Below are positions 1 through 64,000 of a DNA stretch of 64,000 nt, piece after piece. The translations under genes were made by a program, and so were the position numbers. The DNA is taken from contig NC_088102.1 in assembly GCF_036370855.1 (NCBI RefSeq), positions 67,713,601 to 67,777,600 on the forward strand, given 5' to 3'. Position 1 is the stretch's first letter; each line of letters opens with the position of its first letter. The notes under the pieces are model-generated. The model made no database searches, had not been told where the DNA came from, and saw only the letters and a list, made by a program, of their open reading frames with translations. The stretch comes from Dromaius novaehollandiae. Its lineage: Eukaryota > Chordata > Aves > Casuariiformes > Dromaiidae.

Positions 1-3000
1 ATATTCTTGGGTGTGATGCATAGGGCTAGGTAGAGACAGGGTGTGTGGGTGTAATAAGATGATGCTAGGAGTTGTTTCTCTGGTTCCAAATATGAACCTT
101 TTAGAACAGATGCAGCCTGTGCATTAGACTACTTATAGCATGTAGGTTCCCTTTTTGCTTTCAATAAAACTTAAAAAGATTACAAGGGAATTTTTAAAAT
201 AAGAATTAAAGAGCACTGGCAATTATGGAGATGCTTAAAATTCAAAGAGATGGCTCCCCCTAACATACCTGATAGGACAGACATCCAAGTTGAGGAAAGA
301 AACAGCAAAGAGCTTGTTAAGTAAAATAATAATTAAGCCACACACACAAAAGCAGTCAGATTATATTTGGTTACAGTACATTGTCAGTAATAGTTGAGAC
401 AGAAGTTAGGATGGATTAACTGATCTGGGAATTTTAATGTAAGCATCTTTAAAGCTGACAGGAGGAAGTTAATCACTGAGGTACTAAAACATTGGTACAA
501 GTTAGACATTTCTGATGAAATAGTGTTAGAGGTGTTATAGAAAACGTTGAAGAGGCAAGGTAGGTATTGAAATCACCTTCCTTACTTTTTCAGAGGTGTT
601 GAGTCTGAACGGAAGTGGTATAGTATAGAGGCAATACTTTTGATCACCTAAATAGTACTTTAGTCATTATGCTAAGAGAGATGAAGCTGCAAAGATGCAC
701 ATTTGAAAATAATGTCAGTTGTATGATCTAAGTCTGCTTAATATAATGGTGCAGATACTGGCCACCAGAAGTACCTTTTTTTGAGCAATTAGTCAGAATT
801 CATAAGAAATGAAGCAGCTTTTGATCTAGTCCTGAGTAATGCATAGAAGCTGTTTCAGAAAGGACCTTATTTTGAAGATGTCTAATAGTGATTATTCAAA
901 TGGTACATCCTTGATTTAACTTAAGAAAAAGCAATTATGGTCACAGAAGGAAAGCTAAAAAGATGAACTAAAAACTGTGTAAGGACATTGTTAGGCTCAA
1001 AGTATATGTATGTAGATAAAAAATAAAAAAGCAGTCTTGGAGGGTCCTAAAAAGTTGCTACGGTAAAACAGTAAAGTAGGTAATGGAAGTAAAAGGAAAA
1101 GAAACTCTTCAAAAAATGGAAGATCTGCCCAAATGTAAGAGCATTAAATGATATCATATATCTAAACTGGTAGTAAGGCTGGTCAACAAAGCCTTTGAGG
1201 CTCAAATGCTTAAAGAACTATTTATTTTAAAGAAGCAGAAATTGTGGAATCATTTAGATAACTAGAGGACTTGAAAGGTGTATATATAGGTGAGAGAGTA
1301 TTAGAAAAGGTGGAACATAAGACCGTAACAGGGTGGCATGGGAAGAAAGGGGTTCCTTTTGTAATTTTTTTTTTTTTTTTTTTTGAGAGGAGTAGCATCA
1401 AGTCATAATGTTAGAGTTTAAAACAAATTAAGATGATCAGCAAGAGGATTCAGGTTAGATAACACTTTCTCCCAGTTCCATATTTTGGATTTTTGTACCG
1501 AATGCATTTTGTAACCTTTTGGTTAAGTTGGTCTTATGGAGGGGAGGGTAGGATAGCAAACTGAAAATTTTTAGGCATGGCTCTGAGGTAAATCAGCCCT
1601 ATTGCATAAACTAATTAAAACCTATAAAGATTAGAACCAGAACTAGTTTTTCCCTAACTCATACCTTAGAAATTGTGGAAGTCTGAGTATGTGGATGAGG
1701 ATGATGTGGTCTGTGTATATTCCCTTGTCAGCTGTATTTTTGACAGTGTCATTTGCTGAGAACTCTTGTGTTAGGATATTGTGGGATAGGACTAAAGGTC
1801 CTGTTGTGATTTGATAGCTATTTTGAAAACCTAATGAAGAGAGAAAAATAAACAGTTAGTCTTCCCCTAATGAAGGGAGGCTTTTAGTGGAGTGCATCAT
1901 ATTTACAAAGAAGTGATCAAGACAAGGGGGCCCAATAGGCAATTTGTCAAAATGAAAACTCCTAACTATTCTCTGTCTCTCTGACTGCAGCAGGTTGCAG
2001 AAGAATCTTGTGAAACTAAGTAAACGGGAAGTAAAATTACATACTAAGGCTGGGGTGATATGCAAAGTATTACGTATAAAGAAAAATCCTGACTAATACC
2101 TACTCGATGGTGGTTTCTTCATTGGCCATTAGGACTCATAAAGGTCTTTGAATTACTGAAAATACCAGGTGAATAGTGTTCAAAAAGGCAAACAAAATGT
2201 CTGAAAGAGAATGGAAAAACCTGGAAACTTTATCATGCTGCTGTGTGAAGCAATGTTGTGTCTGCATCTGGATGCAGATGATTCTCATTGCCTTATCTTA
2301 AAAAATGTAGTACAACTGGAAAAGTAACACATGAATATGGAAGACTAAGATAATGAAGAGTCTGGAACTGCTTCATGAAGAAAAGAAATAGACTATTTTT
2401 GGAAGTGATAATGACAGCCTTTAGGTATACTGTACCTGGCTTCAGTTTTATAAAAACGAATGGTAGTTTTTCAGCAGTAGATTTAGTCTGAGTTAATGAT
2501 AAAATTTGTCGGTTAATGAAAAGGGACTTTTGTCTAGTAATTCCGTTTTCTAGGAAGTTTAAAAAAAAACAGTTTTAGAAAATGAGTTTTTCCAAATAAC
2601 AGTGCTGTAATTTCACATAGCAATACAAAAAGTCCATCAAAAATGTCAGGTAAAACTTCTCTGGCAGAGAGACAGGGAAAAGCAGTGTGTGTCCCTTTTA
2701 GTTGTAAGTGGAATTGCTCTCTCACTGCGTTGTGGTACAGTTGCACAGCGAACCAGATGGAGCTAAAGTCAGGGAAAATATTTGCTTAAAGTTCAGTTTA
2801 TGAGGGAGCGATCCAGTCTCCAGATCAGTTACTCATCCAGATCAATAACTTTAATGCTTTCCTTTTAATGCAATGGAGATTGCATTCATTGAATTACTAC
2901 ATATCAGTTGTATATACTGCTGGTGTAAAAGCATCTTGTTAATCACGGCATAAATACACTAAGGTGCATTTAACTGGACAATGGGTGCTCCATGTGGGTG

Positions 3001-3357
3001 GTTTGGGTTTTTTGTTTGTTTGTTTTTTTGTTTTAGAAAAATACATGTATGGTGCCCTTAGTGTTTGTTCAGTGAGATTAACATAAACCTGGTTAGTACT
3101 GGTTGTATCTAATTGTGAGCTGTATCTGTTGCCGTACTATAGTACATGTAGAACAGATCAGAACTTGGGCAGAAACCCATTCAAGAAAAATGTCGTCTGG
3201 TTGCAATGATCTAGAGACAAATTTTGCAACCTCTTTTCTGGAGTATGTGTTTGAAAGTATGTTGAAGTTGGAAGGCTGGAGGAGAGAGGCATGAGCTGCT
3301 TCATTTTTTTTTCAAAATCTTTAATTTTCTTTCATGGTTTTGTCTGTCTGTCTTCAG
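1..3357 (+). other. TOLLIP: TOLLIP intron (upstream of last exon)
   Basis: No exon with conserved TOLLIP coding content and matching splice sites was found here on either strand. The stretch is AT-rich and contains a 20-nt T run at 1365-1384. Because the exon at 3358 needs one base of a split codon from an upstream exon, this stretch is inferred to be the 3' part of the last TOLLIP intron. Short open frames inside it have no recognisable domain. Confidence 0.7.
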
Positions 3358-3572
3358 GGATGCCTGCAGTCTGTAATCCCGGCATGGTGCCAGTGGCCAT
3401 ACCACCTCCTGCAGTGAACCCTCAGCACCTTTGTAACGAAGAGGACCTGAAATCTATCCAGGATATGTTTCCCAACATGGACAGGGAAGTAATCCGCTCA
3501 GTGCTAGAAGCGCAGAGGGGGAACAAGGATGCGGCTATCAACTCCTTGCTTCAGATGGCTGAAGAATCATAG
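3358..3572 (+). CDS. TOLLIP: TOLLIP last coding exon, CUE domain
   Basis: TOLLIP is a cytosolic and endosomal adaptor that restrains Toll-like/IL-1 receptor signalling. Its C-terminal CUE domain binds ubiquitin. The exon follows a pyrimidine-rich acceptor ending tgtcttcag and begins in phase 1 (one base from the previous exon). It reads about 70 residues to a TAG at 3570-3572. Visible features are a Pro/Val-rich linker ([14 protein letters not shown]), then a complete CUE helix bundle with the invariant MFP motif (DMFPNM), the [18 protein letters not shown] helix and the closing di-leucine SLLQM. The sequence matches vertebrate TOLLIP nearly residue for residue through the CUE. Only this exon is in the window; the C2 and TOM1-binding parts lie upstream. 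Confidence 0.96.
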
Positions 3573-4035
3573 ATCCCTACTGCCTGCACTGTCCCCATCC
3601 TTGATGCCACCTTTGTTTTTACTTGCCAAGCCAGGGGTTTAGCTAGAGGAAGAATTTCCTAACAGTTTTCTGTTAGCGTATCCTGTATGAAAGATTGTAT
3701 CCCCTTTTCTCCTTGGACATTTGCATCTTTTTCACTTTCTTCTTCAGTGTCCGTGTTTTCAGTTTAGCGTGTGTTCTACAACACCATTGAAACATCTTTA
3801 CTTAATCAGCCATGCCCTGTGTGGCTATACTCTGCCTGGGGTGGCGAGTAATGCTGCTTTCTTCCTTTCTCTCCCCATTTTCAAAAAACAAGTTCTTACA
3901 AAGTAACTCTATGCAGTACAGGATATACTACTGTTTGTTAGATTGAAAAAACTTTTTCTGTGGAGGGTTTCCTTTTTAGCATAAGTGATCTGTTAAAATA
4001 TTTTGGTTTCATCAAGCAGCCTGTTTCTACCAGAA

Positions 4036-4041
4036 ATTAAA
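4036..4041 (+). promoter_or_regulatory. TOLLIP: Candidate proximal poly(A) signal (ATTAAA)
   Basis: ATTAAA about 460 nt after the TOLLIP stop, followed within 20-45 nt by a GT-rich element containing tgttctgtggtgt. This is the best-supported proximal cleavage site by motif plus downstream element. Confidence 0.4.
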
Positions 4042-6796
4042 AAAAGGCCCGTCTGCTTGTTCTGTGGTGTTTAATTATTGCTGTGATATAGTCAACTGTC
4101 CTTGATGAAAATTTTTAATTGAATAAGCTAAATTCCTTGGTTGCACTGTTGATATTTGTAATGAGCATCTTCTATTCCACCTAGTCATTTGGCACCAAAG
4201 CAATGTATTATCTGGTGTGTGTTTAGGGCTTTATCCTGTCATATAGTATTGTTATGTATCTGTAAAATCTTAACAGATAACTTTTAGCTTGTTCAGTCTG
4301 TATTGCTATAGCAGAGGACAGGACTGAGCCCTAATGTGCTCCTACAGGCAATTGCACTTAGTACTACTTCTGCATTCCCCCTGTTATTTCAAAGGATGAA
4401 TGCAGATGGAAGGCTTTTACATGTGGAAAATTAATGATGCAGTAAACAATTATTTGAGGCTTTGTCTCATATTTAAAAAAAGCAGAAACCTATGAGCTGT
4501 TTATAAGACTTCTTTCTTTACATCTTAAATTTCAGCCAAATTATCATTTTACATTGGTGGAAAAGTTACTGTAATAGCTTTTTCATGTAATATGAAAAAA
4601 GCATGAAAAGTAGCTTTGGAATCTTCAAATGGTATTTAAAATTGCCCAGTGACTTACTAGATTATGGTTGCTATAATTACTTTAATATTTGATGCAGGTG
4701 GGAGTAAATTTGTTGTGGGAGAAGATTTAACATATCTGAATTAGTCTGATCCTCAGAAGAGGTTAGAGGTTGCTGATATTTATTGTTAGTATTTTTTTCA
4801 GACATCAGTTCATCTTGGAGCTGCAGAATCTTGAAGTAGGCACCCGTTACACCTGTTGGATAAATTCTGCAATGTCTGTTTTTGTGGATGGTGAAGTAAT
4901 GCACTTTAAGTAGTATGCACCAGTTTATTTTACCAGTGATGTGCAATGTTGCTGTTTTATCTTTTTAATGTTTGACTTCAAATACTTTCTACAATAGCCA
5001 TAGACTTTTATATTTTCAAGAGTTGGAATGTACATTTGAAATGTAGGCTCTTGAGTGATTCATGAGAACTTTAAAGCCAGGTTTGGAATAAGGATAATAG
5101 ACCCTTATTCTCCTCTTCCCCATGCTTTGTTTCATTTCCCATACTTAAGATACTTTTTTCTTATCTGCTGAAAAGCCAGTTTTCCCAACTGCATTCAAGA
5201 AGCCTCTAAGTAGCATTGGTAGAGTATGAATATTTATTTTTTTATGATTAAAAGTGATACTGAATCTCTTAAAATACAGTATCAAAAATCATCCAGTTTC
5301 TGATCTTCTAAAGCAGTCTTTTCCTTATGCCTGACTTTAAGTTTTGTTTTGAATCCCCTACTGTCTTAAATGCCCCTTTGAAAGTGTCTTTATACATCCT
5401 CCTGTTGGCTTTCCAATAATGAGATATAGTTCCTGTGTTTTATTTGTAGAGTCACCACATCTTTATTTTCTAAGACAAAGGTGTTCATCAAGAAACTGGT
5501 CTTTCCCCTTCCCTACAATCATGTTAAATTTTGTGATTGAATAGGTATAGAGGCATTTGATCTTTATCTTCATAGCACAGTGATTTGTGGCATGTCACCC
5601 AAGAGGATAAATCTTGGTAAAGATTTAGTGCTTAGATACCATCTGCAGGAAGAGTCCCTTGCTCTAACTTTTACACAGATAGCATGAATTGCTAGGGGTG
5701 GAATAATTCAGGGAAAATGTACATATATGAATTTTTATATTAAAATGTTGGGGTCTGTAATAACAGCTTTTTATAAAAGCAAGAGATCATGGTTGAACTT
5801 AATGGCTGGTAAATTGTACTGCATCCTATTACAGCTGAATTTCAAGCACAGAATAAACACCTTTCGAGCCTAACATTCAGGAGGGGAAGGAGAATGTTAG
5901 GTTAGCCAGGTTCATTCATAAACTGAACATGAGGCCTCTGAGGGAGCTGTAGCTCCTGTTCCTAAATGTTTTTTTTTGTTTGTTTGTTTGTCTTGGGCAA
6001 ATGTTATGCAAAGCAGTAGTTGTATGAGTTGCAGATGGGAAATGTAGGAGCAGTATGGCCAGTAGATGGATTTCAGCACATTACTCTAAACTAACGTATT
6101 GTTCTGGGGATTTTTGTCTTGATTTAATTAAGCATTATAGCTGAAACTCTTATGTCAACTTTATCTTGCTAAAAAGAACAAAACAGTGATCATGAGCCTG
6201 CTCAGCTTTTCTGCATACATATCTTCTCAGTCAAGCTGCTTGTTGTCAGGTTTGAATTGGAGAGAGATGCAAAAAGGCAGGGAGTAGTTACTCGAGGGCC
6301 TGTAAAATGAAGGCATTGGAACTGAATGTCTTTTTCGTGATTTAAGACATTGTCACTCATTATGATTGTAGCTTTTGACAAATTCTAACCGGATGATACT
6401 CCAGTACTGCTCTTCTGCTCAACAGCTTCAAGCAGCCTGGAGCTAAAGCCAGCTGTATAAGACTGGCATCTGCTAAAAGTGCTTTAGAGTACTAGTTTGA
6501 ATCCTGCCAAGAGCCTGAACTTGCTAAAGATAGGAACACTTTTTGTCTAGCTAGATCCTTGCTACTTTCTTCTCTACTGCTGTTTGCCTCTGCTGATGGT
6601 ACTGAATGTTTTTTTTTTTTTTTTTTTTCCCCTCCCCCTTACAAATGTTATCGCTTATTCGGTTGATCTGTAATACCATACAGAGGATGTTTTTTGCTGT
6701 AATAATTCTGAAGACATTGTTTCTCTCTGTATTGAGGTCCAGTGTCCAAATATGTTTCTTGCACTCTGAAATGCATTAACTTTTTCATTCTAAATT

Positions 6797-6802
6797 AATA
6801 AA
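6797..6802 (+). promoter_or_regulatory. TOLLIP: Candidate distal poly(A) signal (AATAAA)
   Basis: AATAAA about 3.2 kb after the TOLLIP stop, followed by sequence rich in T and G (tgtctctgttgg). Together with AATAAA at 5852-5857 it is a candidate for the long 3' UTR isoform. Confidence 0.35.
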
Positions 6803-9800
6803 TGTATCATCTAAATGAGAATGTATCATGTCTCTGTTGGAGAGGAGGATTATTTGAATCTTTGTCTGTAGACTGATCTAGGGTGCATCATGCATCAATA
6901 GCTATGTTTTATTCAGTCGTTAGTTAACAAATTACATTTCAGTTCTTAGAAATGTGATCTTCTGGTGGGACTAGTGCAGTAAATGCTCAAAAGTATGTGC
7001 CTTTTTTGAACTGGTCTAGGTGTTACTCTTTCAAGAACGTGCTACAGCATTGCAGGCCTGAAGGACAGAGTAAGGGAGCAGCGAGGTTGCATTTTGGAGG
7101 GGGAAGGGGGGGGGTCCAAGTGTGGAGGAGATGCTCTGGAGTGTGGCTAGAGTGAGAGCTTTGTAGAGAAGAATGATGTAGGAAAGATGAGTGACAAAAT
7201 AGCCTTTCTGTATTATTTTAGCTGTGATAACTGGCATCTTAAATCTGCTAATACTTAGTCTTTTAAATTACTGAAATTTAAAGATTTGGTTTACAGGCAG
7301 CATCTCCTTTTAGTTGTGCAGTTGACTGGAAAGCTAGCCCAAGTCCTTTTCTTCATTTAAAAATATTGCTATGCTCAGCAAGCATTCATTAATTGCTTGT
7401 AGTTTTAATACATTATCAAGCTAACATTTTGGGTTTTACTGGGATTTTTATTGGAAGTTAATTTTTTTAACAAATTATAGTTGAGAGAAATCTTTCACAA
7501 CTCAATTCCCTTTGATTTGTTTCCTTAATGTACTGTTAGCACCTAATATCAAATGAAATTGTGTTCAAATTGTGTTTTCATGTAGCGGTTTCTATCCCAC
7601 TTTGTTCTAAAGCTTACTACTGACTCTCACATTTCTCCACTGCATTGAGAGATTGAAAAAAAAAAATTACTTAAATGTTGCTGTTCTTGTGATTGCTAAG
7701 CATCTATTTAGCATTTTAACTTTAGCATTGAAATGAAAATGCTGATAAATATTAATAGAGCAGTCATGATGTGTGGGGTGTCAAGAGAAATCAGTGTAAT
7801 TTGAATTATTAAGATGTTTAAATATACCAGTGAAAATAGGGCCTCCAGGAAGAAAGGCAAATCCTTATTTTAGAATAAGTAGGAAGTAAAGAAAACTCAT
7901 ATTAACAACCTTCTCTGCTTCAGTTTTAAGTCATACGTTACTGGAGACTGCTTAACTTCTCTATCCAAGATCTTCAGGAAGCTTGTTTAGACACCAAGTT
8001 AATCTATTTTCATACTGCAGTGTGTATACATTAGAAGCATTTCTTTACTGTCTTTCCAAAATGCATAATTATGTAAGAACAGATAGACTATATTTATGAT
8101 ATACCATAACTCTTGAAGTAAAATTCACGTATGAGCTGGAGAAGTGAAGTTGTGGAAAGCAAACAGATTAAAACTCATCTTAGTTGCATCTGTATTTCAG
8201 TGTGTGGGAGAACTATGTGGAAATACTGCTGTTCGGAGTATTCGAAAAATTTACTTAAAATGTGTTTTTAAAACATTCACTGTACTAATTGGGAGTATGA
8301 AGCAGGAAGATATAAATGGGCAACTTAATTTTAATACATTTGTCATTGGAAACGAACGTGAGATGGTGCAGTTTATTTTAAAATTATTTCCAATTCTAAA
8401 ATAAGCTAGGTATTCTTTTACTCGCTCTCTGGGACAGCGAAGTACTGTTGTCTTCCTCATCTGCGCTCCCGCCCCAGGTCAAATTAAAAATAAGCATATG
8501 GCCTGTAGCAGGATTGAGAACTCTTCATCCTAGCATGTTTTCAAGTGCTACTTTTGTCCATTTGAAAAAAACACTTAAAACTACTAAAATGTGGATGCCT
8601 GAATCCAAAAACCTTAGCAGGATGGTGCCAAGAGAAATGTGTGTGTGGGGGGGGGGGGTTGGTTGTTGTTTTTTTGGTGGTTTTGTTGCATGTTTTTGTT
8701 TTGTTGTTGTTCTCCCCCCCCCCCCCCCCCCCGATTACAACATAGTAGTATGGGAATACTTTAAAATATAAATTTAAATACTTCCACTGAAACAGCTTGT
8801 GAGACAATCTCCTGCTAACCTCTCTGGGACATATTTCACTTTAAAAGAAGTGGAGGCATGATTTGTGTGGCTCTTGGGGCTTCAGCATGTTCATGTTACA
8901 TGGAAGCAAGAAGGAGGTAAGCCCTGAAGTATGAGAGAAGGCATTTAGCTCCATGTGATGCGGACCCTCATTCCTTTAGGACTAGGAGTCAGCCGCCTTG
9001 CTGAGCGAATGTTTCCAAAGAATTTAAAATGGTCTGTATCTTAATATTGAAATGCAGCAGAAGTGATAAAATGTACCTTGAAGATGACTCAATCCAGTGA
9101 GCTACTCTGCGTATTTTTGTATTGAAGGTGATTCATTAGTGCCATCTTCAGCAGGAGGAATAAAACAAAAAAAAAATCAAAAGAACTAGTTAAAGCAGCT
9201 GGGAAAATCAAGGGAGCTTAATTACTTCAGAGTACCAGCACAGTCAGCTACCAGCAAACAGCATGACCATAAGGCCTGTGTTGTGACTATCTGCATATAA
9301 ACAACCACAAAGTTCCTGCGATGCGAGATATTAGAAGGCAGCATCTGTGTTTCTTTGATGTTGCTTTTATGTTTCAAATGAGAAAGCTTGCTTGTGCTAT
9401 AATGTGAGTTGAGAGAGAGGGGGAGAAGGAAGTTTACGTAAGAGAAAAATCGTCAATCCATTCCTTCTGGAGGCAAAACACAATTAAGATTGCTTTGTTT
9501 CTCTAAAGTGGAGAAGGCAGAGGCTCTAGAAATAAGATTAATTGGAGACTGATCCCGGGTCTGTAGTATCTTGTGTAGTGGTAGAATTAGCAATGTAGAA
9601 ACCTTGTTGATAGGTGAGTAGGTGACATGAATGAATCAAACTCCTTACACATAATGGTATTGTATTAAAACATAGGAAATGTTATCAAATATCAATAGAG
9701 GAAGGGAGGTGAATGGAAGTTGGAAGCCAAAATTAATGAAATATTCTCCTTAAATCTCCACTAGGAGGTGCTGTTTCAAAAGGGAAGAGGAAAAAGAAAA

Positions 9801-12800
9801 TTGCACTGAAAGGTAAGAAAGAGAAATGTTGGCATAAAGGGTGAAATATTTCTCCCATTACTTAATACTTCTAGATCACATAAGTTTTTTCAAAATATGT
9901 TTGAGACTTGGAAAGGTTGAGAAATAGGGAACTATTTTTCTTTATTCACTGAACTAATTCAGAGCTATTTGTCCTCAAATTACAGGGGAATTGGACGAAA
10001 AGTAATTTCAAAGATTAGATGAAAATATTTGTCCATTTTACAATCCTCTGGCTGATTGGATGTTGTGGTAGTTTCTATTTTGGAAAGCTTACAGCAAGCA
10101 TAAGTGAGTAATGTGGATTGGGAAGTAAAAGGCCCTGAGCAGGAATGTTGTGCAGATATCTCATCCAGTTTAGCTTGCTCAGTGATGCTCAGTTCTGTCC
10201 TCCTGCTCATGAACTCAAGGTATATATCATAGATGCTCATTTAAAATCTGTGAATGTCTTTCATTTAAGCACCACAGTTCCACAAGTGCACTTTGACAGA
10301 AGAACAACGTAACCTTCATACCTGCCCAATTTTGGTGGTAGATTGTCAGACCATAAAACCTGTAAGTTACCTGCTAATGGGCTACGTTATTCAATGAGCT
10401 GCTTAAAATGTTTAATTTGGTCCACGGATTTGTTTAAAAGGCTTTATGCAGGGATATCAATAGATTACAGTAACTGGGTAGTTTCACTGTACATATGCGT
10501 ATTACTACATAACCATTCCCTACTGCAAAAGTCCCTGTAGTTGACAAGTTATTTGACTGGACAAGTTACTGTTCTGTTTCCTGATATAGGTAAATGCTTT
10601 TCTGTGGTAATTTTTAGTGAAACATCAGGATATGACATCAGGATAACATTTGGTTCTGATAAATATCATAGGGTGAAAATTTTGTGTTTTCTGATTAACT
10701 CGATACATTGTAGAAATCACGGGAAAAGAGCCCAGGACTGATTTTTATATTCTGCTCATTTTAAATATTAAGCCATTTACTAATCTGTAGTTCCATAACT
10801 GGAACTGTTTTGCTGCTATGATTGTATATTTAACATATATGGGGAATTTTTTGCTATAAAATTGAGACCTGCATTGCATTAATTTTATTTCAAGTTCTGT
10901 GGAGCTTGATATAGTAGAGTATAGCTAAATATATTTTAAGAGAAATGGTAGCTTTTTGTACATCAAACAAAGGTATGTCATCATGTTTTTCATGTAGTTA
11001 ATTTCTCTGTTTTAAAGTATCCACTTTTAGAGGTTTCTGAGTTCTATAATGCCAACTGTAGCATTCGTTTCAAAGAAAATCTGTCTGTTTGTCTTCTACT
11101 GAATTCTGTCCAGTTAAAGTGTATGAGTCCCTTGGGTTTTCTTCTGTTTAGGTTTGAGGGAGAAAAAAGAACAGATTTTGCTTTTAAAATTTTGGAAATT
11201 GTTTTTTTTTATGGAGATCAGAGAATACTCAGTGGTTTCTAGTATTTTCCAGTGGGCTGGTTTTCGAAGGGGGAAAAAAAAAACCTCACCAAGATAATCT
11301 CTTCTGAACAGTGAATTATGCTGTGGATTTTTTTTCATGAATGCAGTACATACCAACTGAGTATTGCAATAGGGTTGTCGAATTTAATTCGTAGGTTGCT
11401 GATCAGCTACCTGGAAATAACTTGGTATCCAACACTGAGGAATAGCCTCTGCATTTTCCATAATTTAAGTACTACTAAAATATTTTCAATTAGTAGTATT
11501 GCTGATACTGATCTCTGGTTGAAGATGCTCTGCAAAGCTTAGTGTTTCCAGTGGAATTAAGGAAATATTTCCCTGCTTTAGTTTTCCTTAGAGAGGCAAA
11601 TAATAACCATTAGGGGGCAGCTTAAGATTTAAACTGGAATGTACTAGCACTTTCATACAGTGCTTAAAATAATCCAGGAAAACCAGCAGACCAGAAAAAG
11701 TGTGGGAAGCCGTGTAACTAGTGAACATGGTACTAAATACTCAGAGTATAGCGACTAAGGTAGAAGGAGAAAATACCCACAAATTCTGTTGACTTCAGTC
11801 TGGTCTCAGCACTGCTAAAGACCAAGCCAACTTTAAGTGCTTAATTTTGTTCCATGTTACTGTGAGGGTGCTAAGTCATAGGTCAGGGTTCAGTGTGCAC
11901 AAACGCAATCAGCTCTGCAGGCATCCATTTGTCTAGACAGGATTAATAGTGGTAGCTCAGTGTTGTCGCTCCAGACCTAGCACAGCCAACCTACATGAAT
12001 GCCTCTTGTGCAGACATGGCCTCCCACAGGCAGAAGTGCTGGTTATTAGCTCCAGTTCTAGGCTCTCTGCGTGCTTGTGATGCCCAGAGTGGTAAATGCT
12101 CTGAAAGCCGGAGAGCGGAGGCTGTGCTGAAGCTGTCGAAGTGCCTGACCGAGCAGTCACTTCGCAGAACTGGCTGGATGTCTGCTCACAGTGGTAGCTG
12201 GTGGTCAGGTGCTGAGGGTTTTGCGGTGGAGTTATGGAGCGGCCAGTACACAGAGCTGGTGTGGCTTCAGACTCCGTTCCCCATGAAAAGGGGCCCAATT
12301 ACTGGATCAAAGAAGGTGCTAGGAGCAGCACAGCTGTGCTCCACTGTCTGAGCTAGTAACTCTGCTGAAGCCTGTGTACCTGCTGTGGGACAGGCACACT
12401 GGACAGCTGCGGGATGAATGAATTTAACAGTAAAATGCAAAACTTACAAGCCCTCCTATTTCTCTGCATCAGTTAATACTAATATGATGTCAGATCATGC
12501 CTAGGAAGGCCAATAGACATGGTACTACTAACTTCATTTGGGGACTGAATTTTGCTTCTAAATAAACATGTACAAAATGTGTAATTATTTGATTTATCAG
12601 TTCCTCCTTTGTTCTTCAGCTCAATCTCTGGGTCAGGCTTCAGACTTTTATTACAACAGCTACTGATACAGTAAGTGCTTCAAACAGTTCAGGTAAACAT
12701 GACAAACTGCTGTGGGGAAAATGCAGCCAAATTTCTTTGTAGCATAAATCCATTCAAAATCTTGTAGATAATGGAGGAAACATGCATAGTTTAAAAATGT

Positions 12801-13582
12801 AACTTATTTGCAAATATTGTTACAGATTATGGGGAGGAGAATTTTCTGTTTTTACAAAGTTCCTTGACTTCACCTGAAATATTCTTTAACTAGTTAGAGA
12901 GCTTTCATGCATACATAAACTTGTTTCTTCAAACTGAAGAAGCCACTGTTGATTTCTAAAGCCAGATGCATTTTGGTCTAGCATGCAGAATAACAGTGAT
13001 GAATAAAGCTTCCGCCTCCTCTTAATAGACTTGTCTTCCAGACATCACCTCTAATTAGAAGGAAAACACACCACAGCCTACATGTTTCCCCCTCTATCTT
13101 GGGAACTAGAATACAGTAAGCAAATCAGAACTCTTCCTCTGAGTACCTTTTATGCCAGTGAGCAGAGCTACTTAGCCATGGGTAAGAAATTTAACCTCAT
13201 CCAAGAAAAGGGTTGTGAGTGTCTTCATTCCCAGAGGCCACTAGAGACTACACCCATCTGAGTTTTAAAACTCCCTGGTGTCATTTAACTATCCATCTTC
13301 TAGATAGTGAAAATGAGTATCAAAGTCACCAGTCACCAAAACTGAAAAATGCTGAAAGTTTTATTGATCAAATAAGAGACAAAATGAACAGGAAAACAGT
13401 CTTTTCCCTGTCACTAAGATGTCTGGTAAGAATATTACATCCATATAAATGATACGCAATAAAACTTTCTCTAGCCACAAGAGTTAAGACCACCAGTATA
13501 GCCACAGTGTTTTATGGTTCTGTTTTCAGAGAGCCCTTACAACTTTGTCCAAAATACCAATTTTTGATAGAACTCATAAATA
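6803..13582. other. Intergenic region between TOLLIP and the mucin
   Basis: No coding exon is supported on either strand. The two flanking genes converge on this stretch. It is mostly AT-rich, with a G run and C run at 8647-8732 and a higher-GC patch at about 11.88-12.42 kb. That patch contains overlapping unsupported open frames on both strands (11957-12298 minus, 11995-12351 plus) with no known domain. Confidence 0.6.
8647..8732. repeat. G12 and C19 homopolymer pair
   Basis: Twelve consecutive G at 8647-8658 and nineteen consecutive C at 8714-8732, separated by a T/G-rich spacer. These are simple low-complexity runs able to pair with each other as a hairpin. Run lengths are likely to be imprecise in the assembly. 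Confidence 0.9.
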
Positions 13583-13592
13583 TTTATTTATT
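13583..13592 (-). promoter_or_regulatory. MUC5B: Mucin poly(A) signal (overlapping AATAAATAAA)
   Basis: Two overlapping AATAAA hexamers on the - strand, 231-240 nt beyond the stop codon. They give a short 3' UTR of about 250 nt, usual for gel-forming mucins. A further AATAAA on the - strand lies at 13360-13365 and could serve as a second site. Confidence 0.6.
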
Positions 13593-13822
13593 TCCATGAC
13601 ATACAGATTATTTTACATGGTCTTCCATTTTCCCCCTTAAATTGTATCACTTAAAAAGTACATACTAAGATTTAATTATTTGGCTTTTACTTTTTAACAT
13701 TTAAGAAATCAGAAAAGATGATAACAGAAACTGAAATCGGATAGCTTAAGAAGGAGCACAAGTTAGTCTGGGTATGATATGATTCCAGTTTTCCTAGGGG
13801 CTCTGCTTTCTTTTCCAAGTGA

Positions 13823-15167
13823 TCATCTCTTTCTTCTGCTGCTTTTCCTCTGCTGGGAACTTTCTGCTCCAGGGGCTTCTGAAGTGCATGCATTCGTGCA
13901 CTGGCATTGTTCCACGTAAATATAGTTATAACTGATGCTTGTTCCATTTTGGCAGGTCAGGGTCACCTCTCTTGTGTGGCTGCTGAGCTCCTGGCAACAG
14001 CTACAGTCATGTTGCATCTGGTTTGCTTCAATGGAATACCTATGCCCCGCCAGAGAAAAAAAGCATATCCTCCCATTAAAAACTGACACACAAAAAAACC
14101 CCTATAACTTTTGGGTTTATCTATCTATATATAACAGAAAAAAATTTTTGTATATGTGTCTATAAATATATATATACACACACAAATGAATGTGGTTTTA
14201 ATAACCTATCCCTTCAACAGTGAAACTATTCTTGCTTCCATTGAGTCTCAGAATAAGCTCCATTTTGCTTTATAGGGCACCTGTTTGGATCTGCTGTTAA
14301 CAATAGGTCAAAACCTGTTATGTATATATCTTTTTTTGTTGTTGTTTTTATATCTGGAGCTATAATTTTTGTTGCTGTTAATGAGGTTTTTTTAGTTCTT
14401 TGTTATCTTTCCTTTATGCCAAATTTAGTTCATAGTGCATAATAGAAGACTGAGAAAAATGAAAGCTGTAGACCAATTGTTGGTATGAAATAAAACCGTC
14501 TTACTAATCTATCTTTAGTCATCTTTGTACTTATAGGAATGCATTATAAGTAAATTGTTGTAAATTATGGACCAGTTTATAGGTGTCGCTTTTCCTATTA
14601 GCAGAACTGAAGAAAAGGAATATATGTGAATCAGGACCCAGTGTCGTCCTTCCACTGTGGGACATCAGGAATAAGTCTGCTGTACAAATTATACTAGTTT
14701 TATGATGGTGTAAATCGGAGAAGGTCCACAACATAAATGTTTCCCAAGGTTCTGCAGTGTATAATTTCTGTGCTTTGCCATCACTCATACAACATTGAGA
14801 ACTTTATTGCATTATTGTCACGCTGCCAGCTAGTGAGTGGAAATCATATTTGTGTAGCAATGTTGTTAACCCTGCCAAATTCTGAAACAAATCTCGGATC
14901 TGTGATCCAGCTCATTCGATTGAATTACTCGCTTCTCATAAGCACATCGCATTTGTTGATATTCTGTGATCGGTGCCCACTGATTGACTAAATGAAGAGA
15001 GACCATGAGAATAAACAAATCCAAGGAGATGTTCAGTTAACTTTTTGGAACTTACACTGATGAACCAGGACAAGTCCCATCACAGTACGCCAATTCGACA
15101 GGTTCAGAAGATTCGCATTCACCATAGCGGATCACGGTTTTTTTGCTGTAAGCTTTGCAGTTTGAAG
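13823..15167 (-). CDS. MUC5B: Mucin exons 40-41: CTCK cystine-knot domain and stop
   Basis: Exon 40 (15056-15167) and exon 41 (13823-14039), about residues 4600-4709. Motifs: [65 protein letters not shown] and [10 protein letters not shown]. This C-terminal cystine knot forms the mucin dimer in the endoplasmic reticulum. After the last knot cysteine comes a short tail ending in the basic cluster [10 protein letters not shown] before the TGA at 13823-13825. Confidence 0.93.
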
Positions 15168-18100
15168 CTTCAGAAAAGAGGAAAAAATAAACAGATGCCT
15201 CAAATCTCTAGTTGAGATGTAAATGAATGCTAACAACTTATTTTGAAGTGGATGATATCTGATTATTGAGAATCCATATATCGTATGAAACTAGTTAAGG
15301 AATACTGTGTAATGTGGCTGGAGACTTTATTTTTGTAATCTCTCTGCTGTAGTCTTTGGAACATAGCAATGTAAGATAGCTCAAGCTGAGGCTTGAGCGT
15401 TCATGGCTTAAGTTATGGAGCTAAATATCAAGCAAACAAAATTGCTTTTCCTTTTGAAGAGATGATCAGTGAAACACAGGATCTTGATAAACAGAGTAAA
15501 TGAAAACTGGAGGATGGAAAAATCCTCCCTTCTGCTCAAAAATAGATGGAAGTTGAATGTCATGTCTTTAAGCAGAAAACTTGCACACAGATTTACTTAC
15601 GTTTACATATCTTGCAGCAGCCGTCAGGAGTAGTCTCTGCTTCATTCTTTGCAAAAACATAGAGGAAGGGTTTGTAATAGGGCATAGATTGCAAAATCAG
15701 GAGTATGAATACTAGTTAGCATTATTACAACTGGTCAGAAGGCTCCTCTATGATGAACGCTGAATGAAAGCATGACTGTTTCAATGGCTGTGTCCCTGCC
15801 ATAGAAGTCTTGCATCCCTGTAGCCTCATAGGAAAATACTAAGCTTCTCTTATTAGTAATGCTACAGCAAGACTGATTTAACTCTTAAAGCATTCCTGAA
15901 ACTTTAGTAAAAGCAATTTTGTCATGCTCTACCTTATCCTTTCCTCCTTGTTCTTTGACGTTACATTCAATAGATGAAAAATTGATTAAAACTTACGAGA
16001 TCACACTCTTTTGGATTGAATTCAGGGCATGTTTTTTTAGTCTGGACTGCAACAAATTGATCTTCGATTTTCTCACATTTGTAATAGCTGCAGTTATCGA
16101 GTTGCAGGATCTCATCAAGCTAAGATGAAGAGAAAAGAACACAAATATTATTTCTACATTGTTATCAAGAATAATAGGGTTATTTCAAAAATGACTGAAC
16201 TAATTAAATTCTTGCACCTCAAGGATGACCAGATTCTTTCAAAATTCTTTCAAGTGGCAAAGGGGAAGTGCCAAACTTTCAACTACGGGTTGGCTGAAAG
16301 CTTAAATCGTGGATCTCAATACTTAGACTACACATCAGAAATCTGTAATTGACATCTATTCTCTTTTCACTGCCTAGTTAAGCATGTGTATCAAGGATTT
16401 GTTTTTCCAATCAAGTGTTCAGTTCTTAAAACTGGCCTCTAGTTTTTACAGAGTAATCTCCATGTTCATTAGTTCTTACTAGGAAGGGATGTGAGTTGAC
16501 TGGTAGCTGTTCTAACCTGTATTGACTAAAACAGAGATCTGAGAATTAAAAGGGATACTTACACTGAGCACCTGGACAGTGTTACTACTTAGTTTGATTC
16601 TGCAGGCTGCTTCGACACACTTCCCACAGCACGCTCCATCCTCTTTCTTATATTCATAACCCTGGTCACAAGAAGATGAAAGAGAAAGTATACTGAGGCA
16701 ATGGCAGAGAATTCTGGTCTTCCCGTAACTGGGTGCTGACTGCACAGTCTTCACAATCTGAACTCACCAGGGGGCAAGATTCTTCACAGTGAACTGGTTC
16801 ACATTGCAGGCTCTCTGGGTCTTTTTTAGGAATGCAGGTACAATTCTGACATGGATGAATTACTGTGTACACTCCAGCCTGGAAGATGGGGGGAAAAAGA
16901 ACATTCAGATGAAAACAGTCTCTATACAATGTATAAGTGGAGTTAAGTTTACTGAAATGCAAGTGCGACTGAGTTGCTTGGCTAGCTTGGAACATAAAGT
17001 TGTTTTGCTGTATGCCATATAAGAAACAAATGTTTGGAGGAAACTAACCAAAGCAATATAAAATAGTATCTAGAAGAGTAAAATGTGGATAAGACTGTTT
17101 TGAACTGCCTCGTTATTTTACCAGCTTTTCAACGCTCCATTTAAGATGAATTTTCTCCTGTAAGTCAGTAGTTGTTATAAAACAATAACAACTTACAAAT
17201 AGAGAGTATAATAATTGGATACATATGCGATACATAAGGAGAGATACCAGTTTACACCTGGACTTAGTTTTTCTGAAGGAGGTTCCAGTGCTTAAATTTT
17301 GACTAAAAAATTTAGCTATCAATTTTAGCAAAAGATTTGGATATCATTTCAAGCAAAAATCCTGGATTTATTTTTGAGGAGTCTCAGAGCTTGTTTCAAA
17401 AGCTCTTATTAGAATATTCTATATTCTATAATAGAAAATGAAAAGAGCTTATTTCAAAAGAGTTATTTCAAAAAACAGATGAATTTGGATGATTCGTCTG
17501 CTCCCCTGGAAATTTTAATCCCAGAAGTGGGAGAAAGTATAAAAAAATGTATGCCACTAAAAATGGTGTACTCTTATTTTATACTCCTTGTCGAGGAACT
17601 TTTCTGTAACAGTTTTTGTTTTCATCAGAAAAAAATAACTTTCAGTTCTGGGTTAGAGATGAAAGGACATGCATAGGAAAAAGAATTTTGTAAATGGCTT
17701 TTGTGATTGAAAGAGCGCACATTTCACTCTTAGCAATATACCATTGTAAGTGTAGTATTCTCACCATGTAAACTGTATCATTAACCACACAAACATCAGG
17801 TAGCCTTTCTGGAAAGAAAAACAAGAAGAAAAGTCCAAAATAAGCTCAAACTTTGAGATTAATGGAGAAGTCAAGATACAAAGATGTTATCACAGGTTGT
17901 TAATAACAGTGATTTTGGAAAACTCAAAGGCCATGTGCTTAAACCTCACTTTTATTATAACTGGATGTTGAAGTAAAGAGCACATCTTTGAAATGAACTA
18001 GGTGAGTTGAGGAAAAATGATATCAAGCTTGAGCTATACCTGAGCTATACAAATACCTTTCTTTCCCTTTAGGTATCAGGTTCTCTTAAAATTCAGTTAG

Positions 18101-21100
18101 TTGTCTCCTACTCAAATCCTAGAAGTCCAGTAACCTCAAAACATGCCTTTGCTATTGATTCTTTATGTCCTCTCAGAATGGGGCTTGGATGGAAGATTGA
18201 GTGGAAAAGGCTGTATTTCTTACTGGGGTACTATAAATAATTTGACATCATGACAGAGCCCGTTCGTGTCTTTCACAGAATCGCTTCAAACTCAGCTATT
18301 CCTTTGTTTTGAACTTCATGTTTCAGACTTAATTATGGCTATCTCTTCCTCTTGGTTCTAGTATATAGACAAACATATATAACTGGTGGATTTTTAAATT
18401 TTTATCAGTATTCCACAATAGTGTAAATATAATTGAATTGTTGGTGTATCAAAAATAGCTACTGCTTTATGAAGAAGAATTTGATTCACTCGGTATTGTT
18501 GCTTCTCTTTTACTTGCTTCTGTACTTAACTATTAAGCTCTTTGCTTGTTTATTCTTGTGTTTATGCATCTTTGTTTAGCTCTAGTTAGGCTACTGTTAG
18601 TAATACAACGTTACACTAATAACATTAAATTACATTAATAACCTTTACAATCTGCAGATAAAGAGATACTTGAGCAATATCAACTACTTGAAGTCTCCAG
18701 ATATTGTCCAGCTCTCCTACCCATTCCAGTTCTGTCAGCAGACTTTCATCGAAAATAACATTTTGTTTTTAAATCAACTTCTAAAGTGTATTTAGCTAAA
18801 AATGGATGTTTGTTCACTGAACCATAACAATTTAAGGAAAGTTTTGACATTACTGTGGTATGTGCATCACCTGCTTAGATAATGATAGAAGTGCAAGTGT
18901 AATTTACCACAGTACGTAGGCGTGTGTGTGCGCGCGTGCGTGTGTGTGTGTATATATATATTTATATATATATGCATTTTTAATACTTACCACATATATA
19001 TTCAGGACAACATGGGTTTTTTGATACTACAGCCCTGGCAAAAAATCCTTTTGGACAAATGGGTAGCTCCTTTGTTTGGCATGGGGGTGGCTGGCATTGC
19101 ACAGTAGCAGTGAGTGGGTCACAGATGCACTCCTGGCATTCGCTATTCCATTTCTCTCCAGGCTGAAAATATATAAATGATTTACTCATAAGCATTCTTT
19201 CATTCCAGTTATTCTGAGTCAACTTCAGTTAGACTCTCAAAACTTGTAGGTCTTTCAGATTAGCATTTTCCTAGCATATGATTCAGGTCTTAAGAACAGG
19301 CAAGCCGAATCACAGCTAAATCACAGAATTATCTTATGTGTAGAAGGAATAAGATTCTAATGCTTTCATAGCTGGTCTACTTATTGCCCTGATGTCTAAA
19401 TCTCTTTTATTAAAAAAGTCTCTGCTGTTGTATTAGTGAGCATTTTCATCTCTATTACTTAAAGGTCTGGTGGTGCCACGTTGAAGAAATAAACTGTATC
19501 AGGTCATTTGTAAGATGGACAAATTTGGTACTGAAATACATGCAGGTTGATATGAATTGGCTATAAGAAGACAGAAATCAAGCTGTGTTTTAGAAGTAGT
19601 GATATATTAGAAAAAAATAGGGGAACCACCTTTCGTGGAGGATTGACGTCAGTACAGCTTCTTTCTACTGAAGTGGTGAGGGGTGTTGCTGTGGTTGGTG
19701 AGGCAGAAGAAGATACAGGTGGTGTGGATGATGAAGCTTGTGTTGTAGTTCCTGAGGTTGCTGAAGTGAAAGGAGTTGTTGAAGGACACGGCCCTTGAAA
19801 TGGGTCAACTTCACATTCCTTGTTGCAAAGTGCATAAAAATTACAGCCAGCGCTATCTGTTCTGTTGTATACAACTTCCCCTGTAGAGGAAAATTAGAGG
19901 AGAAATTAAAGGAAATATTTAGAAAATATTGCAAAAATATACATAAAAGCTCTATTTTTAGATGATGTTGAGCGTTATGTTCAGTTGAATACAGTCCTAA
20001 GCGTTCATATTACATCTGAAAATTTTTATAGCTGTGAAATAAAAAACTTACCAGGAGAAAACAAATCACCAAGCACATGACAAAAACATGGAGTTGTTCG
20101 ACCTAATGTAACATATGTACTTTCTTCTGTTGCAAAAGGTGTGCTGGGGGAAGAACTGAAGGTTGCAGAAGTGCTTCTTGTAAGGTGAGTTGATCGTGGT
20201 CTACCAGTCGTATATACTGTTAAGCACAAAACATAGTACAGGATTTTGATCTCTTAACTGTAATGTAATGGAGGGATCTGTTCAACATTCTAGTAGATCA
20301 AAACAACGTTTTTGTTACATTCAGCTATTTTACCTACTTCACTAAGCAGAGATTTTGGAAATCTTTTAGCTCTACATGAATTATCAACTGGGCTTTGATA
20401 AATCCCAGATGATGGGAACTGAAGAGGGTGAAAGTAGTAGTAGTTGATGCTGGAGTCTCAGTTGCTAAAGTGGAGATTTCTGCAGGAGAGGGCGTGACTG
20501 GGGACCTTGTGATAGTACCTGGGGGTGCTACGGTTGTCTCGCAGTGTTGCTGGTCACAGCAGTACAGCCTGAGCTGGTAGTTAAAGCACATGGCGTACTT
20601 GCTGATCTGATCCTTGTTTCTGCACACCAGAGACCTTTAGCTAAACTTTTTTTGACATTTTCAGTCACCACTGTCTTCCTCAAATTTCAGGGTAAATAAT
20701 GTCAAGCCACAGGGTCAATTTATAGACTTGTAAATACAGTTACTAATATCATAAAGACTGATAGATTTAAAAAAAACATTGGTGTAAGAAGAAACAGAGG
20801 TGACAGTGGAAGAAGTCACAGGTAATGATAGATAGTGATAGCAATGTTATGTTGAAATAACTACGTGTAACCTTCCCAAAGGAAGACATGGGTATACCTT
20901 GGTTGCTTCAGATAACAGCACTTCTTGGAAAAGAAAGTGGTGGCAGTACCTTGTCCAGTAGAAAAAACAGAGCTTGCAAGAATGATTGTAGTGCCAGAAG
21001 TGGTTGTCCATGGTGTCTCATAGATTGTAGAGGTTGTAGTGGTTGGTGCTGGAGTCTCAGTTGCTGAAGTGGAGGTTTCTGCGGGAGAGGGCGTGGTCGG

Positions 21101-24100
21101 GAGCCTTGTGGTGGTGCTTGGGGGTGCTACGGTTGTCTCGCAGTGTTGCCGGTCACAGCAGTACAGCCTGAGCTGGTAGTTGAAGCACATGGGGTACTTG
21201 CTGATCTGATCCTCGTTTCTGCACACCAGCCCAACGTCGAGGCTGCACTGAAGTTTCTGGCCCAGGTCCTCCAGGCTGATGTCAGGGTAGTTTTCAGCCT
21301 GACACTGGATGGCTTGAGGCTTTGCGCATATTTGGAAGCCGGCAGCTCGGATGTTCTCAAAGGTCTCCATGTCTCCTCCCTGGCTGCCAGAGCTCGGGAA
21401 GTCCACGTCAAACCACTGTGTCCAGGCACAGCGTGGCTGGCAGCTGGGGGAAGAGGTGATGGCAGTGCTTGTGGGTGAGGTGGACACTGTTGGTGTTGGT
21501 GTGATGGTGGTGGTTCCTTCTGTTGGATGGGGAGAGGTCTGGGAGGTAACAGCAGCAGTTCTGGTGGGTGTGGGAGGCACTGTTGTTGTGGGCTTGACTG
21601 CGGTTGTGCGTTCTGTGGGAGGCAGAGAGGTCTGGGAGGTGACAGCGGTGCTGGCGGGTGAGGTGGGTGCTGCTGTTGTGGGCTTGATGGTGGTTGTGCC
21701 TTCTGTGGGAGGGGGAGAGGTCTTGGAGGTGACAGCGGTGCTGGCAGGTGAGCTGGGTGCTGCTGTTGTGGGCTTGATGGTGGTTGTGCCTTCTGTGGGA
21801 GGGGGAGAGGTCCTGGAGGTGACAGCGGTGCTGGCGGGTGAGCTGGGTGCTGCTGTTGTGGGCTTGATGGTGGTTGTGCCTTCTGTGGGAGGGGGAGAGG
21901 TCTGGGAGGTGACAGCAGTGCTGGCGGGTGAGCTGGGTGGTGCTGTTGTGGGCTTGATGGTGGTTGTGCCTTCTGTGGGAGGGGGAGAGGTCCTGGAGGT
22001 GACAGCGGTGCTGGCGGGTGAGCTGGGTGCTGCTGTTGTGGGCTTGATGGTGGTTGTGCCTTCTGTGGGAGGGGGAGAGGTCTTGGAGGTGACAGCGGTG
22101 CTGGCGGGTGAGGTGGGTGCTGCTGTTGTGGGCTTGATGGTGGTTGTGCCTTCTGTGGGAGGGGCAGAGGTCTTGGAGGTGACAGCGGTGCTGGCAGGTG
22201 AGCTGGGTGGTGCTGTTGTGGGCTTGATGGTGGTTGTGCCTTCTGTGGGTGGGGGAGAGGTCCTGGAGGTGACAGCGGTGCTGGCGGGTGAGGTGGGTGC
22301 TGCTGTTGTGGGCTTGATGGTGGTTGTGCCTTCTGTGGGAGGGGCAGAGGTCTTGGTGACAACTGTTGTGCCCGCAGTGGTTGTCCATGGTGTCTCATAG
22401 ATTGTAGAGGTTGTAGTGGTTGGTGCTGGAGTCTCAGTTGCTGAAGTGGAGGTTTCTGCGGGAGAGGGCGTGGTCGGGAGCCTTGTGGTGGTGCTTGGGG
22501 GTGCTACGGTTGTCTCGCAGTGTTGCCGGTCACAGCAGTACAGCCTGAGCTGGTAGTTGAAGCACATGGGGTACTTGCTGATCTGATCCTCGTTTCTGCA
22601 CACCAGCCCAACGTCGAGGCTGCACTGAAGTTTCTGGCCCAGGTCCTCCAGGCTGATGTCAGGGTAGTTTTCAGCCTGACACTGGATGGCTTGAGGCTTT
22701 GCGCATATTTGGAAGCCGGCAGCTCGGATGTTCTCAAAGGTCTCCATGTCTCCTCCCTGGCTGCCAGAGCTCGGGAAGTCCACGTCAAACCACTGTGTCC
22801 AGGCACAGCGTGGCTGGCAGCTGGGGGAAGAGGTGATGGCAGTGCTTGTGGGTGAGGTGGACACTGTTGGTGTTGGTGTGATGGTGGTGGTTCCTTCTGT
22901 TGGAGGGGGAGAGGTCTGGGAGGTAACAGCAGCAGTTCTGGTGGGTGTGGGAGGCACTATTGTTGTGGGCTTGACTGCGGTTGTGCGTTCTGTGGGAGGC
23001 AGAGAGGTCTGGGAGGTGACAGCGGTGCTGGCGGGTGAGGTGGGTGCTGCTGTTGTGGGCTTGATGGTGGTTGTGCCTTCTGTGGGAGGGGGAGAGGTCC
23101 TGGAGGTGACAGCAGTGCTGGCAGGTGAGCTGGGTGCTGCTGTTGTGGGCTTGATGGTGGTTGTGCCTTCTGTGGGAGGGGGAGAGGTCTTGGAGGTGAC
23201 AGCGGTGCTGGCAGGTGAGGTGGGTGCTGCTGTTGTGGGCTTGATGGTGGTTGTGCCTTCTGTGGGAGGGGGAAAGGTCCTGGAGGTGACAGCGGTGCTG
23301 GCAGGTGAGCTGGGTGCTGCTGTTGTGGGCTTGATGGTGGTTGTGCCTTCTGTGGGAGGGGGAGAGGTCTTGGAGGTGACAGCGGTGCTGGCGGGTGAGC
23401 TGGGTGCTGCTGTTGTGGGCTTGATGGTGGTTGTGCCTTCTGTGGGAGGGGGAGAGGTCCTGGAGGTGACAGCGGTGCTGGCGGGTGAGCTGGGTGCTGC
23501 TGTTGTGGGCTTGATGGTGGTTGTGCCTTCTGTGGGAGGGGGAGAGGTCTTGGGGACAACTGTTGTGCCCGCAGTGGTTGTCCATGGTGTCTCATAGATT
23601 GTAGAGGTTGTAGTGGTTGGTGCTGGAGTCTCAGTTGCTGAAGTGGAGGTTTCTGCGGGAGAGGGCGTGGTCGGGAGCCTTGTGGTGGTGCTTGGGGGTG
23701 CTACGGTTGTCTCGCAGTGTTGCCGGTCACAGCAGTACAGCCTGAGCTGGTAGTTGAAGCACATGGGGTACTTGCTGATCTGATCCTCGTTTCTGCACAC
23801 CAGCCCAACGTCGAGGCTGCACTGAAGTTTCTGGCCCAGGTCCTCCAGGCTGATGTCAGGGTAGTTTTCAGCCTGACACTGGATGGCTTGAGGCTTTGCG
23901 CATATTTGGAAGCCGGCAGCTCGGATGTTCTCAAAGGTCTCCATGTCTCCTCCCTGGCTGCCAGAGCTCGGGAAGTCCACGTCAAACCACTGTGTCCAGG
24001 CACAGCGTGGCTGGCAGCTGGGGGAAGAGGTGATGGCAGTGCTTGTGGGTGAGGTGGACACTGTTGGTGTTGGTGTGATGGTGGTGGTTCCTTCTGTTGG

Positions 24101-27100
24101 AGGGGGAGAGGTCTGGGAGGTAACAGCAGCAGTTCTGGTGGGTGTGGGAGGCACTGTTGTTGTGGGCTTGACTGCGGTTGTGCGTTCTGTGGGAGGCAGA
24201 GAGGTCTGGGAGGTGACAGCGGTGCTGGCGGGTGAGGTGGGTGCTGCTGTTGTGGGCGTGATGGTGGTTGTGCCTTCTGTGGGAGGGGAAGAGGTCCTGG
24301 AGGTGACAGCGGTGCTGGCAGGTGAGCTGGGTGCTGCTGTTGTGGGCTTGATGGTGGTTGTGCCTTCTGTGGGAGGGGGAGAGGTCCTGGAGGTGACAGC
24401 GGTGCTGGCAGGTGAGGTGGGTGCTGCTGTTGTGGGCTTGATGGTGGTTGTGCCTTCTGTGGGAGGGGGAGAGGTCCTGGAGGTGACAGCGGTGCTGGCA
24501 GGTGAGCTGGGTGCTGCTGTTGTGGGCTTGATGGTGGTTGTGCCTTCTGTGGGAGGGGGAGAGGTCCTGGAGGTGACAGCGGTGCTGGCAGGTGAGGTGG
24601 GTGCTGCTGTTGTGGGCTTGATGGTGGTTGTGCCTTCTGTGGGAGGGGGAGAGGTCCTGGAGGTGACAGCGGTGCTGGCAGGTGAGCTGGGTGCTGCTGT
24701 TGTGGGCTTGATGGTGGTTGTGCCTTCTGTGGGAGGGGGAGAGGTCCTGGAGGTGACAGCGGTGCTGGCGGGTGAGCTGGGTGCTGCTGTTGTGGGCTTG
24801 ATGGTGGTTGTGCCTTCTGTGGGAGGGGCAGAGGTCTTGGGGACAACTGTTGTGCCCGCAGTGGTTGTCCATGGTGTCTCATAGATTGTAGAGGTTGTAG
24901 TGGTTGGTGCTGGAGTCTCAGTTGCTGAAGTGGAGGTTTCTGCGGGAGAAGGCGTGGTCGGGAGCCTTGTGGTGGTGCTTGGGGGTGCTACGGTTGTCTC
25001 GCAGTGTTGCCGGTCACAGCAGTACAGCCTGAGCTGGTAGTTGAAGCACATGGGGTACTTGCTGATCTGATCCTCGTTTCTGCACACCAGCCCAACGTCG
25101 AGGCTGCACTGAAGTTTCTGGCCCAGGTCCTCCAGGCTGATGTCAGGGTAGTTTTCAGCCTGACACTGGATGGCTTGAGGCTTTGCGCATATTTGGAAGC
25201 CGGCAGCTCGGATGTTCTCAAAGGTCTCCATGTCTCCTCCCTGGCTGCCAGAGCTCGGGAAGTCCACGTCAAACCACTGTGTCCAGGCACAGCGTGGCTG
25301 GCAGCTGGGGGAAGAGGTGATGGCAGTGCTTGTGGGTGAGGTGGACACTGTTGGTGTTGGTGTGATGGTGGTGGTTCCTTCTGTTGGAGGGGGAGAGGTC
25401 TGGGAGGTAACAGCAGCAGTTATGGTGGGTGTGGGAGGCACTGTTGTTGTGGGCTTGACTGCGGTTGTGCGTTCTGTGGGAGGCAGAGAGGTCTGGGAGG
25501 TGACAGCGGTGCTGGCAGGTGAGGTGGGTGCTGCTGTTGTGGGCTTGATGGTGGTTGTGCCTTCTGTGGGAGGGGGAGAGGTCCTGGAGGTGACAGCAGT
25601 GCTGGCGGGTGAGCTGGGTGCTGCTGTTGTGGGCTTGATGGTGGTTGTGCCTTCTGTGGGAGGGGGAGAGGTCTGGGAGGTGACAGCGGTGCTGGCAGGT
25701 GAGGTGGGTGCTGCTGTTGTGGGCTTGATGGTGGTTGTGCCTTCTGTGGGAGGGGGAGAGGTCCTGGAGGTGACAGCGGTGCTGGCAGGTGAGGTGGGTG
25801 GTCCTGTTGTGGGCCTGATGGTGGTTGTGCCTTCTGTGGGAGGGGGAGAGGTCCTGGAGGTGACAGCGGTGCTGGCAGGTGAGGTGGGTGCTGCTGTTGT
25901 GGGCTTGATGGTGGTTGTGCCTTCTGTGGGAGGGGGAGAGGTCCTGGAGGTGACAGCGGTGCTGGCGGGTGAGGTGGGTGCTGCTGTTGTGGGCTTGATG
26001 GTGGTTGTGCCTTCTGTGGGAGGGGGAGAGGTCCTGGAGGTGACAGCGGTGCTGGCAGGTGAGCTGGGTGCTGCTGTTGTGGGCTTGATGGTGGTTGTGC
26101 CTTCTGTGGGAGGGGGAGAGGTCCTGGAGGTGACAGCAGTGCTGGCAGGTGAGGTGGGTGCTGCTGTTGTGGGCTTGATGGTGGTTGTGCCTTCTGTGGG
26201 AGGGGCAGAGGTCTTGGAGGTGACAGCGGTGCTGGCAGGTGAGGTGGGTGGTCCTGTTGTGGGCCTGATGGTGGTTGTGCCTTCTGTGGGAGGGGGAGAG
26301 GTCCTGGAGGTGACAGCGGTGCTGGCAGGTGAGGTGGGTGCTGCTGTTGTGGGCTTGATGGTGGTTGTGCCTTCTGTGGGAGGGGGAGAGGTCCTGGAGG
26401 TGACAGCGGTGCTGGCGGGTGAGGTGGGTGCTGCTGTTGTGGGCTTGATGGTGGTTGTGCCTTCTGTGGGAGGGGGAGAGGTCCTGGAGGTGACAGCGGT
26501 GCTGACGGGTGAGCTGGGTGCTGCTGTTGTGGGCTTGATGGTGGTTGTGCCTTCTGTGGGAGGGGGAGAGGTCCTGGAGGTGACAGCGGTGCTGGCGGGT
26601 GAGGTGGGTGCTGCTGTTGTGGGCTTGATGGTGGTTGTGCCTTCTGTGGGAGGGGGAGAGGTCCTGGAGGTGACAGCGGTGCTGGCGGGTGAGGTGGGTG
26701 CTGCTGTTGTGGGCTTGATGGTGGTTGTGCCTTCTGTGGGAGGGGCAGAGGTCTTGGGGACAACTGTTGTGCCCGCAGTGGTTGTCCATGGTGTCTCATA
26801 GATTGTAGAGGTTGTAGTGGTTGGTGCTGGAGTCTCAGTTGCTGAAGTGGAGGTTTCTGCGGGAGAGGGCGTGGTCGGGAGCCTTGTGGTGGTGCTTGGG
26901 GGTGCTACGGTTGTCTCGCAGTGTTGCCGGTCACAGCAGTACAGCCTGAGCTGGTAGTTGAAGCACATGGGGTACTTGCTGATCTGATCCTCGTTTCTGC
27001 ACACCAGCCCAACGTCGAGGCTGCACTGAAGTTTCTGGCCCAGGTCCTCCAGGCTGATGTCAGGGTAGTTTTCAGCCTGACACTGGATGGCTTGAGGCTT

Positions 27101-30100
27101 TGCGCATATTTGGAAGCCGGCAGCTCGGATGTTCTCAAAGGTCTCCATGTCTCCTCCCTGGCTGCCAGAGCTCGGGAAGTCCACGTCAAACCACTGTGTC
27201 CAGGCACAGCGTGGCTGGCAGCTGGGGGAAGAGGTGATGGCAGTGCTTGTGGGTGAGGTGGACACTGTTGGTGTTGGTGTGATGGTGGTGGTTCCTTCTG
27301 TTGGAGGGGGAGAGGTCTGGGAGGTAACAGCAGCAGTTCTGGTGGGTGTGGGAGGCACTGTTGTTGTGGGCTTGACTGCGGTTGTGCGTTCTGTGGGAGG
27401 CAGAGAGGTCTGGGAGGTGACAGCGGTGCTGGCGGGTGAGGTGGGTGCTGCTGTTGTGGGCTTGATGGTGGTTGTGCCTTCTGTGGGAGGGGGAGAGGTC
27501 TTGGAGGTGACAGCGGTGCTGGCGGGTGGGCTGGGTGCTGCTGTTGTGGGCTTGATGGTGGTTGTGCCTTCTGTGGGAGGGGGAGAGGTCTTGGAGGTGA
27601 CAGCGGTGCTGGCGGGTGAGCTGGGTGGTGCTGTTGTGGGCTTGATGGTGGTTGTGCCTTCTGTGGGAGGGGGAGAGGTCTTGGAGGTGACAGCGGTGCT
27701 GGCGGGTGAGCTGGGTGCTGCTGTTGTGGGCTTGATGGTGGTTGTGCCTTCTGTGGGAGGGGGAGAGGTCCTGGAGGTGACAGCGGTGCTGGCAGGTGAG
27801 CTGGGTGCTGCTGTTGTGGGCTTGATGGTGGTTGTGCCTTCTGTGGGAGGGGGAGAGGTCTTGGAGGTGACAGCGGTGCTGGCGGGTGAGGTGGGTGCTG
27901 CTGTTGTGGGCTTGATGGTGGTTGTGCCTTCTGTGGGAGGGGGAGAGGTCTTGGAGGTGACAGCGGTGCTGGCGGGTGAGGTGGGTGGTGCTGTTGTGGG
28001 CTTGATGGTGGTTGTGCCTTCTGTGGGAGGGGGAGAGGTCCTGGAGGTGACAGCGGTGCTGGCGGGTGAGGTGGGTGCTGCTGTTGTGGGCTTGATGGTG
28101 GTTGTGCCTTCTGTGGGAGGGGCAGAGGTCTTGGGGACAACTGTTGTGCCCGCAGTGGTTGTCCATGGTGTCTCATAGATTGTAGAGGTTGTAGTGGTTG
28201 GTGCTGGAGTCTCAGTTGCTGAAGTGGAGGTTTCTGCGGGAGAAGGCGTGGTCGGGAGCCTTGTGGTGGTGCTTGGGGGTTCTACGGTTGTCTCGCAGTG
28301 TTGCCGGTCACAGCAGTACAGCCTGAGCTGGTAGTTGAAGCACATGGGGTACTTGCTGATCTGATCCTCGTTTCTGCACACCAGCCCAACGTCGAGGCTG
28401 CACTGAAGTTTCTGGCCCAGGTCCTCCAGGCTGATGTCAGGGTAGTTTTCAGCCTGACACTGGATGGCTTGAGGCTTTGCGCATATTTGGAAGCCGGCAG
28501 CTCGGATGTTCTCAAAGGTCTCCATGTCTCCTCCCTGGCTGCCAGAGCTCGGGAAGTCCACGTCAAACCACTGTGTCCAGGCACAGCGTGGCTGGCAGCT
28601 GGGGGAAGAGGTGATGGCAGTGCTTGTGGGTGAGGTGGACACTGTTGGTGTTGGTGTGATGGTGGTGGTTCCTTCTGTTGGAGGGGGAGAGGTCTGGGAG
28701 GTAACAGCAGCAGTTCTGGTGGGTGTGGGAGGCACTGTTGTTGTGGGCTTGACTGCGGTTGTGCGTTCTGTGGGAGGCAGAGAGGTCTGGGAGGTGACAG
28801 CGGTGCTGGCGGGTGAGGTGGATGCTGTTGGGCTGGGCGTGATGGTGGTTGTGCCTTCTGTGGGAGGGGGAGAGGTCTTGGAGGTGACAGCAGTGCTGGC
28901 GGGTGAGGTGGGTGCTGCTGTTGTGGGCTTGATGGTGGTTGTGCCTTCTGTGGGAGGGGGAGAGGTCTTGGAGGTGACAGCGGTGCTGGCAGGTGAGGTG
29001 GGTGCTGCTGTTGTGGGCTTGATGGTGGTTGTGCCTTCTGTGGGAGGGGCAGAGGTCTTGGGGACAACTGTTGTGCCCGCAGTGGTTGTCCATGGTGTCT
29101 CATAGATTGTAGAGGTTGTAGTGGTTGGTGCTGGAGTCTCAGTTGCTAAAGTGGAGGTCTCTGCGGGAAAGGATGTGGGCTCTGGAGTTGTCATTGCGAG
29201 AGGTGATGTTGATGTGGCTGAGCTTTGAGGCAGAATAGTTGTGCTTTCTGTCTCTTTAGGTGATGTTGCAGGTGTTTCTGTTTTTTGGGCATTGGTCTCT
29301 TTGTTTGGTGTTGTTGGTCTGAGTTTTGTCTGTAGTGTAGGAATTGTTTGTGTATATGTTGTTGATTGTTCAGCAGCAGTTGTTTTGATACCTGATGTTG
29401 TTCCTGGTGTTGTAGTTTGTATTTCAGAACATGGTATATAAGTACAACATAATATTCTTATTTCGTAGTTATAGCAGGGCTTAGATTGTTGGTCTTCGTT
29501 ATTGCATATCAGGCCTGTGCTTTGACTACATGTTACTGTTTGGTTCAGGTTTTGTAATAACGTATCTGGGTATTCTTTGGCTCTGCATTCAACGCTACTT
29601 GGATTTTTGCATACACTGTATCCTTTATATCTGAGATTTTCAAATGTTTCATAGTCTCCGCTGTCCTTTCCGTTTTCAGGCTGTGTGCTATCATACCATT
29701 CTGACCATGCACATATTTTCTGCACACATACAGTTGTCACTGGTGTTGTGGTTATCATTCCTGTAATTAAAGAGAAGAAATGTAAGTCCTGTGTGCTCAT
29801 ACTAAAGGAAGTGCCAAGAGGCAGTTACGCATCTTCCATGCATTTTAGTGAACGTGCTTCGACCATCTTGAATTTCATTTCTTATGTAGGTTTTGATGTG
29901 ATGTTTATATTCTTTCTGTTGTGGTACTTAAGATGACTCTTTTTTTGTAATTTTTTAGTTAAACATAGTTAATAGATACCTTTTTGTGTTGAATCTCACT
30001 GCATAGGACAAGGCCATGTTGAGAAATGCATTTATATTTGCTACGGTAAAAATAAGAGGAGGTTTGATTCCTTGCTATTGTCTCTGTACTTATTTATCCC

Positions 30101-33100
30101 TTTTTCTACATAATCAGAAATGTACACTCCTTTACTGTAACTACACAAGCTCTAAAGTATTTTTACAGGTTAGTGACCTCAAAAATTACTTATTAAAATA
30201 AGATTTCTTTTTCACATTCTTAGCATTACGAACATGTCAATGTGGAATATATATGACTTTCTTCATATGATGGATGCATCTGCTTAAGAGAATACTTAAG
30301 CTGATTAGGCTGTTCTTGCAGTAGTATTGTATAATTCTGTGAAAATATTTCTCAGAATTGCATGGTCAGTGTAGTGAGTTAAGATAAAATTTGGTACTGC
30401 TTGAGAATGGATCTGCTGATTTGGTTGTTAAAGAGTTTAACAATTAGGAAAAGTTCCAAAGAATGGTTTTAAATACTTTGAGCATTCTCTCAAACTGGAT
30501 TTCTTATCTTCAGTTTGCACTAATGGGGTCATTAATTTTTAAAGCAGCAGTAACTGTCTTCCATATGTTCAGAATTTGGTACAGAACTGCTGCTTTTTGT
30601 GTGCACGGAAGTGAGAATTCTCCAGAGTGCAATGGTTAATAAGGCATATTGTTTTTCCGCTGGAAAAACTATGGTCACACATCAGGGAGACTGAGTTTGT
30701 AAGAAGTGCTGCATTCATTTCTGTGTCCCTGATTATGGTCTTAGCAATGGAAGCTGTCAGCTGAATTTGATTTTTCCAGCAGAAGTCAACAGCTTTAAGT
30801 AAAAGTATATGCCATGAGCTGATGAAATGGCCCTCCCTTCTAGGTGTTTTTCATTGTCTCCCACAGATTTTTCAGGTATTTTGAAAAGTATTCATGAGTA
30901 CCTGCAGCAGTAGATGTGGGCTGACTTGTAGAAAATGTAAATGGGGTGGTGGTTGAGATGCCACATTTAAAGATGTTTCTGTTTATTGTTCCATTGACAT
31001 CACAAATTGCACTAAAACACCATCCAGTTCCATCTGTAGTGTTGTAGATCAGCTCACCAAATTTATAGTTGTTTCCTTCATAAATGCAGTGACATGCTGT
31101 AATTCAGAAGAAGGTTACTGTCAGCCTATGAAAATAATCTCCAGTATTTCATTTTCTTAAATCTTAGCTATCTTACCTTTATCATCAAACTTGCAGTGTA
31201 TACCTTCCGATGTGCATTCACTGAAATAAATAACAGATAAAAACATGTATCTTATGATTACAAGGAAATTTAATACTGTTGTTTTTCTACCAGATACTAA
31301 TATCATGAGGCAGGATGGGATAACTGTGAATGAGAATTTGTCTGATTGAGATACTCAGATTCAGAAGAATATCCAGATTCCATATAATTAATAATTCCTG
31401 GTTCCAGATTAATGAGTAGAAGGCTATTTTTCCCTCTCCATAGCATCCAACATATGACTCAACTAAAGGCTGGTGTTCACTTCTTTTTTGCCATTGTTTT
31501 CCCAAGTTTTTCCTTTATGTTAAAACTGAATTTATAAATAAGAGTGAAATTAGGATTAGAGGAAGCTACAGCTTGAGGTATTAAAGAATGCTATGTACTG
31601 CTTTGCTTACCTCTGTAATGTTTTTGTACTAAAAAACGGAAAGAGTCTAAATACTGGAAGCAGTGTAAGAATGTAATAAAATCATTAGAAGTAGATCCCT
31701 ATTAGATAATATCTATACTCCTGTAATAGTATTTTTCTGGCTATAGGAATGGGGACTAGAGGAAGCCTGGTCATAAAGTACTTACTGTTCCTGTTGTAGT
31801 GTTATGCTGAGGGATTTACAGTATAATCAGGAACAAATTCAACAGAGGAGAAAATGACATAACAGAACTTCCTATTACAAATGTAGTATGAAAATTGGCA
31901 TTAGATACGCATTATTTTTACACAGGCAGCATAAACTCATCCTGCCATGTAACAGGAACATGCAGTTTCCTAGTACTGCTTTGATCGTATCTCCTTGTAC
32001 ACAGTTATGCCAGTACGTTAAGCCTTACCATAAATAACATTCATCCCGTCTATATATCTTCCCATCTTCATTATCATAACAGTCACAGAGACTCACGCAC
32101 TTCATCTGATCTTCATGAAAATATGGCTTGTCTGGTGGGCAGTTGGGGTAGCAGCCTGAAGGAAGGAAGAGGACATATAGAAGGCAGTAAGGATGAGAAT
32201 TAGATACAGTTAGCAAAAATTTTATTTGTGTGAAATGTGTTTGCAGGTCTTATTTTTAAAAGTCAGATTTTTTTTACTATTTCATTTTTTCCAATAATCC
32301 TAGGAAGCAATAAACATTGTAGAATGCAGAGTACTGTCATCAGCAGAGCCTGCAAGGCCTTAGTCCTAGAAATAAATTTAACTCCATTTTCCACACTCTG
32401 CCTCCATTCATGTAGATGCGGTGATGTTGAAGAGAACTGAATGGCACAAATGTAGCTGAGGGGGAAAATATTAATAACGATTAAAAACTATTGTAAAATG
32501 TACCCACTTAAAAGTATGTGCCCACTTAACAGTACTTGCAGATTTTTTTTACCTTCTAAACCTGGCAAGTTGTGAAGGCATTTTCCACTTGGGTTCCTAC
32601 AGGTCTTCATACAGGAAGCTCCACAAGGCTTATAGTGCCATTCACATTCCCCTTGTTGATTGTAGTAATCACAGAACAGTGCTAAGGAGAAATAGAAATG
32701 TGGACATGTTCAGAGGGGAAAAAAAACAGAAGTTTCTTCACTTGGTTCATGTCTGTTCATCGTATCACTGCCATGCTGCTTGAACAGTCTTGAAAACCAT
32801 AACTGAATAGGTGAAACTGGGTGACCATCAAGACAGTTTAGTGTGAAAAGTCTACACAGATTATAGTGCACCCTGGAAAGATACCAAGATCATGTGCTCA
32901 AGGACATGAGCAAAGCACTGACATGCATTTAACTACACTCTCAGAAGAAGTATTTTTGAGAGAAAACTCACGACAGATTGATGGGGTTCTCCAGGCTATG
33001 CAGACACCAACTTCACTACAAGCTTGAGCATAGGCAGCTACTGCTGTGCAGAAGCAATCACAGTCTCCCCCAGTGTCACAAGCACAAGCATCTGTCACAC

Positions 33101-36100
33101 ATGCTTGGTAATATTTTCCTGGTTCAACCTGTTAGAAAAAAGAAAAGTTAAAATATACATCCTGCCTTCTCAGTTCTTTCCTAGCTTTGCTAGATCAATT
33201 TTCTTAAGCTTGTAGTATCTCAGAAGAAAGGCTTAAATCAATGATTTCTTTTTCTTATGTTTATATACACTGTTAAACATCAGAGATGATGCCAGATAGT
33301 AAATCTAAGTCATGTATTCAGTAGCTAGTATTGCCCCATTTTTAGACAGCTAGAGTCATGTCTCAGTGAAGAATTAGATTCTTGTTCCCAAGCAGTCCCA
33401 GGCAACCACAACTGAAAATTAAGGTGTCTACCCATAGAAAGCACTAAGGTAATAAAACAGCACGGATCTATCCCATACCGTTTGGTGTGTACTTAGTGCC
33501 AGTTGAAGGCTATGCTGAGGCTTTGTCATTACCATCCCAGAATGTTACTGTTTCACTGAGCTTGTGTTCTGTACATGGCATATGAGAAGTATTAGTCAAG
33601 TTATACCATAAGAAAGTGTATAGTCATTCTGAAATTATTATTCTTTCCTACTATGACAGTGTTATTTCCTATGAACTAAACGAGTTGTTATTTTCTATAG
33701 GTAGGGACTAGAAATCTGCAGGTCACGTATATTCAGTGGCATGTAGGTGGACATGATTCAGTGTATTAGAAGCTTCACTAATACACAGACCTTGTCTTCA
33801 CACGGTCAACTCCAGCCCTAGTGATACCTGAGAGTGACAGGCAGCAAAGACATTGCTGTTGATGATGCTACACTGCTTCTCTGACCAGGACTTTCGATAA
33901 GGGTTGGTAGAACATGGGTCCTTTATGCAGTCAGCATCAGGACATGTAGAGGATACTTTCCAGCTGTTTGCAAACTCTAGGACATTCTCTACCACAGACT
34001 GGCTCCTTGTAGTAAAGTCATTGATGCCATTGCCATCATAATTTCCACAGAGGCCACAGATCTGGCCCTGCAAAAGGAAGTAAATAAAATAATGATGGAT
34101 GTGAGAAAACTTGAAGCAACATCTGAGACTGAAAGAACACCTGACATTCAGCTCTTTGAATGGAGCCATTCCATTCTAACTTTCCCCAACCTCTTCATCC
34201 TTTGAAAATATTTTACATATTCTGGAAAAGCATCCATCTGTTTCTTAAACAACAGAACATTACCACTAAGGCTAGAAGGATACTGTTACTGACTTTTCTT
34301 TTTTTAAATCTGGATAGTGAAAACCATCTTGTTGCTGCATTGTACTATATTTGAGATACATCTTTATCAAGGAAACAAGGACTCAGCTGACTCAGCTTTT
34401 AATTTATGCCTTGCTTCATACCATGGATGCACATATAGAAAGCAGCATCACAAATCTGTCATTAAAAACTACCAGTCAAGCCACTTAATCTACTCATTGA
34501 GTCTTCACCATTATGACTGCTAACAGGGATAAAAAGAAATGACATTTTCCTTGCACATCCCAAAATATTTTTCATTCCAGATTTATGGGTACATAAAACT
34601 GCGATAGGCTACAATAGATGCTATGCTTTCTTTATGAATCTAAGATATATATTTCCATATTGCTATTTTTTAATGAAATTCCAGTGGGCTAAGCAGCTAA
34701 CAAACCTATGGTGCTGAAATAAACTCATTCTAAATTACACCCAGATGTATGTACCACATACAATGTCAGTGTGGTATGCAATTAAGATAGCAAATTTTTC
34801 ATTTTCTACAGTTTTTAATACCTACTTAGATGTCATAAGCTAGGAGAAAGCATGATAACAGGCATACACTTTCCTTATTACCTGTTTAGATATGTGCTTG
34901 AAAAATGCATGGTAGCATTTTACAAGAGGCTTTCACTAGTGGTATTTCACTTTCTTGTTCTTGAAGTATGATAAATGGACCTTTGTGTCAATGATAGCTG
35001 GAAACAATGGATTACCTTCAAGACCAAGACTGTGCAGTTGATTTCTGCTCATGTAGCTAGGTAACTTTAATGAGGTCTGATAATCTTTACCAAGGTTCGC
35101 TGAGTAATTTTAACAAAATCAAATCATCAGAAAGCTGTTTGCTCATTCAAGCTCTGTCAGACCAAACAGGTACTGAATGCTGCCTCCAGAGTGCAGAACA
35201 GCAGCAGGATGTTGACATGGCTTCCTGAAGTACCAGAAGAATGGAAAATAACATGGGATCTCCTGCAGGAACGCTAGAGGCATTTCATGTTTGGGATCTT
35301 GGCAGGGTCTGAGCAAAATTCACTTCCTGTCCAAATCTGGACTGTACACTGCCATCTAACTGCTAGGTACATACCTGAAAATCAGCACCGAGCTTTATCA
35401 AGATGCTGGTTTTCTTGTCCCACATGAGGATCAGTCCACTGGTGGTCTCAATTACCAAGTACATACCCATGTAGCGGACTGTGAATGGCACCTGACCTTT
35501 TTGTCCTCTTTTCACCACGCTGACATGCTCCTCACCAAGTATCAGTTCATAGCTCTGAAACAGGAAAAAAGGTAATTAAAAATGAACCTAATAACTGCAG
35601 CTATGTTCTTAAACATCTTTCTCCAGTTTTGGGAGCACTACAACTGGTCTATGTAAAGAAAGTGAAAAATCCAAATGATAAAAAAACTAAACTATATAAT
35701 TCAAATCTCAGGTTCCTAGAATTCCGGTAAAAATGTATTTTAAATGGTGTAGGTCAAAAAGGGTGTATAGGTAGTCATGGAGGAACTACAGTGCACAGAA
35801 TAAAACTATCTTCTGACATGGTACACTAAATTTCTGCCAGAGTTATTTCTCCTGTAGAGCTGTACTTTGCTTAGTGATGGTACAAGATAGTTTTGTAGGG
35901 GTGGGAAATGAAAAAGATGGGAAGCTCTACCAAATAGTTCATGGGTTTTGCTTTAAGCTTAATTTACAAGTTGATTTGCATTTTTAAACTATTTTCTGCA
36001 GCTTTCTTGCAGCAATGGATATCTTGGCTTCTCCTAAGCCTTAAACAGATACAGACCAAAACTGTTCTGTGTGCAAAACCTATTTACCTCTAGGAAAACT

Positions 36101-39100
36101 TTGATAGATTTTGAGCAGGTTGTCCCAGTGCTGCCACAGGGAATATTTTCAGTGATAACCCTGAAGGTCCCATTCACTGTGCTGTTCTTCCCACAGTGGT
36201 TCTGGATAGAGAATAACATTGAAAAATATATTATTGTCATAAACAAGATCAAAGTTGTGTCTCATTTACTATTGCTAATGATCAGTACCTGGACAAGTGT
36301 GTATTCACAGTTTCCATTGAAGGTGAATCTTTTGTCATCAAAGGTGATGTAATGTCCATCTCCATAAACAGCACAAGTACCCATGCATGGATTATTAGTG
36401 CATTCCCACATTCTATCCTTGCATACACTAGGAATGAGAAGGAAGCATTTTAATAATAAAACAACTCACTTTTTTTGTGCAGGCACATCCCAACACCTCA
36501 GCATTTGTTTGGAATCTCATCCATAGTAAATGTATACTGATTCTGGAGTTAGTCTATTACATTTCTCATGTGAAGAATTAAAGCAAAGCTCCGTTCTGTT
36601 AGCCTGAATGAACTAACTGCAAAATAGGATAATACTTCAACAACACTGCAGTTCCAAAGATTTCCTCCCATTCTTTGCTTTTGCCCTCTGTCTACATACA
36701 GAAGAAAACCTGCTCATTCTGGTGAATCCAAAACTGAAAGATCCATCAGCTGATGAATACACAATCCAAATCTTTCCTAACTACTGTACTATTTAAGATT
36801 TTGGAAAGGCACATGATGGAACCAGGAATGCTATTTCCCAGGGAATACTTACCAGGTGTTGCAGTCGACTTCGATCTTTTCCCCAGGCTGATACGTGGCC
36901 TCATTGTGAATACATGGACATTCCTCTTCATGAATACAACCACCCTTCCCATCTAACACAAGCCCAGCTGGGCACACGCAGCCAGATACACATTGTGTGC
37001 TATACTGGAAAAGTCAAGAGGCAAATATAATTTCAGAATGAACTCATCACAATAGAGAAAGGAAGATTAAATTCTCATAAAATATCTTTGTATGGAGCTT
37101 ATTTCTGTCCAGCTTAAATGAGAAAGAACTCTGAAACCACAGGCCGTAGAACAAATAAGAAGTTATTAGACATTGATTTAATAGAATATCAGCCTGTTAA
37201 AGATAAATGTTTCATATGTCAATCCTGACTGCTGTGCTGGAGTTTGTGAAATCTGAAATACATTGAATCTTATGTCTTGGTATGTGTTAGCTGAAGAAAC
37301 CTTGCACTTTGTATTGGGTGATTTGTGATTGAATGAATGGAGGTTTAAAAAGACAGTAAATATTTTTGGTTGTTTGTTTTAGTGAGTTATACTGAAATAT
37401 GATTTCTCTTGTGTGGTATTTATTCACCAAGTGGCATGTGGTGCATGGCCATGCACCTAGATGGAGCAATATAATTAGGTATGCAAGAAATTCATGAAGA
37501 AGGCTTCACTGTGGTTTGAGGAAGAATTATTGCTCCTAGCCAAATTATAGCCAGTAATTTTCTCCTAGAGAAGTAATATGTACGGCAAAACCCTAGATGT
37601 TTTCACTAATTACTGTTACTTGCAGTAGCTGAAGAAAGTTTGACACTAATCTTATGAGTTAAATTGGATATCACCTTATAATATTTTGATCTAAGGATCC
37701 CATTGTTCATGCTTCATAACATAGTTTTAGGCTTTTGTTATACAAAGTATTGACATTGTAGATTGAGAGTGGAATAAATGCATTATCAGTGAATGACTGT
37801 AGCATCAAGACTATGGACAAAACCGGGAAGCACCACCTCATCCAGCCATAACATACTTACACACTGCATATCCAAAGTATGGCAACTTTTTTGACACTCT
37901 GCTCCAGTGGTTCCTGCAGTGATGTTTCTACAGTCAAAGTAGACCATGGGATATTCACAAACTAGAGGAAAGAAAGAAATAAGAACAGTAAGAAATGGCA
38001 CAGGGTTTACCCCACAGCTGTAGCCATGTGAAATATCTAGAAATTCTTTGGGAGTGCACATTTCAGTTAGCAAGAAATGCTGTCCCTGTTCAATCTGCTA
38101 AATGGGAATCTAATTGTTCAGCAGCAGAATGCTGTGAATTTCCAGGACAAAAAGTTTTTTTAAAAAAATCTTTTAGAAAAAGAGGTCTTACCATTAATCT
38201 ATTACTTCTGTGTTCATTTTTGCCTTTTATAGTATCTGTTGCACTTTAAATAAATGAGAAATACTTCTATTTAAAAAGTAAATTAAGAAAGATCAATTCT
38301 GTTGACTCTGTCTACCCAAAACCTGGTATAGAGAAAAAGACAAGCCCAAGATGTTTTTTTACCTGGATTTGGATTTGGTGCTCCAATGCAATTCAGTCTG
38401 CCCTGGAAGCAAGTGCTGTAAGAGAGGAAAAAACTTTTTTTTTTCCTCTAAAACAAAGTTGAGCTCTGAAACAAAGTGTTGAGAGCTACTTATTGCTTAT
38501 CAAGTGTCAGTACATTCCAAGGAATATATGGAATTTCAGAATGCTATCTTGGAGTCTCAGAGAAGAATTTCCCCTCAGCACAACTACTGGGGTGCTTTCA
38601 TACAACATCTGTTATTGTTTAACAGGAAAAATCATAGCTTAAAATGGGAATATGTCCCTATTTGTCATTTCCTTTCCCATAAGATCTCTTCTTGCTGGTG
38701 TAGTGATGTATTTTATACAAGGAAAATCTCTGAATTAAATAGAAAATGCACCTAAATACAATTGCTTTATTAAGCTGGAAATATGCATCATTCCTGAAAG
38801 CTAAGAAGACTCTCTATTAGAGAGTGCTGTATTGAAACTCACAGGGCAGTTTAAATGCAGCATATTTTTAATGAGAAAATATACATATACCATATAGCTT
38901 GAGTGTTTTGCAGAAGATCCACTTACCATGCAAGCCCATTTTCATGGACAGTTTCCCCAAATGGTATGGGAGATCCTCTGTAATAACAGGGGCATGTATT
39001 AGCAGGCACACATTTGCCGCTATCATCCATGTAGGTTCCATTTACACAGGTGCAACCATCAACTGGGACAAACTTGATGTTGCATGTGACATCAGGCTCA

Positions 39101-42100
39101 CTCAGAGACCGGCAAGTGGGTTGGCAGGAATGGATGGTATAGCTGTAATTTAGGGATTTGGGACACAAGGTGGTATATTTTGCTTGGAAGAGGAAAACAG
39201 AAGAGATTTGTTAATTCCAGATGGTAATCTCTGATGGGAAGAAAGAAACAGTAGGCTGTAGAAACAGCAGATAAACATTAGTGTACTTTCCTTTGCCTAT
39301 GTTGCATCTTTCATGTAAATGTATTTCTGAATATCTTCAGAACTAGACCTGAAAACCTACAGTACATACTGAGTAAGCCAAGGGAGGTATGCAAACAAGA
39401 AAGTATTTTTTCAAATGAAATTTCAGAAAGAAACCTCCATCAGGCGCTGCCTTTCATCACCGAGACTTCTAAACCTTTGATGTATGAGGCAGGATGTGTC
39501 CTTGAATATCTCCCAGTATCCTGGAAACAGACCTATTGGGTCAGTGGAGCCCAGCATGTGGCTTCAGACACCTTTCATTTGCAAGTGTTCTGGTTAGTAC
39601 AACTGATACTGTTATTCTAATATGTCACATTTATCTCTATTATAACTTGTGATATGTAAAGCCGCAGTTAATTCAAAGTTGTGCAGAAAAAGGTAGAGGC
39701 ACTTATGTAACAGCTCTTCCCTAAGCTAGCTGTGTCTCCCATCTATTTGTATTCACTCTTGCTAGTAATGGATTGATTCTAAGGGAACAGCAGATAATTA
39801 CTTCTAGGAGTGCACTTACCAAAATCCCTTCCTCAACACTTACTATGTTTGCCTAGAAATTAACATAAAATAATCTTTGATGGACAGGTTTTATTGATGG
39901 GCTTTCTTAGAACAGGGGATGATTACAGTACTTACAACAGACATCAGTTCTCCATCCGCTCAGCTGGATTCCTTTTGCAGCACATGCTCTCACATAGGAA
40001 GACAAAGCTGCACACAGGCAGTCTTCACTCTTTTCACAGTTACATGTGTCAAACATGCAGTTCTAGGAATGCAGGGAAAAATAAATTCTCAACACTTGTA
40101 TAATTGTCAACCCAAAGAAAATTAATGCTAAGTTTACAGTCCCATGCGTTACATCCTTTTTCAGGTATACTCAGTCACAGACCATACGAACATAGCTTTG
40201 TTACTTTCTATTCTTCCTCTAAGTTTCCTGGTAGAGAAGAATGAAGGTAATAGAAATTCAGTTGGTGTCTGCAGTTATTGGGAAATAGTGGCCTTAACAG
40301 CTTCATGTTTACCTCAACCTGTATTTACAAATATGCTGCACAAGGGCATAGTCTATTCACAGTACACCGTCTAGCTGTGTCACCTCACCAGCACCCATAT
40401 CTAGATGATTCATAGTGAGAAGAAAGATGGGCAACATACAGACAGCAGAATGATGCCACTTAATTAGACACTGGGCTTTCTCTGCCAAGTAGTTACTAAT
40501 GATGTACAAGGCTGGGGAGACAACAATTCACTGTAATATTCAAGCGAGCATTTGACATGCTTTTACATAAACTTCCTATTATATGTTTATATCCATTCAG
40601 GAGTAAGCAGCAGCCTTTGCATTTGCAAGCAGGTCAGGATGACAATGCCAAGACTGTTAATTGAAATAAGGTAAGGTTACAACACAAACAAGAGTACACG
40701 TTGAGAGAAAGAAGTGCTGCAATACAGAAATTAAAATACAGGCATTGTGTAATACAAGAAACATGTCAGGGACAGTCCTTTACTGACTGATCATCAGTAT
40801 TCTACTATTTCTAATGTTTCTAAAGGGAAAAACAGTCAAAAAGTACCGTGTGGTAAATCGAGGGATTCACTGCATAGTGGCAATCAGCAAAAGGTCCTTT
40901 GCTTTTGGTTAGGAGTCCACACCAATGCTGAGCATACTTTTCTGTGAAGAGAACAGATCATACCAACTCACATTAACCTTTGTATCTCATTAGTCACAAA
41001 AACCCACTGCCTTGGACTGTGAAGCCAGTTCTGAAAATACATCAAATCTCTCCTTTCTTTTTTCGCTCAGCTTGTGGGCTAGGGTTGCTAGGGCCTAAGG
41101 ACCATGGAAACAGACTTGCTAAAGAGGCTGAATATAGGATTACCAAAAATACTCCTGCAATCCACTCCGCTGACACCAAGTTGTGAGCTTAGACACTCTC
41201 CGATTTCAGTGACCACGCAGTTTCCTTCATTTACGTTTCCTTGACTCCTCTTTTACTTCATTACTTATCCCTAGTGCTAGCATTGCTAATATGTGTTTCT
41301 GATTTCAAATGTATGTCTCTACCATACATTTACCATTTACTTACTATGTAAGATTCTTTATTCTCTTATTTTTGCTTTCTTTTGTCAAGGGAAGCGTTTT
41401 GCTATGAGGAAAAAAATTAGAAAAATTCTAAGAAACACTTACCATTTTCAATGCTGAGTGCACAAGGGTTCTCAAAACTGTTTTGGATATTAGGGCATGA
41501 AGCCTGAGTTTTCCATGTATTAGCAAATGCTGCTGCCGTTCCTTCAACTACTCCACTCACGGCCTTGAAGTCATCAGCTTGGACATCATTGAAATTTCCA
41601 CAGAGACCTGTTGAAAAGCAGTGAAAAGTTTATACTGCTCACACTAGGCAAAACACATTAAACAAGAGGTTATTTTCATATTTCATTCACCTACCACAGG
41701 TCTGGTCTTTGAAAATAGGATCAAGCCGCACAAATACTTGCATGATGGGTGTGATTTGGATTTCAAGCTGGAGGCCAAAATTTGTCTGTAGGATGATGAA
41801 GAATGATGAGGCTCTGAAGAGGGTGACATTAGCTATGGATGAAAAATAGAATGATCACTTTCTGGATGAGGTCAAATGCTGGAAATGGTGCATCATTGTA
41901 CTATTCTTCTTGAATTTCTATTGCAATCATTGCAACTGCTGATGTGAAATAAAGCCAAAAATTTTTTAAATGAATCAGAAATATAAATCAAAGTTTACAA
42001 TTCAAAATTTGCTTGCAGCTACCAAGTTGCTAACTTTATTTGCTATCTCAACATTAAATAATTGGAGATTACTCCTTGTGAGAAAAAAAGAAGAAAAAAA

Positions 42101-45100
42101 CAGATGGCACTGAACATTAACAAAAAAAACTTTTTTTCTTGTTTCTAAACTTGTATAGCATACATTGGAGCCCTCACTTCACTGGAGAGGGAAAATAAGC
42201 AGCATCTAGATGTCACAGATATCAGGTAGAATCATTAGTTACTGAGACAGACATCAAAAATCAAAGTTCTGTCTGAACAAGCAGGAGATGAAGTAATCGT
42301 TTGGGCAGTGAGATGGAAGAAATCCTTACAGTGACCAAATCAGAAGAGTGTAAATACTGTTTGCTTGTGTTTGAACTCTTGCCTATGTCTGTATGGCCTC
42401 ACATTTCTTTCTGACAGCAAACTTCACACTTCTGCTTCAAAAGCACCTGTGTGACTCTGGCACTATCTCAGGGAGAACCAAGGCAGGAACATTCTGGGTT
42501 CTGAACAGCTCAGAGTACTCAGCTCTACTGTGGTGTAAAATAACAAGCAGGTGTGGAGGGGAAGTTCTGAGTTTATCACTTCTAGACTGTTAGATAAAAT
42601 ATACCTGCTGAGAAGGGCAGCTGAGTGTAGATCGAGTTCACAAACACGCCACCATCAGGTTTGGCCACGATGAGCTGGTAAGGAAGAGGAACAACAGGCA
42701 GCAGTGTAAAGGATTACTGTGGTTCAAGGGGTAATAATGGTGATGACTCAGGTGCACTCTGAGGTTTTCGTTAAAGGGAGTCCCTGTTCCTTTTGTTTTC
42801 CATCTATTAATTTTTCTTGCCATAAAAGATTTGTTTTTAAAGAGTCTTCTCACCTTCTTAGTGAATTACATCATCTTGGTTTCTGCGAATGCAGGGCCCC
42901 ACATCTTTGTGATGAATTACATCCCTTACTGTTGTAGTGGTAGCCACTAACCTAAAAGCTTATGGTTTCTTCACATAATTGGCAGAAAAAATAGCTTTTC
43001 TTCTGCTTTGTGAATACAGTATTATTCTCAATGAACTTGCACAAAGCCAAATTTGCTACTTATCTTATTTTCATAACAAAATACATTTATCGATTAAAAA
43101 ATAACATGTACTTATCAAGTGCTGACTGCTCGAGGGAGAAATGCTGATTAAGGCTGACTGATTAAGGCCTAGCTTCTTTGCTCCCCACATTTTTTATACT
43201 TGTTCTCCATAGTTGTTTTGCATTCTTACAGTTTGTCCTTTATTCATGCTGAGGGCCACTGTCTTCAAGCACGTCTCGGTGTCTGTCAGGCCACACTTGC
43301 GTAGTTCTCCCAGGACGGTGAATGTGTCATCTTCACAGTGCTGAGAAAAAAATGACCACAGTTATTTCATGAAAGGCTAATTACAGAAGCTTTCCCTGTC
43401 AAATTCCCTCTCAGCTCTGAAAAAGTATTTTCTGTTTCTGGAGAAGATCCAGACTCTCCCAAATCCTGGGCCTTTTGTGGTCTAAGATTCAGTTTTGTCT
43501 TTTGGACTGAATAGGAACAATGAGAGAAGTCGAATCTGGTTCTGCACCTTCTTTCATGATGTCCAAATTCAGAGTTTTTATTCATGGCCTCCTAATTTTT
43601 TATTCAATTCTACTGTTTTTTTCATCCTTCTGGAGCTGGTATAAATGCTAGACAAAAATGTTGGCTTTTACCGAACTGTGAAAATGGAGGGAAAAAAAGC
43701 AAAGAATAAACAGAAAAAGCACCCAAAAGGTCAAGGCATTTCATTTCCACATTATTGTAATGAAATGTTTTGATTAAAATTACCTTTTAAGTTCATTATT
43801 TTTTCTGATTTATTTTTAGAAGTGTTTTAAGATGTTCAGAATCTAAATGAAATGTATCATTTGACTTGAACTGATTTGTCTATATTTGAACTTCCCAGAA
43901 ATGAAAGAAAAAATATTTGTCTTATTAATTTGAACTTATTTTCCTTTTATTTTTCAGAACTGCTACTGTAATTTTTCAGAACTTGTTGAACCATTTGGTC
44001 CAATACTGTAAAATACAGTAACATGGCAAAAATACATGCACCTCAGTGAGAGGGTAGGATTTATCACACTGAAAAATGTAGGCTAAGCAAATCCTTAAAA
44101 AGGCAATGGTCTTCAGCAATTATTACCCCACAGAATTGGAAATTCTTCAGTAACCACCGCACATTGTTGCATGATATACTATAACATCCAACCCATAGAT
44201 AGTTAACTCATTTGAATGGCAGCACATGCTTTAGTAATCTAGTTAAGTGAGAAACCCTTCAATGTCCTTTCGTAAAAATGGTAAGTTTCCTGAGTGTTGA
44301 CTGAGATCACTCTTTCTTTCTATGAATGCTTAAGGCTTTATGCCCTCATAAAATCTTCCAGTGCCCACCTTAGAGAGGACATAAGTGCAGTCTCCATGGA
44401 CATTGAAATGTTTTTTGTCGTATGAGGAAATGTGTGAGCCTCCCTCTACTGAACATACTCCGGGGCATGGCAGGTCTTGGCAACTCCATTGACCTCCATT
44501 ACAGGTACTGGAAGAGAGAGGATGAAGTTAGCTGAAATCAGTGACAGTAATCCAGAGTAAAAGGATTTACCATGTTAGACTCAGCTATTTTGCTACTGTT
44601 TTTCCCTTCAAGTTGTAGTTTGAATGCAAAGTAAACCTAGGTTTAAAACTTTCCAAAATACTGCGACCATGTGATGCAAAGCATTAAAGGGAACTAATGA
44701 CTCTGGTATGCAGTCACATTGCTCATTCAGTTTTTTTCCTCCTTTGGACAGGTGGACTCTGTCAGAACAGGTACTAGATAAGCAATTGCTTGTCCTTTGC
44801 AGCTAACATGAAAGCACAATGCCAAATTAAAATTTTCTCTTCTGATGTGTTATACATATGTGTCAGAAACTGACAGAAGGGTAACCCCATATCTGCTCCT
44901 GAGGCAGATCAAATCTATCTTCTGAGGTGAAATGGTAAAGCACAGGTAGAGGATTAATTATTAGGAAATCAAGGTTGCATTGTGTCATCCTTTGCTTTCT
45001 CCAGAGAAAATAAATATTTGCAGATACATAAATGACTGTTACTTCATTCGCCTTGGAGAAGTCCAAATGCTTGAACAAAATAAACAAAGAGGAAGCATTT

Positions 45101-48100
45101 TAAGTCACTGGTGAGAAATCTAAACATTGTAAATCCTTACTTTGATCAACTTCAGTTAGAGTGCAAACCTGGTTAAGACTGTTGCTAAATAAAGTATGTT
45201 CTTTAGGGTTATTTTGGAACTGTAGCGGTCAGTAAAATAAACAGATAGATTATTGATGATGCAATTGCATATCATAATCCATTAAACTCATTAAATAGAG
45301 GAAGCAACAAGTTAGAGTAGTAAGAGAGGTTACCAGGAATGGCACTTGGCTGAAAAAGAAGTTCCTGGAGCGTAGGTGTTGCCATTATAAATACAGGGGC
45401 ATTGTTCAAGGGGGATGCAGCCAGAGTTGTTGATGTCATCAAACACAGTTCCTAAAGAGAAAAACACCTTGATCGATTAAAGAGGTGTTTCACATACATG
45501 GGAAATAAATATTTTTTTGTTTTGTTTTACATAGTCTGTTACAAATTCTAAATATGATCTTGGAGACAGATCTGCAGCTGTCGTGACAGAGCATAGTTCT
45601 GCTAAGGACAGTATGACTATACCAGCTTGCACAGCATTCAACTTTTGTATTCTTAAATTCAGCTTGGTTTGAAAGAGGGACTTGTTGTAGTATAAGCAGC
45701 TTGTTGAGAGTGGTCTTGATCTGTATGTGCTGTTCCATTTTTCCTGCTTTCTGAATGTTGCACATGTACTGGCAATTAATTCAGATGCCTTTTTTCAGTT
45801 GGTAAATGATAAATGAACTTGTCACTTGCAGCTGTGAAGAATGCAACTGTAGGAGCCTTAAGCCCCATGGAACCTGTCCAAACCCGGCAGCTAGGCTGTT
45901 GTTCATTGAGATCAGAGATGTGAGGACATAAGGACTTGCCTGTCGGGCAGAAACAACCATCCATACAGTGCTCTTCACAAAACTGAGATCGTTCAAGATT
46001 GGTGCATGTGTCAGTGCAGGGGGAGCCACACTCCTGGTACTGCATGTTGTGAGGACATGTCTTGGCTAAAATTTTAAAGGAGAAGAATTTTTTTCAGTCA
46101 AAAGCATTTTTAGTTCACTGTGTATGAAAATACGCATGCATTTAAGTTTGACAACTAGAGATAAAGCCACACCAAACTGCAGATTCATCCTCAGGCTTCC
46201 TTGAAATTTGCACTCAAATCCGTATTTCACAGTTCAGATTTGCTTTCCATGACTGTGTCCAAAAAGAACTGTCTGGTGCTGAACTGGTGGCTCTCTGACT
46301 GGATTTCTAGGGATATCAGGATAATGGCCCCATAAGCCAGCAAGGCCTGTGTTTCTACTGAAGACACCATTCTTGAGAACACCTGTATAGCTAGTGAAAC
46401 GTAGGAGTTACATTCCTAAAGCTTTAGTATATCTGGATTTTTCAGATATCATCGGAAGGGCAGATAGTACCACAGGAAATTCTGTTTTGGAAGAAATGTT
46501 GGTGATCTCAGTTTCACCAGCTACACCCCTAATCTAGTATGTATTTAATTCAGTGCAAATTTCTGTGAAGACTGCAATGGTACAAACTCCTCACTACCAA
46601 ACAGAAGGTGGTAAAAAAGGGCCTAGAAGACCCAATCAGTTATCAGTGGGATAAAAAATACTGTAGCCGCCATGAGAAAAGGAAGAGAACAAAAATACAA
46701 GTCAGCATGTACCCCTCATTCTTTCTTTCTCTCTTTTCCTTTGCTTGTTCCCTTTACTTTCCCAGTTAATTATATTACACTTTAATTCTGAATAAGACTA
46801 TCCATGAATGTTTGACAGTGTTTAATACATTTCGCATTAAAAGCTTCATGTTTTTTTCTGAAGTCCACATGCTTGAGGTTGTATATTGGAACTTACTGGA
46901 GAATACAGTCTTGAATTGCCTGTAATTCCCATGCCTCTTCAGCATAATTTGGGACCTTGTTGCTTGTTAGCCACTGAGCATAAAGTAAGGCTACCTCCAG
47001 TGACACTTACGGCATAGTTTTGAGGTTCTCCAGTTCAAAGGCTCCCCACCAGCATGAGTGCACTGCCGAGAGTATTCAGCAAAGGTATCACAGATACACG
47101 AGGCATTCTTAGACTCCTCAGAGCGGCACAAGTCTTCTTGGCAAGCCATAATGTACTTGCTAACACCAACTAGATCATTACATTCTGCAAATGCAGAGCT
47201 GGTCAATGTTTTCTGGCATATGTTATCCTTGGGAGAAAAAAAAAAAATTACAGCTTCCACAAAATAGAGAGGAACAATTTTTTAGCACTGTTATTCTGTT
47301 AAATTATTCTTTAATAGAATCTTACCTCCCTTTTCAGTTTACTATCACCCTAGAGCTTTTTCCTATCAAAGGTGTAGAAGGGAACAATATATTTGAAAGA
47401 AAAACAAAGGAACAATCAAAAAGATCCTTACAAGATTATCAGTGCAATTATCTGGGAGGGAAGAAGTAGGGTCTTCGCAGTTTTCTGTTGGCCCATCCAT
47501 TTTCTGCATATTCCCAAACTGTAAGGCTGTTATCTTAATATCTGTACAAAAGAAGTTTAATAATGAGGGGTTTTTTTAATGCAACTGCCTTTTATCTTTT
47601 TCTCCTCTCAAGAATTCTGTTGTAGACTGGCCAAGGCAGCTAGCTCCCTTAAGTCTTTTCATTTAATCACCACTCCTTCCAAAATAAACACTGACATCTC
47701 AGTCTCATTTTACCTTGCACAGCTCCCTCGAGAAAGTACATTGGAAAAAGTACATTGGAAAACAATTCTATTACATCTAGATGCAAACTAAGACTTTTAC
47801 TGGAAAACAGTAAGCTGTTTTCAGATGATACTGAGCCCATACAGGTAAGAGAGAAAATGATTTAAATGGATTTGGACAGTGGAGACAGCTGTGAGACAAG
47901 GCTTAGGAAAAGGCTCAAGCTGAGAAAGGAGAGACAGATGAAGAGAAGACTTTATGCAAATCAGCAGGCAAATATGTATTTACTTTGTGGAATGTGATTA
48001 CATATTCAAGATTGTGGCATTGTGCTTGATGGCTCATTAATTCTAGAAAAAAAGCTATTTGCTAGGCATCACAAATCAGAATAAATTTGTTATTATTAGA

Positions 48101-51100
48101 AGCATTTCTAATTTTAAGACAGAACTGAAGCAATAAATATACTGACTATATATTACAATTACCTTTTGTTTCATTGAATATGTTTCTATATTTATTTATA
48201 CTAGTAAGTGTGAATCTGGCTCACCTCTGTGGGGTTAGCTGAATAGGTAAATAAATCAATGGCACACAAAAAACATGCAATCACTTGTTAGCACCAGTAA
48301 TATACTTAAAATACTAAATTAGGTTATCTGATCTCTGTACTACATATTTTTGAATTGAAGGTAAATCCTTCAACAGGATAGGAAAGAGGAATGCTGATGA
48401 TGATAGAGCTAAAAGAATACCAAAAAATGTTGGAGACAGCAGAAACCAATTTTTATTATTTAAAAAACTTACTGTTTGAATAAAACTCATTGTAAATTGG
48501 AATGCCATTGAAGTCTCCACAAAGCCCACAGGTCTGATTGGCATATTTCTCATTCAATTCCAGCTAGAATGGTGGAAAGAAAGTTGACAGAGGTTAGTAT
48601 ACACATTCTAAAAAATATTCAAGACCAGTGAAAGCACTTGCACCTGCTGCGACTAGATATTTTTCATCAGAGTTGTGTAATTTAATCTACAATCTAATTC
48701 TAATTCTAATCCATGCAATCTACTTCAAACTTGGGTGATAGAATGAAGAGTTGGCTTGGATTTGATTAAAAATGTAGAGCCCAAGCTATTCATGCAGACA
48801 TACTTTTCATTATAATATCTATATTACTCTCAGCTTCTTTCTCTCTATACTACTTTTTCAGAAAGAAAATGAAATCCACAGTGAAAATGAACTCCTAAGA
48901 AAATGGACTTCTACTAGAAAATGACATTTGAGGAGGTAAGTGGGTCCTTCTATAACAGTGCTAGCATGTCAGTGGTATAATGAAAGTGATTTTTCACCCC
49001 ACTTTTAAGCAGAAGTCTGCTATCCACTAGAGGCAAATCCATGTAATTTTCTTCAGGATAGTCTGGATGAAAACCAATCTTAACGAAGAAGTATATGACA
49101 GTAAGAGATGGGAAGGCAATAGTAACCCCAAAGCTGATGGGGTCTGGTCTAACCAAAGAATAGCTCTATGGTCTCTGAATGCATAGACATTAGGCCTACA
49201 TACCTAGGCCTATATACCTAGACATTAGGGTTATATACCTATATACCTAGTTTCCCTTTTATACACAATCTTTGTTTCTTTCAGGTTTAGCAACTTGATG
49301 CACACATGCATAAGCTCTGAGTGTACACAGTTATGGAATTCATATCTGTAAATGGGTCCACATGAAAGTAAGGCCCATGGAAAATTTAACATCAGATGCT
49401 TCTAAGTAAGCTGTCCTGAAGCCTCTGTCTTCAGGAGCTGCTCTTACCAGGATACTGTCATCTTCATTCCACATCAACACAATGCCTATTTTGCTGATTA
49501 CTTTCATGTAAATGTTGCTTCTCTCTATCGTAATTCCAGATTTGCTGTATGGCAGTTGAACCCTGAGAAAAGGTAGAAGGAATGGTAAGTATTTTCTGAC
49601 TCAGATGTTTGATAAAGAGAAAAAAATGGCTTGTGTGATTCAGCATCTATAGGGATTTTTCAGCAATACAGTTGTGTGGAAAGAAAGGCATTCAAAAAAT
49701 GAGATGGTCCCAAACAATCAAATGAGGATCTGAATTTGGATCCAACCTTGATCCAACTTTTAGTTTTGAGGTAGTCTCTAAGGGAAGGATTGATTTACTG
49801 TGGAATGGATTCATAGCAACTTATTCCATTATTTACATGGTTAAAATTGTCAGATTTGTTTAAGTACACATAATTTCCGTTCCCCAAAATACACAGAAGT
49901 ATTTGGCCAGTTTAAGAAAACCATCTGTGGTTAGCACATGAGTGTTACGAATAAACTTACCTGTCACTGTTGATTGTAACAGCATTTTTTGTTAGTTCAG
50001 CAGCTACACCTTCAATTTTCATGGTGATATGACTAATCGTTGGAGCATTTCCCACCACTGTGCGCCTAATCTGGATGTTGAAGTCCTCATAGGCAGCATT
50101 GCAATGGGATGCAAAAACATAATTACAGAGGCCAGGGAAGCGGAAGATGTCCCCATCAAAAGTCTTGAAGTGGAAGTTGCCCCATGTGCTGCACACACGG
50201 CCATTGTGAGCAAGGTTGGAAGCTGTGAATTTAAAACTAGCTGTAAAAACGACTAAAACTTCCCAGCCTTAACATGATATATAAACTTGTCCAAGCTTCA
50301 TTTTGTCAGTGAATAATTTTCCCCTGCCTACCTCTATTTGTTATTTTCTGTCCACCTATACATTATAAAACTAGTAACAGGGTATTCATTCTTCACTCAT
50401 CATCTGTCTACTATTCATCCTATATAACCTATAAACAGTTTTAGTTATGTTCGTCTGCAGCTTTATTTAAGTATTCACATTTCAGCTAACAGTTCAGTAT
50501 TATCTCATGTTTGATGACCTGCCTCTCTCTTTTTCCTCTTATGAGTCCATGATTCCTTTTATGAATGTCTTTCACTATTTGTATTGACTTTCTTGTCTAC
50601 ATCACCTAAAATTGGATACTTTTAAAATACATTTATTTTCTTTACTTACATGTTATTATTGGATTTGTCAGCATTGGTGGGATGACATTCACCTTAGATG
50701 AATTATTAGTATAAGCTAGAAAAAAAGTAAGGAAGAAAATTAAAACTAAGATAATAATTCTAAAACTTCCACCTAAAATTGACCTAGAAAAGACTAGAAA
50801 GTTAAAATGCTTGATCCAGGGAAACAACATTAAGCCTATTGTTGTTTTAATTAGATCTTGGATCAGGTTAAATTTCAAAATTAGGACTCTTAAATCATAA
50901 GAAATTGTCTTGTTTTTAATTGTCATGATTTGCATTTTCTACCTTGTAATTTTGACCCTTTTATGAAAATCTGCATTCTGTTAGGGGAGGCAGAAATTAA
51001 TCGCTCCACATGCTGGAGTGCTTCAGACACACTGTACAATACAAAGGGTTAAGCTATACTAAATTAGCCTATTACTAATACGAAAGTATAGTTGTCTTCT

Positions 51101-54100
51101 CATTACATCTCATCTTTCTAAGGAGGGAATAAAAAGTCTGATTTCTCCCTTTAATCTCTCTTTGTTATTTTTCTGTTAAGGGGTGAAAACTCTTTTAAAT
51201 GACCATAAATCCATTGTACAGGATGATGACAAATCATTAACTGGTAAAAATCAATGAAGCTGAGTTGTCATTTTGATTTCTCAACAATAGCCACTGACAG
51301 TACCGCTTGCCAAAAGATTTTCATTTCCATGTGTGTAGGGAATAAAATATCCTGCACTTACCTTCCATTTTGATTTTATACATACATATTCATGCACATG
51401 TGCATGCACCACCTATGAACCTACATCTCTTTTCTTAGCTACCTATTATTATACAAATATAACGACATACCAGGTATGTTTCTTAATAGGTTCTAATAAA
51501 AATGTTACAATTCTTTTAAATATAGTAGCTTGCAAATACATATATCTACTTTACATTACCATCAATATCCTAAAGAGGTTTTTTGGTGTGTTTATTATTT
51601 AGTAGAGATGCAGGAAATACAAATACAGATGCACACAGTATAAACCAACTTACCGGTTTGTTCCTGCTGAACAAGTTCAGGGTCGTTGTTTCCTGTTTCC
51701 TGTTGGCTTTGACTTTGGGCTCCTGTGAAAAAAATTTTCAAAGTATGTTAAGTAAAATGTCCTATATCTGAAATCTTCAAGTGAAGCATTCAGATAGGAT
51801 CAAAGGACCCAGGTATAATATCTCTGTAAGACAAAGGGAAGAGTCTTTGTCACATCAGAGAAAATGAATCAGACCCAAATAGAAAAGTAAAATGTAATTA
51901 TAGAAATAAAACTTTCTATTACAAACAGATAGAGTTTGAAATCCAGATCAACCTTTCATACACATATGCTTTCTTTATATCCCTTAAAATTCATGCAAGG
52001 GACTAATGACTGGATCACAGCCCTTATTTCAACATTGTGCTAAGTATCACTAATATGGGAAAAAAATACAGCAAGAATTCACAGACTGCAAGAGTCATTT
52101 ATTAAAATTTCTGTGCAGCAGTTAAGTAATAATAAGGAAAAACACAGACCAGGTTAAAAGAAACAAGGAGCTTAGGGCTAGATCCAATAATGGGCACAGA
52201 AGTTTATACATCAGTTTCTCTAGGGCTTAAGTATAAGGCCTTTAGCTTTGAAGCCAGCCCAGACCCCTCAGTTAGGGATCTTGATTTGCTTGACAGTAGG
52301 ATGCAAACAGGCACCTCAGAGTGCTAATTGAAGGGCCCATATGCTGAACAATAATCCAGGAGAAGTAATGAAAAGAAATACTATGCACAGTGCTACAGCC
52401 CCACACATTTTAAGCATCATTGCCTGACTAAAGGCTGAAGGAAGACTATGCATTCATTCAGGAGCCTGCAGGTTCCTGCGGTCAGGGTATGCGAAAATGA
52501 GATGCTCTCATACTTCTGTTTTAAAACACAACTGTTAGAGGAGGTGATAATTCCTTCACTATTTTATACAACAGCCTACCAGGTAGAACATTCACCCAAA
52601 AAGCAGAAAACCTGGTCTTTACCCTCCTCTCAGTCTGAGACAGTTCAAACTCGTGTCTTGGCTGGAGAAAGCCTCTAGCGTCAGGCTGTAAGTCTATCTG
52701 ACCAAGGATGCTTGCTACCCCACCTGAAGCTAAGACATCGTGTAGAAAATAATGGGACAGTGACAAAGGAGGAAAAAACAGGTGATGACCATGTGGCCAA
52801 ATGATTAGGGCACTCAGCTACATCAGAAATTCCTATTCTTGTGCCCACTTCAAGGATTATTTCTGTACCTCCAATTAAATGGTTAGTGGATTAACTACAT
52901 AAACTGTCTTCCAGATGAGTTCGCTCACTCCTAGTGTGCTTCTCCTTCTGGCTATTCTGTTTCTGACCCCATGAGTTTTATCTTTTCTCTGTGCATGGCC
53001 GAGTTGCCAGAAGAGGTGGTAGCAAGGACTTTTGCGAGATGAGAAATGTTGACCTGAACACTTTCAGGCTAAGAAGAAATCCAGTCCAGAGCTCCAGGAT
53101 TTGTACTCTAAGTTCTGGTCTTCTCTAAGTGAAAAAGGTGAGCATTTCCTGCTAAAGTAAAATGGTCACAGCTTTATTTTGTGCAGGACTGGATCCTGCC
53201 AGCATGTGATAACCATACCTGGAACATGTCTACTAACATGTAATTGCACTTTGCCAAGTCTAAATCCTCAGAGGATTTAGGCAGCGAAATGACTAATACC
53301 TGGATCCTGATCAGGATTATCTACCTGAGCGCTCTAGGTATTCTGGGCAATTTCACAGTCACAGAGGAACTGTCTATGTAATTTAGCCCTAAGTTAAGCC
53401 CCTTCTTTCCTTATACAATAGATGGGGAGAAGTCAAAGTCTCAAACTGGATCCCCAAAACCTGCCTTATTAACGGGGAGCCACATAGGCAGAGAGAGGGA
53501 AGTGCTGAAGTCAGGGCTGCGTTGCAAACACCACTCCCATTTGGTGTTTGCGTTCCTTACTGAGCTCTACCATCATGTATTTCCTCCACTGACAAATCTC
53601 AGCGCAGATATCTGCATGAAAAGTGGGCAACTACCTTTGCCAAAAATATAACTGGAGCAGGGGAGATTTTCTTTTCCAGCATAAATGGTACAATGCCAGC
53701 AGTTTGCCCATCCGTCCCAGAGGTGGAAGACACCTGCCTGAAGGGATTGAAGCCCCTACTCGATGAGAAGCCCCCAGAAGATGGCTGGCTTTGGAGGAGA
53801 GGGCTCTGGGCAGCCTCACCATCTCCTCTAGAAGTCTTTGCAGTTTCTGCAGAGTTTTTTTTTTTTTTGGACCTGGGCTTTTACTCTTTTCTCATTTACC
53901 TTTGTGTGTGGCCACTGGTGATGTACAAAGAAGTAGCTTGGGACAAAACTTAAGCAATTTCCATTTCCTGTTGGTCTCTCAATATCACAGATAATATCAT
54001 CAGGTAAATACATTCATATCATTAAAATAGATACCGATCAGGTGAGAAAATCTAACAAATGCCTCTGCAAGTCTTAGTAACAGGCCAGATTTGGCTCTTA

Positions 54101-55817
54101 CCTAATATGCCTATAGCAATCTCAGCAGGCGTAGATCCAGTCTGAATTCATGTAAGAAGCCAACAGTCTTTAAAATACTTTGAATATTTGTTTATTCTAG
54201 CACGAGAACTTTTGTAACAGAGCAAAAACAGTGTATACATGTATTTTGGTCTGTTAATTTTTCTCAAGGAAATAGCGGGGGCTTTTGTTCATTTAGCAAA
54301 TATATCATTCCAAGGAAATTCTAGCTGCATTAGTTTATTTAGCAATTGCACAATACACATTGTTGGCCATTATGAAAGTAAGTGCCTCTCAGTATCACAG
54401 TCGTACTTACAAGAATGTCCAAGGAAATTTACTATTTGAGTATTTGGGAACTGAACTAATACTTAAGAATATTCTCATTAAAATCAATTTATATAAATTA
54501 GAATTTGACTCAAGATATAGAGTCAGGCACAGAATGTTTGTGGAAATAGCATGGGATTAGGCCAATATTTTGTAGTCACCCAGGACATCTGAAATATTTT
54601 CCACAGAGTGTGATTCAAGCAAAGAGGAGTTTGGTGGACTCAGTCTAACTTCTACTCATTTTCCAAAACAATTTATCAGTTTAGCATTACACAATACAAA
54701 TAACTTTCTTATTCAAGGACATTGTAGCTGAATGGGTAAGGATGCCGTTGATTGACATTGCATAACTTTAAATGTAAGCTTACATTCTGACTGTTGTATT
54801 TTGTGCTTAAATCATCTTACCAGTATTTTAGTGCTTATTTCATGAAATATAAAGTAACTGAAAATTATATTTGCACTTGTCAGTGTTTTGAAAACGACAC
54901 ACAAGATAAATTTACATAGGCAAAGTAATTACTGTACATGAATGACACAGAGCGGGCAAGCTTGTACTCATGCAGGTAATCTCTATTCAAGTGGTCCCAT
55001 TGACTTAATGGGACTACTCCAACTATTAAAAACTGCCAAGATCAGCCCTGATGCATATAATACCGTCAGGAGAAAAAAACAAAGAAAATGATGGACTGCA
55101 TGCATCAAATAATCTGCTAGTTCCTTCTCATACTCAAAAACAATAATTTACATAAATATAATATATAATGTATTAACAGTTTACAATTAATTTGTGAAAA
55201 TCATTGCCACAGAATATCACAGAGTTTCCTTCTAATCTCCCTTTTCAAAGGATATTGCAAGAAGTCTTGAGGAATCTGGTATTAGCTCCTGATAGGTGAC
55301 AAGATACTGGAAAAGATTGACCAGTGCTCTGATCTAGCAATTGGAAAATGCAGCATCTTAATTTCATAAAAAAACCCATAACATTCAAAATCAATCTTAA
55401 TATAGAATGCAACAGAAATAAAATTATTTTGAAAGGTATAAGTGATATTGAAAAAGTAACATTTTAAGAGAAGAATAATGGTTCTTTCTTATTTGATCTT
55501 AAAGGCTACGTTCCAAATGTAGCTATATACAGTGGCTTGAGGCAATATTAAATCAAATCAGTCCAGTTGATAGGCAGACATTAAATATTTAATGACAATT
55601 GAAATAAAAAGTATAAAGAAATCTCATCTAAGCGCAAGCATTGGTGATGTGAAACAATGACTCCAAATTTTAAAATAAATTAATACATCTAAATAGACTA
55701 TTTTTTCTTTTCCCTGTAAAAAAGAGAAGTGAATGAGTCCTTACTTATCTGATGGATACAGCAGACTGCTAACAGGAAAGCCCATTCTGGTACCCGTATC
55801 CCCCTGCCAAACCCCAT
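13823..55817 (-). CDS. MUC5B: Secreted gel-forming mucin, MUC5B-like (41 exons)
   Basis: Polymeric gel-forming mucin. Coding exons, 5' to 3': 55745-55817, 51654-51722, 50650-50715, 49961-50222, 49448-49562, 48473-48563, 47432-47541, 47011-47227, 45940-46065, 45334-45451, 44369-44507, 43230-43340, 42605-42674, 41695-41832, 41443-41608, 40847-40941, 39936-40062, 38927-39182, 38363-38415, 37861-37961, 36853-37004, 36289-36427, 36088-36201, 35375-35554, 33828-34067, 32972-33128, 32553-32681, 32029-32155, 31177-31220, 30902-31096, 20950-29760, 20052-20216, 19630-19880, 18991-19162, 17765-17808, 16768-16878, 16563-16661, 15997-16119, 15601-15646, 15056-15167, 13823-14039. All junctions keep phase. 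The sum is 14,131 nt, one base over a multiple of three because of an extra base in exon 15; discounting it gives 4,709 residues. MUC5B is preferred over MUC5AC because it lies next to TOLLIP, because linker exons 28-30 and 32-33 resemble MUC5B, and because the giant exon is number 31. Parts of the C-terminus look equally MUC5AC-like. Unusual: no D4 assembly. Confidence 0.85.
15601..16119 (-). CDS. MUC5B: Mucin exons 38-39: segment before the cystine knot
   Basis: Exon 38 (15997-16119) encodes [35 protein letters not shown]. Exon 39 (15601-15646) encodes [15 protein letters not shown]. The CEK..D..V.V.TKK.CP pattern and DGCCKIC ending are shared by MUC5AC and MUC5B just before CTCK. Confidence 0.9.
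16563..16878 (-). CDS. MUC5B: Mucin exons 36-37: VWC-like module
   Basis: Exon 36 (16768-16878) encodes [32 protein letters not shown]. Exon 37 (16563-16661) encodes [20 protein letters not shown] and a linker ending VQVLS. Together they form a canonical VWC pattern ending CCGxC. All joins are phase 0 with consensus splice sites (gtgagt, gtaagt). Confidence 0.92.
17765..19162 (-). CDS. MUC5B: Mucin exons 34-35: VWC-like module directly after exon 33
   Basis: Exon 34 (18991-19162) encodes [33 protein letters not shown] and NPCCPEYIC. This matches the segment that follows the D4 assembly in MUC5B (PGE.W, VQC.P.PC, NPCCPE). Exon 35 (17765-17808, 44 nt) encodes [15 protein letters not shown]. 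The joins are in phase (0 into exon 34, 1 into exon 35). A cysteine-rich segment normally between these two parts was not found in the 1.2-kb intron. Confidence 0.85.
18918..18975. repeat. (GT/GC)n-(TA)n microsatellite in intron 34
   Basis: Alternating purine-pyrimidine tract: GT and GC dinucleotides followed by TA dinucleotides. In the mucin transcript it reads (UA)n then CA-rich, starting about 15 nt after the exon 34 donor. It has Z-DNA-forming and length-variable potential. Confidence 0.9.
19630..20216 (-). CDS. MUC5B: Mucin exons 32-33: post-PTS cysteine segment
   Basis: Exon 32 (20052-20216) has a Ser/Thr-rich start, then [15 protein letters not shown]. Exon 33 (19630-19880) continues [31 protein letters not shown], a short Ser/Thr/Pro stretch and [10 protein letters not shown], ending in phase 0. 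The FSPGEV.YN.TD.AGC.FYA.CN pattern is MUC5B-specific. In a normal MUC5B this segment leads into VWD4. Here the next exon is already a VWC-type module. Confidence 0.9.
20431..20629 (-). pseudogene. 5'-truncated CysD/PTS remnant in intron 31
   Basis: About 200 bp homologous to the last third of a CysD plus the start of its linker ([34 protein letters not shown]). It differs from the exon copies at roughly 8-9% of positions by eye. The match breaks off abruptly at about 20,630, inside the CysD, so about two thirds of the domain is missing. It cannot be spliced in frame: the AGs at its upstream edge, joined to exon 31, run into TAG within the remnant. Best read as a relic of a further repeat module once at the 3' end of the exon. 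Confidence 0.8.
20950..29760 (-). CDS. MUC5B: Mucin exon 31: giant central exon (8,811 nt, 7 CysD + PTS)
   Basis: A single uninterrupted exon of 2,937 codons, about residues 1327-4263. Acceptor: cttctctttaattacag at 29761; donor: CAAG|gtactg at 20949. Phase 1 in, phase 1 out. Order: a short PTS piece, a divergent CysD, unique PTS, then six copies of [30-residue repeats, two variant units, CysD, about 53-residue linker] and a short tail. Linkers read [14 protein letters not shown]. Threonine, serine and proline dominate, so it is the O-glycosylated core. A single giant exon 31 with seven CysD domains is also what is described for human MUC5B. The open frame runs on at both ends into intron sequence; splice sites set the true limits. 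Confidence 0.93.
21140..21442 (-). other. MUC5B: CysD-7
   Basis: Last complete CysD of exon 31, 1,377 bp from CysD-6. It is followed by a unique tail ([16 protein letters not shown]) and the exon donor, rather than by another repeat block. Confidence 0.93.
21443..22357 (-). repeat. MUC5B: PTS block F: 8 canonical + 2 variant units
   Basis: Eight canonical units opening with [12 protein letters not shown] where other blocks have VVPKTSAPP. The final variant unit has SPHPTEG. This is the last repeat block before CysD-7. Confidence 0.88.
22517..22819 (-). other. MUC5B: CysD-6
   Basis: Same module, 1,197 bp from CysD-5, the shortest spacing. Confidence 0.93.
22820..23554 (-). repeat. MUC5B: PTS block E: 6 canonical + 2 variant units
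   Basis: Six canonical units, one with TFPPPTEG in place of TSPPPTEG. The closing 93-nt variant has KPTTIVPP instead of KPTTTVPP. Confidence 0.88.
23714..24016 (-). other. MUC5B: CysD-5
   Basis: Same module, 1,287 bp from CysD-4. Confidence 0.93.
24017..24841 (-). repeat. MUC5B: PTS block D: 7 canonical + 2 variant units
   Basis: Seven 90-bp units. Alternating TSPAST and SSPAST versions along the block suggest duplication of a two-unit (180-bp) step. The last canonical unit has SSPPTEG and TITPTT. Confidence 0.88.
25001..25303 (-). other. MUC5B: CysD-4
   Basis: Same module, 1,917 bp from CysD-3. This is the longest spacing because PTS block C has fourteen repeats. Confidence 0.93.
25304..26758 (-). 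repeat. MUC5B: PTS block C: 14 canonical + 2 variant units
   Basis: Longest block. The rare unit with [11 protein letters not shown] occurs twice, exactly 450 bp (five units) apart (near 25801 and 26251). The neighbouring units match in order, showing a five-unit internal duplication. Confidence 0.9.
26918..27220 (-). other. MUC5B: CysD-3
   Basis: Same 101-residue module as CysD-2, 1,377 bp further along the gene. Translated frames on both strands are the same as in the other five copies. Confidence 0.93.
27221..28137 (-). repeat. MUC5B: PTS block B: 8 canonical + 2 variant units
   Basis: Tandem 90-bp repeats. Each 30-residue unit opens TS(R/K/Q)[12 protein letters not shown] and closes [15 protein letters not shown], with 14 of 30 residues Thr or Ser and six Pro. 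One unit has SPPAST from a single-base change. Confidence 0.9.
28295..28597 (-). other. MUC5B: CysD-2
   Basis: 101 residues from [14 protein letters not shown] through [15 protein letters not shown] to CCDRQHC, with the WTQW motif. First of six copies that look identical. The base just after it differs from the others (TTVEPP instead of TTVAPP). Confidence 0.93.
28598..29060 (-). repeat. MUC5B: PTS block A: 3 canonical + 2 variant 90-bp units
   Basis: Shortest block. Three 30-residue units, the third divergent ([12 protein letters not shown]), then the pair of variant units that closes every block: [18 protein letters not shown] (93 nt) and [18 protein letters not shown] (90 nt). Confidence 0.88.
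29061..29428 (-). other. MUC5B: Unique PTS segment after CysD-1
   Basis: About 120 residues rich in Thr, Ser and Pro without the 30-residue period ([37 protein letters not shown]). It ends with the linker motif [13 protein letters not shown] that also follows every other CysD. Confidence 0.8.
29429..29728 (-). other. MUC5B: CysD-1 (divergent)
   Basis: 100 residues from [13 protein letters not shown] to CCTYIPC. It has the ten-cysteine CysD pattern and the WSEW C-mannosylation-type motif (WxxW). It shares the CysD frame with the other six but is clearly different in sequence, and resembles the first CysD of mammalian MUC5B. Confidence 0.9.
30902..31220 (-). CDS. MUC5B: Mucin exons 29-30: cysteine-rich linker into the PTS region
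   Basis: Exon 29 (31177-31220, 44 nt) encodes [10 protein letters not shown]. Exon 30 (30902-31096) encodes [36 protein letters not shown] and then the first Ser/Thr/Pro stretch ([17 protein letters not shown]). The NTTDG..C.ICxxNGTI pattern is found immediately before the central exon in mammalian MUC5B. The donor gtactc is weak but in phase with the giant exon. Confidence 0.88.
32029..32681 (-). CDS. MUC5B: Mucin exons 27-28: TIL3 region
   Basis: Exons 32553-32681 and 32029-32155, about residues 1162-1247. Motifs: [59 protein letters not shown]. The CxCYD ending is the MUC5B-type version of this region. The following stretch, up to the next cysteine, is shorter than in mammalian MUC5B. Confidence 0.9.
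32972..33128 (-). CDS. MUC5B: Mucin exon 26: C8-3 domain
   Basis: About residues 1110-1161: [35 protein letters not shown] and [10 protein letters not shown]. This cysteine-dense stretch is nearly invariant among MUC5B and MUC5AC proteins. Acceptor tttctaacag, donor gtgagt, ending in phase 1. Confidence 0.93.
33828..36427 (-). CDS. MUC5B: Mucin exons 22-25: VWD3 domain and start of C8-3
   Basis: Exons 36289-36427, 36088-36201, 35375-35554 and 33828-34067, about residues 885-1109. Motifs: [70 protein letters not shown] and [16 protein letters not shown]8-3 then begins ([19 protein letters not shown]). D3 forms the intermolecular disulphides of mucin N-terminal assembly. The CGLCG motif is intact. 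Confidence 0.93.
36853..37961 (-). CDS. MUC5B: Mucin exons 20-21: D' (TIL') segment
   Basis: Exons 37861-37961 and 36853-37004, about residues 801-884. Motifs: [57 protein letters not shown] and VDCNTC. This is the D' module that precedes D3 in VWF and gel-forming mucins. Splice phases (1 to 0, 0 to 2) fit both neighbours. Confidence 0.92.
38363..39182 (-). CDS. MUC5B: Mucin exons 18-19: TIL2 domain and linker
   Basis: Exon 18 (38927-39182) encodes [50 protein letters not shown] and the start of a VWC-like segment ([10 protein letters not shown]). Exon 19 (38363-38415) adds [11 protein letters not shown] and a short Asn/Pro linker. Together they are about residues 698-800. The cysteine spacing is that of a TIL/E pair closing the D2 assembly. 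Confidence 0.9.
39936..40941 (-). CDS. MUC5B: Mucin exons 16-17: C8-2 domain
   Basis: Exons 40847-40941 and 39936-40062, about residues 624-697, continuing from [11 protein letters not shown] in exon 15. Conserved motifs: [40 protein letters not shown] and [11 protein letters not shown], the most strongly conserved stretch of mucin D2. The donor of exon 16 is weak (ACG|gtactt) but phase-consistent. Exon 17 ends with a normal gtaagt. Confidence 0.92.
41443..44507 (-). CDS. MUC5B: Mucin exons 11-15: VWD2 domain (with frameshift)
   Basis: Exons 44369-44507, 43230-43340, 42605-42674, 41695-41832 and 41443-41608, about residues 416-623. Motifs in order: [12 protein letters not shown] and the [11 protein letters not shown] strand; [39 protein letters not shown]; and CGLCGNFND at the exon 14/15 junction. 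Exon 15 then contains an extra base (T run 41579-41581), which puts TGA TGA in frame about residue 578. Removing one A of the coding-strand AAA restores [19 protein letters not shown] and the rest of the gene. Confidence 0.9.
41579..41581 (-). other. MUC5B: Single-base frameshift in exon 15
   Basis: The coding strand reads GATGTCCAAAGCTGATGAC. After the incoming phase the codons are GAT GTC CAA AGC TGA. With one A fewer they are GTC CAA GCT GAT GAC, giving VQADD, the conserved QADDF of the mucin D2 domain. Exon 15 is 166 nt where 165 is needed to connect exon 14 and exon 16 in phase. It is a real mutation or a consensus base error in an A run. An AG immediately after the run could act as a cryptic acceptor that restores the frame, but would delete GLCGNFND. 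Confidence 0.85.
45334..46065 (-). CDS. MUC5B: Mucin exons 9-10: TIL1 domain
   Basis: Exon 9 (45940-46065) encodes the trypsin-inhibitor-like start ([20 protein letters not shown]). Exon 10 (45334-45451) encodes its end and the VWC-like continuation ([17 protein letters not shown]). The junction is unusual: exon 9 ends ACAG and the intron begins GCAAGT, so intron 9 is a GC-AG intron. This is required because it alone joins the codon G|GA and restores CPTGTVFDD. Nearby GT dinucleotides give the wrong phase. Confidence 0.88.
47011..47227 (-). CDS. MUC5B: Mucin exon 8: C8-1 domain
   Basis: About residues 263-335. The eight-cysteine pattern is visible: C in [33 protein letters not shown] and the end KLC. 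The [10 protein letters not shown] and EYSRQC motifs are typical of the C8 domain after VWD1. Acceptor ctcccaag, donor gtaagtg, ending in phase 1. Confidence 0.9.
47432..50222 (-). CDS. MUC5B: Mucin exons 4-7: VWD1 domain
   Basis: Exons 49961-50222, 49448-49562, 48473-48563 and 47432-47541, about residues 70-262. They begin with the classic mucin D1 opening ([19 protein letters not shown]). They contain the multimerisation motif CGLCGDFNG in exon 6 and end in a linker with conserved cysteines leading to C8. D1 acts with D2 in N-terminal assembly in the secretory pathway. Exons 5 and 6 encode the beta-strand regions ([25 protein letters not shown]). All four exons have consensus splice sites. 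Confidence 0.93.
50650..55817 (-). CDS. MUC5B: Mucin exons 1-3: signal peptide and N-terminal linker
   Basis: Exon 1 (55745-55817) starts at the only ATG between the TATA box and the donor. It encodes a basic n-region and the hydrophobic core [10 protein letters not shown], a typical secretory signal. Exon 2 (51654-51722) and exon 3 (50650-50715) encode a Gln/Asn/Ser-rich linker of about 45 residues with no cysteine, ending just before VWD1. Donors are gtaagg, gtaagt and gtaagt; acceptors are tttttcacag and tttttctag. The phase (1,1,1) is kept throughout. Confidence 0.85.
51723..55744 (-). other. MUC5B: Mucin intron 1 (4.0 kb)
   Basis: The longest intron of the gene. No exon with cysteine-rich mucin content, no tRNA and no recognisable transposon was found in it. 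Its open frames (for example 53631-53953 on both strands) lack domains and splice support. Large first introns often hold enhancers, but nothing here shows that directly. Confidence 0.6.
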
Positions 55818-55893
55818 TTTGAGTGGAGTCTGGCAAAAGGATGTCGAGTCCAGGGTTGGTCAGGAGGAGTAGTTCACCTGTGCTCTCTCGGTC

Positions 55894-55900
55894 TTATATA
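55894..55900 (-). promoter_or_regulatory. MUC5B: TATA box of the mucin promoter
   Basis: TATATAA on the - strand, 77 nt upstream of the start codon. With normal spacing it places the transcription start near 55,865-55,870, giving a 5' UTR of about 50 nt with no upstream ATG. Gel-forming mucin genes commonly have TATA promoters and short leaders. Confidence 0.75.
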
Positions 55901-55948
55901 GTAGATGACTTTGGCGTCACTCCTGGATTGATTCAGAGAGTCTAGAAA

Positions 55949-56033
55949 GGTGGGGTTTGGAGGAATTTAGCGGGTGAATAGGTAAACAGAGGATGCTCTT
56001 CCTTCCTCAGCAACTGACCAATGGTATTTGCAT
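55949..56033 (-). promoter_or_regulatory. MUC5B: Proximal promoter motif cluster
   Basis: Read on the - strand, going upstream from the TATA box: a CCCCACC GC-type/KLF motif (55949-55955), a TGTTTAC forkhead motif (55982-55988), an inverted CCAAT box (56018-56022) and a perfect octamer ATGCAAAT (56026-56033). All lie roughly 80-170 nt upstream of the inferred start. Forkhead factors are known regulators of airway mucin genes. Use of these sites here is inference from motif matches only. Confidence 0.4.
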
Positions 56034-59000
56034 TTTGGGAGGAGTAAATACATATATGTATGTATATTTTTTTAAGATTCAGTCTAATAAAGAAACATAA
56101 CTTGACTGGAAATAAAACACAGCTCCCTCTCCATGAAGAACAGGACTAACAACAGGTCTTGGAACAAACTGAATTTGGTGTTGCTCTGCAGTAATTCAGG
56201 TAGCATGCAAGTAACTCTTCAAAGTTTTTCAATACTGGAAGTGATACCAGGCACCTCCTTGGCAAAAAAGCACAGATTCCTTAAATCTGAGGAGAGGTGG
56301 AGTACTTCATGTGTGGGGACACAGCAATAGGAAGTCACTCTGTGCCTCTTGATGCAGCTAATCTTTTTGTTAACAGAACAGACTAATACCCTTGAAGGGT
56401 CCTACACTATCATTCAGTCACATTGAGTGCATGCTGTGAAAACCCCTCCGCGTGGCACTGGCAAGCATTAGGCACTGTTCTGAAGAACATTAATCCAGCT
56501 TTATCCAGATTGTATCCTACGTTTATTAGAGATGGGCTCAAACCTTGAAGGCTACTTCTGAATTCTCCTCAGAATCTGATTTTGCTTTCTGATAGAAAAT
56601 ATCAGGAGTAATTCTGATAAGTCAACCAGCCTTACACCAGCTTTGTGGGAGAGAAAAGTTAGACTGATAATGACCTCCGACCATGATCGTATTATTTGAG
56701 CATCATCCCTAGTAACTCTATTCATATCCATTGAGTCATGAGGACTACAAATTGGAGAAACAGGCAATGAATTAGGCACATAAGGCCTGCCAGTACATGT
56801 ATTTAACATATTCTTTTTTCCTGAAAGCTGTTTTTTTCTTGTTTTACAGGGTTATCACTTCAAAAGCACAAATGAATGTATACTGCGTAAAACACAGCCA
56901 GGGTTGCTAAGTTATGTCCCTTTATCTTTCTGTTTTAGGTTGGTATCAAAGGTAGGTAGGATAAGTTGCTTCATGGAGATTTCTCTCTTTCCAAAGTGAC
57001 TAGACAACTAGTTTATACTGGAAGTCTTAGATTAAGATGGTTAAAGATGAATGAAAATGTTCAAAGTTAACGATACCATTCTTTTAAAATGCTGTTAAGT
57101 TTGGCAAAAGAGTGCACAGCCCAGCACTTGGTATACACATCACTGTATGCATTTGCCCTCAGTTCATCTTCAGCCTCCTCCTAGTTTACAAGAATGGAGG
57201 TGGCTGATGGATCCAAAAATCTTCACCATAAAAAAATGGAACAAGAGGACTGCTGCTTGGTGGGAGAGTTAGTGCAAGGCACCTGGGAGATGTGACTGGG
57301 GAGGAGAGGTTGCCGCATGAGAAGTAAGTAGCAAAAGAAAAAAAAAATCATGCATATCAAGATGTGCAGAGAGGCAGAAAGCACATATTTTGAGTAAAAT
57401 GGGGCAGTTTTATCTTCTGCACATTTAGGAAGATTCAGATCAGTGATCTCTGGCATTTCTGAAGCCTCCTGCTGAATTTTGGAACTACTGATGTTTGTCA
57501 TTACTGCTGAAACAGGTGAAGAAGACAGTTAGGTGTCCTGAAGTCAAAACGTGATCACAGCTGGATGCCTAATTCATTTGGGCTCTTACTGAAATCCTAG
57601 CCTGCAATTATAAATTAAAAAATATTTCGCTAAAATAACAGGGGAATATAATAGCATATTCAGTTCAGGTGTTCCTGAATTAATTGTGTCAGTCTTTTCC
57701 AGTCCATTTACTGCCCCTATTTCCACTTTTGCTTAACACTGAATATATTGGATCCTCGCTCATTTTATTATTATAAAAGAAACCAAGAAGAGTACCTTTC
57801 TTGAGTGTTACCTGGACTTAATTTTTGGATTGAACTCAGTGGTAGTTTACTGTGGCAAAGTTAGGGTACTTAAGTCAACGTATTAGGCTGCTATAGCACA
57901 GAACATGATCCCTATCAAAATATCCAGGATGTTTAATGAAGTTACATCTTCAGAATCAGTAGTAAGCTGTTTACACACCTTAGATTTATATCTTCACGGT
58001 TCAGAAAACCAGGAGAAAAGACAAGACTGGATTTCCTGCCCATAGAATATTGTTTTATTCTGCGCCAGTACTTGTAATGAATGTAAATTCATCTGTACAT
58101 AGAGAAAGCAAATGATATCTAGTTTACGTGACCAGTTAGATGTTTTAAATAAATATACACTAGTCTCACTTAAGCAATTAAACAAGCTATGCAACAAGCT
58201 ATGCTTTCAGCTACTTCTGTGCGTATACCTATAGCAATGGGCTACACGTAATGTTCAAAAGTGGCAGAGCTTTTCTTCATCACACTTGACATCGCCTGCA
58301 CAGCTGAGCAGTGGATCCTTTTCTTTTTAATCTCTGAAAGCTGATTCTACAATTATTCCAGTAAAGCAGATACAAACACATAAGAAAGCAGGGAATTCCA
58401 GGCATTAGACATCTGTTGGAGCAAAGCAAAAAATGCAGAAAATCATGAGAAAATATAAGTACAGCATTCATGAACAGAAGATTTTATTTAAGAACGTGGA
58501 GGTTGATGACATTCAAGGAAAGGTATTCCTGGGGGTGGTTTAGGTCCTTGTACTTCATAAGATAATGTTAATAGTATTGAGTGGCATTAAAAGCCAGTGT
58601 AGCGGAAAAGGTGGTGATCATCGTGTCTTTCTAGCATGAAGATAAAAACGTTCATAAAAATACAGGGCAGAGACCATGTTATACATTGTCCTGTGTCTTG
58701 TGCATTGTACTGTTTTTATATTTATTTTACTCTGGTGTGGCCCAGCATCTCAGCAAGGAAGAGAAAGATTTAAAAGAGTTAAATTCAGAAAAAAATGAAC
58801 CTTCAAAGAGACAGCAAATGCTGCTCATCCTGCTCACTTCGTAAAGACCCTCCACCCAGGGACAAGACCTTGCTTCCCATCTGGTTACACCTCACCTCTG
58901 CACAAGAGGAGTAACAGATCAGAACTGTCTTCTGTTTTTTTAAAACACCTGGAGAGAATTTTTTGCTTCCTACCAGGTATAGCAGAGTGAGAGACTGCTG

Positions 59001-62000
59001 TTAAAGGCAGCAATTTTCTGAGGGTCTCAATACTCAGCTGGGGAAGATGAGGAAGGTTTCACTACCTAGGGTGGAGTCAAGACCGTTTTTTCTTTTGATC
59101 TGTCTCTTTTAATGGAGTTGCTGCTAAGCAGCATGCTGGCATCAAGCACATCTTTCTTTTTCTTAGGCAGTTTTTAGTCTTTGCTCATCATAACTCTTTG
59201 TGACTACAGCAGTACATATCAACCCTGGATATGCTACTTCACCAAGCATTTAAAAGTGACCTGCATTGTATAACTGTTGTGGAAGTTGTCCCAGTTGTCT
59301 TTGTAGATGTTCTTCAAAAGATGTTGCTCATCTATTTTAGTCAAAACTTCACCTAATCTGCAATTGCTATGATTGCTACTGCACAGGTCTCCGAAGAGTA
59401 ATAACATTCAAGTAGTGTTCCAGCGTTCAGGTTAGCTAACCTTTCCACCACAGGGAGCGAGTGAACAATTGCTAATAGCAAAACAGGTATAGAAGAAATT
59501 TGGGTTACTCCATAAGATGGCTTACTGAAATTAAAAAGTTATCAGGCTGTGAGAGCTGACTGATTGCTGTGGGAACCACATCTGTAGATCAACTTGAGAT
59601 TATTGCAAAAACCAAAAGGATTTAAATAAAGGTGTTTATTAGTAACAGGGATGGTTGGTCCAAGTGGTTGTTGTAGATTAAAAAGAGAAGCAGATGGAGG
59701 AACTGGGAATCTCAGATATTACGATGAGAAGAACCTACCTCTCCAGGCAGGAAGGAGCAACTTCACTTCTCCAATTGTACAGGGAGAAAGAAATCCCAGA
59801 AGCAAGTTTTAAAGTGTTTTAATAACAGAAACTTAAGTACCTGTCTTTATTGTTAATGTATGCCATACATCTACTACGGGTCCATATTTATGGTATCCAA
59901 TGGCATTAAAACAAAGGACTTCTGTTTGCAGGAGGGAATATTCAGTGAGGTATTGAAAGCATTTTCATTTCTTTCCTGCATTTTCATCTGTTTTTCTCAG
60001 TTTGTAATGCTTTGTGAAATGCAGTTTACCCTGACAGCTCAATGTCAAATAACATGGAAATTAACTTAGGATAGATGTGGAGGGTTGGTATATACTAGCC
60101 CACTTTACAGGAGGTTAACGGAGATGAATTCCAAGAACTAACGATCTGGACTATACTCTTCTGACTCATATTTTGATCTTGCATCAAAAACCTGTATTAG
60201 AGGATTGGTCAGTAGCTCTTGTACCAATAAGTCCAATGTAGCATGTTATTTGACCCATAATTCTGACAATGGATGTAATCTTTCCAACTGTACCTTTTCT
60301 TCTTGACTTCTTACAAAGAAGAGATAAAATATGAGATATTGATTATAGTGATTTTATGTAAAAGTTCAAATTTCACTTAAAATGTGGATATAATAAATCC
60401 TATAAATATGATCATTAAAACCTGTAAATAGATCATGCAGTACTAGGGTGGCAAAGGTGAGCACTCAGAAATTAGGAAGTGGTAATATTAAGGGTACTGA
60501 TGAAACTAGAATTCAGCTTTCTTCTGTGTTCAAATTACAGCTCCACTAGTGTTGAGAATTGCCACCTTCTGACAAGCATAACAAACCAGGGATATCTGGT
60601 ACCTCAGTCATGTTGTATTGTGCTACAGACCTGTGAAGTCCTTATCTGCTATATGGACTGGGAAAAGGAGTAGATAGCTGGGTGAGTCAAAAGAAGAGAA
60701 TATTTATTGTGGTGTGCAGAGTAATGAAAGTGAGAATCAGGTGCTGCAATTAACATAAAATGAGTTGGTATTACCTTAAGCAGAGGATTTGGCACACTCC
60801 TCCCACCTGCCTCTTATCAGACATAGTTGCTCTTCTTGGCTTGTCCTGCTCACATTATTTTCACCTTTCTTTGATAGGCTCCATAATTCTCTCCTTCCAT
60901 CAATCTACAGCTGACTCACCAGGGTTTGTGCTTCCCAGCCCTACCCAGGGATTCATGCTTGCTCTCCACCCTTCTTTAAACAGCCTGTTTACTTCCCTCT
61001 AGTAAATATATGCACTGCCACTGTGGAAGAGTATGGTGGACACACTGTTTGGTTACAGGTACCCTTTGCTGGTTCTTGGAATAGGTGATGCAGTCTTTTG
61101 CTTGGTTAGTATAACATCACACCACTTGAGAAAAGTCGGAGAGGTTTATTCATGGAAAACAAAGCGGTGTGCAGCCTCATGGTGAAAAGCATTTGGGGGA
61201 GAATGCTAAAATCTTACAGTGAATGCTATATGAGCTGCAAGTTGTATATGTTTCTTACCATTCTGTAGTCTGTTACAGACTGTTGACAGAGCCCAAATGA
61301 GCTTGAGATCTGCTTATGCAAGGTACTATGGAAAGTGGAAGAAAACTCTTGCTGTGGAGATTAGATCATCCGCTTGGGAAACAAGTGAGAACGGAGACTA
61401 AGGAAGTGTAGAGGAAATGAAGTAACTTGGCTAATTTGTCTGTGACAGTAGTCGTAACTCCTTAATTGCAGAGTGATACCTAAAGTGCAGTTATGATGTT
61501 TTCCCTCTTCTTGCTCATGTTCTAAAGACTTTAGAAGAGGAGTCTTTAACTGGAATTTTGAAATACTGACAGGCCAGAAAGAGCTTAGTTCTCACTCTGC
61601 TCACCTTGACTAAGGGGAAAGAAAGATGCAGGAAAAATAAATGAAACTCATACCTAAACACCTTGATAGCAATGGCTTCCTCTGCATTTCAAACTGAAGT
61701 AACAAAACATACTCATTCACCTCATGGTTTTCAAATTTAATAAGTCTTTCTGGTCAAGCCTCATACTGTTGCATTTGGTAGCTAGGTGCATGAGCTCTTC
61801 TCAGGGGTATTACCTGTTTAGCTTCTATGTGGTCAATATGCATCCAAAGTGAGCTCAACACCTTCTTTCTCTCCGTGACTCTTATTCTTGGGTTTTAATG
61901 CTATGAGTGCTCGGCTGTACTGTCTGATTTTTTTTTTTAATCTATTCCAAGTCCTTCAAAAACATCTTGATAATCTTTTAATAGCTTTGCTGCCAGGAAG

Positions 62001-63342
62001 CTGCAATGCCTTGTCTTGGCATTTTAGGCTTTTGTTTTTTCGGTACTATTTTTTCAGTTGAGAAAATGTATGTGTGTGAGTGGTTCATGCAAGGATTTAG
62101 TTCAGCTGAAAGCATAGCTTATGCATTGTATGTTGCTTTCTTTATTCTGTGGGATACTAATATCACACATGAGCAAAATCTGATTCTTTGAACCATGGAT
62201 AGTGACTTACATATGGTCTATTTTCCCTTTGTTTCTTCTCCGCAGGCTTTGGCATAATTATTTCTCTTGCCTCAGTAATTGCATATAGCCCTTTATGCAC
62301 ACCATTTTCATGTTTTTTTCCAAAGTACTCTCAGGTTTTCATTTGCATTTGTTTTTCTACTTCAGAATTTGCTGTTGAACACATTTTGGCGTATTTTTCC
62401 TTGTACCATGAGGCTTTCCTAATGCTGCTCAATGATTCATTTCTGCATCCACTCCACCAAAAACTCTCCAGATTCGAGTGTGCTCATTAGTGCTGCATGT
62501 ACCCACAACCTGTGACAGAATAAGTTTATGCCAGTACTGAAAGGTAACTTTAAGTTCAGCTTGAAAACTGTATGCAGGGACCAGGCTTTTAGTTTGACTC
62601 CTCTCTATAGCACTGACTAAGTCTAGAAGCTTTAGCTTAACTTCTGCATAAGAAGTCAGGCCTATCACTTCTTATCTCCTTGTCTGCCTTGTTCTTTTGA
62701 TCACTGGAAACTATCTGGTTATCCATGCTGTGCACACAAGCAATAATTCTATATTTTTCAATTCATGGCCCATCTGATCCCTCTTCCTCTCTCTACTGCA
62801 AATAGAGCCGAGGAAAGTGTTGTACAGGCTGACTCCTGGAAGAGCCACAGTTTGCGAATTAAGGCACAACACAGATAGTATTGTTGTGGGTTACCAAGTG
62901 CACAACAGAGTCCATGTTTGGGGATGTTTGATCAATGCACACATCCACAGTGTGATTCCTCTGGCCATTCTCTTCTGCGATATCCTTTTCTACTCTGTTA
63001 GTTAAGAAGGGCTTCGACAGTACTTCAAACCCACCTAAGGCAGAGCTGCTGTGATTTCCTTTCCTCCTGCACTGGCCACATGTATCAACTCCCTCCCTTG
63101 CTCCAGCCTTGGCACTCTATGGCCCTCAGAGAGACCCAGGTCAGTGAATGACCTAGCTCCAAAATTTCATTGCACTTTTGAGCAACGTTATCCATCATGA
63201 ATTCAATTATTTCTGAAGTTTGACAGTCACAGCAATCAATCATTTTGTGTGGTTTGCCAATACAGCAATCTATTGTTTCTCTAGATTCTTGAGTACACAC
63301 ACTGAAACTACACCTTTTGTAGATGACATATTTGTGGTTTGT

Positions 63343-63377
<35 letters not shown>

Positions 63378-63999
63378 AGATCTTCTAGGATTTCATCCAG
63401 GTCCTCCCTGTTCTTGGCATACCTAGATGCTGTAGGAGCACCTGTAAGCTTTTTTACTTTGCAACTATTTCTGTATCAGTCTTTTTTTTTTTTTTTTCTT
63501 ACTCATTCTTATTGCAATTTTGGAGTTCCTCTTTAATGTTTAAAAATCACCATGAGATTGTTAAATGCATGTCTGTCTGCTCAGGGACGGGGAATCAGCA
63601 TTCTGGTTTTACTCCTTTCTACATGTACAGTCTTGTTTCATCAAACACTTCCAAAAAATAGGGTTTTCTGAATACTGAGGCATTGTCCTGTATGTAAGTC
63701 ATCATAAAGGCTTCCACAGTCACAGAGAAGAGGCCTGTGAGCTATGTAGCTGTCGCTGCATCACATAACATGAGAGCCTGTACACTACACTGGCTCAGCA
63801 AATCTCAACTTTTCTTTCTTCCTCACTGCAGATCCCTAGGTGTTATATTATAATACATATTATCCTGTTACAATGTTCTCCATATGCTATCTGTCAAAAC
63901 AGGAGTAAGGATTAGTCATTCAGAACAGTCCAGCCTGGTGCTGAGCCCAGCCCCTGCTCTCTGAACGTGTTCTTCAGCCAGCGAGGAGAATAAGACAGG
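56034..63999. other. Upstream intergenic region
   Basis: No exon, RNA gene or recognisable transposon was supported on either strand. In other vertebrates the next gene in this direction is another gel-forming mucin (MUC5AC), but no CTCK or VWC exon is visible before the window ends. Long T runs lie at 63347-63376 (30 nt) and 63482-63497. The small Cys-containing open frame at 63085-63300 (- strand) has no mucin spacing. Confidence 0.55.
63347..63376. repeat. T30 homopolymer
   Basis: Thirty consecutive T, with a second run of sixteen at 63482-63497. It could be the poly(A) of a reverse-strand retroinsertion, but no target-site duplication or element body was recognised. Confidence 0.85.
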
Positions 64000-64000
64000 A

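Follow-up and report, generated by a model that had tools for sequence, protein, structure and literature searches.

The C-terminal part of the gel-forming mucin MUC2 is described as a VWCN-VWD4-C8-TIL assembly followed by 3.5 VWC domains and a cystine knot (CK), and the dimer contacts described for this region include VWCN, VWC1 and CK (Gallego and others 2023, PMC10082768). The same account presents MUC6 as a mucin without VWD4 and also without VWC domains. For human MUC5B, the C-terminal dimerisation region has been proposed to aid granule packing via a calcium-dependent N-terminal contact (Ridley and others 2019, PMC6851316), a role that is given there for the C-terminal region in a passage that makes no assignment to the D4 assembly (VWCN-VWD4-C8-TIL, hereafter D4).

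In birds, the closest described case is chicken Muc5B, which was presented without a C-terminal VWD domain in the description of the chicken cluster by Lang, Hansson and Samuelsson (2006, PMC1552070). In that description the 3' end of Muc5ac is an assembly gap, and the gene for the ovomucin alpha-subunit has a C-terminal VWD. The latter gene is now annotated as MUC5B, as mentioned in a 2013 paper on chicken MUC2 (PMC3549977); the chicken gene so annotated corresponds to gene C below and not to gene A, the gene studied here. No further report on D4 in bird MUC5B was found in the literature, a weak evidence of absence given that subscription papers and preprints lay outside the scope of the search.

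Identity of the gene and organization of the cluster

The window, by which we mean the whole 64,000-nucleotide stretch of Dromaius novaehollandiae DNA that was analysed (C5:67713601-67777600), carries on its minus strand a mucin gene, here called gene A, which we read as MUC5B (Table 1). Human MUC5B adjoins TOLLIP. Gene A is the last gel-forming mucin of its cluster and is convergent with a gene containing a CUE domain, which we take to be TOLLIP from the domain and the known synteny. VWD matches revealed further genes upstream of A on the same contig: the MUC5AC-like gene B, the ovomucin-like gene C, the MUC2-like gene D and one gene on the other strand that is read as MUC6. The resulting order, MUC6, MUC2, ovomucin-like, MUC5AC, MUC5B, is identical to the chicken order printed in PMC1552070. 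The names of genes A to D were assigned from cluster order and similarity among the paralogues. The central frame of gene B is 6,776 codons long. In gene C, no long PTS frame separates D3 from D4 in the stretch inspected, where the longest minus frame has 100 codons.

Gene A contains three N-terminal VWD regions, and its N-terminal exons align in order with those of gene B; the D2 region is visible through this alignment alone. These are followed by a large central PTS exon with CysD motifs (53% S+T+P), by retained VWC1, VWC3 and VWC4 exons and by a C-terminal cystine knot, of which 11 cysteine columns are invariant among genes A, B and C (three of the four genes, with gene D left out). The gene resembles human MUC5B in its position next to the presumed TOLLIP gene, in the CysD/PTS exon, in the VWC modules and in the CK. 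It differs in that the human gene has D4, with GGSH where GDPH is expected, and 7 Cys domains (PMC6851316), whereas the bird gene has neither the C-terminal D4 assembly nor VWC', and 6 CysD motifs. Since this VWD is also reported as absent from chicken Muc5B (PMC1552070), D4 seems to be no defining feature of MUC5B in birds. Gene A shares with MUC6 the status of a gel-forming mucin without VWD4, but MUC6 also lacks the VWC domains (PMC10082768), three exons of which are kept here.

Among the three genes compared, the nearest relative of gene A is the neighbouring gene B, as would be expected of a lineage-specific duplicate, distinct from MUC5B, that had lost some of its domains. We consider such an origin very improbable, given that gene A occupies the place of MUC5B beside the CUE-domain gene and that the cluster order is as in chicken.

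Table 1. Features of the gene A locus and location of the other mucin genes on C5 (positions in the window unless given in Mb)
Feature	Position	Strand	Remarks
CUE domain of convergent neighbour, read as TOLLIP	3435-3557	+	Pfam CUE, E 1.7e-13
C-terminal cystine-knot exon region, kept	13826-15207	-	open frames 15055-15207, 13826-14101
VWC3 N-leaf exon, kept	16768-16878	-	
Exon 35	17765-17808, 44 bp	-	phase 1 in; by eye resembles gene B peptide PGCAVNDTFYP
Intron 34-35	17809-18990, 1,182 bp	-	place of 105-bp VWC' exon in paralogues; none found
Exon 34, VWC1 module	18991-19162, 172 bp	-	phase 0 in, 1 out; begins PGEKW
Intron 33-34	19163-19629, 467 bp	-	no N, no D4 match
Exon 33, last before expected D4 start	19630-19880, 251 bp	-	ends phase 0, PRK followed by gtggtt; homologous to gene B 42730-43080
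Exon 32 as spliced	20052-20155	-	acceptor picked by rule, candidate
Central PTS exon	20864-29824	-	2,987 open codons, 6 CysD WxxWFD motifs
Pfam VWD matches in gene A	49951-50193, 36289-36375, 33999-34076		taken as D1 and as two portions of D3
Gene B, MUC5AC-like	C5 about 67.79-67.85 Mb		VWD matches
Gene C, ovomucin-like	C5 about 67.92-67.97 Mb		VWD matches
Gene D, MUC2-like	C5 about 67.98-68.05 Mb		VWD matches
Gene read as MUC6	from 68.109 Mb on C5	other strand	VWD matches, cluster order

Exon structure with and without the D4 block

Gene B, the nearest paralogue, aligns with gene A in the exons that flank the gap but keeps VWCN-VWD4 (GDPH)-C8-TIL and VWC', which gene A is without. The exons homologous to exons 33 and 34 stand 6,688 bp apart in gene B, as compared to 467 bp in gene A. 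Seven exons were located in this space of gene B: VWCN, VWD4a (with GDPH), VWD4b, VWD4c, C8, TILa and TILb. The phases demand one additional small exon after TILb; a search with a motif of human mucin gave one candidate for this exon in gene C and none in B or D. In genes C and D, too, the D4 exons could be placed wherever a search anchor had been set, which covers all but VWD4c and TILa of C and TILb of D. All three paralogues have VWCN and VWC1 exons that begin at phase 0, and the counterpart of exon 33 in B ends in phase 0; the D4 block of the paralogues is bounded by phase-0 introns on both sides. The VWC' exon is 105 bp long and of phase 1-1 at B 35080-35184 and D 22948-23052, and the splice sites that flank the VWC' motif in C (21908-22009) likewise give 105 bp and phase 1-1.

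In gene A, exons 32 to 35 splice into a single open frame with AG and GT sites at the junctions. The three introns measure 171, 467 and 1,182 bp, in agreement with the gaps of about 0.17, 0.47 and 1.2 kb given in an earlier sequence-only reading of this DNA, which had also correctly placed the end of exon 33 and the start of exon 34, at PGEKW, in phase 0. The donor of exon 33 (gtggtt) is a weak match to the consensus (5/8), and the donor of exon 35 also scores 5. That exon 34 encodes a VWC-type module normally found after D4, as the same reading had it, agrees with the paralogues: it aligns with the exon that in genes B and C follows D4 and can be named VWC1. The N-leaf of exon 34 scored 92 to B-VWC1 and 34 to B-VWCN, and an assignment as VWCN exon was rejected on these alignment scores. 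Exon 33, VWC1 and exon 35 are colinear in their homology, and D4 and VWC' are passed over.

Searches for relics or displaced copies of D4

To look for relics, we compared the D4 exon queries with positions 17809-20051 of gene A and with 200 dinucleotide shuffles of that interval. The best scores for VWD4a, VWD4b, C8, TILa and TILb were 32, 27, 31, 28 and 23, which were reached by 122, 142, 45, 54 and 179 of the shuffles, respectively. As a positive control, the same five queries scored 47-255 in genes C and D, values reached by none of the 200 shuffles, although the shuffles came from the gene A interval and the stretches of C and D are longer. The VWC1 and VWC3 queries found their own exons in gene A. 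The claim of the sequence-only reading that the gaps hold no VWD, C8 or TIL motif is thus borne out at the level of shuffled sequence for VWD4a, VWD4b, C8 and TIL, while VWD4c scored 37, a value reached by 13 of the 200 shuffles.

The VWCN queries from B and D (61 and 60) and the VWC' query from D (63) exceeded all shuffles of the interval, and the VWC' query from B (33) was reached by 26 of the 200. All of these matches fall on the VWC1 exon alone. With this exon masked, the VWCN queries dropped to 30-32, and the VWCN and VWC' queries together to 26-32. On a longer target of 7 kb, the number of shuffles at or above the score was 9 for VWD4a, 17 for VWD4b, 13 for VWD4c, 45 for C8, 4 for TILa, 3 for TILb and 3 for VWC', in a comparison that is unmatched because the shuffles were those of the 2.2-kb interval.

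A blastn comparison of the two introns with the three paralogue regions yielded short matches only, with E values of 0.017 or weaker. A Pfam search of positions 11000-20999, run on all three minus frames with stops masked, returned two fragments below the cut-off, Mucin2_WxxW and Cys_knot; nothing was obtained from Pfam in the 10 kb adjoining the window (plus frames) or from Rfam at gathering thresholds in the window.

Could the D4 exons be present but diverged beyond detection? The exons of this region share only about 38-54% identity with their gene B counterparts, and the score of VWD4c is slightly above that of most shuffles. Against this, the intron of 467 bp is too small for some 400 D4 residues, the same queries clearly find genes C and D, and the VWC1 and VWC3 queries find the exons of gene A itself; we regard the probability of such hidden exons as negligible.

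The sequence-only reading had proposed a search of the whole assembly for VWD4. With VWD4a as the query, at least 31 matches were obtained at E values up to 0.01. Among the matches listed, the three strong ones (1.3e-53, 1.8e-25 and 1.8e-25) fall within genes B, C and D, and no orphan strong match is seen on any contig; next in rank is a match on another contig, C2 (9.5e-8). Two matches within the window correspond to the D1 and D3 regions of gene A. This bears on the alternative of an assembly artefact, in which existing D4 exons were left out or collapsed. Mucin loci are hard to assemble, as is generally known and also mentioned in PMC1552070, yet the window is without any N, none of the matches listed is a strong orphan, and the independent chicken assembly is likewise described without this VWD (PMC1552070). 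An artefact is therefore extremely improbable.

With no relic of D4 seen in gene A and no displaced copy found in the genome with VWD4a, there is no sign of a hidden or moved D4 for this gene. The absence of D4 from the mucin, the main claim of the sequence-only reading, is confirmed by the relic search with its positive controls and by the colinear homology that skips the block. We conclude that gene A very probably represents a bird MUC5B whose D4 assembly and VWC' module have both disappeared from the genome.

Probable loss of VWC' and the origin of exon 34

The VWC' exon is kept in all three paralogues and is missing from gene A downstream of exon 34. When 16900-20051 of gene A was scanned with the VWC' motif pattern, the VWC1 exon alone matched and no separate VWC' exon was seen. 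Two phase-symmetric pieces are missing, D4 (0-0) and VWC' (1-1), and VWC1 is retained between them; because of this symmetry the reading frame of gene A survives. The sequence-only reading had envisaged a clean, phase-preserving deletion of one block of about eight exons. The clean borders in phase 0 stand, but the loss was not of a single block, since a separate exon of phase 1-1 is also gone and VWC1 lies in between.

Alternatively, exon 34 could be a fusion of VWC1 with VWC', created by a deletion from within the one to within the other that took the intervening intron and half of each leaf, in which case VWC' would be partly kept. The cysteine spacing of the exon 34 C-leaf (4,7,14,0,4) starts as in all three VWC1 exons (4,7,16,0,4) and ends as in all three VWC' exons (4,6,14,0,4), which a fusion would account for in a single step. 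The alignment scores of the last part of the C-leaf to B, C and D do not separate the two, being 30, 49 and 34 for VWC1 and 28, 51 and 49 for VWC'. For the whole C-leaf, however, the scores were 33, 66 and 41 to VWC1 as compared to 25, 48 and 63 to VWC', the best being to a VWC1. A shortening of VWC1 by 6 bp gives the same exon length (172 bp versus 178 bp in B and C), and a proline precedes the CC pair in exon 34 and in two of the three VWC1 exons but in none of the three VWC' exons. We consider the fusion conceivable, if on the unlikely side.

Discussion

The absence of D4 from a bird MUC5B is not new, as chicken Muc5B was described without this VWD in 2006 (PMC1552070). Like the gene in that description, gene A closes the same cluster and encodes a gel-forming mucin with a central CysD/PTS region and without a C-terminal VWD. 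It comes from another bird and a gap-free locus, for which exon borders and the loss of VWC' can be given, and the 3' end of MUC5AC, gapped in chicken according to PMC1552070, is present here and keeps D4. What this analysis adds to the absence already in print is the gap-free locus, the exon borders, the co-loss of VWC' and the retention of D4 in MUC5AC.

By its globins the bird is closest to PDB 3wtg, the haemoglobin of emu. Its alpha-A globin (141 residues from three joined exons) scores 305.7 bits against 3wtg, 33 bits more than against the next single-chain globin (272.6), with six fused haemoglobin chains ranking above 3wtg through the counting of two domains. The beta globin (117 residues, two exons) agrees with 3wtg at 115 of 117 positions, although beta exon 2 by itself gave a slightly higher score to 2zfb (159.4) than to 3wtg (155.8); alpha-D globin was uninformative. 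A palaeognath is accordingly likely. The losses in the window gene and in chicken Muc5B most likely have a common origin, and if both are one event it probably predates the split between palaeognaths and neognaths. A stronger version, in which one ancient loss before this split removed D4 and fused VWC1 with VWC', so that in all living birds the C-terminal dimer of MUC5B has a simple VWC stalk and is devoid of a globular base, is rather doubtful.

As for the mechanism, D4 may have been removed from MUC5B by a deletion that began and ended in phase-0 introns, and a second loss may have removed the VWC' exon of phase 1-1. The 11 cysteines of the CK that are common to B and C are intact in A, so that the protein should still be able to form covalent dimers and N-terminal polymers. 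A protein without D4 would thus be expected to dimerise through the cystine knot and to multimerise through D1-D2-D'-D3, like MUC6. Lost with D4 would be the VWCN contact and the globular base of the C-terminal dimer, along with any share that D4 may have in the calcium- and pH-dependent packing of granules, and the C-terminal packing of the mucin would be altered. A natural MUC5B without D4 could serve to test the function of D4, with an internal control in the three neighbouring genes of this bird that keep D4 (MUC2-like, ovomucin-like and MUC5AC-like).

D4 region and related sequences

The GDPH self-cleavage motif of VWD4a, a D4 exon absent from the window gene, is retained in the MUC5AC-like and MUC2-like paralogues, and the ovomucin-like paralogue carries GNEH at this position. 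At the donor site of exon 33, the last exon of the window gene before the expected start of D4, the sequence is gtggtt, which is weaker than the gtatgt found at the equivalent site in the MUC5AC-like gene. Elsewhere in the assembly, ten VWD-bearing units with almost equal scores are spaced 7.5-8.6 kb apart and look like a tandem array of what we take to be the FCGBP type. The only match reported for the cytochrome b family in this assembly contains internal stops (6 TGA and 1 TAA) and probably represents mitochondrial DNA copied into the nuclear genome.

Coordinates of the features (G000, this genome; C4, C5 and C9, its contigs)
Feature	Location
Exon 33 donor	window 19624-19630
Stretch of central exon with three CysD units that look almost identical	window 21140-23960
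Central frame, MUC5AC-like gene	G000:C5:67806653-67826980
VWD-bearing units	G000:C9:15498014-15571428
Cytochrome b match	G000:C4:77542095-77542589

Repeats in the central exons

The central frame of the MUC5AC-like gene extends over 6,776 codons without a stop and contains 36 CysD (WxxWFD) motifs, whereas the window gene has only 6. Three of these six units look almost identical at the DNA level and are flanked by 90-bp PTS repeats, which suggests that they were homogenised recently.
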